Of a DNA stretch of 64,000 bases, positions 1 through 64,000 are shown in pieces. Source of the stretch: Ailanthus altissimus (lineage: Eukaryota; Streptophyta; Magnoliopsida; Sapindales; Simaroubaceae); contig OX327703.1 in assembly GCA_946807835.1 (NCBI GenBank), forward strand, positions 503,501 through 567,500, in the 5' to 3' direction. Under the pieces are notes generated by a model. That model was given only the letters and a program-made list of their open reading frames with translations. It did no database searches and was not told where the DNA came from. The stretch's first letter is position 1. Every line of letters begins with the position of its first letter. Made by a program: the position numbers and the translations under genes.

Positions 1-378
1 GCAGAATAATCTTTTCAATGAAAGAATAGTAAGAATATAAATATAATATAATATAATATCAACAAAAAAATGTGAGTAGATTATTCAATTTTGTATTTTT
101 TTTAAAAACTTGGATGTGATTCGATGATTGGTCCTTGAAAAGCATGAGATGGGGGCAGATTTTATCCAAGTGTTGATGCATTACGTGCCATCTCTTAATA
201 TACATATACTTATTAGTTATACAAGTGTACATTTCCAATAAATTGCTAATGCATATTTAAATGGTATTATGTAATGTAACATTATAGACATTGTATGATT
301 TGAAGGAGTTCAGATCTAATTTAAAAGAGTTTAGATAAGAGCCCTCAGTTGACCACACTGAGATATATAAATACTAAG
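1..378. other. AT-rich sequence, no gene recognised
   Basis: No coding frame, RNA gene or mobile-element end that I can support is visible. The stretch runs into the repeat-like block that follows. Confidence 0.5.
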
Positions 379-2226
379 TGTTGGCACAATTAATTGTTAG
401 TTGGTTATAATGCTCAGCGAAGATTCAAGAGTTGGAGCCTTGTCTATAATAGGACATAGACCCGAGAATATACAAGTAATTGCATAGTTGTAAAAGTTGC
501 AATTAGGTGCTAGAAAATGTTTGTTGCGCAAGTATATTCTCGAATATTATCTATGATCTATTTCTGCCGATATGGGTCTGTCAGTAGATATCTTTATATA
601 TAAATTAGCATATGTCGTACATATAGCATATAGATGGTCGTTCCTAGTCGACTGTGAGCTTGGAGCTCGTATTGACATATGAGTATCCAGTTAGGACTGG
701 ATATAAGATAGACTCACGAGGGCCTTCGATAGACACCCTATGTAAGCTGTCAACGGAGGGTCATCTCAAGTTGAGTAGTATATGTGTTCCTTTAACTTGA
801 GTGCCACGGTGGGCTTGTAAGTGATCCACCATACTTTAGTTGTACGCATGTCACAGACCTTTCATGGTGTGACCGCTGGGTGTCGCTGAGTATGGTCCAA
901 TGCTTATGGAGTCCGATGTATACATATATGGGATCCATCAGCTCGCATAGAGAGTTAGATATCTAGATGCTTCGAGACTGTATCTCAGAAAGTCTTGTGG
1001 CCACAAGCATTAATCCCGAGAAAGAGTTTCCGTTAAGGTGGAACAATATGGTAAAAGAGTTTGCATATATTGTTCAGTGAGATACAAGTCTGAGGATATG
1101 ATATAGATGAGCAATGGGGATTTGACGATGGTAATCTATATCCCCGCACATCTAGGATATCATGACAGAAGGACTATACGTATGCGTTGTGACCTCAATT
1201 TGTATGGTTTAATGCGCTAATTTGTAATATCCGTGACATGTGCATGAGGCATTACTCACAGACTTATAGAACACTTCTATTTGACGAATCGGACGTAGAC
1301 CTAAGAAGTCCTACGATATAAAGTGTACTCGTTGTGCACTGGGGTAAAGTACTAGATTAAATTATTTAATTCAGTAATATCCAATATTACCACGGGAATG
1401 CGTGTGTCTCTGTATTTAAACGTTAAATACAACAATTAGTCAATAATTATTATTTACTAATTGTATAATGACATATGGTGTATTGTGGATCCTTGATTAA
1501 GTTTACCCAAGTATATGTATGGTAAGACCCACTGGGGAGTAGACTTTGTAATTATTCATAAGAGGTAAAATGATTATTTCACACAAGAATTATTTAATTA
1601 TTAAATAATCATAAATATCATTAAAATATATTATTTTATAATATATTTTTTAATAATATAATATATATTTATGCATGTTAGTTGTCGTGCATTTATATAT
1701 ATAATTTTTTTTATTATTTTATTATTATTATTATATTTTATGGACAAATATCATTATTTTAATATATAATAATAATATTATTATAATAAAATGATATATA
1801 TATATGTGTGTATGTTTAACGGGAAATGAGTAAGAAAAAGGAAATTGGCAATTGTTACTTCAATTTCCATTTCGTTTCCTTTTAGAGAAAAGGAAAAATA
1901 CACACAATCGGTCATTTTAAGGGGTTATAGGTTAATCCCGTGTTAGATTAAGGAGTTGTTATTCTAACTCGCCAAAGCCACCGAGTTGGTGACTAGAACT
2001 ATAAATGGGTTGGTCTTTAGGCAGACTCCCAGGATACATGTGTAAAATATTACACGTTTCGGTAATTTCTTAACCCTTCAAATATATTAATATGATTAAT
2101 ATATTATTTATTGTGTTTATTATATTATTTTAATTATTCAGCATCATTAAATATGTATGAGATACATATTTTATACAATGAACACTAATGCATATGCATA
2201 CACCCATGTATATTTGAACTCCAACA
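379..2226. repeat. possible LTR-like repeat, unassigned
   Basis: The block begins TGTTGG and ends CCAACA, the short inverted ends usual for copia LTRs. It has no long reading frame and holds an extremely AT-rich patch at about 1590-1810. No target duplication is evident: the flanks read CTAAG before and ATTTA after. No second copy and no adjacent primer site were found. It could be a solo LTR that has lost its target duplication, part of an older element, or unrelated repeat DNA. The length of 1.85 kb would suit a long copia LTR. Confidence 0.25.
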
Positions 2227-2479
2227 ATTTAGGGGACCCCTTGATAATTATGGTTGACGTTTTGATCTAGAAAATAGAGGAAATGCTGCCAAAATTGTTA
2301 TAAATAACTATAACAAACATTAAAGTCAAAATAAAAAGATAACATAATAAGAAAAATGTAAACGAAATGATACATAAACTTTCATTATAAGTTTCCAACA
2401 ACGTACAACTTATCAAACAAGATAAAATAATAAGAAACAATTAAACCACCAAATAATACATCAACTTCGATAAGCAATA

Positions 2480-4875
2480 ACTGAAGGAGTTCTACATGTT
2501 TATCGATTATGTTTGTGTTGCTCACTTACTGTACGCATTCTTCGAAGACACATCTTTTTGGGATGGTATCTGTCTCTCTCTGCGCCTTCTCGACTATCTA
2601 CGTGCAACTGGGGGTTGTATTTGAAAATTTTGCACATCGTCTAGAATAATCCAAGTCGATGGATGGTCAACAAGATTTATGAATTCACCATATGCTGTCA
2701 ACAAAGTCTCAACTGTGTAATATCATGAACAAATATTGAGATATCATGAACAAATATTGAGATATCATGAACAAAGATTGAGATATCATGAACAAAGATT
2801 GAGATATCATGAACAAAGATTGAGATATTGTAATCTGACATGTCTACAAATAGCCATTGCACGGACATATGGCAGTTGGTGAAACTCGAATTTCTTACAC
2901 TACATGTCTTCATCACCATATCAACTATTATGTTCCTAGTGCCATCCTTCATAATAAACTTCGAGTCATCGGCTGGATTGACTGCCATTCTCATATTTTG
3001 ATCCTTGTACTTCCACACTTTATTATGGGCCCATATAGTTAACTCAGTGATTATTTTTTTTGCAGCCTCTCTTCTATAATACTACAAATTATGCGTTAAC
3101 TCTCACATCCATTCAGCTAGTGCAATTATGGGTAGGGAATGTGCAGATTTTGCCACTACATTGATACTTTTTACAATATTGGTGGTCGTAATATCATACT
3201 TCAAATGTACCCACTGATCTGGCCCTTTTGACACAACCAACCTCCTCTTCTAAATACTGTGCTGCCTCAGGTTTTATGCCTTTCATTATTTAATTGGATT
3301 TGAAAATCACACAATCGATATGCTTTTGTAGTGAAAAAGTATGAGCTTAGGAATTCATCTGTCTTCTTCTTTCTAGTAGAAAGCTTGAATTTTATGATTA
3401 AATTACTCTTCAAATAAAATATACATACCTTCATAGTATGCATTTGGAAATACTTTCTTGATGGCCTTCTCAATGCTTGCATATTGATCTGATACAAATA
3501 CTGGTGTAATACTATCACCAATCACACCCCTTAGTTTCTCCATAAACCACTCTTACGATGAATCATTCTCAGAATTGATAATTCCCCATACAACTGGATA
3601 AATTTAATTATTTCTATCCTTACAAATAGCTACAAATATACAACCAAGATAAGGGCCTTTTAAGAATGTAACATCTACAGTAATGACCGGTTTTATAGAT
3701 GTGTGAAAACCTCGAATATAAGCACCCAATGCTATAAAAAAAACTATAAGAAGTATCTACTATCATCATGCTTCAAATGAGTGACAATACCAGGATTCTC
3801 CTTTTCTATCATATAGCAATAAGACAGAAGTAGTCTGAATGAGTCATTAGTAATCCACTATCATCACCTTCAGTCTATTGGCATATGTAATTTTATTCTT
3901 GATTATATAAGTAATTATTTGACTCTTTACCTAACGATGACCGTCATGTAATTAGTCTAGTTGACATGTATGCTCCTTGTCAATTCTTCGGACAATGAAA
4001 TATTTTCGAGCATCCGTGGATATGGCACGAACTCGCCACTTACACCTTTCATCATTACATTCTGCTTCAAACATATCTTTCATAGACCTAAACACCTTGA
4101 AGCTCCAATTGTTGTTCAATGCATGTATACTGAGAGCATTGTATATTGCTTTCTTTTTAGGAAATGACTTTCCAACCACTACTTCCCCAATTCCTGAACA
4201 TGATGCTCCATTTGCAGAACTCAAGTTAAAAACTAGTATTGGAGGGATAAACTGAAATGAGTTTTGTGGGTGAACAATATTGTTATGTTCAATTATTGGT
4301 GTTGAACATTAATTACTAGGTTCTTCATTCTGATATTCTAACATGTCTCATTGGGCTCTCTCTTTTAGATCATTTACCATCTCCATGATTATCTCCATGA
4401 GGCGGGTTATCATTATATATAGGTAGAGAAATATTGTAGTTGTATGGCGTGTTAAATGGGACGTCCATATATGGTAATGTCAAGTCTATACTACTAACAT
4501 GGTTTACTACCATTTGTGGACATAAAATGGGTATGTGGCTGTCATTGGCTCTCCACAGGAACTTGTGGAATCTTATTACAATTAACTAGTCTAAGATTCG
4601 TATTAAAATATAATGGTATAAAAGCCTATTCTATTAACTCCAAATAAAAATTGCACTTCCTGATCACTCTGGATTATCAATGGTATAATACTCATTCCAA
4701 TTGTTGGCACTAATATTTTCATTGAGACATTATACTGCTAAGAATTCACTCCAATTTTACAGCTTACTAAGTTCTTAAGTTGATCATAAGTCACATCACC
4801 AGGAACCCTCATAGCAACTTTTTGGTACCCAATATATCTCTCTTTGTCATTATTGAAACTCTCCCATCTTCTCAA
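2480..4875 (-). pseudogene. decayed MULE (MuDR-type) transposase
   Basis: Read on the minus strand, several frames together give the order of a plant MULE transposase. The N-terminal PB1-like part is at about 4870-4660 (reads VPGDVTYDQLKNLVSCK, then a stop). The MuDR DNA-binding region is at 4224-3952 (AECNDERCKWRVRA, ending in HTC). The catalytic region begins near 3700 (VITVDVTFLKGPYLGC, with the first acidic residue). The transposase core follows at about 3540-3420 (TPVFVSDQYASIEKAIKKVF). A basic C-terminal tail lies near 2650-2550. Stops and frameshifts separate these pieces, so no functional protein can be made. The terminal inverted repeats of this element were not identified. It probably had no relation to the neighbouring DAPB gene beyond inserting near it. 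Confidence 0.8.
2720..2826. repeat. five-copy 21-bp tandem repeat in the MULE tail
   Basis: The unit atatcatgaacaaatattga (21 bp with the next base) occurs five times head to tail. The first two copies have AAATATTGAG and the next three AAAGATTGAG. On the minus strand the unit is a multiple of three and encodes repeated ISIFVHD. It looks like replication slippage inside the dead transposase. Confidence 0.9.
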
Positions 4876-4899
4876 AAAACAAACCAAAAGTGGCTCAGC

Positions 4900-5978
4900 T
4901 CCTATAGTATCTTTATTAAAAAAATAATAATAAATGAAAACAATTAGTAATTCAGTAAAAAAAAATTAAATTCTATTATATGGCACGATAAGATCCTATT
5001 ACACTAGTTCAATCTGCATGATAGGATTTGCAACTTCTAGGTTTTTTATTCCATCTCTTTACCGCGAATCAACAAGTCTCATTTATATCCAAATTTATTT
5101 TCAACAAGTCTCATTTACATCAAAATTTACTTCTAACAGGTCAGTATGTGTTTCTAACAAATCTATTTTCAATTTAAACTACAAGACATCTCCATATTTT
5201 ATTATAACATAAATGATCATTTAAATCATAAATTCATTTTACTTTTTTGATTAATAAGCGAAGATTTCAATGATTGATTTGATATGATGATGAGAATTAC
5301 TTTTTTAAAAAAGTAAAATGAATTTATAATTTGAATAATTTGAATAATTTAGATACATTTCGAATAATTTGGATACATTTTGGCTACAAACAAATAAGAG
5401 TGAGTGTGTGTGTGCCTTTTTTTTTGTCGATTAAGTAATGTATATGCAAAGAGTATTTTCGTCCAAAATCAGAGGATTTGGCCAAAAAAGTTGTAAAATT
5501 GTAGGCCAAAAACATTAAGACCCCTAAAAAAAGGCTATTTTCAAAGAAAAATTCAATTATAATGTTAACTCTCTAAAAATATAATTTACTAAATAAATAA
5601 AGGTTATTGGGGCATATTTTAAACCAATATTCTCCGTTAAAAACTTGGAACACAAATTGGGTAAAGGGTAAACGGGTTTAAAAAATGACCCAATTGAGCA
5701 TCCTTATTGTCCGGGCATGAGGGTTTTTGGTTAATTTGCCTCTTCTTCTACTTCTATCTCACTTAGCTAAGCCGCCATTTATTTATTTTCTTTTTTTAAT
5801 AAAATTCCTTGACAAAATTCTCTCTTTTTTTCTAATTTTTTCCTTCCAGGTATGTATTCAAAATGTAATCTTTTATAATAAAAATCTCAACTTTTTCCTT
5901 TTTTTTTTCTTATATATATATATATATATATTCATTCTGAAAACTGAAGTGACATAGCATTCTTGTACGTGACAGATA
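4900..5978. other. intergenic region upstream of DAPB
   Basis: No coding region is supported. The stretch contains a short inverted repeat (5225-5330) and, near the DAPB start, pyrimidine-rich DNA followed by a (TA)n run at about 5913-5931. The DAPB promoter and 5' leader must lie here, but I cannot place a TATA box with confidence because the TA repeat mimics one. Confidence 0.5.
5225..5330. repeat. short inverted repeat, about 25-bp arms
   Basis: The arm at about 5225-5250 (ataaattcattttactttttt) is matched in reverse complement by the arm at about 5305-5330, with a 55-bp spacer. The size suggests a tiny MITE or foldback remnant. No clear target duplication is visible. Confidence 0.55.
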
Positions 5979-8900
5979 ATGGCATCCTTGCTTAAAGCTC
6001 CAATCAGCAACGATTTTCAAGTACAGAAACTGGGTTTGTTCAGTGGAAGCAGAAGCAGAAGGCAGTGTAGTAGTGGTAATAGTAGTGTCGTTTTTTCAAA
6101 GCCAAGATCTTTGGTGCCAGTGGTTTTGTCAATGTCAACAACAGCATCAACAATTGAACATTTGGAATCACCCAAGTCCAAGAACTTCCAAATTCCCATC
6201 ATGGTAACCCTCATTATAATCTTAAACAAGTTGTTTTTCCTCTTCTTTTTCTTTAAAATTTGTTTAGTCTAAGCTTATTTTGAGCTTTTTCTGAGTATCT
6301 TGTCAGTAGGCCTATGATGGGCATTTCATTGTCATCTGATATATGATGAGTTTATAACATTTTTCATTTAAAACATAGAATTAGAGAATAAATGAATGCT
6401 AAAAGAATCGTTGATTTGATGTGGATTGGCTTCCATTGACTCAATCAACCAAGTTTTAGTTAAGGCTTATGATATTGGCCCATTGGCTAGGAACCGCCAT
6501 TCCGAATTTCTGTCTTATGGAACTTAGTGCCAAGAACTTGGGCAAACTTCAGCTAACAAACGCATCCTTTTTTTAAAAAAAAAATTTATATTGTAGTTCA
6601 TAATATTGTAGGTTTCTTGGTTTAATGCTACTCGTATATTGCTTCACAGCTGCATTTTCTGGCTTCCATCCATTTAGTCAACAATATTGTAAATGTGTTG
6701 ATGATTCGCCTCATGATTTGGAATTGCTTTATCCATTACAGGTAAATAGTTGTACTGGAAAGATGGGGAAGGCTGTTATGAAGGCTGCAGATGCAGCAGG
6801 ACTTGAGCTGATTCCTGTGTCATTTGGCACAGAAGAGGAATCTGGACAAAAAGTGGAAGTATGTGGGAAGGAGATTCATGTGCATGGTCCTTCTGACAGG
6901 GAAAGTGTCCTTTCATCAGTCTTTGATAAATATCCAAACATGATCATTGTTGACTATACTGTACCTACTGCTGTGAATGGTAAGCATTCATAGTTCATAT
7001 CATTTGAATGAGGAAAAGGAATCTCAAATTTGAAACGTATTAAATTTCTGGCAAAGAACTTGATTGAGCAGTTTTATTTCGACAAAATGAGCAATATTTA
7101 GACTCTGTTTAAGGATTTTCAAGTGATGGATTACTAGAATCTATTACCTAAAGAAGGTGATGGAAGGAGGCCAGTCACTATCCCAAATTTCCCTTTCTTT
7201 ACTATTTTTAAGTTTTACTCAAATGCTCTAATTGTAAGTTGTCATTATACCTTATCAGTAGCATAAGGACCATTGACCTTGTTACTTTTTAACTTTTCTA
7301 TTGAATCTTCTTGAGACAAGATGTTATATACTGGTCAGCCCTCATTCAATTGCTTACATACAGTATAATGCTTCATATGCTACATACGGATTTCGTTCTT
7401 TTCATTTGCTTTTTATTTTTTGTGGTGGTTTGCAAAATGTAGGTAATGCTGAGCTATATAGCAAGGTTGGAGTACCCTTTGTTATGGGAACCACTGGTGG
7501 AGACAGGGACAGATTGTACAAGACTGTAGAAAACTCAAAGGGTTATGCTGTGATATCCCCGCAAATGGGGAAACAGGTAATACAGATCCCGCAACTTTAA
7601 TCAGACATAGAAACTTTATCACATTTTTATTTGTTGTATCCATATCCTAACAGTATGTTGATTTGGTAGGTTGTGGCATTCCTTGCAGCTATGGAAATTA
7701 TGGCCGAGCAATTTCCGGGAGCCTTCTCTGGGTATTCCTTGCAGGTAGTTCTCTTTCTTAATTTATTCTTAAGGTTTATATTGATGTAATGATAGTAGTA
7801 GCTAATGCACTTTTGTTGTTAGGTGTTGGAATCCCATCAAGCTGGTAAATTAGACACATCTGGAACTGCCAAGGCTGTTATTTCATGTTTTCAGAAATTG
7901 GGGGTGACTTTTGATATGGATCAGGTGTGGTAAAGGATATTTAAGGTCTTAAAACTTTATATTAGTTTTGTATGGCAATTAAGATGTATAGATATCATGG
8001 AATGTTCAGTTTGTAATTTTTAGGCTTTTCTGTTTTATCACTCAGAACTTCTATATATTGTAATAATGTGTATATAAAATAGTTATATAGGGATAAAGGT
8101 GACATGATTCAGAAGCTTTGCATGCATGAAAAATCCCATGTAATGGGGATTCTGAAGTGGGTATTTGTGGCCCTTCAAGGGTATTTCAGGCTTTCATGTT
8201 CACACTTTTAGCTATATATTTCTGCTGTGCATGCATGTGGATGAGTGTCAACTGAATTGAAAGATGGTCTAAATCGTTTTGCCATCATCTCATCCTGTAG
8301 CTCCTTGTAATTGTTATTTGCAACCTTATTTTCCTACTGCTTCGGGTCATATTTTTCTATGCTTAGAAGATGGTTTTTACAGTGCTTATATCCATCTACA
8401 GACCCCATTATGTTATTTTCATGACAAGATATTCATTTTCTTCTGCTTTTTTCTGTTGGCTTCATCATTCTTTTATCTTTTTTACTGTTTCATCAGATAC
8501 AAATGATCCGGGACCCCAAGCAACAAATTGAGATGGTGGGAGTTCCAGAGGAGCATTTATCTGGTCATGCATTCCATATGTATCATCTGACATCACCTGA
8601 TCAAACGTAATCGCAAAGCTTCCTCATTTCGTTCTCTCTCCTTTTTGTCTATATAGCTTCTTTTTTCTTACATCTTAGCTTTCAAGCTTTGAATGACTTC
8701 TTTCTTTTCCTGTTTTCCCACGGCAGAGTTTCTTTCGAGTTTCAGCATAATGTTTGCGGTAGATCAATATATGCAGAGGGTACTGTTGATGCTGTGATTT
8801 TCCTTTCCAAGAAGGTGCGAATTCTTCCTTCCAAATCCTGCTTTTGCCTTTTTTCTTTTACTTGATCCTATTTCATTTACATGATTTAATAATCCCTCAC

Positions 8901-9163
8901 TAGCTAAACCTTGATATAGTTTTAATGTCATCAATTACACCACATGCTCCATTCGACAATTCCATAACCTTTCTTCTATAGATCTTATTCTTCATCGACA
9001 ATAATTCATAGTTTGTACAAAATTACGGGAGCAAAACTTCTGACAATGATTATTCTCACTCACTGTCTTATCATAAATTATTGTGTAAAAACAGGTTCAG
9101 TTGAAGGCAGATAAGCGAATCTACAATATGATAGATGTCTTGCGAGAGGGAAACATGCGATAA
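5979..9163 (+). CDS. DAPB: 4-hydroxy-tetrahydrodipicolinate reductase, chloroplastic
   Basis: Reduces 4-hydroxy-tetrahydrodipicolinate to tetrahydrodipicolinate with NAD(P)H in the plastid lysine pathway. Eight exons with GT-AG borders and consistent phases: 5979-6203, 6742-6979, 7443-7576, 7670-7744, 7823-7924, 8497-8606, 8727-8814, 9095-9163. They encode 346 aa, close to other plant DapB proteins. Residues 1-70 are Ser/Arg-rich with few acids, as in a transit peptide. The nucleotide-binding loop spans the first junction (VNSCTGKMGKAV). Further motifs are FVMGTTGGDR, the catalytic region ESHQAGKLDTSGTAKA with its His and Lys, and the terminal RIYNMIDVLREGNMR. No disabling change is seen, so this is the one clearly functional host gene here. 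The homologue CRR1 (NDH assembly) is less likely given the length and the retained catalytic region. The start is the first ATG of the transit-peptide frame. Confidence 0.95.
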
Positions 9164-10332
9164 TTTTTTGTTTTTTGTTTTTGATGCCTAATGTTGTATT
9201 AGTATATATTTAGTTCAAATTACTAAGGCTTATGATGGAAAATATGATAAGGCAAATTTTGGATTAGTATTTTCGGCTTTACAAAATTTTTGTTATAAAT
9301 TTCTGTTTGCTTCTAATTGATGAGAATTGGCAGGCTTGGTGATGCCCATCTTATAAATTGCATATCACTACATAAATTAGATAATGAATAGATGTATGTG
9401 AACATCACTACATATCACTATTAGAACAAATTAGATAATAAATTTAGTAGCATTTAAATAATAATAATAATGATAAAGAATGTTTTTCTAATTAATTTGT
9501 GGATGTGATGTATATAGCTTCTAGCATAACTTCATTACTTTTTGAACCATATGAATGCTATGATGAGAGATTTGGAAAATCACTTTTGCCCCTTATTTTA
9601 TTTTAATTTTACATATACTATTTTTTCTTTAGATTTTTTTTAAATTGCTTATAATTTTTAAAGAGATAATTGGTATTTTTTAAAGAAAAACTCTTAAAAG
9701 AGAATAATGGATAATTTTAAGAAATTCAGAAGAAAAATTAAATGTTAGAAAACTATTTTCCTTTATTTTTGAATAATTTTCTCGTCCAAGATATAAACAA
9801 CTAGATATATATAAATCATTTTTAATTTTTTCAGCCAAATAATGGGATTGAGTAATTAATATACAACATATTTCGCAATAAAAAAAATTATGATAAACAA
9901 AAAAACTTCGAATGAAAATTTATATAAAATTAATGTTACAATTCTTAAATCATAAATTATCGAATGAAAATTTATATAAAATTAATGTTACAATTCTTAA
10001 ATCATAAATTAAAAGAAAAATTTACATGAGGTTAGTTTATGCTATCTTTTTGCCCCTACCACGTTATTCACAGACCATCCATAGCGTGTCACAATTTAAT
10101 AAATGTTGAGTACAGAGATTCTTCGAGAAAATTTCTTTAAATTTTAATCTCTAGGCTAAAAATATATATATAAGAAAATTTACCGGATCATTTTCAAACG
10201 GATCAAAGCTGAAGGCCCAACTCGGGCCATTTTGCATGTCTTCTTCACGTTAATAAATCCTTTAGCTTTGATGCAAAACTACAACTTCTCTAGGAAGTAC
10301 ATCTTTTTTTTTAAAAACAAAAGAAGGAGAAA
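9164..10332. other. intergenic region, DAPB 3' side
   Basis: AT-rich spacer. The DAPB 3' UTR and polyadenylation sites should lie in its first few hundred bases. It contains one perfect tandem duplication, listed separately, and no coding region I can support. Confidence 0.5.
9909..10012. repeat. perfect 52-bp tandem duplication
   Basis: The unit beginning cgaatgaaaatttatataaa occurs at 9909-9960 and again at 9961-10012 with no difference that I can see. The identity implies a recent duplication in intergenic DNA. Confidence 0.9.
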
Positions 10333-10591
10333 ATGGAGAACTAGGAAGATTTGAAGTCAATACTAGCCTTCTTACCAGTGCTGGTTCGATCATCGAGTCT
10401 GTTTTGGCCATCGAAGGTGGTGGAAGCGCTTAAAGCAATGGCGAAATGGCTTGATCATAACAGGGTTCATTCCGGAGAAGTTTTGTCGGTTGCTATTTCT
10501 GATATCAGAAGCTCCATCCCTCTCTCTCTCTCTTTGAATCTCTCGCCCCTTTTGCTTGTGTCGGTTACGCGCTTTTCTTTGACGGGGTAGT

Positions 10592-10627
10592 TATATATAT
10601 ATAGATAGATAGATAGATAGATAGATA
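10592..10627. repeat. (TA)n followed by (GATA)n microsatellite
   Basis: A short TA run passes directly into about six GATA units, inside the first intron of the PARG1-like pseudogene. It should be length-variable between individuals. Confidence 0.85.
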
Positions 10628-11782
10628 CTCACTCGGTTTTGTCAACTGGGTCTGTGGGTTTTGTTAATTTTGAGAATGTGTTTTGAGAGTTTGAGGAAAT
10701 TGGTTTGCTTGTTGATTAGTAGTTGAACGGAGAACGTTTGTTTGGTGAATTTGTATGATGGGATGCGAAGGAGAATTAAATTTTCAATTTTGCTTGATTA
10801 TCATGAAGTTTTTCATTTCACCCGGATTTATGCTGTTATTCTTATGAATGTCAATTTGGATAAGGAAAATGTTAGATTCTTTTTGTTGATTTTACTATAG
10901 TAAGTGAAATACATAGAGGAGCTGAGGCCATTGATCTGGTGTAGCTCATCTTCCTTTCCTTGCATGAGTAGAGGGTTCAAACCCCATAGTTGTCTAAATG
11001 GTACTTCCCTTCCATGATGGTGGATGGTAGATTGGGACCCTTTGTGGGCCATAGACTGAGCGCTTTATGGGTTTAGATTTTTGGGTTGCGCCATATTAGA
11101 TTTTCTCTTAGTTGATCTGTCATTTGATTGAAAATATCAGTAGACTGTAATGTGATATTAAAAAAAAAACGTAAATACATACTGCTTTTTACTATTTGGG
11201 ATCAAGACTGTGTTGCATGACAGGTTTATTTGTGTAATAATGTCATAATTGTGGCCCATGAATCATGAACAACTTTTGTGTTAGAAAGTTTTAATGTATG
11301 AGAATGGTGTTCTTGTGTAGTTAATTTGGATATGCATAACACATAGGAGCAATAATAAACACATGGTTATTTACATAAAAGGTTTGTCGCTGAAAAAATC
11401 TAAAATAAGAGGATTTATGCAGCTGATTTCCTGTAGAGAGGCGGTAGAGTGGTTTGGAGAGGTTGTCCCAGCTCTGGCGAATCTTCTCTTGCAGTTGCCA
11501 TCTCTATTGGAAAGTCACTATCAAAATGCGGATGATTTTCTTGCAAAATATGGCATCAAATCTGGTCTTCACTTATTGGGTCAACAAGAAGCTGGCATGG
11601 TGTTGCTTAGCCAGGTATCTGCGTGTTTCATTGTCTATTGTTAGGCATTACAAGCTGTTGTGTTTATAGAATTTCTTAAATTATTTGTGCTAGTTTGGCT
11701 TGGCTGGAACTAAAAAACATGAGGAAGAGTGATTTGCTCACATGAAACCTAGAATGACTATGGTAATGAGAAAAGTGAATCT

Positions 11783-11987
11783 AATATGATCTGCTCAGTG
11801 GACAGTGTTCCTCGTCTTTTTCTACCGATTCATTACTAATTTTTTCTTTTCTTTAAACACAGTTTGATTTCTGATAGCGTAATATGATCTGCTCAGTGGA
11901 CAGTCAGTGTTCCTTGCCCTTTTCCACCAATTCATTACTGTTTTTCTTTTTTCTTTTCCGTAAACACAGTTTGATTTCTGATTGCGT
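11783..11987. repeat. imperfect tandem duplication (98 + 107 bp)
   Basis: The stretch beginning aatatgatctgctcagtgga and ending gtttgatttctgat.gcgt occurs at 11783-11880 and again at 11881-11987, with scattered substitutions and small indels. It lies in the intron before exon 3 of the PARG1-like pseudogene and duplicates the pyrimidine-rich stretch that would precede a splice acceptor. Confidence 0.8.
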
Positions 11988-12118
11988 AAATGTTGCTTTT
12001 CAGGAATTGAATGCTGCTCTTCTTGCATGCGCTTTCTTTTGTTTGTTCCCAGTAACTAATAGAGGTGCAATCCATCTCCGATAATCAACTTTGATGAATT
12101 GTTTGTGCATGTGGCCTT

Positions 12119-12921
12119 TTAAGCTTTCTTTTGTGAAGCCTTTGAACTCTTTTATACATCCATATTCTAAGTATCATAATGAAGTATGGATATTGTGATA
12201 TGGTTTTTGACTACTAGTGGATCTTTGGATCGTGTTATAGATAGGACATCTTCACCAGGAACGAAGGTTTGAAAGTAATTACAAATGTGATAATACTATG
12301 ACACGTTGGGAAAAATAAATATTTGGGAGATTCTTCATTTGGGTAGAGAAATTTTGTTAGTTCAGCTTGATCAACAAATTTTGCAGGTTTGATTTTTCAC
12401 CATTTGCTAGAGAGAGGGAGTGATCACACAGTTTGCCTTTTTAGATATTTGCACTGCTGTACTGTAGCATGTAGTGTAGGATTGAACTCACGCATGGTTC
12501 TTCTTATTGGTGGTTGCTTGGAACAATTGAAAATAGAAAGTGAAAGAAAGAAATTGGCTGCATCCTGAAAGATAGATGCAAAATAATTTCTTGTTTTTAA
12601 GTGCGAACTGTGGATGTAAGAAACATGGCACTGCAAGAAAGCATTCTTTTAATAGCCACTAAAACCTCTTAAGTTAAGAGGAAAGTCCTATAGTTCAGCA
12701 ACAGTGTCACTTTTGCTAGTTCAAAACCAAGCATGTATATGATCAAGTCCTCTATAGGCTTCTTGTATGGGAAATTTGGACGTTTCTACTTATCTTAATA
12801 TCTTGTAGAAACCTGTATAATGCATGCACAAGATACATGCTCGCCTGATTGAATAAGTTCTCATTAAGATCACATGGCAATTATGAATACAAACGATTAA
12901 TATAGGAATGAGTTATTTTTG
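12119..12921. other. no gene recognised
   Basis: This follows the last PARG1-like exon. I found no continuation of the glycohydrolase here and no other coding region. Confidence 0.4.
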
Positions 12922-13752
12922 TTTATTGTTGAGGAGGAATCAAATGTTTCTCTTGAGATTAAGTTAAAGTAAAAAACTCAAAGTTCAACATTAATCCTTA
13001 ACTTTTATGTATAATAGAATAACTTATTTATCAAATAAAATAGTAAGAATTTAAAGTAGAAAATAAAAATCACAACATAATTACTTACACGGTTCGGTCA
13101 ATTATTTACGTTCATGGTAGATTCAAAGATCCTAACCTCTCTTATTAACTCCCTAGAGATTTTATAAGAAAAATTCAATGAAGAACCCTCAAAAGGACAT
13201 AGTGTTTAGTGTACTCTTACTCAACCATGAACAATGAACATCTAAACAACGGTTCCACCTTAGCGTACATAAGCACTTAGTGTCTACCCAGTTCTTCCCT
13301 TCTCTTAGAGTTTCTTTTAAATGCTTAATTTCAACTAAAGGGTTTACAAGTGTTTATATAGGGGTTATTTCGTGCTTGCTAACCTTATTCCTTATTGAAG
13401 TAAGAGTCCATTTGTTTTGGAAGTCCAAAACTTTCTAAAACTCAAAATTCAAATCAAAAATGGACTTTTCCCAACTCTAGCGCCATGGTGCTGATCATGT
13501 CGGGCCTGGCGCCTCGGCGCTGAGGTTCTGGACTAGGCACCGCAGCTCTGGGCCTTGTTTTGGGTGCCGCATTTTTCTTCTCTTCCTTCGCGTCTTTAAG
13601 TCCCTTTTTGCTCTTCCCTTTGTGTCCCACACGTCGTAGACTTCTCCATATGTGTTCCACACGTTCTAGACTTCTTTTGACTCTCTTCTTTGATATTTAT
13701 CTCAATTCTTATCCTAATAAGATTGTTGAATCACCAAATCTCTAACATTTAT
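12922..13752 (-). mobile_element. solo LTR of a copia-type element
   Basis: A single LTR runs from TGTTGAGG at 12927 to CTAACA at 13747 (821 bp). It is flanked by a perfect 5-bp target duplication, TTTAT, at 12922-12926 and 13748-13752. A TATATAAA box on the minus strand (near 13353-13360) sets its orientation. The U3 side has a GC-rich block at 13480-13570. Parts resemble the LTRs of copia element B at 36.0-41.4 kb (a shared TTACGTTCATGG stretch, TGTTGA start, similar GC-rich U3), so it is probably from a related family. Solo LTRs arise by recombination between the two LTRs of one insertion. Confidence 0.88.
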
Positions 13753-15062
13753 TATGGATTTGATTTCATGTGTTTCTAGTTTTATCCCATGAAATTAATT
13801 GAGTTTTCCAATATGATTGAAATAATGTATACAATAAATTTACGAATAGACCAAATTTTGAGATGGCATTTACCAAGTGACCTTTGGATCGAGTCTTGTG
13901 GGTTAGAGGATTGGGTCAGGTCGGGTCAACTTCTACTTTTGCTATAAAATGGAATTAGAATTGTAGGCTTGCTCTGCTCACCTTATCCAGTAAGACTTTC
14001 GGGGTTTAGTGAAGGGTTTAAACTGAAGCAAAAGCAGAAATATTTCTCAGCTTAGACTCAAAAAGTAGTCAGTGGTAAGCAACTGAATCATCAACTCATT
14101 CATTAATTCTTGTTTCGTTTTGCTGTGTTTGAGCTAGTTTTTTTATTTCTTTTTTCCAACAAACCAATGCTTCAATTCTTCATCACTTGTAATGTTCTTG
14201 AAACCTCTCTAGAACATTGGAATTTTATCATATTTAACTTGAATTCAAGAATTCTTTATCACCCATATCACCAATAAAGAAAACAAGAAAAGAAAATTTT
14301 CTGCTATTTTGTGATGAACTTTTTCAAAGACGTTTCTTGAGGCAAAGTGTGTAGGAATTTGCTTTAATACCATAAGCCCCTGAATTTGAAGTCTTTTTAA
14401 GCTGAAAAAAGTGGGTTCCTTTTAAGTTAAGTCTGTGGATATATATAAAGGACTTAATCACATACATGCTTGGTTTTGGCTCTAAGAAATTTCCAACATG
14501 AAAGTATTACTTCTCAAGATTTTAAGTTAACCAAATACTCAAATACTACCTCTCCGATTCATGTGGAGCCTTCTTAAAACAAATTCTATTGTATTTGATA
14601 TTAACCCATAATTCTACTATTGGAAAAGTTTCCTTCATCTTCTTCTCCAAGACTTTAGAGCACTATTGCATGGATATTCTCCATATTATTCTTATCTTCT
14701 TAATTATGTTTAATGTCCCTCTTTATGCTTTATAATTCTTATCTACACGGAGTTTGGGACTTGTAGCTACCTTGTAAGATGCTTTATCTTTTTAGCAAAG
14801 ACATTTTTTGTTCAGGAGATCAACAGAGAAAATGGAGGAAAGATAGAATTCAAGTAGTTCTGATTGGTGGTAAATAATTAATTTTGAACTTTTATATTGT
14901 AAGTTCAAATAACTTTGCTATGAATATGGATCATGCATGTAAACTGTCATACTATATTGATTCATGATTTACAGTACTGTTGTTTAATACTTGCATCTCT
15001 GTTACAATCACAGTTAGTTGATCTGCTGTGTTATCATCCCAAAGAAGTTTGAATTTGTGCAG
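13753..15062. other. spacer with possible leader and intron of a host gene
   Basis: Most of it is non-coding. A segment near 13920-14076 looks like a transcribed leader: a TATAAAA-like motif at about 13942 and a GGTAAG donor-like site at 14075. A second exon-like piece at 14816-14870 lies between TTCAG and GGTAAAT. Its ATG frame (MEER) stops at once, while another frame stays open through RIQVVLIG. Phases do not join cleanly to the next exon-like piece, so this is at best a damaged host gene. Confidence 0.3.
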
Positions 15063-15107
15063 GCCAAAGGACAATGAAAGAGTTCGGGATGAACTGGAGA
15101 AAGCTGT
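15063..15107 (+). pseudogene. left half of a host exon split by Athila
   Basis: After a TTTGTGCAG acceptor the sequence reads, in one frame, PKDNERVRDELEKAV. The reading is cut by the Athila element, whose 5-bp target duplication GCTGT is 15103-15107. It continues at 27527 after the element. I do not recognise the protein. The phase agrees with the right-hand half but not with the best frame of the piece upstream, so the gene may have been broken before the insertion. Confidence 0.4.
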
Positions 15108-16663
15108 TGTTTACGCTCAAAATATAACGCGGCTATCGCAGTATAGATTGAGGTGTCGATCCCACGAGGAAGCTCTTGGCAAAATAAGTCAGTGAAGTAA
15201 AATATTAAAGCAGTAGCAAAGGGTTAATTGATTTAAACGGATGAGATAGAATTGTCTATGAATTGAGGAAAATGTCTTATGATGATTTAAGCAAGGCTTT
15301 GAGAATCACAATTATGCTTTATAAATCTACTCTATACTTTGATTCGATATTTATAACTCAACTGAAAGTTTCACATTCCAAACAATCAATCGGAAGGTAT
15401 GTAATATATAGCACATTTGATAACTCATGTATTTGATTTAGTTAAACTCTTTGCAAGCATTAACACACATCATGTTATTTATACAAGTTATCTAAGATCG
15501 ACAATATATCATTTTGACAATATTGCAGTAAAAGATTAACTTGAATATCAAACATTTATTGCCCTTACATGTTATCCAAGATCGACAATATATCAAATTG
15601 ACAATACTGCAGTAAAAGATTAACATATAAAACAATATAACCAGTAACAATTATAAATCAACATGAATCACATAAGAAAAGCATGACTGAACATATATGA
15701 GACATGAGAATTATAACTTCTGGATTATAGAAAATAAAATAGATAAGAGTTTAATCAAAACCAAACTTACAACATTTATAGCTCTTGACACCGAATCAAA
15801 GCATGAAAGTAGATTTACTACACATAAAAGTTCATCTCTTAGCCTTGCTAGAAACTCTAGCCTAAATTACAATACATGTTAATGAGAATAAAAGAAGAGA
15901 GAAAATTGTTCTTTAAAAACGTCCTAAGGGTCTCCTTATATAGGCAATGAATGGACATATGTCATGGATGACATCAATCTTCAATAATTTTAAGTCAATA
16001 ACTCGTGTATCCACTTGCAGCACGTTTTTGATAATGTAAATGATCAATTCAGCTTCTGCGGCCGACATGAAAGTTGTAGAATTTTGACTCTTCTTTCCAT
16101 AGGCACTGATTTCATGCAAATTGGATGAGTATCCAATGAGATATGAGCAAAATTCCAAAGATACACCAGAATTCGGCCAACAATCATTTTACCCACTTGC
16201 AATGCGATTTGGTCCATGATAACGGCTGATTTGGACTTTACCATAAACATACGAGTTGTTGATAGTTAAGTCAGAAATTCAAAGCTTCAAGAATTATACC
16301 AATTGAGTACGTATTTTGGGAGATACGGTCCAAATACGTGAGTTGGGTCAAGCTGGGTAAGAGTTGTAGTCCGATTCTGTTGTATCTCAATTTTTGGCCC
16401 ATAACATGTTGGATTTGGCTTTTCCACTATTCTTCAAATTTGTGTAAGATTGAGTCATGTTGCACCAGGTTCAAGAAATTATTCATTTCGATTTCTACAT
16501 TGAGAGTTATGTCCAATTTACCTAAACCTGTCCAAATAACATTCATTAATCACAATTTAAGGAGAACACTTTATTTCAAGCTAAAAATACACAAAATACT
16601 AAAATTAGTGACATTAAATGGTGATTGAATCTTTTAACAACATGCATTTTCATGTGTTCATCA
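15108..16663 (-). repeat. Athila 3' LTR
   Basis: 1,556 bp, aligned without gaps to 25966-27521 (constant offset 10,858). I count seven substitutions, at left-copy positions 15187, 15852, 15870, 16004, 16184, 16282 and 16469; all but one are transitions. Small reading frames inside it are shared by both LTRs and have no recognisable protein. Confidence 0.95.
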
Positions 16664-16676
16664 CAGCCCCCAACCA
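16664..16676 (-). promoter_or_regulatory. polypurine tract of Athila
   Basis: On the minus strand GGTTGGGGGCTG lies immediately before the TGATGAACAC end of the 3' LTR. That is the expected place for the plus-strand primer of reverse transcription. Confidence 0.75.
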
Positions 16677-17802
16677 GCTTATTGCTAGTCTCTAGCAATT
16701 CAAGCGTAAATAGAATATGCAAAACTACATAAGCACTTCTATCAAAACGTCAGTTCGAGATCACTGTTGCTATCATGGTTTTTTCAATTACAACTTCCAT
16801 AATTTGTGTGTGTGTGAACTAAGCCATAACCATCTAACCACAAACCACAATAGATATAGCCTTGAGAATTTCTCCAAGTAAAAGCCTCAACTCCATATCC
16901 TCACAGGTGTATGACTGTTTAAAAGGTTAGGACTTCTCTTATGGAGTTGGAAAACAGTTAAGCACTCAAGAAAAAGTCAATTTTAAGGACAGACATATAA
17001 ACTAACATTGATCCGAAGATAGGAAAATTATTTGTTTAAAAATCAATTATTCATATCATACGTCAACTTTAGAACTTTAATTGGCTGGTGAGAACAATAC
17101 AATTATAACTTGGTGAGAAAACTGTTTTACAAGGTATTTGTCTTCTAAAATTGAATGAAGACTTTATTAAACTGAATTGCTTTTTTTTTTTTTTTCTTGT
17201 TTTTGGTACTTTTGTGTTTTTTTTTTTTTTTTTTTGAAGAATACAAGGAAGCATTACAAAGGTTTCTCACCAAATTATATTATGCACAAATGTAACCAAC
17301 TTATCCCTTAATTCAAATAATATCATTCTAAACAAAAATTAACCAATTCAAAGGATCAATGAAAGTTCATAAGCTGTTTTCTCAACCTTTCCACTTACTC
17401 ACAAAAGATATGTGAGATTAGAAAAATATATACTTAAACATGGAAATTCTCTTGGCTATATAAATTGAATCATCCATCTTACCACAAGGCTTAGCATTGT
17501 GCTCAAAACTATTTTGGAAGTCATTCTTTAGTAACCTAGATAGAAATAGTGACTCAACCTAATCAATTCTGAAATCATACTTAGGCAGAAAAGCAAATTC
17601 CTTTATACAAGAATTACCAAGACTACAGGCAGTAAACGACAATGCATGGAATATAAAACAAAATAACAAAAAGTTAGTTAAAATGCATTTCAAAAGTTAG
17701 TACTAAAACTCCTTACTCTGCCATTCTAATTTGACCTAGAATGCGTCTCAAGAGTTCAAGAATGAACTCTTTACTCTGCCATTTTAATCAAATGTCGGAC
17801 CA

Positions 17803-17806
<4 letters not shown>
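16677..17806. other. Athila 3' non-coding region
   Basis: Lies between the LOG-like gene's 3' side and the polypurine tract. It has two T-runs (near 17182-17196 and 17219-17235) and no coding region I can support. A CTTTACTCTGCCATTTTAAT-like stretch occurs twice about 56 bp apart near 17713 and 17769. Confidence 0.5.
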
Positions 17807-17834
<28 letters not shown>

Positions 17835-17897
17835 GCAAAATGCAACGTATGTCTACTATCCTCCCCCCAAACCAGATGAAACATTGTCCTCAATGTT
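17807..17897 (-). promoter_or_regulatory. internal purine tract, palindrome and A-run
   Basis: On the minus strand, downstream of the LOG-like stop, CATTGAGGACAATG forms a 5-bp-arm palindrome (17884-17897). It is followed by GTTTGGGGGGAGG (about 17860-17873), then a run of about 28 A (17834-17807). A purine tract after ...GAGGACAATG is a feature I remember from Athila/Tat elements and may act as a second plus-strand primer. The A-run could be a relic of a polyadenylated transcript or simple slippage. Confidence 0.5.
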
Positions 17898-18031
17898 TAA
17901 ATAGAAAGAGATAAAGTATAGGAGACATTACCTGAAACGCCAGTTATTTGAAAGAAACAATCCTGAGAGACACTTAAGCAAATATAAACTAAAATGATGG
18001 TACTGATAAATAAATAAATAAAAAGAAAAAT

Positions 18032-18679
18032 TTACAAACGGAGTGTCAGATCCAATTTTCGCTTGTTAAGGCTCACTGACCAATCGATCCGAGTTATTGC
18101 TGGGTCAGGTTCGTAGGTAACTGCCTGTAATTTGTTAATCAATTCATCCGCCTCAGTAGCAGAAACCAGGATCTGTCGCGCCGAATGTGAAATAAAATTC
18201 TGTTCCACAGCTTGATCAAGAAAACAAAGTAAGCAATCAAAATAGTTATTAACATTCAACAAACCTATGGGTTTTCGGTGGATATTCAGTTGGGCCCAAG
18301 AGACAATTTGAAAAATTTCTTCCAAAGTACCAAAACCACCTGGTAAAGCAATAAAAGCGTCTGCATTGCACAGCATTCTGGCTATACGTTCATGCATGGA
18401 TGAGACTTGTAATTCTTCCCCTATTGTTTTCCCGGTCAGGTTTCCCACGGCCAAAGCTGTAGGAATAATACCTAAAACTTGACTTCCTCCTAAATGTGCA
18501 GCTGTTGACACACACCCCATTAGCCCAAGGCTACCTCCTCCATAAATCAAATGAATTTTTCTTACAGCTAATGTTTTTCCTAGATTGTTTGCTGCTTCTA
18601 CGAACACTTTACTCTCCCCAGGACTAGATCCACAAAATACACATATATTTCGAAATTGTCGAACTTGGGTTTCCTCCAT
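18032..18679 (-). CDS. LOG-like cytokinin nucleotide phosphoribohydrolase inside Athila
   Basis: LOG enzymes hydrolyse cytokinin riboside 5'-monophosphates to active cytokinin bases plus ribose 5-phosphate, in cytosol and nucleus. This ORF is uninterrupted and intronless. From the ATG at 18679 it encodes 215 aa, a normal LOG length; an in-frame ATG at 18748 would add 23 residues, but the TATA box lies inside that extension. Numbered from 18748, motifs are ICVFCGSSPG (35-44), YGGGSLGLMG (69-78), MHERIARM with the conserved Arg (118-125), LPGGFGTLEE (135-144, the family signature PGGxGTxxE), and WAQLNIHRKPIGLLNVN (151-167). The C-terminal EPDPAITRIDW recalls the LOG10-type branch. Host LOG genes usually have several introns, so capture through a spliced RNA is likely. 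Activity is not proven. Confidence 0.92.
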   Translation of the reverse strand: MEETQVRQFRNICVFCGSSPGESKVFVEAANNLGKTLAVRKIHLIYGGGSLGLMGCVSTAAHLGGSQVLGIIPTALAVGNLTGKTIGEELQVSSMHERIARMLCNADAFIALPGGFGTLEEIFQIVSWAQLNIHRKPIGLLNVNNYFDCLLCFLDQAVEQNFISHSARQILVSATEADELINKLQAVTYEPDPAITRIDWSVSLNKRKLDLTLRL

Positions 18680-18731
18680 ATCTACTCTCACCTTTATCTC
18701 AATATATGAAAATGAAGAAACTGAGGTGCTG

Positions 18732-18739
18732 TATTTATA
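18732..18739 (-). promoter_or_regulatory. TATA box before the LOG-like gene
   Basis: On the minus strand CTATAAATAC contains a consensus TATAAATA, 53 bp upstream of the ATG at 18679. Initiation about 30 bp downstream would give a leader of roughly 20-25 nt. This suggests transcription independent of the 5' LTR and supports the inner ATG as the start. Confidence 0.55.
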
Positions 18740-18994
18740 GAGTGCCAAATGACAATAATGATTATGGTAACCCGACAGTTTGTCAAAAGAGAGTTAAAAA
18801 TAAAACACAAAAATTTAAACATAATGACCCGCATGCATTATTGAACAAAAAGATTTGAATTTAAGACATCTACATGAGTAGCCCTACTATTCATAAAATA
18901 AAGTTTGAAATTAAAACACATGTATTTACAAGTAGTTGTGATTGTGGCTCACATCTTCCTCTGGTTTTACGTCCAGTAACGGCTTAAACGCCCT

Positions 18995-19543
18995 CTATGG
19001 GTCGGGGATAGGCTTCCCATCCAATTTTCTTATAAATTGGCAAACAGGGTCTTTTAGAGTCAGATTCCCGAGACTATACCGTTGATGTTCATTTTTGAAT
19101 TTGTTCCATAAATCGAGAAGTTCACGTTGCACGAGCCCACAGGGATGCGTCTCAAGAGTCAATAGGATATCATCCAAAGACTCCTTACTCAGTCCATCCT
19201 TAATGAACTGAATTTTATCTTCTCGATTTCTAGATACGAATCCTAAAGAACGACAACTCCGATTACAATTCCATCGAGCACATTTATGACAGACTTGTAA
19301 CCTTTTTGCTCGTCGCCTTTTGGCATAAGAGCTTCTTCCAAGACCAGGCATATGAGAAACAAAATCATTTTCAAACTCACCAGACAACCGAACCTTGGCT
19401 TCAATTAACCAACGAAGGTCCACAGGGATATTACCCAACATCAATAGCCTTAGTCTTTCACACCGTGCTTTGTAAATCTTAAGTAGAGCATTTTGAGGAA
19501 ATAAAGGAAAACGTTTTTTAAGGTTGGCAAGAATGCGATCCAT
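18995..19543 (-). CDS. basic cysteine-rich protein resembling viral NABP, inside Athila
   Basis: Intact 182-aa ORF between pol and the LOG-like gene. Residues 1-60 are helical-looking and Leu/Arg-rich. Residues 69-81 are a basic block (GRSSYAKRRRAKR), followed by Cys85, Cys88, Cys93 and Cys97 (CX2CX4CX3C), a plausible zinc site, and then RNREDKIQFIKDG. Basic GRSxYAxRRRA followed by CxxC is the layout of carlavirus-type nucleic-acid-binding proteins (Pfam Viral_NABP, also in related flexiviruses), several of which bind nucleic acid, suppress RNA silencing or act in the nucleus. Those proteins are shorter, and their second Cys pair is spaced differently. Residues 120-182 have no match I recognise. 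No retrotransposon gene of this kind is known to me. The start is the only suitable ATG; a TATTAAA lies 68 bp upstream (19617-19611). Confidence 0.75.
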   Translation of the reverse strand: MDRILANLKKRFPLFPQNALLKIYKARCERLRLLMLGNIPVDLRWLIEAKVRLSGEFENDFVSHMPGLGRSSYAKRRRAKRLQVCHKCARWNCNRSCRSLGFVSRNREDKIQFIKDGLSKESLDDILLTLETHPCGLVQRELLDLWNKFKNEHQRYSLGNLTLKDPVCQFIRKLDGKPIPDP

Positions 19544-19782
19544 TTTGAAAGAAAGAAAAGAGATGAATGCACAGTTTGAGGGACAGTTTTTAGGGAACTG
19601 AGAAACCGACTTTAATAGTCACGGAGTACCGTATCCGCCACTTGACCGGGAAATAAAATCACACTGAAGAAAAAATAAAAAGAAGAAAATAAAGTAAAAT
19701 AAAATGTGCAAGAAAATAAAAGAAAGTCAAAAGATAAAATATAGACAAAATATAAAATATGGTACAAATAGATTGAACCTGA

Positions 19783-22700
19783 TCAATCACGATAGACAGG
19801 ATCCACAAGAGGGATCTCGCCTAGGTACATAGAGTCGTTTACCTTTTCCACGTAGCTTTTTAGCCGCTGTCCATTCACTTTGAAAGTCCGTCCATCAGTG
19901 GGGTCTTCTATTTCAACAGCACCATTAGGAAAAACATGTCTTACCATAAATGGACCAGTCCATCGAGATCTCAACTTTCCAGGGTGTAAATGCAATCGAG
20001 AATCATAAAGATAGACCCGTTGATTTGGCTCAAAGTGTTTCCTTGAGATCTGTTTATCATGAGCTACTTTCATTTTAGCTTTGTAAATTCTGGAGTTGTC
20101 ATATGCGTCATTTCGTAGCTCTTCTATTTCTGACAATTGTAACTTTCTCTGGAGACCTGCAGCATTCAAATCAAAGTTAAGGGCTTTGACAGCCCAATAA
20201 GCTTTATGTTCTAGCTCAACAGGTAAATGGCAAGCTTTCCCATAAACAAGCCGGTATGGGGACATTCCTAAGATGGTTTTGTATGCAGTACGATATGCCC
20301 ATAATGCATCAGAAAGGCGTAGAGACCAATCTTTGCGATTCGGGTTAACCGTCTTTTCCAAAATCTGTTTAACTTCTCTATTTGCTAGCTCGGCTTGTCC
20401 ATTTGTCTGTGGATGGTATGCAGTGGAAACTTTGTGAAGAACACCATACCTGCGCATCAAAGCTTCAAAAGAACGATTACAAAAATGTGTTCCTTGGTCA
20501 CTAACGATGACACGTGGCGTACCGTACCTAGATAACACATTTTCTTTTAAGAATTTTACCACAGTTGTATTATCATTAGTACGACAAGCTACAGCCTCCA
20601 CCCATTTTGATACATAGTCAACAGCTAAAAGGATGTAAAGATAGCCAAAAGATGAAGGAAATGGACCCATAAAATCAATACCCCAACAGTCAAATATCTC
20701 GATAACAAGAATAGGGTTAAGAGGCATCATATTTCTTCGAGATAAAGCACCTAACTTTTGACATCTTTCACAGGAACGACAAAAATTATTAGTGTCTTTG
20801 AACAAAGTGGGCCAATAAAGACCACACTGTAAAATTTTCACAGCTGTCTTCTTCATAGAAAAATGGCCACCGCAAGCAGCACTATGGCAAAAATTTAAGA
20901 CACTAGAAACTTCACTTTCAGGAATGCAACGTCTCATTATTTGGTCAGGACAATATTTGAAAAGATATGGATCATCCCAATAAAAGTTACGTACCTCAAC
21001 CAAGAACTTACGCTTATCTTGTGCACTCCAGTCAGATGGAAGTTCACCACAAACCAAATAATTTACGATATGTGCATACCAAGGTATTTGGCTTATAGCA
21101 AAAAGATGTTCATCTGGAAAATCGTCTCGAATGGGTGGCAAATCAGTAGAGTCAGTGAACTCAAGGCGGGATAGATGATCAGCAACAACATTTTCAACGC
21201 CTTTCTTATCTTTGATGGTTATATCAAATTCCTGCAAAAGAAGAATCCACCTAATTAAACGGGCTTTAGCATCCTTCTTAGAAAGAAGGTACTTAAGGGC
21301 TGCATGGTCAGTAAAAATAACAATAGGTGAACCAATCAAATAAGAACGAAATTTATCTAAGGCAAAAACAACAGCTAATAGTTCTTTTTCAGTAGTAGTG
21401 TAATTCATTTGAGCATCATTCAAAGTCCTACTAGCATAATAAACAACAAAGGGTTTTCCCTCCCTCCGTTGCCCAAGAACTGCTCCTACAGCATAATTAC
21501 TTGCATCACACATAATTTCAAATGGGAGGTTCCAATCTGGTGATTGCATGATAGGAGCGGTGGTGAGTTTGGCAATTAGTGTTCGGAATGCCTCCTCACA
21601 CTCTTGTGTCCATGTAAATTCTGCATCTTTTAGCAAAAGGTTACACAATGGTCTAGATATGGCAGAAAAATTTTGTATAAACCTTCTGTAAAAGCCAGCG
21701 TGTCCAAGAAAGGATCGGACATCTTTTACCGTTTTAGGTGTAGGTAATTTAGAGATTAATTCAATTTTTGCCTTGTCAACCTCTATCCTTCTTTCAGATA
21801 CAATGTGCCCTAAAACGATTCCTGAAGATACCATGAAATGACATTTCTCCCAATTTAGCACAAGTCCTTTTTCTTCACACCTACTCAAAACAGATTTCAA
21901 GTTAAGTAGGCATAAATCAAAAGAATTACCAAAAACAGTCAAATCATCCATAAAAACTTCCATGCATTTTTCAACCATATCAGAGAAAATACTCAACATG
22001 CAACGCTGAAAAGTAGCTGGTGCATTACATAATCCAAATGGCATTCTACGAAAAGCATAAGTACCAAAAGGGCATGTAAAAGTAGTTTTTTCTTGATCTT
22101 CTATAGCTATCTCAATCTGGTAATACCCTGAATACCCATCAAGAAAGCAATAAAAAGGATGTCCAGCTACACGTTCTAAAATTTGGTCGATAAAAGGCAA
22201 TGGAAAATAGTCTTTCCTAGTGGCTGTGTTTAACTTTCTATAATCAATACACATTCTCCAACCACTTACTACCCTAGTTGGAACAGGTATCCCATTCTCA
22301 TTTTCAACAACAGTAACCCCAGATTTCTTCGGAACTACTTGAGTTGGACTTACCCATTGACTATCAGAAATTGGGTAGATTATACCCGCATCTAATAGTT
22401 TCAAGACCTCTTTCTTCACTACTTCTTTCATTGTTGGGTTAAGTCTTCTTTGTGGGTCTCTACGAGGTTGGGAACCTTCCTCTAAATGAATTCTATGGGA
22501 GCATATCAATGGAGAAATACCTTTAATATCAGCTATGGTCCAACCTAATGCAGACTTATGTTCTTTTAACAATTTTATCAATTTTTTCTCTTGTTCAGCA
22601 CTAAGTTCAGAAGAAATGATGATAGGAAAGGTATCACCTGGTCCCAAGAATGCGTGTTTCAAACCTTTGGGCAGTGGAGAAAGCTCAACTTGTGGTGTCT

Positions 22701-25194
22701 CGAGGTTTGATGGTTTCGGTCTCTCCCTCTCTCGTGGCAACTCTTCAAAGTGTGGCTGCCAAAATCGAGTCCGTTTATCCTGTGAGTCAAAAATACTAAA
22801 CACATCAGTTATTACATCAGGATAATACAATTCTTCAAAATCAAAATTGAGAAGGTTTTTCGAAGAATCATAGCCATGATTTTTATAAGCTTCCTCCGCT
22901 ACAAGTGCGTCTATCATATATGAATGATAGCACTCGTCTTCTTCTCGTGGTTGTTTGCCAATGTTGAAAATGTTCACCTCAAGAGTCATATTCCCAAAAG
23001 ATAATTTCATTAGACCATTTCTGCAATTAATAAGAGCGTTAGCAGTGGCTAGAAAAGGTCTCCCCAAAATAAGAGGGATTTTTGACTCCATGTTAACAAC
23101 AGAATGAGTATCTAAAACAAGAAAATCAACAGGATAGTAAAATTTGTCAATTTGCAACAAAACATCTTCTACTATTCCCCGTGGTTTCTTGATTGATCGG
23201 TCAGCTAATTGTAGGACTACAGATGTTGGTTTAATCTCACCAAGTCCCAACTGCAAGTAAATAGAATAAGGCATTAAATTTACACTTGCTCCTAAGTCCA
23301 ATAAAGCTTGACCAAACTCATGTGTCCCAATTTGGCAGGAGATTGTGGGACATCCTGGGTCTTTATACTTGGGTGGTGTCTTTTGTTCAATCACTGCACT
23401 TATCTGTTCTGCCAAAAATGCAGTTTTCTTCACATGGTGTTTTCTTTTGATAGTGCATAAATCCTTGATGACTTTGGCATAAGTTGGAACCTGCTTAATC
23501 AAATGTAACAAGGGAAGATTAATTTTAACTTGTTTCAAATGTTTCAAAATCTCACCTTGAATTTCTGAATTTTTTCCAACCGGTCGAAGAGCTTGAGGAA
23601 AAGGCACTGGGATTGAAAACTTACTTTCGGGCTCTTTTTCCATTGTGGCCTCTTTTTCAAGGGGGGCATCTTTACTACTCGTAGATGTGTTAATTTCAGG
23701 AGTAGGCTCACTTACAATCTTACCACTTCGAGTAGTAATGGCATTGACTTCTTTGAGATTTTGAACATCAGAAGTAGAAACTTGTGCCATGAATTGTCCT
23801 TTTGGATTGGATTGAGGTTGAGATGGAAACTTACCTCGCTCTTGTACAGTTAAGGCACTGGTCAATTTTGTGATTTGACTCTTGATTTCTTTGTTTTCGT
23901 CCACCACCTGTGCAAGAATTGTTTCAAATTTTTTATTAGTCTTACTTTGTGCCTCCATAAATGCTTGTAATGTATCCTCTAAAGAATTTCTAGTTGGTCG
24001 TGCATTATATTGAGGTGCAACATAAGACTTGGGTGCTTGTTGTTCTTGTTTCCATTGGTTGTTGGCTTGTTGGTCAGATTTCCAACTGAAATTTGGGTGG
24101 TTTCTCCAGCTAGGATTATATGTTTCAGAGTAGGGTGAATAAGGCTTCTTGTACATCCCTAGGGCATTACATTGTTCCTCATATATCCCTCTCATCTCAC
24201 TATACGTGGGGCAATCCTGAGCTAAGTGTTCTGCTCCTCCACAGACAAAACAGACATCGTGTGACTCAACTCTAGCAACCGTGTGGGTGACCCTTCTATC
24301 TTTGGATTTCAAGGTCTCTAACTCCCTAGTTAAGACCTCTAATTGGGCTTTGAGGTTATCCTCTTCCCTAAGATGGAAAACTCCATTGGGTCGTGACCTA
24401 TTTGTGCTTTCAGCAATGCTAGGTCCAGTCCATGTATGGGCTTTTTCGGCTAAGTCATTAAGGAATTCTATGGCTTCCTCAGGATCTTTGTGAAGGAACT
24501 CCCCATTACACATCATCTCAACAAATTGGCGCTCTCTAATTGTGAGTCCCTCATAGAAATAACTAACCAAGCGCCAATTTTCATACCCATGGTGAGGGCA
24601 CAGATTTAGCAACTCTTTAAACCTTTCCCATGCTTGATATAAGGTTTCACTGTCTTTTTGGGAGAATGAAGAAATTTGTCTTTTCAGGCCATTAGTTTTG
24701 TGTTGTGGGAAGTATTTATTGAAAAATGCTTGGGTCATTTCTGCCCAAGTTCCTATAGACCTCGGCCTCAAAGAGTATAGCCAACTCTTTGCTTTGTCTT
24801 TCAAAGAAAAAGGGAAAAATTTAAGCCTAACAGTGTCTATGGCTTCAGGTTGGCTATGGAAGGTGGCAATTACCTCTTCAAATTCCCTAACATGTACATA
24901 AGGATTTTCACTATCTAGACCATGAAAAGTGGGAAGAAGTTGTATCATTCCAGGTTTAAAGTCCGAATGTGGTATGTTAGGTGGAAATATAATGCATGAT
25001 GGTGTGGCTGTGCGAGTAGGATGCAAGTAATCTTTGAGAGTTCTAACGGGATTTTCTTCGTGTTGGCTCATTGTGTTAGAATTACAAGATGAACTAGAAG
25101 GTGAATTCTCTTCACTTACAAATTGTGAGAGTGGTTCTAGTTCTAGTTCTAGTTCTCTCACAAATCTTCCTCGTTTGTCTCTAGGTCGATGCAT
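19783..25194 (-). CDS. Athila gag-pol polyprotein
   Basis: One uninterrupted frame encodes capsid, protease, reverse transcriptase, RNase H and integrase. The frame stays open back to 25383, but its first 63 residues are a low-complexity hydrophobic run from A/T-rich leader. I take Met64 (ATG at 25194, [11 protein letters not shown]) as the start, giving 1,803 aa. Numbered from 25383: gag with [13 protein letters not shown] near 240-255; zinc knuckle [14 protein letters not shown] at about 378-391; protease [12 protein letters not shown] near 694; RT with FMDD near 1144; RNase [12 protein letters not shown] near 1350; integrase HHCC finger at about 1500-1545; and the D, D, E residues in [15 protein letters not shown] and GQAELANRE. 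All key residues that I checked are present. The frame ends 239 bp before the cysteine-rich ORF. Confidence 0.95.
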
Positions 25195-25278
25195 ACATCC
25201 TAATTTTTTTTTTTTAGGAAAGAAATGCTTAAGGAAAATTAAGAAGTGGAATAAGCACAACAAGAAATAGAAATAAGT

Positions 25279-25825
25279 TAGGTGGTAAGACCAACCATGA
25301 AATATAAATACAATAACTAAACAAAAGACTATAAAATACGAAAAAAAAAAGTACAATAAATAAATAATAAAAAGAAAATACAATAAGTAAATAAATAAAA
25401 GGTTAGGCGGTAGAACCGACCATAAAAAGAAAATACAACATATTAACTAAAGTAAATAAAGTGCAATAAATACGTAAAAGAAAATGAAAATAAAGTACAA
25501 TAAAAAAAAGTGCAATAAATAAATAAAGTACAATAAGAAATAAAGAAACTAAGTTAGGCGGTAGAACCAGCCACAAAATAAAAAGAAAATACAACAAATT
25601 AACTAAAAAAAAGTACAATAAATAAATAAAAGAAAGTGAACGAAGTTAGGCGGTAAAACCAGCCATTAAAAAAAAAGTGCAATAAATAAACTAAAGAAAA
25701 TAAAGTGCGATAAATAGATAAAAGAAAATAAACTAATTAGGCGGTAAAACCAGCCATTAAGATAATATAAAGTATAACAAATTAACTAAAGAAAACAAAA
25801 TAAATTAGGTGGTAGAACCAACCAT
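25279..25825. repeat. six dispersed hairpin repeats in the Athila leader
   Basis: A 20-bp unit of the form TAGGYGGTARRACCRRCCAY occurs at about 25279, 25404, 25554, 25647, 25738 and 25806. Copies are separated by 50-130 bp of A-rich DNA. Each can pair with itself (GGCGGT with ACC.GCC) around a 3-nt loop. They lie upstream of the gag start in the 5' untranslated leader. Copies vary in ways that often keep a pair (GGYGGT/ACCRRCC). Packaging, dimerisation or translation control are possible roles; none is shown. Confidence 0.8.
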
Positions 25826-25941
25826 GAATAATAAATAAATTACAACAAAGGAAATAAAACTAAGAGTTTACAAAGAAAAGAAAATATACAAAGTTACCAC
25901 TTTAGTATTTATAATCGCAACCGACTTTCGCTTAGTGTGCT

Positions 25942-25959
25942 TCCCCGGCAACGGCGCCA
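25942..25959 (-). promoter_or_regulatory. primer binding site for tRNA-Asp
   Basis: The plus strand reads TCCCCGGCAACGGCGCCA, identical over 18 nt to the 3' end of plant tRNA-Asp including CCA as I remember it. It lies six bases inside the 5' LTR. It primes minus-strand cDNA synthesis and fixes the element's direction. Confidence 0.92.
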
Positions 25960-25965
25960 AATTTT

Positions 25966-27521
25966 TGTTTACGCTCAAAATATAACGCGGCTATCGCAGT
26001 ATAGATTGAGGTGTCGATCCCACGAGGAAGCTCTTGGCAAAATAGGTCAGTGAAGTAAAATATTAAAGCAGTAGCAAAGGGTTAATTGATTTAAACGGAT
26101 GAGATAGAATTGTCTATGAATTGAGGAAAATGTCTTATGATGATTTAAGCAAGGCTTTGAGAATCACAATTATGCTTTATAAATCTACTCTATACTTTGA
26201 TTCGATATTTATAACTCAACTGAAAGTTTCACATTCCAAACAATCAATCGGAAGGTATGTAATATATAGCACATTTGATAACTCATGTATTTGATTTAGT
26301 TAAACTCTTTGCAAGCATTAACACACATCATGTTATTTATACAAGTTATCTAAGATCGACAATATATCATTTTGACAATATTGCAGTAAAAGATTAACTT
26401 GAATATCAAACATTTATTGCCCTTACATGTTATCCAAGATCGACAATATATCAAATTGACAATACTGCAGTAAAAGATTAACATATAAAACAATATAACC
26501 AGTAACAATTATAAATCAACATGAATCACATAAGAAAAGCATGACTGAACATATATGAGACATGAGAATTATAACTTCTGGATTATAGAAAATAAAATAG
26601 ATAAGAGTTTAATCAAAACCAAACTTACAACATTTATAGCTCTTGACACCGAATCAAAGCATGAAAGTAGATTTACTACACATAAAAGTTCATCTCTTAG
26701 CCTTGCTAGGAACTCTAGCCTAAATTATAATACATGTTAATGAGAATAAAAGAAGAGAGAAAATTGTTCTTTAAAAACGTCCTAAGGGTCTCCTTATATA
26801 GGCAATGAATGGACATATGTCATGGATGACATCAATCTTCAATAATTTTAAGTCAATAACTCATGTATCCACTTGCAGCACGTTTTTGATAATGTAAATG
26901 ATCAATTCAGCTTCTGCGGCCGACATGAAAGTTGTAGAATTTTGACTCTTCTTTCCATAGGCACTGATTTCATGCAAATTGGATGAGTATCCAATGAGAT
27001 ATGAGCAAAATTCCAAAGATACACCAGAATTCGGCCAACAACCATTTTACCCACTTGCAATGCGATTTGGTCCATGATAACGGCTGATTTGGACTTTACC
27101 ATAAACATACGAGTTGTTGATAGTTAAGTCAGAAATTCACAGCTTCAAGAATTATACCAATTGAGTACGTATTTTGGGAGATACGGTCCAAATACGTGAG
27201 TTGGGTCAAGCTGGGTAAGAGTTGTAGTCCGATTCTGTTGTATCTCAATTTTTGGCCCATAACATGTTGGATTTGGCTTTTCCACTATTCTTCAAATTTG
27301 TGTAAGATTGAGTCATGTTGCACCAGATTCAAGAAATTATTCATTTCGATTTCTACATTGAGAGTTATGTCCAATTTACCTAAACCTGTCCAAATAACAT
27401 TCATTAATCACAATTTAAGGAGAACACTTTATTTCAAGCTAAAAATACACAAAATACTAAAATTAGTGACATTAAATGGTGATTGAATCTTTTAACAACA
27501 TGCATTTTCATGTGTTCATCA
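25966..27521 (-). repeat. Athila 5' LTR
   Basis: 1,556 bp, 7 differences from the 3' LTR. A minus-strand TATATAAGGAG (near 26790-26800) is the probable core promoter of the genomic transcript. Transcription from it runs leftward through gag-pol. Confidence 0.93.
26790..26800 (-). promoter_or_regulatory. TATA box of the Athila 5' LTR
   Basis: The reverse complement reads CTATATAAGGAGA, a good plant TATA box inside the LTR. It is followed about 30 bp later by the presumed transcript start. The same sequence occurs in the 3' LTR near 15932-15942. Confidence 0.6.
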
Positions 27522-27526
27522 GCTGT

Positions 27527-27761
27527 ACACATTATATGGAACTATAGGTTACCTTCACCTAGAGTAAGTAATACCATTTACATTATATTCAATGTCTTTG
27601 TAATTTTTTTTCTTCACAGCACTCATTGTTTCTAAATGACATTATTCTATATCTTGCAGTGTGTTGCAGTTGGTGCTAATGTTGAGCATGAGTTGGTTTC
27701 TGCTCTTCAAGCGTCTGTCTTCCTAAGGGTTATTATCACTAAGGTTGGGAAAATTTTATAA
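27527..27761 (+). pseudogene. right half of the split host exon and a following exon
   Basis: Continuing from 15107, the exon resumes at 27527 and ends at 27563 before GTAAGTAA (reads HIIWNYRLPSPR across the junction). A second exon-like piece begins at 27660 after TTGCAG and reads CVAVGANVEHELVSALQASV, ending at TAA 27759-27761. The two halves share one phase. I do not recognise the protein. Since the Athila copy now separates the halves by 12.4 kb, the gene cannot be expressed normally unless the element is spliced out. Confidence 0.4.
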
Positions 27762-28535
27762 CATGAGAAAGGTAATTTTTCCAAAGGGCATTTTTTCTTT
27801 TCTTTTCTTAGGAGTAATTCTTATGATCTGAAACTTGTTATTTATGTGTTGTTCAGCAATTTGATCTGCAAATGAGCTTTCAAAAATAATGGCATTCTTT
27901 TATTATGGAGCTGCAAAGTCAACTTGTTTGGATAATTTCAGTTCTGAAAGTAGCCATGAAATGATCCCTATATTACAACCACCAATCACGTAGAGCTAAA
28001 ATAACAATGTTTTCTTCAGGATGTAGTTGGCATAAAAAAAACCTTAAGTTGTGATTTATGCTTGGGTTTAAAATCTTGCTCGCCTATCAATGATAGACAA
28101 CTTTATACCTTGGCCATGTTGAATACTAGTAACATTACCAACTGTCTTCCTTCAATGTGTGATGATCTGAAATCTTTTATGATGCTTCTCTCTTGTTCTT
28201 AATTACGTCCTCTTGTTGCCTCCATTATGTCGATGAAATGGGTGATCTCATTAATCTCTAATTTTAGCTTGGTCCTATCATTTGCCTTGCATTTCATCTG
28301 ATTGAATAAATACAAAAACTGGTTTTTGATGCTTTATAGTCAGCTATAGATTTGATTAGTTCTTAAAAGTGATACAACACCCGTAGAGCCTACAGGGTAA
28401 TTTTATAGCTTTTTGAAGCTAGTGTCAACAAACATGTTCACTGCATCAAAATTTTATTGACTTCACAGTATGTCATAACATGCTCCAGCCTTTTAAAGTA
28501 TAATGGTAGGCAGTCCTTGGATTTTGTGATCAAGA
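27762..28535. other. no gene recognised
   Basis: Intron-like or intergenic DNA between the split host gene remnant and copia element A. No exon with convincing borders was found on either strand. Confidence 0.4.
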
Positions 28536-28945
28536 TGTTAGACTAACTTAAAGTGATCTAAACATGTTTGAAATAATTTTAAAAGTATATAGATTAATAC
28601 GGACTTTTAAAAACAAATTAAACATACCTCCTGTCATTGAATTCATTTTTTAACAATTTAAAGAGATGATTAAGCCCTTCTAAATTTTTTCAATCTCCAC
28701 TAATAGCACATGTGTGTCATAGAATAAGATTGAATGATTTAAGGACCTAATCAAGTATTCTATTTATAGGCATTTTTTTCATAAAAAATGTCATCTTATG
28801 TTCATGAATATGAGTTAATTATTTTACACCTAATGAACATTATCTTTGAATAATGAATAATAATGAAGTTAGTGGGAATGATAAAAGATGTTAGCCATAA
28901 TGTGTTTATACTTAATATTAGGTATTACACCTAATACATTTATCA
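28536..28945 (-). repeat. copia A 3' LTR
   Basis: Starts TGTTAGACTAACTTAAAGTG and ends AATACATTTATCA. It is paired with 34553-34961, with many substitutions between them. Confidence 0.85.
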
Positions 28946-28958
28946 TTCTCCCACTTGG
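28946..28958 (-). promoter_or_regulatory. copia A polypurine tract
   Basis: Minus-strand CCAAGTGGGAGAA stands directly before the TGATAAATG end of the LTR, as in other plant copia elements. Confidence 0.7.
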
Positions 28959-29218
28959 CCAATATATTTTATTATTCATTATAGTAAGAAATAAAATACA
29001 TGGATCATGGCGATAAGTCCTCTAAAAATGAGTATTATCTTTAATGTATTACAATACATTATGTCTCTTAATACTTGCCCATATTACTTAATGAATAAAC
29101 TATATGTTTATTTTAGGTCTAAATTTAATGATATTTCTCAAATGAATGTGTACACAATTACTAATGTGTACATAATTACTAATCAAATATGAAAAAATAT
29201 CATAACTTAAATACAGTT

Positions 29219-32200
29219 TTATAATATTTGTTTTATGACAAAAAATTGCATAAATAAACTAAGTCCCATATTTTCTATATGATCATTGAACTTAAATAGT
29301 GGCATGCCTTTTGTCAAGGGATCAACTATCATCAATTCAGTGCTAACATGTTCAATGACCACTGTTTTATCTTTAATATGTTCCCTTATGACTAAATATT
29401 TGATGTCGATGTGTTTACTTTGACTACCATTTTTATTATTTTTAGCCATAAAAACTGCAACTAAATTGTTACAATATATTTTCAATAGTCTAAAAAGTTT
29501 TAGAAATTGAATCCACAATTTTAAGCTCAAATATGAAACTCTTAATCTATACATCATGTGAGGTAACCTCAAAACAAGATATGAACTCAGCTTTTATAGT
29601 GGAAGTGGTAGTCAAAGTCTGTTTTGCATTATTGCAAGATACAGCTCTACCGACTAACATGAAATCTGCATTGAAGTAGCCAATCACTTCTAGATTCTCA
29701 GTTCGTCTATACATAAGTATGTAGTTCTTTGTCCCTTGAAAGTATTACATTACCTTTTTGTACCTTTTCTGTAGTTCAAACCTGGATTACTATGATATTT
29801 TTCTAATATTTCAATTGCAAATGCAATGTCAGGTCTTGTGCATACTTGAGCATATATCAAGCTTTCGACAGTAGAAGTATATGGAATAGTTTTCATTTAT
29901 TCATTTTTAACATTATTTTTCGAGCACTGGTTTAAATTGAACTTGTCACATTTCACAATGGGAGCTATACTTGGTGAACAATCTTTCATCCGAAATCTCT
30001 CCAAAACTTTGTTAATATAGGTTTTTTGAGACAACCTCAAAATATTTCATAATCTATTCCTATGTATCTTAATCACAATGACATAAGACTCATCACCCAT
30101 ATCTTTTATGTCAAAGTTTTCAGGAGAAATTGTTTCACCTCGTGTAGCAAATCTTTATCATTGGTTGTAAGTAAAATATCATCCACATATAGAATAAGAA
30201 AATAAATTTTACTCCCATTGACTTTCTGGTATATACATTAATCCATGATATTTTCTACGAAACCAAATAAAGAGATTAAATCATGAAATTTTAAATACTA
30301 TTGATGATAGGCTTGTTTCTACGAAACCATATATGGATTTGTTTAGCTTGCACACTAAATGCTCACCATTATTAAAGGAAAATCCTTCTGGTTGTTTCAT
30401 ATAAATATCTTTCTCTAGATCTCTATTGAGAAAAGCTATTTTCACATCTATTTGTTACAACTCTAAGTCAAAATGAGCAACTAATGCCATAATAATTCGA
30501 AAAGAATCTTTCTTAGATACATGAGAGAAAGTTTCCTTGTAATCGATTCCTTCATTTGAGTGAATCCTTTAGCAACAAGTCTTGTTTTAAATCTCTTGAT
30601 GTTACCTAAAGAGTTTTTCTTTGTTTTAAAAACCCATTTACATCCTATGACTTTTGCACCATCAGGCAAGTCAACAAGATCCCAGACTCTGTTAGATGCT
30701 ATAGCATTCAACTCTTTTTTCATTGCATTGAACCATAAATTTAATTATTTGTAACTCATGGCTTGTGAAAACATTTCAGGATCATTTTCAACTCTAATAT
30801 TATAGTTCGACTCTTGTAGATATACAACACAATCATTAGGAATTGCTGATTTTCTTATTCTAGTAGATCTCCTTAACATTGTACAAACATTTTCCTGAGG
30901 AATATGTTGTTCAACTAGTTGTTCAACAACTTCTTAAAATTCTTGAACAACTTGATCTACTAGATTGTTATCAGCAGCAGTTTGTGGATCTCGATGATTG
31001 GTTGTACAATATTCGATTAAACTTGAAGAGTTTTGTTAATAACAATTAATCTATCATTTGAGGTGAAAGGTTGAGGATTAATATGATCTTTCTTAGAAAC
31101 AATATTTTGGGATTGATTTCTCCTACTGATCAAGTCATTTTCAAGAAACTTTTCATTTCTTGATCCACAATCCTAGTGATATGAGATGAACAATAGAATC
31201 TGTAACCTTTGGATCTCTCGACATATCCTTTAGTCCAGTTTCTTTTCTTATGGGTTGTAAACTCTTACTTTAGACGGACATCTCCAGATGTGTGTATGTC
31301 GCAAACTCGATTTCTAACCTTTTCATAATTCAAATGACATCTTTTAGATAACCTTGGTTGAAACTCGATTCAATATATACACTGTCTTTTTAAGAGCTTT
31401 AGTCCACAAGTGTTTAGAAAGTTTAGAGCTACTAAGCATATTCCGCACCATATCCATTAATGTTCAATTTTTTCTTTCTGCTATACTATTTTGGTCAGGT
31501 GAACCAAGCATGGTGTATTGGACAACTATCTCATATTTTTGAAGAAATTTTGCAAATGGACCAGATGCTTGTCCATCTTCAGTATATCTATTATAATGTT
31601 CTCCACCTCTATTTGTTCTCAAAATTTTAATTTATCTTCCATATTGTTTCTTTACTTCAGCTTGAAATATTTTGAAAGCATCCAGTGCTTCATTTTTATT
31701 ATAAAACAAGTAAGGATACATGTATCATGAATAATCATCTATAAAAGAAATGAAGTATTTCGGACCATACGAGTTCATGTCAGGACTACAAATATTTGAA
31801 TGTATGATCTCTAATATGTTTGTACTCCTTTTGGCACTTTTTTGTGGATTTGTTAGTCTATTTTTCTTTAATGCAGTCTATAAGTGTCAAAATTAATAAA
31901 ATTTAAAGTATTAAGTACTCCATCATTTACTAATCTTTTAATCTTTTCAATATAGATATGTCACAATTTTCGGTGCCACAACATAAAGGAATCTTCATTT
32001 ATAACACATCATTTAATGCTAGTGTGAGCATGTATAATATTGTAAGTAGTATTATCTTGTAAATTAATAGAGGAAAGACCACCAGACAATGTACCATTCT
32101 CAACACAACTAGATTAATTAAATAAATTGAATGATATTTTTGAAAAGTTAAATGAATAACCCAAAAGCACAAGTCTTGAAATTGAAATTAAATTCTTAGA

Positions 32201-33250
32201 AAAATTAGGAATATAGAAAGTCTTTTCTAAATTTAAAATAAAACCACAACTTAAAATTAAACTGCATGTTCCAATAATTTTTACATGTGAACGCATATTG
32301 TTTTCAAAATAGATACACTATTCACCACCCACTAGTTTCTTTAAATGTTGCATATCCTGTAAGGTATTTGAAATATGTATTGTAGAATCAGAATCAATCC
32401 ACTATGTGTTATATATAACATCAACCATATTAGATTCATAGTAAACAAATGAGATTAGATTATCTTTCTTCTCAAATCATTTTTGAAACTTGGGGCATTT
32501 TTTCTTCACGTGTCCCTTTCTTTTGTAGAAGAAGCACTTGAATTCCTTTTTTATTTCAGTTTGAGGAGGAATTTTATTTTTTCCTTTTTGTTTGGCTTAT
32601 TTCTGGTTCTTTTCTTGTGTTGCAATTAGCGCACTTTTACCTAATTCTATTATCAGTCTCCCTTCCTCTTGAACACACATGGTCATAAGTTAATTTATTG
32701 ATTATTTATCCTTATGCGTGTTGTAAGATATTTTGAAGGGCTCGTATTGTTGTGGAAGGGTATTCAATATATAGTGCACAAGAAAAGAATCAGAATCTTA
32801 ACCTCAAGTGTTTTTAATTAAGTCGCAATGTCCCTTATTTGCATGATGTGCTCACGCACACCTCTTATATTGGTGAGCCTTAAGGATGAAAATTTCATAA
32901 TTAAAGTGCTAGCAAATGCCTTAACTGAAGTCTCAAATTGTTCATCAATAGCCTTCAGTAAAACTCAAACATTATTATGCTAATCGACTGAACCACAAAT
33001 AGTAGCAGAGATCTTGGTCTTTATAAACATTACACTGAGGCGATTATATCACTCACATCGTTCATAAAGAACAATTTCTTCTCTAGTGCTAATATTAGTA
33101 ATCGATGGTTCGTCTTTTCTAATAGCATAATCAATATCCATCTACCCTAAATGGAGAAGAATTATCTCCTTTCAAAATTTATAATTATCACCCTTAAGTT
33201 TAGGAATATTACACTTAATATAAGAGAAATTCACAGTTTGCATAACTGCA
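29219..33250 (-). pseudogene. copia A gag-pol remnant
   Basis: Minus-strand pieces in polyprotein order. A CCHC-like finger at about 32540-32480 (PKFQK..., KRKGHVKKKCP). Protease/pre-integrase at 32296-32114 (FYIPNFSKNLISISRL). Integrase around 31750-31450. The start of RT at 30723-30481 (VIGCKWVFKTKKNSLGNIKR). RNase H at 29572-29219 (SKHIDIKYLVIREHIK, then VDPLTKGMP). Many stops and frameshifts intervene, so the element cannot mobilise itself. Confidence 0.8.
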
Positions 33251-34537
33251 TAAAAATTAAATAAATATGCTTATAATTAAATATTGAGACTAATAAACAT
33301 ATATCATATTTTACTAATATAAATTATGTTATAAAAATTATGAATCTAATGACATAAAATCTGTTTGTGGGTTAAAGTTCTAATTCAATTAGAGCCATTA
33401 TTTTTATGATAAAAACTATCAAATTATGTTTTTTTTCTTAATTTTTGTGGGTAAATTAGGAAATATAATTTGATATTTATTTTAATTAATCATACAAATG
33501 TAATAAAAAATTTTGTAGGATAAAATCTACTATACTTAATATGATTAATCACAATTATTTCATTTTTTATATGTGATCAAAATATATAATTTTATATAAT
33601 TAAGGATGTTGTGGCTACTCCCTAATTAATTAAAATTATATGGATCACTAGACATTTAATTTTATTCACAATTGTTCATATAAAATAAATGCAAAAATAA
33701 CATTATCTATAAATATGAACATAATTTCAATTTATGTACTACTCAAATTTGATGTATAATGAAACAATAAATTATACATACAAAAATTAATATAATTTAT
33801 GCACATAAATATCTAAAATTTTAATTCATAAATTGATCTTTACTAACTGTCAAATTTATGAATTATTCATACAAAATTTGCATGTATCGATACATAACTA
33901 AAATTATACTTACAAAATTAAATATGAAAATAATACATAAAGACACTAAAATTAAATAATATAGAGAGTTATTTACACATTTTATAAAACTTTATAGTTA
34001 AACTGTAATTATATGTAAATTTTTAGAGTTTGACCTAAAATATTCAAGTTTATTGGGTCTATATGTAAAATTATTAAAACATTATGGTCAAAATATAATT
34101 ATCGAAATATTTAGGAACTAATTACAATTGATCAAATCTATAAGGGTATATTAGAAAATACTATATAGTATAGGGGTCAAATTAAAGTTAATAAATTTTA
34201 TAAGGGTTAAATTAAAATTATGTAATACTTTAGGAGTTAAATTATAAATATTTATAAGTTTTGGGGTCAACATAATTTACAAAAGATAGAGGGGCTGAAT
34301 GAAATTAATCAGTCCAGTTGCAAACCCGCAACTCTTTGACCTATTTTGACTCTATCTACCTCATTTAAGCTCTGATTTTGACATCAAATTATAAAATGCT
34401 CAAAATTTAATTTCTTAATGATTTATAACATTATTTTGCTTAATACAACGTCAAAATAATGAGTTTGGTTAAAACAAAATTCGACCATAACTTTTAAAAA
34501 TTGTAAATTGTATACCATTTAAAGTAAAGGCAACTAT
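33251..34537. other. copia A leader and gag side, no open frame
   Basis: Very AT-rich internal sequence between the recognisable pol remnant and the primer site. Between about 34000 and 34300 the words ttaggg/ggggtc/taaattaaa recur loosely. No gag could be read. Confidence 0.45.
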
Positions 34538-34551
34538 GACTCTGATATCAA
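34538..34551 (-). promoter_or_regulatory. copia A primer binding site
   Basis: Minus-strand TTGATATCAGAGTC next to the 5' LTR is close to the usual TGGTATCAGAGC of copia elements, which pairs with initiator-Met tRNA. Two or three bases have changed. Confidence 0.6.
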
Positions 34552-34552
34552 C

Positions 34553-34961
34553 TATTGGACTAACTTAAGGTGATCTAAACATGTTTGAAATAATTCTAAA
34601 AGTATATAGATCAATGCGAAATTTCAAAAATGGATTAAACATACCTCTTACTATTAAAGTTATTTTTTAACAATCTGGATAGATGATTAAATTCTTTTAA
34701 ATCTTTTTAAGTTTTACTGATGACATATATTTGTTTTAAATAAAATTTGATAATTTAGGAATTTAATCAAGTATTTTATTCATAGGTTTTTTTTTTATTA
34801 AAAATGTCATCTATATTTATGAATATGGGTTAATTGTTTTACACTTAATGAACATTATTTTTGAATAATAAAAGATAATAAAATTAGTAAAAATAATAAT
34901 AAAATATTTATTATAATGTGTTTATACCTAATATTAAGTATTATACTTAATACACTTATCA
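34553..34961 (-). repeat. copia A 5' LTR
   Basis: Partner of 28536-28945. Begins TATTGGACTAAC (terminal TG mutated to TA) and ends TACACTTATCA. Confidence 0.82.
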
Positions 34962-34991
34962 CAAAATTAAAAGGTTAAGAGCAAAATGCAC

Positions 34992-35423
34992 CTCCAAGTT
35001 TATCAAGCATCCACATTCTGGAGCATTAAGCATCTTCAGGTGATCCTTCAAACCTCTAACATGCTGGCAAATCAAATAAAAAACAAGTGAAATATAAAAA
35101 TCTCAGATGCTGTAAATAATAGCACATAATACAGTTAGATTGTACAAACATAAAGAATAATATATCTGATACAGCAACTAACAACTAACAACAAATTATA
35201 AATTTCTTAAATGGGCTTTTCAGGAAAGCAATGAATAGACGGTTGGCAGGTAAGTGCCATGGATTTCTTAACTTGTCAAGTGTATCACATCTGATTTTTT
35301 TTTTTCTTTTTCTGATGATTGGTATTATCGAGATGCACAAATCTGAACTATTCCAACTTGTAGTTCTGCCTCAACTTGGTACACAAATCTGATACAATGG
35401 TTTTGCTCTCGCCATTCCTTCCC
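34992..35423 (-). other. possible host exons on the minus strand, unidentified
   Basis: Two pieces look like exons. The first, 35423-35325, follows a TTGTGCAG acceptor, reads GKEWREQNHCIRFVYQ... and stops at TAA (35327-35325). The second, 35063-34992, lies between GCCAG and GGTGCA and reads HVRGLKDHLKMLNAPECG in 24 clean codons. The stop in the first means they cannot be simple consecutive exons of one intact gene. I do not recognise either sequence. They may be remnants of a host gene disrupted by the copia elements on both sides. Confidence 0.3.
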
Positions 35424-36010
35424 CTGCACAATGAACAGAATAGTAAACTCACTGTGATATAATAAACACCCACAACTGATAGTTGGATTAAGAGTTGAAC
35501 AACTCTTAAGCATTACCTGAAGGTGTTCGGTTTACCAAATTCTTAATCAGTTAAATCCACCAGATTGGTCTGAAAGCAAAAGCACTAAACTTGAAATGCA
35601 TGAATCCTTGGAATCAATAAATTTCTGTCTAATCAGTAAAATTCAAATGCCCCTTCTGGGAGCTGCAGTCTTATGGCTTGACCACTACAAGTTTGTAGGT
35701 CCACACATTAGGATAGGTTACGAATTGGGGTTCTGTTTGTCTCTAAAACATCTATCTAATTCCGAAACAAGCAATGATTGTCAACAAATTGAATAAAAAG
35801 GCTTAAGTACTAATGTTACTCATTTTTGGATCTTTAATAATACTGACTCCCAGCTTTCCACTGGCTTCCAGCTGAGAATAATTACTTTTAAAACAACCGA
35901 AGCGGCAGCAAACTGTGTTACAAAATAAAATTTTCATAAGAAACCCGCAGATGAAGAATGAAAATGTTGCAGCAGAAGAAGAAGTTCAAAGAAATTCATT
36001 TGTATATTAG
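35424..36010. other. no gene recognised
   Basis: Spacer between the possible minus-strand exons and copia element B. A short frame MKNENVAAEEEVQRN at 35951 runs to a stop just before the element and is probably chance. Confidence 0.4.
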
Positions 36011-36631
36011 TGTTGAAGCGGAAGCATACAAACAAATAAAATCATCCAAGTAATATATGCAGTTCGACAATTTGCTTACGTTCATGGCGGATTAAGATCA
36101 CACTCTTCTCTTATTATGAATCACAAGGTACTCACAAAGTATGCATTTTACAATAAAGATCATAAAGAAAACTCTCTCTTTTACTCTAAGGATTTTCTCT
36201 CACAAAGAACCATAAAGATTGTTGATGATCACTTAGATTATAATTTATAAGTCAATTGAGAGCTTTTATATAGGCTTTGGGACGTCATAAGTTTACCCTA
36301 AACGTGTGACAGTCATTTTAGAGAATCCTGAAGCAAGTGAAAGACGAAATAAGGAAGTTTCCTTATTTCGGGATACTGTTCCCGTCTCCAGCACCGCCGC
36401 GGCGCTGGCGTGCCCGTCTGAGTGCTACAGCGCTCGTCTCCTGGCACCGCGATGCTCAGGTGCTGAATTGGGCGCCGCAGCACCCACGCCTGGTCGCCAC
36501 GGTGCTGGCGCTTGGTGCGCCCTTCTTCGTTTTCCGCCTTCTTTTACGTCCGTCTTCGATCCTGGCGTACCCTACGCACTTGACTTGATCTTCAAATCAT
36601 ATTTTGACGACGTTTAATTAATATTCTCACA
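36011..36631 (-). repeat. copia B 3' LTR
   Basis: 621 bp. Contains a GC-rich block (about 36390-36560) rich in GCGC and GGTGCTGGCGC words, and TATATAAAAG on the minus strand near 36258-36267. It is shortened relative to the 5' LTR. Confidence 0.87.
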
Positions 36632-36700
36632 AAGACCCTCATTGATTCAAAATCATCCATAAAGCAACTCGATCTCTTATTTCTGTATCTTTGGTCACCC

Positions 36701-39700
36701 TCATAAAGTAGTGACTCCGGTTAAGTCCTTGCATAGAACGAACTTAACCGAGGGCAGTGGCTTAGTCAACATATCAGCAGAGTTTTTACATGACGTTATC
36801 TTTGTCAGACTAACTTCACCACTTTGGACAATTTCTCGAATGTAATGGAGCCTAACATCAATGTATTTCGACCTCTTCTGGAACACTTGATGCTTGCTTA
36901 GGTGTATGGCACTCTGGCTGTCACAATATACACCGGTGTTCATATCTTCACTAGCCAATATCTTTGCACATATGCCTTTTAACCATACGGCCTCCTTGAT
37001 AGCTTCACCAACAGCTATGTACTCTACCTCTGTGGTAGAGAGTGTAACCAAATGCTATAGAACTGATCTCCAACACACACTACACCCAAACACTGTGAAT
37101 ATGTAGCCCATCAATGATCTTCTCTTGTCTAGAGCACTTGCATAATCTGAGTCTATGTACTCTCTTACCATTTCATTGATGTCCTCATCCCTCTTATATA
37201 TCAACTCGTGATTTGACATCCTATTGAGATATTTCAGAATCCACTTTATTGCATATATGTGATCTTTACCTGAATCTGCCATGTATTTACTCACCACACT
37301 CACAACATGTGCTATGCCTGATCTTGTACAAACCATTGCATGCACGATGCTCCCTACAACGCTTGCATATGGTACTTTATTCATCTACAGTTTCTCTTCT
37401 TCAGATGTCGGTGATTGTGCTACTGAAAGTCTGAAATGCATGGCCAAATGAGTAGAGACAGCCTTTGCGTTAGACATACCAAACTTCTCCAGAATTTTGA
37501 CTATATATCGCTTTTGAGACAAGAAGATAACATCTTTTCTTTCCCTCACAATATCCATACCTAAAATTCTCTTTGCTGCTCCCAAATCCTTCATTTCAAA
37601 CTCGCCACTTAACTGCTTTTTGAGCTTCTGTATTTCTTTCATATTCTTACATACGATTAATATATCATCGACGTATAGAAGCAAATACATCATCCCACAA
37701 CTTATGTTCTTGAAGTACACGCATCCGTCATACTTGCTCTTACTAAAGCCACAAGCCATCATAAAATCATAAAATCTCATATACCACTGTCTAGGTGATT
37801 GCTTTAACCCGTATAATGACTTTTTTAGCAAACAAGAATGATTTTTTTTTCCGGGCTCCTCAAACCCTTACAGTTGTGCCATGTATATCGTTTCTTCAAG
37901 CTCTCAATGTAGAAAAGCTGTCTTTACATCCATCTGCTCTAGATGTAAATCAAGGTTTGCACACATGGCTAACAAAATCCTAATAGATGTGTGCTTGACA
38001 ATTGGAGAGAATATCTCGTGAAAATTGACCCCCCCTCTAAGTAAAACCTTGTGCTATTAACCTAACCTTGAATCTTGTAGGTTTAATCCCCGGTATCCCC
38101 TCATTCACCTTATACACCCACTTGCACCCGACTAGCTTCTTTTAAGGTCTCTCCACCAACTTTCAGGTATTGTTCTTCCTAAGAGAACTAATTTCTTCTT
38201 CTATGGCATGTTGTTATTCTTTCTTGTTTTCACTCTTCATAGCCTCACCATGTCTTAGGTTTATCATACTCAAGAGTGTAAGTAGAATTAAAAGCATGAG
38301 CAACTAAATCTGCTTATGTATACCTGACTAGTGGGTTAATCATTCTTCTTAACCTATATCTGGCTAACTAGTACTCTTTAAGTTTCATCTCAGGTGGACT
38401 TTGAGGAACTCGCCAGTGTTCTTGGTTCATCTTCAATGATCTCCTCATTGATGCGTTGATCTGAGGGTATATTAGATCCACTTTCAGGCTCCATTTTAAC
38501 TTCTATTGACTCAAGTGCTGAGTCTTCCTTGAGCACAGGTTCTTCTTTCTCATCTTCTTGAGAGGTTTTTAGCATCGTCATCTCATCGAACACCACATCA
38601 CGGCTTATGATACTCCTTGGTGGTGTCAAGTCTTTACATCACACATTGTATCCTTTCACTCATTCAGGATATCCTATGAATACCCATTTGATATCTCTAG
38701 GTTTCAACTTCTCCTCCTTAACATGTACAAAGGCAGGGCAACCAAATATTCTGAGGTAGTCATACTTCAGAGAATTGTCAAACTATTTCTCTTCTAGCGT
38801 CTTGAAGTCAATTGCTGAAGAGGGACTTCTATTAATCAAGTAAGCTACAGTCACTATAGCTTCTCCCCAAAATGTCTTGGACATCTTTGCATTGGTAAGC
38901 ATGCATCTAACCCTTTCAAGTAAGGTCTTATTCATTCTCTCAATTACGCTATTCTACTATGGTGTTGATCTTACTATTCTATGCCTTGCAATCCATGCTT
39001 GGCATAAAACCCATTAAACTCTCTATTGCAATATTCGAGGCCATTGTCAGTTCTCAACCTCTTCACCATTTTGCCAGTTTGATTCTCAACAAAAGTCTTC
39101 TAAGTCTTGAATACTTCAAACACTTGATCCTTGCTCTTCAACACATAAACCCACACCTTTCTTGAATAGTCATTAATTAAACTGAGAAAATATCTAGCAC
39201 CACCATAAGTAGCTGTCTGAGCTAGTCCCCAAAGATTCGAGTGTATGTAGTCAAGAGTCCCTTTAGTTTTGTGCTAGCCGGTACTAAACCTTACCCTATG
39301 TGCTTTTCCAAGCACACAATGCTCACAAAACTCTAAGAGCTGGAATTTATCCTCACCAAACACCTTTTGACTAAATAACTCCTTTAGGTTTCTTTCGCCT
39401 AGGTGTGCCAGTCTAAGATGCCACAACTTGGTTTGCATACTCTCATCATCTACAGAGAATAGTGCAAAATCACTCATGACTTCACCCTTAAGCACATAAA
39501 CACCTTTGCACTTCTCTCCTCTCATCACCACTATGGAACCCTTCAAAACTCTTAAAATCCCTCTGTCGATCCTGATGGAACACCCATTCTGGTTTAGAGT
39601 CCCTAGTGAGATCAAGTTCCTCTTCAAGTCAAGAACATACCTAACATCTATCAATTCTCTCACTCGCCCATCATATAACCTAAGCTTAACATACTAATTC

Positions 39701-40659
39701 CGATCATTTGACATGTAACATCATTACCCATTAAGACATTACCACTACTAATGGGCTGAAAATTTGTAAACCAAGACTTGTGCGGGCATATGTGAAAAAT
39801 GCAACTAGAATCAAGAACCCATTTTTCAGAGTTCTTACCATCAATAGCGATGAGTATCTCTGCGCTGGCAAAGCTATCATTATAGGTAAACGCAATATCC
39901 GCTTTCTTCTTGTTTTGTACTCTCTTCTCAGGACAATCTTTTATGAAGTGCCCCTTTTTCTTGCAGCAATAGCATTTCTTAGGGGTCCTAGACTTCAATC
40001 TTGAACTTTTTTTCTTCTCATCTCTATATGAGAGTATTCCTCTTACAGATAAGCTTTCTGCATTGCCCTCAATTTGCTTCCCTAATAACTTTGAGTTTAG
40101 TGATGATTTCACATCACTCATCGTTAAACTCTCTCTGCCGTAGAGTAGCATATCAATAAAACTCTTATAGCTCTTAGGGAGTGAACTCGGCAGGATAATT
40201 GCTCTATCTTCATCTTCTATCTTGATGTTGATATACTCAAGATCAAGAATGATCTTATTGAAGGCGTCTATATAATCTTTTATCGGTGTCCCCTATGACA
40301 TGGACAACTGATACAGCTTCTTCTTTATATGCAATCTGTTGGTCAATAATTTTCTCATATAAAGATAGTCAAGTTTATTCCAAAGACCTATTGCAGTTGT
40401 CTCATCTGCTACTTTTCTTAGTACTTCATCGCTTAATGACAGAATAATTGTGCTATGAGCTCTTTCTTGAATGTCCCTTCTTTTTGCTTTAGCTTTAGAT
40501 GACTCTGGCGTCTTCTCTTCATCACTAGATGGAGTTGCAGTCTCCTTTAATGCCAAACCAAGCCTTTGGCTCACCAACAACGCCTTAACCTTCATCTTTC
40601 ACAAATTGAAGTCATTCGTACTGTTGAATTTCTCAACCTCATACTTGGGTGTGGCCATG
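36701..40659 (-). pseudogene. copia B gag-pol remnant
   Basis: The gag ATG is at 40659 (MATPKYEVEKF). A TGA at 40601-40599 stands where a Trp is expected (DFNL-stop-KMKVKALL). Zinc knuckle CYCCKKKGHFIKDC near 39970-39930. Protease WVLDSSCIFHIC, where DSG has become DSS, near 39820. Pre-integrase LWHLRLAHLGERNLKEL with CEHCVLGKAHRVRF near 39400-39280. Linker RSIISRDVVFDEM near 38610. RT with LLYVDDILIV near 37680. RNase H STTEVEYIAVGEA and CDSQSAIHLSKH at 37051-36780. The frames are long but interrupted, so decay is moderate. Confidence 0.88.
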
Positions 40660-40674
40660 TCTGCTTAGAACCAA

Positions 40675-40689
40675 GTTCTGATACCAGTT
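40675..40689 (-). promoter_or_regulatory. copia B primer binding site
   Basis: Minus-strand AACTGGTATCAGAAC contains TGGTATCAGA, the initiator-Met tRNA complement, three bases from the 5' LTR. Confidence 0.8.
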
Positions 40690-41368
40690 TGTTGAAGCGG
40701 AGGCATACAATTAAGCAAAATCATCCAAGCAATATATGCAGAACAAGTAATTAAGAAATAAAGAGAAAATGAGTAGAAGAAGAACACACAAAGAATTACG
40801 TGGTTTGGCAACTCGCCTAGGTCCACGGCGGATTAAGATCACACTCTTCTCTTATAATGAATCACAAGGCACTCACAAAGTAAGCCTTTTATAAGAAAGA
40901 TCACAAAGAAAACTCTCTCTTTTACTCTAGGAATTTTCTCTCATAAAGAACCACAAAGATTGTTGATGATCACTTAGATTATAGTTTACAAGCCAATTGA
41001 GAGCCTTTATATAGGCTTTGGAACGTCCTAAGTTTACCCTAAACGTGTGTGAGTCATTTTAGGGAGTCCTGAAGCAAGTGAGAGACGAAATAAGGAAGTT
41101 TCCTTATTTTGGGATACTGTCCCCGTCTCCAGCGTGCGGAGCTGGTGCGCTCATCTAAACGCTGTAACGTTCGTCTCCTGATGCCATGGCGCTCAGGTGT
41201 TGGATTAGGCACCGCGACGCCCACGCCTGGTCGCCACAGCGCTGGCGCTTGGTGCGCCCCTCTTCATTTTTTGCCTCTTTACACGTTCGTCTTCGATCCT
41301 CGCGTACCCTACACCTTTAGCTTAATCTCCGAATCATATTATGATAATTTGTAATCAATATTCTCACA
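40690..41368 (-). repeat. copia B 5' LTR
   Basis: 679 bp, the fuller of the two LTR copies, with GC-rich U3 at about 41120-41310 and a TATATAAAGG box (minus) near 41003-41012. Confidence 0.88.
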
Positions 41369-43330
41369 ATTAAAAGCGGACCACTTTGCTCCCATCTGAG
41401 AAAATGAAAATATGAAATAAAAAATTTATTGAATAAGAATTAAATTAGAGAAAAATGTAGAGTCAAATTTCAGATACAAAGTAGTCATATTTTAACTACT
41501 TTCTTTTGCCCCTTTTGCACTCTTCTTTTTGCCATGGAAAATCCTTAATGTATAATTTCAAAAGTTCAAATTTTATATTTAATACAAAGTATTTATATTA
41601 GAAAAAATTAAATTAAATTAAATTAAAGGAGAAGTTATTAATGAACAAAAACCGTAATACTAAATGATGGAAATCAACAGACCTTATTATAAGGGATAAG
41701 TGGTGGAATGAGGTAATTCTGGGATGAACAGAAAATAGGGATTTATTATTCCTCCTATGGATCGTATTTGCATTTGTCATCTATCACAATCTAAGGGATG
41801 TGAGATATCTTGGACCACTCTTTTCCTTCACCCCTTTTGCACTCTCCTCTTAGCATTGGACAAGCATAGATGGATAAGTCCAAAAGTGGATGAAAGGCTC
41901 GCCTCTAGAAAGGACGTGAGATTTGGGCAATCATAAATACTTAAATCTAATTGTTATTTGGAAAATCCACTCTAATTGTTTGCTTAAAAAGAAGACCAGA
42001 GGTAAAAAAATTCATGCCTCTGCATTTTCAGCCTATTTTCACTTGACTTCAACAACAAAATGAATTGATCCTCTGAAAAGAAATGGAACTTTAGCATGTA
42101 AAACATATCCAAAACAGCAAATATTAGATTTTCAGCAAGCTCACATTTCCTTTAGATAATGCAACTACCAAGCAATGTTAAAGTTCTTAAGCAATGTATC
42201 GTTTATCAAATGGAAAGTTCCAGGACTTGTCTCTTGCCTTAATTGTAGACACTAGCCTGTACTCTGGCCATGGTGATTACCGGCAACCTTAATGACATAA
42301 CTCATCCATTTGAAATAACATCCTCATCCTGAGAGAAGTAAGCCATGAAAGGGCAGTAAAGAATAAAGATTATAAATCATAATATTTCATTGACAACATA
42401 CATTATTCTTTCACAAAATTCTTGATGAGTAAATTACCACAAGATTGCTCTAACAGAAAGCAGTATAATTGAAGTGTGGAAGCCCAGCACAAAGCAACAG
42501 AACAGTATGATGGTGTTCTCTTTATGTTCAATTTAGCAATTACATCCATAAGTTGTCTGAGAAACAAAATGAAATGTGAGAATGATAAGTCTCTGTTATT
42601 GAAACCAAAAGTAGGTTAAAAATTTCACAAATGGGCTTTCCTGATCTTGTTGCAAATTGTTAAATTCTATTATGTACAAGCAAACACGTTCTGGACCTTC
42701 CTTATATTTAATGGTATGCAGAAATTTTTACTGAAATTTTAGTTTAATGGATATGTTTTTAAAGAATTTCAAAAGCTATTATTATTTTCTTTCAAAATAA
42801 ATAAAAGTTCGACACATCCTTCTATTGTAACTATTTTATTTGCATGAAAATTATTTATTAAATTGATTTTTTTCTAGTAACCTTACTTGTTTGACTAATT
42901 TTTCTGAAATTTTTATTCTTAATTTATTTTATTTAGTATAAAATTGTCTATAGTAAATTTTAGCTACAGATTTATTATCAAAATCTTATTTCAGTTATTA
43001 GTTTTGAATCACTCGTACTCTTTCTATTCAATTACAGATTCAGATGCAAGTCTTTGGGGCTTATTCATACACATATAGAAGTTTTGGGTCATGTGTTTAT
43101 ACGCTTAGTCATTTAGGGATATAATTATGCGCATGCATGTACAACTAGCTATTGCTCTGCCTGTGTGATGTAGTGCCGCAAAGTGTATGATCAGTTTATT
43201 CTTTTTACTCTGCCCATGTGTTAGCAGATACACCAAGTGTATAACCAGTTATTTTTTTGGATACTTATTTGTTGAAAATTTTTAGTTACTGTCATAGTTT
43301 TAAATTTAATAGTTCAATAAAAATTTATTT
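41369..43330. other. no gene recognised
   Basis: AT-rich spacer to the right of copia B. No coding region, element end or RNA gene could be supported. Confidence 0.45.
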
Positions 43331-43334
43331 TACG

Positions 43335-43552
43335 GATAGATGAAAATTTTATAAAATTTTCTAATTTAGTTTTTACCTTTTTAATTTATCATCTCAGTAA
43401 TTATTAATAGATAAATGAGAATTTTATAAAATTTCTAACTACATAGATAAAAGAAATTTTATAAAGTTTTTAATTATATAGATAAAGGATAATTTTATAA
43501 AGTTTCTAGTTATGTAGATAAATGAGAAATATTTAAAATTTTTAGCTACATA
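43335..43552. repeat. degenerate tandem repeat, about 36-bp period
   Basis: The motif (a)gataaatgagaattttataaaatttctaactacat recurs at about 43409, 43445, 43480 and 43517, with a more diverged copy near 43336. Copies differ by several bases. Confidence 0.7.
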
Positions 43553-43949
43553 ATATTCTTTTCTGATAAACAAAGTATAAAATGAGAAAAATATTTTAGT
43601 AAAAATAAAATATTCACTCACAGAGTTTGTGCTCACCCTATTTTTTTTATATATTTTTCCTTTAAATTGTTATGTTTTTAATTAGTCAATGTTAGATTTT
43701 TTTAAGGTTGGCTGTGGATTGCTGCAAGAATTTTTATTTCCTTTTCAATTGTTATATACTTATTGAAGACATTTGAATTTATGTTTATTTGAGATAATTG
43801 CTTGTTATTAAATTTCTTGTAATAAATTAGAAAATTTTCTTGTTATATTTTTTTTTAGAATTTTAAGATTGAATCAAGTTTGGTAAGTTAGTAATGGTTA
43901 GAGTTACAGTTCTTTCTAATCTTTGGAGAGACTTGGTCGGGTCGTTTCA

Positions 43950-44520
43950 CACTATACGTCCGTAGAGGCTTAAAGCATACAAGACCATGTGTCTCATAGT
44001 GGGGTAGATTGTAACACTTAAGATTCAAGATTCTCGAAGTCATAAATAACATGGCCAAAATGGATGAGGTGAGGATTAGATGCTAGAATCCCACATTGTT
44101 AGGTTAGATAAAATTTTTAAGCTATATATGTAGGCCTCTTCTCAATTAGAATGAGGTCTTTTAGGAGACCCAAGAACAAAATCATGCAAACCCGAACTCA
44201 AAGTAAACAATATTATATTATTTAGGAGTGAATTGTTACAAATAGTATCAAAGTTGAACCTTCCTCGTAATGTAGGCCAGTGAACTTATAGTTTGAGCTA
44301 TATGGTCAGTCATGTGTCATTAGGTCTAACTCATATGGGTCAGTCATGTGTTATTAGGGACATAGCACACACGAGGTCATGTGACCCCCTAAGGGGATAG
44401 ATAACCCTTAAGTTTTAGCTCATATGGATCAACCATGTGTCATTAGGGACATAGCGCACACGAGGTCATATGACACCTAAGGGGGTAGATTGTAACACTC
44501 GAAATTTAAAGTGGACAATA
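43950..44520. repeat. dispersed internal repeats of unknown element
   Basis: The phrase gtcatgtgtcattagggacatagc.cacacgaggtcat, followed by ccctaagggg, recurs near 44338 and 44427, with a shorter copy near 44309. The ending ggggtagattgtaacact is found at 44006 and 44492. The style suits untranslated or LTR sequence of an older retroelement, but its ends could not be found. Confidence 0.5.
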
Positions 44521-44529
44521 TTATATTAT

Positions 44530-45307
44530 ATAAAAGTGGGTCATTACTTTAATTGTGTGGTAATTATTTTAAAAAATTAAAGTCTTTATAAAGGTATTCC
44601 CATTAACCAATTTAAGGAAACTATCTGAATTTTTCATTACAGAGGGTAACTACAAGAGAAGGTTCTCCAATCTGGGACAACCGCTCCAAGCAAACTGCAT
44701 GCAAACAAGTTTTGATATTTGTATGACTCAAAAGTTTATAACAAAAAAAGAAAAAAAAATTAAGAAAGCAGCTATTTTTTTTTTTTGTGAATTAATTGAG
44801 TAATATTATAATTATAAAATTAAGATATAAATTTTATATTTCTACTAATGTGATAGAAAATACGTAATTACTCATTATCCAAGTTTAAAAAAATACCAAG
44901 TCAAGTGCTTTATACATGAGTAACATTGTTAAATAGTACATATAATTTAAAACTTATGAAGTAAATTTTGTATATTTAATTTTTTGTAAGTATGTATGAT
45001 GTTATTGACATGAATTTGATTCAATAATATATTTTTTTTGTTTTGTTGGTGAAGACCTCATCAATTCTAATATTATTACTTACCATTTTTTTTTAAAATA
45101 CAATAGTAATAATAATTATTATATTCAATTACTTCCATTCTCACATATGTGAAAACTCGAATCGGGATCACCATCGTATCACTATGGTTCAAATCCCATG
45201 TCTATGATGGGATTTTAAATTCTGTATTTATTTACTTATGGAATCTGTGAGTTTTTTAATAGAATATTTGAATTTAAATTAGTTGATGAATGGTGTGTAT
45301 AAGGCTT
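44530..45307. other. no gene recognised
   Basis: AT-rich spacer with several T runs. Nothing further could be supported. Confidence 0.4.
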
Positions 45308-45569
45308 ACTTCCCTTCTAGTAAATCGGTTAAAACAATTTTTCGTAAATGAAGTTTTTGAAAATCGAAACTTAGTAGAAATTACATCTTTTACTTTTAAT
45401 AACTTCTTGAATTTGTGAAACAAATGTTATTTTTTTGTACTTCCCTTCTAGTAAATCGGTTAAAACAATTTTTCGTAAATGAAGTTTTTGAAAATCGAAA
45501 CTTAGTAGAAATTACATCTTTTACTTTTAATAACTTCTTGAATTTGTGAAACAAATGTTATTTTTTTGT
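45308..45569. repeat. perfect 131-bp tandem duplication
   Basis: The segment starting acttcccttctagtaaatcg occupies 45308-45438 and is repeated without visible change at 45439-45569. The perfect identity points to a very recent duplication, or to an assembly artefact. Confidence 0.93.
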
Positions 45570-45904
45570 AAAAAAAATATTTTAACATTTAAATTAATAT
45601 TTAATTCAAAATAAGGAGTGCTAATGTATAGAGAATGTCTCAAAAATAATTAAGAGAGTAATAAATTGAATATTATTAATTAAATATTCATAACTATAAG
45701 GATATGAATATGAAGTATTGAATAATCAATGTGTTTATGAATTAATTGAATGAATTATGAGTTAGGTTGTTTGCTTATTAATAGTGTATAAATCTTGATT
45801 CGTGTCAAAGTCTCAGTCTGTATCAATATATGAATGCATTAATTCAAATTCTCATCAAATTATAAATTAGTGCATATATTTAAGTAAACATAAGTTAATT
45901 AAAA

Positions 45905-46355
45905 ATTATTGTGACATACCACATCGATCATAAAGATGAGCTCGGGATAACTTATAAAGCTTGACCCCTAATTAAGTAGACATATTTTGAATAAATGACG
46001 TTTACATGAAATCCAAAATAAATTCGTGAAGGCGAAAGACTTGTGCGTGAAGCCCAAAGAAAATAATATCCACTTGGTTCGAGCGTTATAGATGATATTA
46101 CAAATGGCATTGATTGACCCTCACTAGACTGTAAGATCTTAAAAATTGGAGATTGTCACATCTCACATCTCTCACAAAAATAAGCATAAGATAGCTTATA
46201 GGATTTGGCCCTCCTAACTATGTAAACCCGTTTTGGGTGAAGGACACTTACGTGAAACTCAAATGTAAATCTGTGAGGGTAAAGGACGTGTGACTGAAAC
46301 CCAAAACCCAAAATACACAATATCTTATTTGTTATTGGGTCTGAACATTACAATT
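45905..46355. repeat. diverged direct duplication, about 230 bp
   Basis: Two blocks share the same order of phrases: cacatc...aaagatgag/aaataagca..agcttat, then ccc.taa.ta.gta.ac, gtga.ggcgaaagac / gtgagggtaaaggac, gtg.gtgaa.ccc, and ttggttcgagcgtta / attgggtctgaacatta. Block one is about 45910-46140 and block two about 46150-46355. Source element unknown. Confidence 0.55.
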
Positions 46356-46599
46356 ATAATCCGTTTCAAATATAGAAGAGGGTTTTATATAGAATTCTTT
46401 CACTATGAGAAATCTTTCTTATGTAGAATAACAATTAATTAATTAAATTCGAATAAAATTCTAATTCTAATTCGTTTTCATCCTTAATAATGCCCATAAC
46501 TTATTTGTGTGATCTATAGGTTGGTGGACCTAATTACTTGGCATGATAATTTTACTCTATAAATTGAGTTATCTGCGAGTTGGTTGGATCTTGTAGAAA

Positions 46600-47075
46600 A
46601 TGGGCTCAACAATAAATACAACAAAGATCAAATTGCTTTACATGATAACATGTATATGCTTAGATAATTACTTCAATTGTTTATATTTTAAATTGAATTT
46701 TTTGTTTGCAATATTTTCTCTTATTTTTAATTTTCAAATTTATACATGCAAACACATGATTTCTCAAACAAATATTCTTAAACACAACAAAAAGTTCAAT
46801 TGTTTTGTATATTATGACATATATATATGATTAGATAATTATCTTAATTTTGCATTTAAAAATAAAACTAATTGTATTTAACTTTTTTTTAATTATTTTC
46901 AATTTTTAAACTTACGCATATAAAAACATACATTTTTTTAAAAAATTCATACATGTGTGCATGTGAATTTCTAAAGTAACTCTTAAAGACACAAAGAATA
47001 AAGATAGCTCAAAATATGGACTCCACTAACATTAGACTTTTGCAATAATAATGGAGTACCCCCCTTTTAACTTTG
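46600..47075. repeat. duplicated block X, left part
   Basis: Similar to 51895-52265. Shared phrases include tcaaatttat.catg.a.acacat, tattatgacat.tatat...gattaaataattatctta, and caataataatggagt.ccc. The block is interrupted at 47076 by the MULE and resumes at 50030. Confidence 0.75.
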
Positions 47076-47544
47076 GAAAATTTCCTATTTAAACCGAATT
47101 TGGAGATAAATTGTTTTTGACCGGGTCAAATTTCTTTATACTATTTAAACAAAATGTTACAAATATTTCACTTTTAGCTTAGTTCTATTTTTCGGTTTTT
47201 TTTTTCAGTAAAACTAAAACCTCCCCACTCTCTCTTCTTTAACTTTTGGCCACCCCTCAAAGTTTCTTCCAAATTTATAGATCGGATTTAAATATACTAC
47301 ATTTTAAAGATTTAAACTAAATTAGATTATGATGAGGTTGAAAAAATTGAAATTAGGTGAAAATTGATGAGTTTTTATTTAAAATTTAATTTTATTGTAT
47401 TTTAAATTATTTTTTTTATGTAATTATTAAAAATGTATAGGTATAGTGTTAGTAATGTATAAAATAAATTGAAAATATGTGTAAAAGGCTAAAAATAGCC
47501 CTAAAAAATAATAAATTTCGGCCATTTTTTCGATTAACTCTGGT

Positions 47545-47710
47545 TGCACGCGCGGGCGCATGGGTCACGCGCATATACTGTGGCCTCATGGTGCCACACG
47601 CGCTCTAGCAGCACCTTGTCACTTAACAAGGTGCTTGGCCTGTTGGGGCGCGCCTTGTCAAGTGCCCAATAGCGCCAGGCGAGCGCGACAGCTTGGCCAT
47701 GTGGCATTCA
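47545..47710. other. GC-rich island inside the MULE
   Basis: A sharply GC-rich patch (GCGCGGGCGC, GGGGCGCGCC) in otherwise AT-rich DNA, just inside the left TIR. A shorter GC-rich patch sits at the matching place on the right (49500-49570, GGGGCGCTATGCTGGG). Possibly a captured fragment or a regulatory part of the TIR. Confidence 0.6.
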
Positions 47711-47940
47711 CTTTAATTTTTTTATTATTTATTTTACTTTAAGCATATTTTTATTTATTTATTTATATGTACATTTAATATTTCGTATTATTTTTAAATT
47801 TATTGTATACTAAACTAATAATTATTTTTTGCATCATTTTTTTTTAGGCGTTGTTGATATTATCATAGTGCAAATTTCGACCATTATATGCTTTGAAAAA
47901 AAAATGAGAGAATTCTAATAATGATTTTGAGAGATACGTT

Positions 47941-48607
47941 GGATATCAAAATATGCACATGTTAGTTCCAAAAAATATTAAATATGAAGTATTATTGAGA
48001 AGAGTTTGTCGACTTGTGAGAGTTGATCAGGTGCATTATAAAATAACTTTAAAGTTCAAAGTTCCTTCAAGTACTATAAAGTTAAGACTTATTCCACTTA
48101 AAAATGACGATGATATGATATTGTGGTTAGCTTACCGAATAATATGGCTACACCTCTTTATGTAATAATGGATACTCATACTTTTAAATATGAAAGTAAT
48201 GCAAAAGCACTCATGGAGCAAAAATAAGGCTATGTTAATCAATTCGCATTGGCAACCTTATGTATATTCTAAATCCCTCAAAGGATTATCAATATTCTCC
48301 TCCGATATTTAACGAATAACTAGGTTATACATATTATAATAGTTAGATATATGGAGATGTTGATGTTGATCTTAACTATGATATTGGTCAAAATGTTAGA
48401 TATAATATGAGTATTGATGAAAAACGTGCATTAAGATTGATAAAAAATGCTCCAAATGATTCATTCAGATTGCTTCCTACATACAGTTATGTATTACAAA
48501 AAAATAATTCGAGTACGGTTGCTCATTTGAAAACTGACGCGAATAATCACTTCAAGTATATCTTTTTAGCGTTAAGACCCTGCATTAGATTTATTAATTA
48601 TTATTAG
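47941..48607 (+). pseudogene. MULE transposase N-terminal remnant
   Basis: Plus-strand pieces include LLRRVCRLVRVDQVHYKIT (PB1-like N-terminal domain, 47953-48165) and, after frame breaks, MSIDEKRALRLIKNAP with LLPTYSYVLQKN (48407-48607). The latter is the segment between the DNA-binding and catalytic domains of plant MULE transposases. Catalytic acidic residues could not be read, so the copy is non-autonomous. Confidence 0.65.
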
Positions 48608-49490
48608 GAAAAATAATAAAAGTTATTAGGAAATTATATTTTGTTTTTTGTTGAACGCAAAAGGATACCCCAACACAATCGAAGATGATATTTACGACGC
48701 TTTTGTATAATGAGATGTCCGTACTAGACTAATTTAGAAGATGCAGAAAACGGTCTCTTGGGGGCAAACAGCTCCCCACATCTCGGGATCACTTTGTAAA
48801 TCCATACATAAGATGATAATAAATGAAAAAAAATAACAATGTTAATAAAATATAACAATACTATTTTCTTATTTAATGCAAGATGAAAAGAATAATTTTT
48901 TATATATCCTAGTATGATAATGAATTGAAAAAAAAATAGAATTACTCACCAATAATACTTGACTAAATAAGTATATGTTGTATGATTCTCTATCCGAAGC
49001 ACTTGCTTTTCTGACCTTCACTAAAATTTTAATTGAATTGGTATATAAACTATTGTAGAGTACAGTCCATGTAATTGTGTCACAATAATAAATATTAAAT
49101 TCATCAAAATTATCTACGAGACAAAGCACAAAATACTAGACAGCTCTACGCTAATCGCGTAGCATCAACAATTTATAAAACATATAAAATAAACACATTT
49201 TTACTGTGTTTATATCATCATCAAATCCTTGTAGGTCAACTCACTTCTATTCTAAAAGTATTTGTGCCATAGTCTATCACTTAACTTACTTTTTACGGGA
49301 TATTTCTCCATCCTCAAATAAATAATCAAATAAAATTCTAGATTAGAGAATTTAATAAGTTTTTTTTATCTATATAGAACTATAATTCTTCATATGAATT
49401 TTTGGTATGTACACGTCTTAATAAAATCTCATGTACTAAAATATTTGAGAAAAAAATATCGATACATCCAAAAAATAATCAAAATATGTA
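48608..49490. other. MULE interior, no open frame
   Basis: AT-rich internal DNA of the MULE with no readable transposase. Confidence 0.4.
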
Positions 49491-50254
49491 GTTTTAAATA
49501 ATTCTACCGTGGTGCCATATGGCAGATGCTGTGGGGCGCTATGCTGGGTCCATAGTGCTGGCATATGGCATTGAGTTTAACGGTAAAAAAATGGTTGAAA
49601 TTTGTAATTTTTATTCATTTTTAGGCCATTTTTGTCATTTTATACATATTTTTAATCTATTTTATACATTATTAATATTATATTTATATATTTTTAATAA
49701 CTACATATAAAAAAATGCAAAATATAATAAAATTATATTTATAATAAAAATTCACTAATTTTTGCTCATTTAATAAATTTTTTAATTTGATAATTAATTA
49801 TTTTAATTTAAAATTTTAAAATATAACATATTTAAAATCGATCTATAAATTTAGAATAAAATTTAAGTGATGATTAAAAATTAAAGAAGAGAGAGTGAAA
49901 AGAGCCGAGAGAAAATCGAAAAATGGGATGAAAAGTAAAAATAAAATATTGACAGTTTAAATAATATAAAAATATTCGACCAGATAAAAAAAAATTGACT
50001 CCAATTTCTGTCAAAAAGAAAATTTTCTCTTAACTTTCTAACCGTGGGGATGCTGCAATAAGTGTGCTCCAAACCATTATGTCAGAGCATAGATTTACTT
50101 ATGAAGATTGTGGCCTCTGTTACAAACATTTTTTTTTTCTTTTCTTTTTTCAATTGCTATTATATCTAACCTCTAGGCCAAACACTCTGTTCTCATTGTT
50201 ATGAATCATTGGTGGCTTCCACCATAGAGTGATTGTGATGCTGCTTCCCATTTT

Positions 50255-51890
50255 ATCACTTTTCTTAATGAACTTGTATGAAGATCGTGATTGTGATAAA
50301 TTCAAATCAACCATGCATGCATGTGAACTTCACTGCAATTTGTTTTTGTTGTGACTTTAGAGTGATTTGATTTACATTGGATAACCTACTGCTTGAATGT
50401 TAACATAAAACTTTTGAAAGTTAAAATATGTCACAATCATACTGTTAAAATTTTAAAAAATTTTAATGTAGCAAAAATGAGTATAATATTTATTTTTTTA
50501 AAAAACAGTTCTTTTACCAAATTTTTATGAATATATGATTTAAATGTATAATATAGATATAAATTAAGAATATACTTAAATTTTTACTTAATTTTCTTTT
50601 ATTAAAAGATTTCAATTACAATGAGTGAAAGAGTGAATTTTTAATTTTTTTAAAAAAAATATGTATAAAAAAAACTCTCTTTTTTCTTTCACGTTCTTTT
50701 TTATTGTGTTTAGTTTTAATCTTTTATTCTCTCTTCATAATATTTTTACGATAATAAATTATTATTATATTAATTAAATGAATTTAATTAATAATATTTA
50801 TCAATTAGATTATTATCTTCTTAAAAAGAGACATAATATACGTGAATTACAAAGAATTTTACTCTATGTAATTAATGTGTAGCACTCAGTAACTAAGTGT
50901 TACAAGACTTCTAAAATAAATGAGCTTATTATACTCTTTTAATAAAAGAAGAATACTAAAAATAAAATATATTTTATTTATAATTTCAAAATTATCCTTG
51001 AGCTTTTATCTATTTAATTTTTAAATAATTTTGATAAGATATTATCTCTAAAATTAAATAATTTTGATAAGATATTATCTCTAAAATTAAATAATTTCTA
51101 ATTAATTAATCTATCCAAAAAATTCATATGTATATATTAAATTATTTTCTAGACATAATAGATTATGTATTAAAATTAATTACTTATATATTTTTTACTA
51201 TAATAAATCAATAGGTGGTGTGAGGGCCTATGGATTTACAATTTCAAGTTCTAATAAATTTTGGATAATTAATTAATCTAATTTATTAATTCTAGTAATT
51301 ATTCTACTAAAAACTTGAAATTGTACTCTTGTAATTATAAATATATTTTATTCAGAAAACTTTAAATAGTCCATTGATTTAATTATTATATCCAATTTAA
51401 CCATCTATAAATGGTTCAAAATTAGAGTTGGGTCAAATTATCATTTTATCTATCTAATTACTTATTTATCCTTAAGTACTATTAATACACCAATGAATAA
51501 TTAATTTGTAAACTTGTTATAATGAGTGCTCTAACCATTTAGTTTCACAACTAATACTAAAGAAAATCCTCTTTCTAACTTCTGTTAGAAAAGAATGGAT
51601 TTTATATCTATAAATTATTTCTAATTACTTATCTCACTAAGTCACCAAAATACAAGTTTTTACCGTAGACCTTTTTATGTTTATTAACCTTAACCTTAAT
51701 TTTTTTGTATATAATAAATATATATTAAGGTTACGGTCATATAAATACACTCGATATTTTCTTATATTTATAACATAATCATTATGTATAAATTTCAAGA
51801 ATAAAATTATTATTTTATTTATTTTATAAAAATAGTATAAATACATATTTTTAAGGCACTATCCCCAACTCATACAACTTAAGAAAACTA
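50255..51890. repeat. duplicated block Y
   Basis: About 1.6 kb similar to 61608-63575, sharing an ordered series of phrases: aatgaacttgtatg, gtgataaattcaaa, gtgaacttca.tg, ggtggtgt.agggcctatgga.ttacaattt.aag, attctactaaaaact, and aaaatacaag.ttt. Neither copy has a coding region; a weak shared frame (INKIII.LK..HN.YVIN) near the right end is in both. Copies differ by many substitutions and indels. Confidence 0.75.
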
Positions 51891-51894
51891 TTGA

Positions 51895-52364
51895 ATTGGT
51901 TGTCTGCAATCTTTCCTTTTATCCTCAGTCTTCAAATTTATTTATGTAGACACATAAATTCTCAAACAAATTTTTATAAACACAACAAAAGTTAGATTAT
52001 TTTTGTATATTATGACATGTATATGATTAAATAATTATCTTAATTTTTCATTTAACAAACAAAACTAGTTGTATGTTTTTTTTTTTTTTTGTTATTTTAA
52101 ATCTTTAAACCTAAGCATACAAAAATATAATATTTTAAATTTCCACAAGTGTGCACGTGAATATCTCAAAGTAATGCTTAAAGATTGAGAGAATAAAAAT
52201 AGCCCACGTGAGTGAACTCCACTAGTTATAGAATTTTACAATAATAATGGAGTGCCCTTTTAACTTTTTACCCATTGAGACTCCACAAACAATTTGCAAT
52301 AATTATGCTCTAAACCATTAGAATTATTTTGCCAGAGCTTAGACTTATTGAGGAAGATTGTGGC
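51895..52364. repeat. duplicated block X'
   Basis: Partner of 46600-47075 plus 50030-50130, and uninterrupted at the MULE site, where TTAACTTTTTACCC reads straight through. It ends at AAGATTGTGGC, where copia element C begins, whereas block X continues GAAGATTGTGGCCTCTG. Confidence 0.75.
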
Positions 52365-54087
52365 TGAAGGAATGGTGTAAGAATGATAAAAAAATGTTGA
52401 AAAATAGATATATATGTTGATATTTGACATAGTTTTGAGAGATGAGTGCACATTGAAAGTATTTTGATAAAATATGTAATATACCTTAAATCTAAACTTA
52501 TTTTGATGGTTGGATGGTTGAGTTGCACTTGAAAAACACCAAGACTCCAAGTGTGCACCACCCTTGAGTGAGGGATGTGCTTGGCCAAACCTTAAAGAGA
52601 AATGAGAGCCATTTTTGTATTTGTTTTTCCTAAGAATGTTTTTTTTTCCTTTTCATTTTAAGATAAACTTTAAGTTAGTTTATATACTAACCAACCTTTT
52701 ACAAATTATAAATTTTGCCCAAGAATTTTACAAATTCTTTTATGACACTTGGGGTTTTAAATCCGTCGGCCTAAAGACAATTTCATTGTCCATGGCCTAT
52801 GTGAACTCATTAGTTCACTTATAGCCCATCAAATATAATTTAGCTTTTAAACTCTTTAAAAGTTTTTTTAAAGCCAACAATATAACCATCTTAACATATT
52901 AACATAATTAATAATTAATCTACTTAATTATTTTTTGAATATTTTAACTCATAAAATATATTTTTGAATTATATCTATGCAACCTTTTACGCGAAAATAC
53001 GGTTATTATCCTTAGAAAATACTAGCCATATTTAGATAATCAACTCTCTCTTTCTCTCTAACACATCTTAACACCAAAGGTATGTGGTGTGACCTTTGGG
53101 ACTATTGTGGGTTAGCCGTGAGCTGAATCTGGATGGATCTAAAATGCCTAACGACTATAGGATGCATCTAGCAATGTTCCATAGTCCCTAACCATAATAG
53201 CTTGATAACTCATTGAAAATTTTGTTCCCGATCATATTTGTCATGTAGGTAATATCCCTCCATTGGCTAATCCTGATCGATTCTAGATTTACAAAATGTC
53301 AAAGTATTAAACTTGATACTTTTCAGAATCTTCGTTCAATATGTTTAGAATTTGTCACTATGAACTCTTCGTATGACATTTCTTATACTTTGGTCAGAGA
53401 TTTAACTTTTCAATATTTATCAACATTCCTTTAAGACCTCGAATCCCGAATGGAGTCAGCGGTAATTCCCATCATTTATACTCCAACCAACGGATTACGG
53501 CTTGACAACTGACCGTTTTCACGAACGAACAATGAATGACTGAGTAGGCTTTTGTTCGGAGCATGACTAGCTCTGTCTGTATACACCATATGAATCATAT
53601 GCATCCAAACCATTACGATCATGATGTCTTAAATCGAAGGACTACATCGTACACCAATATAACCAAATGATAAATCTTTAACTATATAGAATACCATGTA
53701 ATTCATCATTTGATGGTCACGTTTGACAATCGGTTCTCTAACTAATAGTCCACACTAATTTCCCAGTGACATAATCATTATGCCATATGAATTCATATCA
53801 TCTTATGATATCCTTTTTCAGAAGAATTCAATGTGCTTACTATGCAGTATTATTGTCCGGATAATACTGCTTTCGTAGGAAATAAGTTTGATAATTCTAT
53901 CTAACTTTTAAATGAATTATTTGGATATTCATATGCATACTTTATTGAAATGAATGACTGAATAAAGAAAACAACTTACACATATGAATAAAGAACTCTT
54001 TCTTTTATTAAATAATTATTTCATTAATTACATAAATTTTGTCTCTGAAACCGACAATACGAATGGTTTCTAGGGCTTAAACCAACA
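52365..54087 (-). repeat. copia C 3' LTR
   Basis: 1,723 bp from TGAAGGAATGG to AACCAACA. It is much longer than the surviving part of the 5' LTR and has no coding content. Confidence 0.72.
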
Positions 54088-54100
54088 AACTCTCACTAGT

Positions 54101-57100
54101 ATTAAAGCTATTCATTGTTTTATCTCATAACCATCTTCTTAAGATGCAGGTCCAGTTGTTTCTGTGTCATGACTTTAGTGAGTGGATTAGCTACGTTCTC
54201 CTCCGAGGAGAACTTCTGAATTAATATCTCAAAAGCTCTAATGATCTCTTTAAAAATGTGATATTTACGCTGAACATGTCCAAACCTTTTATAGGATCTT
54301 AGTTCTTTGGCCTGTGTAATAGCACTAGTATTGTCATAGAATATAGTTATCGGATAACACATGTTGGAACCACTCCCAGTTCGAATACGAACTTTCGCAT
54401 CCAAATGGAATCTTTTGCTGTTGCTGAAGCAGTAATATATTCAGTTTCAGTAGTGGAGTCTGTTGTAGTCGACTGCTTAGAACTCTTCTAGCTTATAACA
54501 CCTCCATTACACAGAAAAGATATATCCTGATGTACACTTATTATCGTCAATGTCTAACTGAAAAGTGGCATATGAGTCTCCTTGAATGTTTAACTTTGAA
54601 CATCTATAACTCAGAACTAGATCCTTAGTTCTTCTCAAGTACTTAAGGATCGACTTAACACATAACTAATATTTTTCTTCGGTATTAGCTTTACATTTTC
54701 TTGTAACACTTACAGTATATACGATATCAAATCTGTACATATCATAGCGTACATAAGGCTCCCTACTACTGAAGCATAAGAAACACCATGCATCCGTTGT
54801 CATTCTTTATCGGTCTTTGGACCCATATCTTTTAAAAGATGAAGATCATTCGTGAAGGGCAGGAAACCTCTCTTAGAGTTATCCATACTGAACTTTTTTA
54901 GCATTTGTTTATATGTGACATCTCTGGGATAATCTGATTATCCTCTTACATATATTTTTATAGATGCGTATCCTAAGGACAAAGGTCACATCTCTCAAGT
55001 TCTTCATCGAGAAAGTTCTGGATAACTAGATTTAACCTTTGTCATCACGCCTACATCATTTTTCATCAAAAGTATGTCATCAACATATAGTATGATAAAT
55101 GTAATGGCATAATCCTTAACCTATTTATATACACATAGTTCATCTGAATTCTTGATAAAACTAAACGATTTGATTATCTCATCGAACTAGATGTTCTAAC
55201 TTATGGAAGCTTGCTTCAATCCTTAAATGGATCGATGCAACTTACATATATTATTTTGGTTAAATAAGGATACAAAACCTATTGGTTGTTCTATATAAAT
55301 GTTTTCCTCAATGAAACTATTTAGGATAGCCATTTTGACATCCATTTACTAAATCTTATAGTTATAGTATGCTATTATAGGTAGCATAATTCAGATGGAC
55401 TTAATCATTGCTACGGGCAAAAAGGTTTTCTCATAGTTTAACCCTTATTTCTAAGTATAATCTTTCGTAATCAGCTGTGCTTTGAAGGTCTCTACCTTTT
55501 CATCCTGGCCAATTTTCTTTTTATAAACCCATTTACAGCCTATAGGGACTATTCCTTCAAATAGGTCCATAAGTGTCCACACTTAGTCGGCATGAATTGA
55601 TTTTATCTTAGAATTCATTGCCTCTAGCCATTTTCTAAATACTTATCCAAGATAGCTTCCTCGTAGCTTTTGGGATCATCACCATGATCACTGACTCCCA
55701 CTATATAGGATTCAAAATCCTATTTCTGTAGGAATCCATACCTTTCTGGAGGTTTGAATACTTTAAAAGACCTACGTGCTAGAACCATAGTATCTGATAC
55801 TGAGGTTTGTTGAGTAGACGATCCAACTTCAGCACTTTCAGTTCTACGCTTTTAGAACTTTTCCTTAAGCTCTAATTTCTTCCCTATGCCTTATTCCTCT
55901 AAGAACTCTTTCTCAAGATATCTGGCATTTCTATTGATCATAATTCTTTGATCAGATGGGAAATAGAATTATATCCAAAACCATCTTTAGGATGCCCTAT
56001 GAATTGACATTTCTATGACCTTATGTCTAGCTTATCTGTCTTGACTATCTTAACATAAGTTGGACAACATCATATCCTCATATAATTGAGACTAAGGGAT
56101 TTATCGTACCATATCTCATATGGTGTCTTTTGTATGGACTTTAACTATCGTTTATTTAAGATATGAATTGCTCATATCCTCAAAGTAAGACTGGTAAGTC
56201 TTTAAAACTCACCATTAATCATACCATATCCAATAGGGTATGATTCCTCTTTTCAGACACTTCATTCAGCTGAGGAATGTATAGAGGCATTAATTGTGAG
56301 ATTATACCATTATTTCTCAAATAGGCCAGAAACTCTCTACTTAAGTATTCGCCTCCACAATCTGATCGTAGTACTTTTATGCTTTTTTCAATCTGTTTCT
56401 CTACTTCATTCTTGAACTCTCTTAACTTTTCAAAAGATTTAGATTTATATTTTATCAAATACAAATACCCATACCGTGACATATCATCAGTGAAGGTAAT
56501 GAAGTATTCAAATCCACCTCTGAAAAAAGTACTAAATGGTCCATATACATCTGTATGTATGAGCTCCAGAAGTTCCTTAGCCCTTTCATATTTATTCTTG
56601 AAAGGATATTTAGTCATCTTACCTTGGAGACAAGATTCATAAGTTAGATAAGGTTCATAACCCAATGTGCCTAAAAGCTCAATTTTTTAAAGTTGTTTTA
56701 ACCTTCTTTCTCTTATATGACAAAGTCTATGATGCCACAAGACTTTTGGATTCAATTCTATTTAAGTTCTCTTATTTGTAATGGCATTGATTAAGTCATT
56801 CAGCTCTAATATATACAAAACATTTGTATTTAAGGCTTTTGCAACTAATACATCTCCAAAATGAAACAAATATTTATTTCTATTAAACTGCACTATATAA
56901 CCACTTTTACCTAAGGTAGAAATATAAATAATGTTCCTTGTTACTTCTTTAAAGTACAATACTTTATTTAAGTACAAAACATGTTCTGACGAAAGTCTAA
57001 TGGAACAGTTTCCAATGGCTTATGCTGCAACTCTTGCTCCATCTGCTATCTTCAAAATGACTTTATCTCTAGCAAGCTCAAAACTATTCTGCAAGACTTG

Positions 57101-58070
57101 CATAGTCATACAAACATGTGATTTAGCAGGTAAATTTAATATCAAAGAATGATTATTTGAATCAACACTTAATTCAAATTCAATCACATGACATTGGTGT
57201 ATAACCTTTTCCCTTAGCCTTTTTAAGGCTGTCAAGATACTGACGATAATACCTCTTCCAGTGTCCCTTAATCCCCCAGTGGAAACAAGTTCCTTTACTC
57301 TCACTGGTCTTACCCTTCTTAGCCATCTCAGTTTTAGGCACTGGCTTATTGCAGGGTTTCTTCTTGAGTCCAACCTTTGGGCCCTTCTTGTGTTATCCCA
57401 GTATCCTTTTCTTTGTCTTTTGTTTAGCGAAAGCCATAAAGACATTTTCTTATGCTTTCTTGGAATTCTATTTATAGAAATCATGAATCTCGTTCAACAA
57501 CTTTGGAAGCTCCCTCTCAATCCTATTAAGATGGTAATTGATTATAAAAGTTTTAAAACTTGAAGAGAGAGACTGAAAATCAAATTCACCTTGATGCGGT
57601 CTGGAAGGATCACACCAATCACCTGTAGTTGGGACATCATATTGATCATCTTGATCACATGGTCATCAGATGTCATTCCCTCCTTCAGCTTCATATTGAA
57701 GAGAAAGACAGAGTTCGTATTCCGTTAGTCTGAATTTCTCCTTGTATAACTCTTTCAAAGAGATCATGATGCTGTATGCATCTGAAACCTTTTCATAACG
57801 CATCTAAAGATTCTGAGACATATAAGTCATCATATAGTTTCTATCATTTTTACTATCCACTCTCCATTGCTTGAAAGTATTCCTTTCTTAATGTGAAGCA
57901 TTGGGATTTATGACGACTAAAAGCAAACCCTCCAAAATATACGAAATATTTTTGAAGTCTAAAATCAATTTTAAATTTCTTATCCAATTACTGTAATTGG
58001 GCCCGTTAATGTATGTCTTTTGAGAAGACTTAGGAGAACTGCGTTGTTTGCCATTTGTTCAAATATCACA
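54101..58070 (-). pseudogene. copia C gag-pol remnant
   Basis: Gag is at about 58070-57560 (LTGPNYSNWIRNLKLIL, then LKELYKEKFRLTEYEL). A zinc knuckle with lost cysteines (CFHWGIKGHWKRYY) is near 57290-57245. Pre-protease/protease region at 57200-56770 (ELARDKVILKIADGARVAA, NIIYISTLGKSGY). Integrase at 56665-56219 (LELIHTDVYGPFST, FTDDMSRYGYLYLIK, KVLRSDCGGEYLS). RNase H at 54404-54120 (FYDNTSAITQAKE, NPLTKVMTQKQLD). Stops and frameshifts are frequent. Confidence 0.82.
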
Positions 58071-59675
58071 AATATATCAATTGCTAAAAAAAAATTAATT
58101 CACTTGTTAGTGTTGTAATCAATTTTAATAAAACTGCTAAATCTTATTTAGCTCCCACTAATTTATTTGAATCTCACACTCCTCAAACTCAATTCGAAAA
58201 TTTACGTTGGATTAAATTTCTTAATGGAATCAAATTCTTATTAAATTTAATTAACCTCACATAATAGACTTTTGGTCAATTAATTCTAATAAGTAGGAAA
58301 CTATTTTCTTTCACATCTTATGTGAGTTATGATTTATTTATTATACCCTAACTTTAGATACCTTACATAATAGACTCTTGGTACCCTAGACTAGTTAAAT
58401 CCAAACCAATAAAGCATTTGGGTTAATCAATGGGGTTTTCAAAAATATAGTCCTAAAGTAAACTATTTAACCTATCCTATATCTCCATTTGGATCACCAT
58501 CCTTATATTCTTTGGGTTCCCGTCCAACTATTCCAATTACATAAGCAATCTTAGGCATGCAGGCCTGATGAAACAATTAATAATAACAAAATAATTATTA
58601 TTATATGCTATTACAAAACAGCATATATATTATCTTGTAAATATGAAAAGTGCATTTGATAATTATTTAAAACTTTTGGGGTATGTAATAATTGCAATAT
58701 ATATATATATATATATTTATTTATTTTTTAAGTATCATCATGCTTATGTCATGTTCCACCCAAAATTTTAAATTTAATTTTTTTTTATCAAATCAATCAC
58801 TTTTTAAAAAATTTAAAACTTGAATAAATCAAATAATTATGATATCTCATATCATTATTTTATTATATTTTAAACTTTTCAAAAATACTAATCATTATCA
58901 TTTCAAAAATAATAATAAATTTATTTCTTTCATATCATGACAAGTAATGATTTTGGTTTAAATATTTTTTATGCATGACATAGATAAACCCATCCAATTA
59001 TAACATCTCATATTACAATATATTTAATTTTGAACACTTTAAATTTCAATTTATCAATATTTCATAAAAATTGATAAGGCATGTTATGCAAGTCATGACA
59101 AATAATCAAATTATTTATCATATCATACAATTGCCAATTAAATGTCTTTTACATATTTTACTGAAAAAAATTCATCATAGGAATTTCTTTTCTAAAACCA
59201 ATCCAACATGTTAATCTATCATTCAAATCATATACAACACTTGTATATAGCCACACCATATTACTTTTATAAAACATATAATCATATTAGATATATACAT
59301 GCTTCCAACACAACAACTTATCCTTTGAGCATGTAACCAACATAAAAAAAACATGATAAGATTACAACAAAAATAGTCCTATAAAAATATTTTGTTGCAT
59401 CACATGCAACCAACAAGCTTATACTTATGCATCTAATGGTTCACATGCATATACCATAAATTTCACAGACGTTTGAGTAAATAAAAATAATTTTTTTCAA
59501 TAGCATATGCAAATGGCCAAACCACAAATAACCTTACATGATGATATTTTGCATCAGATGCAATAAGCAAGCTAGTATATATGTATCTCATGCCACCAAC
59601 AATTTGTATGCAACATATTTATAACATTTATGCATTTTTCAAGTGATTTTGCTTTAAAGGAACATGTAAAACCCT
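58071..59675. other. copia C leader region
   Basis: Long AT-rich untranslated leader between gag and the primer site, with a (TA)n run near 58700-58716. No frame could be supported. Confidence 0.5.
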
Positions 59676-59689
59676 TCATGCTCTTATAC
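59676..59689 (-). promoter_or_regulatory. copia C primer binding site
   Basis: Minus-strand GGTATAAGAGCATG, four bases from the LTR, equals the copia Met-tRNA site with one change (C to A in TATCAGAG). Confidence 0.65.
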
Positions 59690-59693
59690 CATT

Positions 59694-60047
59694 TGAAAGA
59701 ATGGTATAAGAATGATAGAAAATATTGAAAAATAGACATGCATGTTAGTACAGAACATAGTTTTGGGAGATGAGTGCATATTGGAAGCATCTTGATGAAA
59801 TAAGTAATATACCTTGAATCCAAGCTTACTTTGATGGTTGGATGGTTGAGTTGCACTCGGAAAACACCAGGACTCCAAAGTAAGCACCACCCCTGAATGA
59901 GGGATGTGCTTGGCCAAACTTTAGAGAGAAATGAGAGCCATTTTTGTGTTTTGTTTTCTCTAAGAATGTATTTTTTTCTCTATTTAAAATTAGCTTTATG
60001 TTAGTTTATATACCAACCAACCTTTTACAAATTACAAATTTTTCTCA
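59694..60047 (-). repeat. copia C 5' LTR, truncated
   Basis: Begins TGAAAGAATGG and aligns with 52365-52720 at roughly 85-90 percent by eye, then loses similarity at about TTTTTCTCA. The remaining 1.3 kb expected of a full LTR was not found. Confidence 0.72.
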
Positions 60048-61158
60048 ATGGATTGAATAGTTCGGTCTGAGAAATTTTAGTAAATAAAAATTTCGTTTCA
60101 AGGTTTCTCATAATGTACACTTGTCAAGACTTAAGTGTTAAGTATATTACTTAATTAATTGACAAGAATTGTTAATTAATAGAATGTTGGCAAGTGGTGC
60201 ATTATTGTCCTTGAATTGTTTTTATCTTGACTTGACCTATTAATTTTGTTAGTAAAAATAAATAAAATAAAATCAATTATTCAAAGTTGTTTTTGAATAA
60301 TTAATATAAAAGTCATTTATTTTTATTATTACAAAAGTAAAAACTATTAATTATGATAATTCTATAATATAATAAATGAAGGAACTTGATGTTGACCATT
60401 TAAATTACTTAAATAATAAAATATATTCCAATTGCTAGGTAAAAGAATATCTTGCTGGCTATTTATTAAGTGTTTGGCTAAATTAATTGAGTGTAATGGC
60501 CAACCATTATGGGTGGTGGGGAGAGAACTTTCATTTGCTATCACGTGGACAAAATTATAAGGAGTGCTCATTCATTCTATTCAAGTGTGTCATAGGAAAG
60601 AGTGAATTGAGAGAATTGCTAAGTACTTTTGTGAGAAGTTCTAAGTAAAGAGATATGAATAACAAAACTCAAACAAACTATTCATCTCATCTCTCTTTAG
60701 AAATAAACACTTGTTGTTGAAAAATCTTGTAGTTGTCATTCTAATTTTACAATTTTACCGGATTGATGTGAATTAGAATTGTGCAACGGTACACTTCAAT
60801 ACAAGATCAATATTTGGAGATTGAAATACTTGAAAAATTATAAGCTACCTTTAATATGATAAGTTTTACTCACTTGCAATTTAGTTTAATTTATAAACTT
60901 AGACATATATGTAATATATATACATACATATATATATATGATTATGCTAGATTGAGTGAAATTTGTATATAATACTTCCGTTGCGTGTTATAATTTTAAA
61001 AATTATACATATACTCAATTATTTACACACTCACTTAACAAAATATTGACTGGGTTTACTTAATGGATAGTGAATACAGACTCAAAAAAGCCTGGGAGAC
61101 AATTGATTAGGCAGATACCACATTCACATCCTGTGGACTCTACTTGCTAGCTTACAAT
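60048..61158. other. unassigned repeat-like DNA
   Basis: No coding region. The middle (about 60540-60800) resembles the R-U5 portion of an LTR, but ends and duplications were not found. Confidence 0.35.
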
Positions 61159-61356
61159 AATAATAAGAGTAATGCTAAGTATTCTAAAATTTTATTTTAA
61201 ATTGTATCTCAAAAGTGATGTGTCAAATAAATATATAATTGATAAAATAATATAAAATTTTAAATTATTTATTACACCTAATATTTACTTAACATATTAT
61301 TTTTAAAATATAATTTAAGACAAAATTTTAAAATATATAACATTAATCTAATACTA
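61159..61356. mobile_element. 184-bp MITE
   Basis: 61166-61349 has terminal inverted repeats of about 40 bp: left AGAGTAATGCTAAGTATTCT, and the right end in reverse complement begins AGATTAATGTTATATATTTT. Both continue AAAATTTT.T.TTAAATT.TAT. It is flanked by AATAATA and AATACTA (7 bp, one mismatch). AT-rich and non-coding; the superfamily is not certain. Confidence 0.7.
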
Positions 61357-61607
61357 ATAGAGTACCCTTCTGTTTTTGGTATTGAGAAAATATTATTCAA
61401 TGAAATTATTTTAATAAAATTATTTGATAAAATTTTGATATGTATCTTGATATTTTAAACATTTGGTGCGTCCATTCTACCCAAGTTCTTGTCTTCCAAT
61501 TTTTTCATCTAATTGCATGGACTCTACCTAGTGATTAGATCCTTTTTTTTTTAAAACAAAATTCCAATTGATCTCATATGTTTACCAAAAGAAACATTAA
61601 TTGACAT

Positions 61608-63575
61608 CTTAACGAACTTGTATGTAGTAATTTCTTATGGCCCTCTCAGTTGATAGATAATGATAGTGATAAATTCAAAGCAAAAATTTATGAGCTGCCT
61701 AGGCTAAGCTTTATTTGTACAGACACAAAAGGCCATGCCATGTGAACTTCATTGTGATTCTTTTTTGTGACTTTAGTAGTGATATGTTTTCATTGGATAC
61801 CAACAGATTGTATGTTAACATAAGTTTTTTAATGTAGCAAAACTTGGTATAATATTTTATTTTTTAAAAATTTCTTTTGTCAAATCTTTATCAATATATG
61901 AATTTGATGCATAATATAAATATAAATAAAGATCACATTTAAATTCTTGCTTAGTTTTATTTTATTAAAATGTTTCAACCAAAATTTCTTATATCATAAT
62001 GAGTAAAATAGTGAGTTTTCAATTTTTTTTTTAAAACAAATACGTATTTTAAAAAGAACTCTAATTTTTTTCATGTTATTTCATGCTTCTTTTTGTTGTG
62101 TTAATTTTTAGTTTTTTTATTATTCTTTTATAATGTTCTTTAAAATAATAAATTATTATTATTTTAATTGAATATTAATAATATATATTAATTAAATTAT
62201 TATCTCTTTAAAAATAGACATAATGCACATGATTTATAAAAAGTCTCATTCTCTGTGATTAATGTGTAACATTCAGTAATTTGATGTTACAAGACAAAAT
62301 AAATAAATTATAATCTTTTAATAAAATAAAATTATTAAAAATAAAATAAAATCTTTTTGATAATTTTAAAATTTATCCTTGAGATTTTATCTATTTAATT
62401 TCTTAAATTAAATATTAAATAATTTAAATAAGATATTATATCTAAAATTAATTAATTAATTTTATTCAAAAACATTTATATGTATATATTAAATTATTTT
62501 TTGGACATAATATATTATATAGTAAAAATAATTCTTTTAATATTTTTTACAATAATAAATCAAGAGGTGGTGTTGGGACCTATGGAATTACAATTTTAAG
62601 CTCTAATAATTTTTAAATAAATAATTAATTAATTCAATTTATTAATTCCAGTATTATTCTACTAAAAACTTCGAATTGCACTCATGCAATTGTAAATATA
62701 TTTTACTCAAAAACACTTAACACAATCTACTGATTTAATCACTACATGCAATTCAATCATCTATAGATGGTTCGTAATTAGAGGTAGGTCAAATTACTAT
62801 TTTACCGTCTAATTACTTATTTATTCTTAAGTATCATTAATTTACTAGTGAACAATTAATTTATAAACTTGTTACAAATTGAGTGTTCTAACCGTTTAGT
62901 TCCAAAACTAATATTTAAGAGAACTAATTTTTCTAACTTCTATTATAAATGAATAGATTCCATATTTGTAAATCACATTCTCAACTACTTATCTTACCAT
63001 GCCACAAAAATACAAGATTTTTAATATATTTTATGACAAATCATAAATAGTATCTTAAATGACACAGTAACACAACAGAAGTTTATGATCACTCAAGATT
63101 AAGGTTGATTTGTATATTATCATTAGTTGATGTTATTTAAAATTTTAATTAATAACATAATTTTTAAAAAAAATTCAAACTAAGTCTGGTCCAATCCTAT
63201 ATAATAATATTATATAAATCACAAACACCATAATATTATTACATTAGTGATTTGGATAAAATCACTACATTCTCAATGTTTGTACACCACACTAATAATA
63301 TTTATTTAAAAAATTCAAACTTTAATTAATTTATTATGATCATTTTTATATTTATTATTCACAATATTAATCCTCTTATATATATTATATATTAAAGTTA
63401 TAATCACATAAATAAATGTGAAATTTTCTAACATTTATAACATAATTATTATGCACACATTTCAAGTACAAAATTATAATTTTATTTATTTCATAAAAAA
63501 TATTACAAATACAAGCTTTTAAGACACTATTCTTAATACATACAACCAAAGAAAACAATTTAAGAATTAGAAAGT
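61608..63575. repeat. duplicated block Y'
   Basis: Partner of 50255-51890, about 11.4 kb to its right. The insertion of copia C and the MITE-containing DNA explains much of that distance. It is longer than Y because of small insertions. Confidence 0.72.
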
Positions 63576-64000
63576 GTGAGAAGATCATATGCGATTCACT
63601 TTTCTCTTGGCTATAGTATTCATTATAGTTAATTATAACCAAATTCTTGTATTATATATAGGTTGTATGCTATCAATAATAAGTTCTTAGCACTTGCTAG
63701 ACAACTATTATCAATTCTAATTAAAATGAATTCCAGGTACATTTTTAATTTCCAGAAACAGTTAAAGCTGTATGTAGTGATCACATGTGGATGAATGCTA
63801 AAGATCTCAATTTGTATGCTAAATCAATCAATTATGAAACTCCAAGTATTTGACAATTATTTCATTAACTTAAGCAGGGGAAAGTGCCTCTGCTTGTCTC
63901 TTCCTTGGCTCAATTTTATTGCCTCTCATTGCTCCCAAAGAAAGAAAAAGGGTTGAGAATGTGTAAGATATTAAAAACTTTCTAAATATTTATTTATTTA
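63576..64000. other. window edge, possible C-terminal exon on minus strand
   Basis: Mostly non-coding. On the minus strand about 63935-63870 reads LGAMRGNKIEPRKRQAEALSPA followed by TAA (63872-63870), which has the look of a terminal exon. No convincing acceptor is visible and the protein is not recognised; the gene would extend beyond the window. Confidence 0.25.

Follow-up and report, generated by a model that had tools for sequence, protein, structure and literature searches.

A LOG-family gene with an LxLxL tail beside a carlavirus-type zinc-finger gene in an Athila retrotransposon of Ailanthus altissimus

A complete Athila-type LTR retrotransposon in a 64,000-nucleotide stretch of the Ailanthus altissimus genome (hereafter the window; assembly GCA_946807835.1, contig OX327703.1, positions 503,501 to 567,500) carries two extra genes between pol and its 3' LTR, one for a LOG-type protein and one for a zinc-finger protein akin to the carlavirus NABP. 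On balance, we lean towards regarding the LOG gene, from sequence, as an old accessory gene that is dispensable in any one copy, has been retained over the long term, and probably encodes a cytokinin-activating enzyme whose tail binds TOPLESS; the enzymatic step, the binding to TOPLESS, a nuclear location, and any gain for the element are the parts of this reading that we infer. LOG cargo in plant LTR elements is as such already known. Steinbauerova et al. reportedly found, in 2011, two Athila-like elements with similarity to LOGL4. An account that cites this 2011 work (PMC9289625) reports a LOG (YgdH) domain in LTR-retrotransposon consensuses of Citrus sinensis, C. clementina, and Populus trichocarpa, so that an earlier, sequence-only reading of the window was mistaken in treating such a cargo as undescribed. 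The Citrus and Populus elements resemble that of the window in having a LOG-family domain inside plant Gypsy elements, whereas section 12 and other passages of that account mention neither a C-terminal LxLxL tail nor a carlavirus-type NABP, both of which are present in the window. What looks new is a LOG clade separate from those host LOGs that were sampled, the LxLxL tail, and the carlavirus-type NABP neighbour.

The features of the element are collected in Table 1. Its LTR termini are TG...CA, its PBS is of the tRNA-Asp type, and its age is presumably roughly 0.2 million years at 1.3e-8 per site and year, with slower tree rates making it older. A Pfam scan of gag-pol returned Retrotrans_gag, RT, RNase H, and the zinc domain and core of integrase, along with an Asp protease match that scores below the gathering score. 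The marks expected of Athila are present, namely the order gag-PR-RT-RH-INT inside the LTRs, a tRNA-Asp type PBS, and the 5-bp TSD GCTGT, although 5-bp TSDs are general and not specific to Athila (excerpt of PMC6317226). Neither a chromodomain nor a second RNase H (aRH) occurs among the Pfam matches of the element, which show one RNase H region; aRH is a mark of Tat, and structural marks separate Athila, Tat, and chromovirus elements (excerpt of PMC6317226). By such published marks alone, the element classifies as Athila (non-chromovirus, OTA), not as Tat or chromovirus. The leader between PBS and gag (25262-25863) holds six diverged repeats with the core TTAGGYGGTARRACCRRCCA, spaced about 70-150 nt. 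The insertion site may be an exon, since the flanks (15108-15107 and 27522-27720), when joined, give a short open stretch, RPKDNERVRDELEKAVHIIWNYRLPSPR, followed by a GT-like donor. Elsewhere in the window, direct repeats at 50461-51662 and 61827-63023 (77.9% identical, 11 kb apart) are probably the LTRs of an old element; those at 36062-36632 and 40803-41369 (84.6% identical) flank an ORF with a CCHC knuckle (39660-40151) and probably belong to an old Copia; and those at 28538-28945 and 34555-34961 (79.8% identical, 6 kb apart) are a possible old LTR pair. A 133 bp perfect tandem duplication occupies 45307-45570.

Table 1. Features of the Athila-type element, in window coordinates.
Feature	Position	Strand	Details
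Complete Athila-type Ty3 LTR retrotransposon	15108..27521	-	12414 bp; LTR pair, TSD, coding domains
TSD GCTGT	15103..15107	.	One flank of element
3' LTR	15108..16663	-	1556 bp; pairs with 5' LTR
Purine-rich tract adjoining 3' LTR, GGTTGGGGGCTG	16664..16675	-	Sequence
Internal purine-rich motif ACATTGAGGACAATG...TTTGGGGGGAGG	17861..17877	-	Also present in L002
Outer limit of LOG cassette	17938..18907	-	970 bp here vs 96 bp in related LOG-less L002
Extra ORF 2, LOG-type protein, 215 aa, intronless	18032..18679	-	ATG 18679, stop 18034-18032
C-terminal tail NKRKLDLTLRL, basic residues and LxLxL (EAR-type)	18035..18067	-	Clade comparison
TATA-box-like TATAAATA	18732..18739	-	60 nt upstream of LOG ATG; chance 0.044 in interval (first-order Markov shuffles)
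Extra ORF 1, 182-aa zinc-finger protein, carlavirus NABP type	18995..19543	-	Pfam Viral_NABP, Carla_C4
gag-pol, single open frame	19783..25194	-	First likely gag ATG 25194; open to 25383
PBS TGGCGCCGTTGCCGGGG	25943..25959	-	Read from sequence
5' LTR	25966..27521	-	1556 bp; 7 differences to 3' LTR
TSD GCTGT	27522..27526	.	Opposite flank of element

The sequence-only reading had proposed an uninterrupted, intronless LOG frame at 18032-18748, with PGGFGTLEE, YGGGS, and the conserved Arg retained, in sense orientation between pol and the 3' LTR of a complete Athila element. The uninterrupted frame, its three motifs (the Arg being that of MHER), and its profile matches bear out the protein, and the LTRs, TSD, and coding domains bear out the setting. 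The frame exists on the minus strand only, the plus-strand translation being full of stops, and its proposed start gives way, as 18748 is a mechanical TTG start and the first in-frame ATG is at 18679. By profile and fold, the ORF belongs to the LOG family, matching Pfam Lysine_decarbox PF03641 (E 1.1e-38), NCBIfam TIGR00730 (E 4e-50), and Arabidopsis At2g37210 (PDB 2a33; E 6.5e-66), with an AlphaFold2 prediction (mean pLDDT 85.5) whose best PDB match is again 2a33 (E 1.4e-22). The score stays below the cut-off of the equivalog model NF058542 (115.7 bits versus 300), which may or may not extend to plant host LOGs. The plant LOG phosphoribohydrolases At2g37210 and At5g11950 share with the element LOG the fold, PGGxGTxEE, MHxR, and length, at about 50-55% core identity. 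Structures 5zbk and 5zbj differ precisely at the second Glu of PGGxGTLEE, and we read 5zbk as an active-site mutant; the element LOG retains that Glu. The TATA-like box upstream may be a LOG promoter of its own, albeit a weak candidate.

In the same 939-Mb genome, 150 places were scored of 6438 first-look candidates for LOG, and all are 97-100% identical (16 with one stop), so the proviso that a single element copy might carry LOG does not hold. A search with NABP gave 4842 candidates, and the 150 scored are all 98-100% identical; a LOG-listed partner stands at the expected spacing at 97 of these NABP places and at none of the other 53. Misassembly of a host gene between the LTRs, which the sequence-only reading had named as a way to be wrong, is ruled out by the TSD and the 150 copies, and a host LOG caught between LTRs by the many-place copies with NABP at fixed spacing. 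A chance ORF is ruled out by the profile match, the fold match, and the genome copies.

The relationship of this protein to other LOGs was examined in a tree of 61 element-type sequences (the window LOG and 60 retained after thinning 114 of 120) and 45 host LOGs, with tail columns excluded. Here, element-type means the listed homologues of the window LOG, and an element-borne position was seen only for the window and its sampled copies. The element-type LOGs fall on one side of a branch (SH-aLRT 98) and the 45 host LOGs on the other (97). In this tree, which was built by a quick method and has long branches and a two-sequence bacterial outgroup, the element-type LOGs form a single old clade with a long stem, distinct from the LOG3/LOG8-like host LOGs sampled. 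The gene is intronless, as the earlier proposal of a captured host mRNA has it, but with such an old clade and long stem it was not captured recently from this host. Among the matches listed, tailed LOGs come from taxa that include Reevesia, Diplodiscus, Pterospermum, Populus, Melia, and Paulownia, and five of the tailed-LOG species, when looked up, belong to Malvales, Malpighiales, Sapindales, and Lamiales. Part of a LOG gene model from Xanthoceras resembles the polyprotein of the element (pairwise E 0.001).

Across the 61 sequences, 15 of 215 columns are unchanged versus 0.11 expected under even scatter, with a mean of 7.5 changes per column. Glu121 changed once and Arg98 twice, whereas positions in the linker (186-204) mostly show 4-21 changes, with Trp200 at 1. 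Element-type LOGs that are 60-75% identical to the window LOG keep the catalytic motifs, the exact PGGxGTxEE being missing in 21 of the 120 listed, and such conservation is flattered since databases list intact ORFs. Both the catalytic positions and the tail leucines are constrained across families, and it is because of this constraint between distant families, together with the conserved tail, that a case for LOG function can be made.

The tail escaped the sequence-only description. It ends in LDLTLRL and thus contains the LxLxL that defines the EAR motif, with DLTLRL where the SUPERMAN hexapeptide has DLELRL (excerpt of PMC6479872). An LxLxL ending is found in 97 of 120 element-type LOGs listed as homologues of the window LOG, by a query that included the tail and so has a small bias towards tailed matches, versus none of the 120 host LOGs listed for a LOG3+LOG8 profile, a sample that is LOG3/LOG8-like only. 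A basic K[KR]x[KR] occurs within the last 20 residues in 76 of the 120 element-type LOGs listed (66 of the 97 tailed ones); NKRKL, the corresponding stretch in the window, departs from this strict pattern. In the 61 rows, the leucines are retained at L211 in 55/57, L213 in 50/55, and L215 in 53/55, having changed 2, 5, and 2 times versus 7 for D210, 6 for T212, and 12 for R214, the contrast of L213 with its neighbours being small. Papers that contain both 'LONELY GUY' and 'EAR motif' exist. Since an EAR motif is reported to be insufficient ('An EAR motif is not sufficient' is a section title in PMC7446885), LxLxL alone does not prove TOPLESS binding. It is improbable, in our estimation, that LOG is purely a cytokinin-activating enzyme that stimulates division and has a tail serving structure or stability without binding TOPLESS. 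Such an enzyme would account for the intact fold and active-site motifs, and the predicted disorder of the tail (pLDDT under 50 at 212-215) is compatible with many roles; leucines fixed at every second position, where the residues in between vary, however, have the look of an EAR motif, down to the near match of DLTLRL to the SUPERMAN DLELRL. At the other extreme, the LOG fold might serve only to present the LxLxL tail, with cytokinin irrelevant. The tail does define the element-type clade, and pathogen proteins are known to hijack TOPLESS through C-terminal EAR motifs (excerpt of PMC7446885), but the rarity of change at Glu121 and Arg98 relative to the linker makes a pseudo-enzyme or adaptor very hard to credit. 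HaRxL21, one of several similar TOPLESS-binding effectors, is a secreted oomycete protein, whereas the element LOG is a retrotransposon-encoded enzyme and a candidate TOPLESS binder.

The second extra gene, between pol and LOG, was overlooked in the sequence-only reading. Its product matches Viral_NABP (E 5.1e-8, 33.6 bits, gathering cut-off 23) and Carla_C4 (E 1.6e-6, 28.4 bits, cut-off 20.9), models matched by 23 and 21, respectively, of 28 aligned NABP relatives, and CxxCx4Cx3C is present in 102 of the 120 relatives listed. Carlavirus and allied cysteine-rich/NABP proteins have both domains and, as in the element NABP, a basic stretch before CxxCx4Cx3C; unlike them, the element NABP is retrotransposon-encoded and 182 aa long, and its match is limited to residues 39-121. 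Its structure prediction is poor (pLDDT 53.5). Compared with its counterpart in L002, a related element described below, dN is 0.168 and dS 0.837, a ratio of 0.20 by NG86 (0.10 by YN00 and 0.30 by LWL85), which shows NABP evolving as a sequence under constraint; integrase has a saturated dS under NG86 and a dN/dS of 0.16 under LWL85. Between the LOG and NABP lists, with records of two sources entered under one, 8 pairs have equal contig size and source versus a null mean of 1.16, of which only 3 count because five contigs are too short for both ORFs; on those three, LOG and NABP occur together. LOG and NABP proteins and alignments set against viral contigs gave nothing usable, the one far match being L001. 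Viral cysteine-rich proteins of the NABP kind are suppressors of RNA silencing, and the chrysanthemum virus B member is also a transcription factor and causes hyperplasia (excerpt of PMC12172455). The literature found, with subscription papers mostly outside it, links no retrotransposon with a carlavirus-type NABP; in passages of PMC5967125 the terms occur apart.

Recent copies give a different picture from that between families. Two sets were compared, 40 copies chosen for their LOG protein score and 40 from among the 53 NABP places without a LOG-listed partner. The LOG frame is open in all 40 of the former and the tail NKRKLDLTLRL is present in 38, but this sample was dropped as a selection test because choice by LOG score favours few amino-acid changes, and the selection estimate instead gives weight to the NABP-picked copies. 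After weighting to the NABP list, the LOG frame is open in about 0.76 of copies and absent from 0.03, and LOG pN/pS comes to 0.85 in singletons and 0.39 in shared variants; with 68 copies taken together, the values are 0.85 (p 0.48 versus neutral) and 0.57 (p 0.10). Significant purifying selection on LOG was not detected among these 68 recent copies. The near-neutral pN/pS indicates almost neutral decay of recent copies once they have inserted, and the master lineages display at most weak constraint on LOG at this depth. In the comparison of copies that the sequence-only reading had suggested, values only weakly lower for shared variants thus stand beside near-neutral singletons and the spread of LOG-deleted subfamilies.

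Among the 40 NABP-picked copies without a LOG-listed partner, 5 have one shared deletion of ~140 bp inside LOG, and 4 have one shared junction lacking ~800 bp, with all of LOG gone, plus diagnostic variants. This LOG-less subfamily (L054, L067, L072, and L088), with its own diagnostic variants and a junction near 18835/18032, may represent a deletion or an older empty state. L002, a single locus from a profile search of genome contigs with the NABP alignment, shares 317 of 466 integrase residues and 141 of 182 NABP residues with the window; after the NABP stop the two share sequence, followed by 96 bp in L002 versus 970 bp with LOG in the window. It should be noted that L002 lies at 1-3330 on DAIEQH010000041.1, a Candidatus Nomurabacteria MAG in GTDB, and is apparently plant Athila DNA contaminating a reference genome. 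LOG is an optional module, because L002 and the LOG-deleted copies of the same genome do without it. It is not required in cis, because LOG-deleted subfamilies occur at several loci, and it is at best a trans-acting or optional aid, because they spread too; LOG-less copies may spread either by trans-help or unaided.

A rival reading is a LOG cDNA that was transduced and, with no benefit, is carried as a passenger by a successful element, its conservation reflecting young copies and intact-ORF databases: singletons are near neutral and the shared-variant signal is weak, LOG-deleted subfamilies spread, a related element lacks LOG, and LTR elements are known to capture genes (excerpt of PMC7264820). 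We nonetheless consider a passenger rather unlikely, as LOGs that are 60-75% identical keep catalytic motifs, tail leucines are fixed where neighbours vary, unchanged columns are far above chance, and one element-type clade spans several orders. The tail and the NABP partner raise the case above plain gene capture, and the near-neutral copies and LOG-deleted subfamilies hold it back.

Under the preferred reading of an old, long-retained accessory gene, LOG would have diversified inside elements of several eudicot groups with its active site and basic/LxLxL ending kept. The LOG protein would be translated from element RNA, or from a short transcript that starts at a promoter by the TATA-like box; it would still cleave cytokinin riboside monophosphates, and its tail would bind TOPLESS-type co-repressors. 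Like its viral relatives, NABP might work inside the nucleus or target small RNAs, and the two proteins together could make conditions in the host cell more favourable to the element. Raised cytokinin might in this way aid transposition, as the sequence-only reading had proposed. Tentatively, and with some doubt, they may constitute a two-gene host-manipulation module, in which a nuclear LOG couples cytokinin activation to TOPLESS recruitment via an element-specific EAR tail and is joined by a silencing-suppressor-like zinc-finger protein of a kind that RNA viruses also have.

Extra genes of plant LTR retrotransposons are mostly without assigned function. Here, a recognisable hormone enzyme whose tail predicts a specific host partner stands beside a viral-type zinc-finger gene in a family of at least 150 near-identical copies, and the presence of LOG-bearing and LOG-deleted subfamilies side by side in one genome allows their success in transposition to be compared in a natural setting. 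If true, the reading as a two-gene module would mean that a retrotransposon manipulates the hormonal and transcriptional state of its host in the manner of a pathogen effector.
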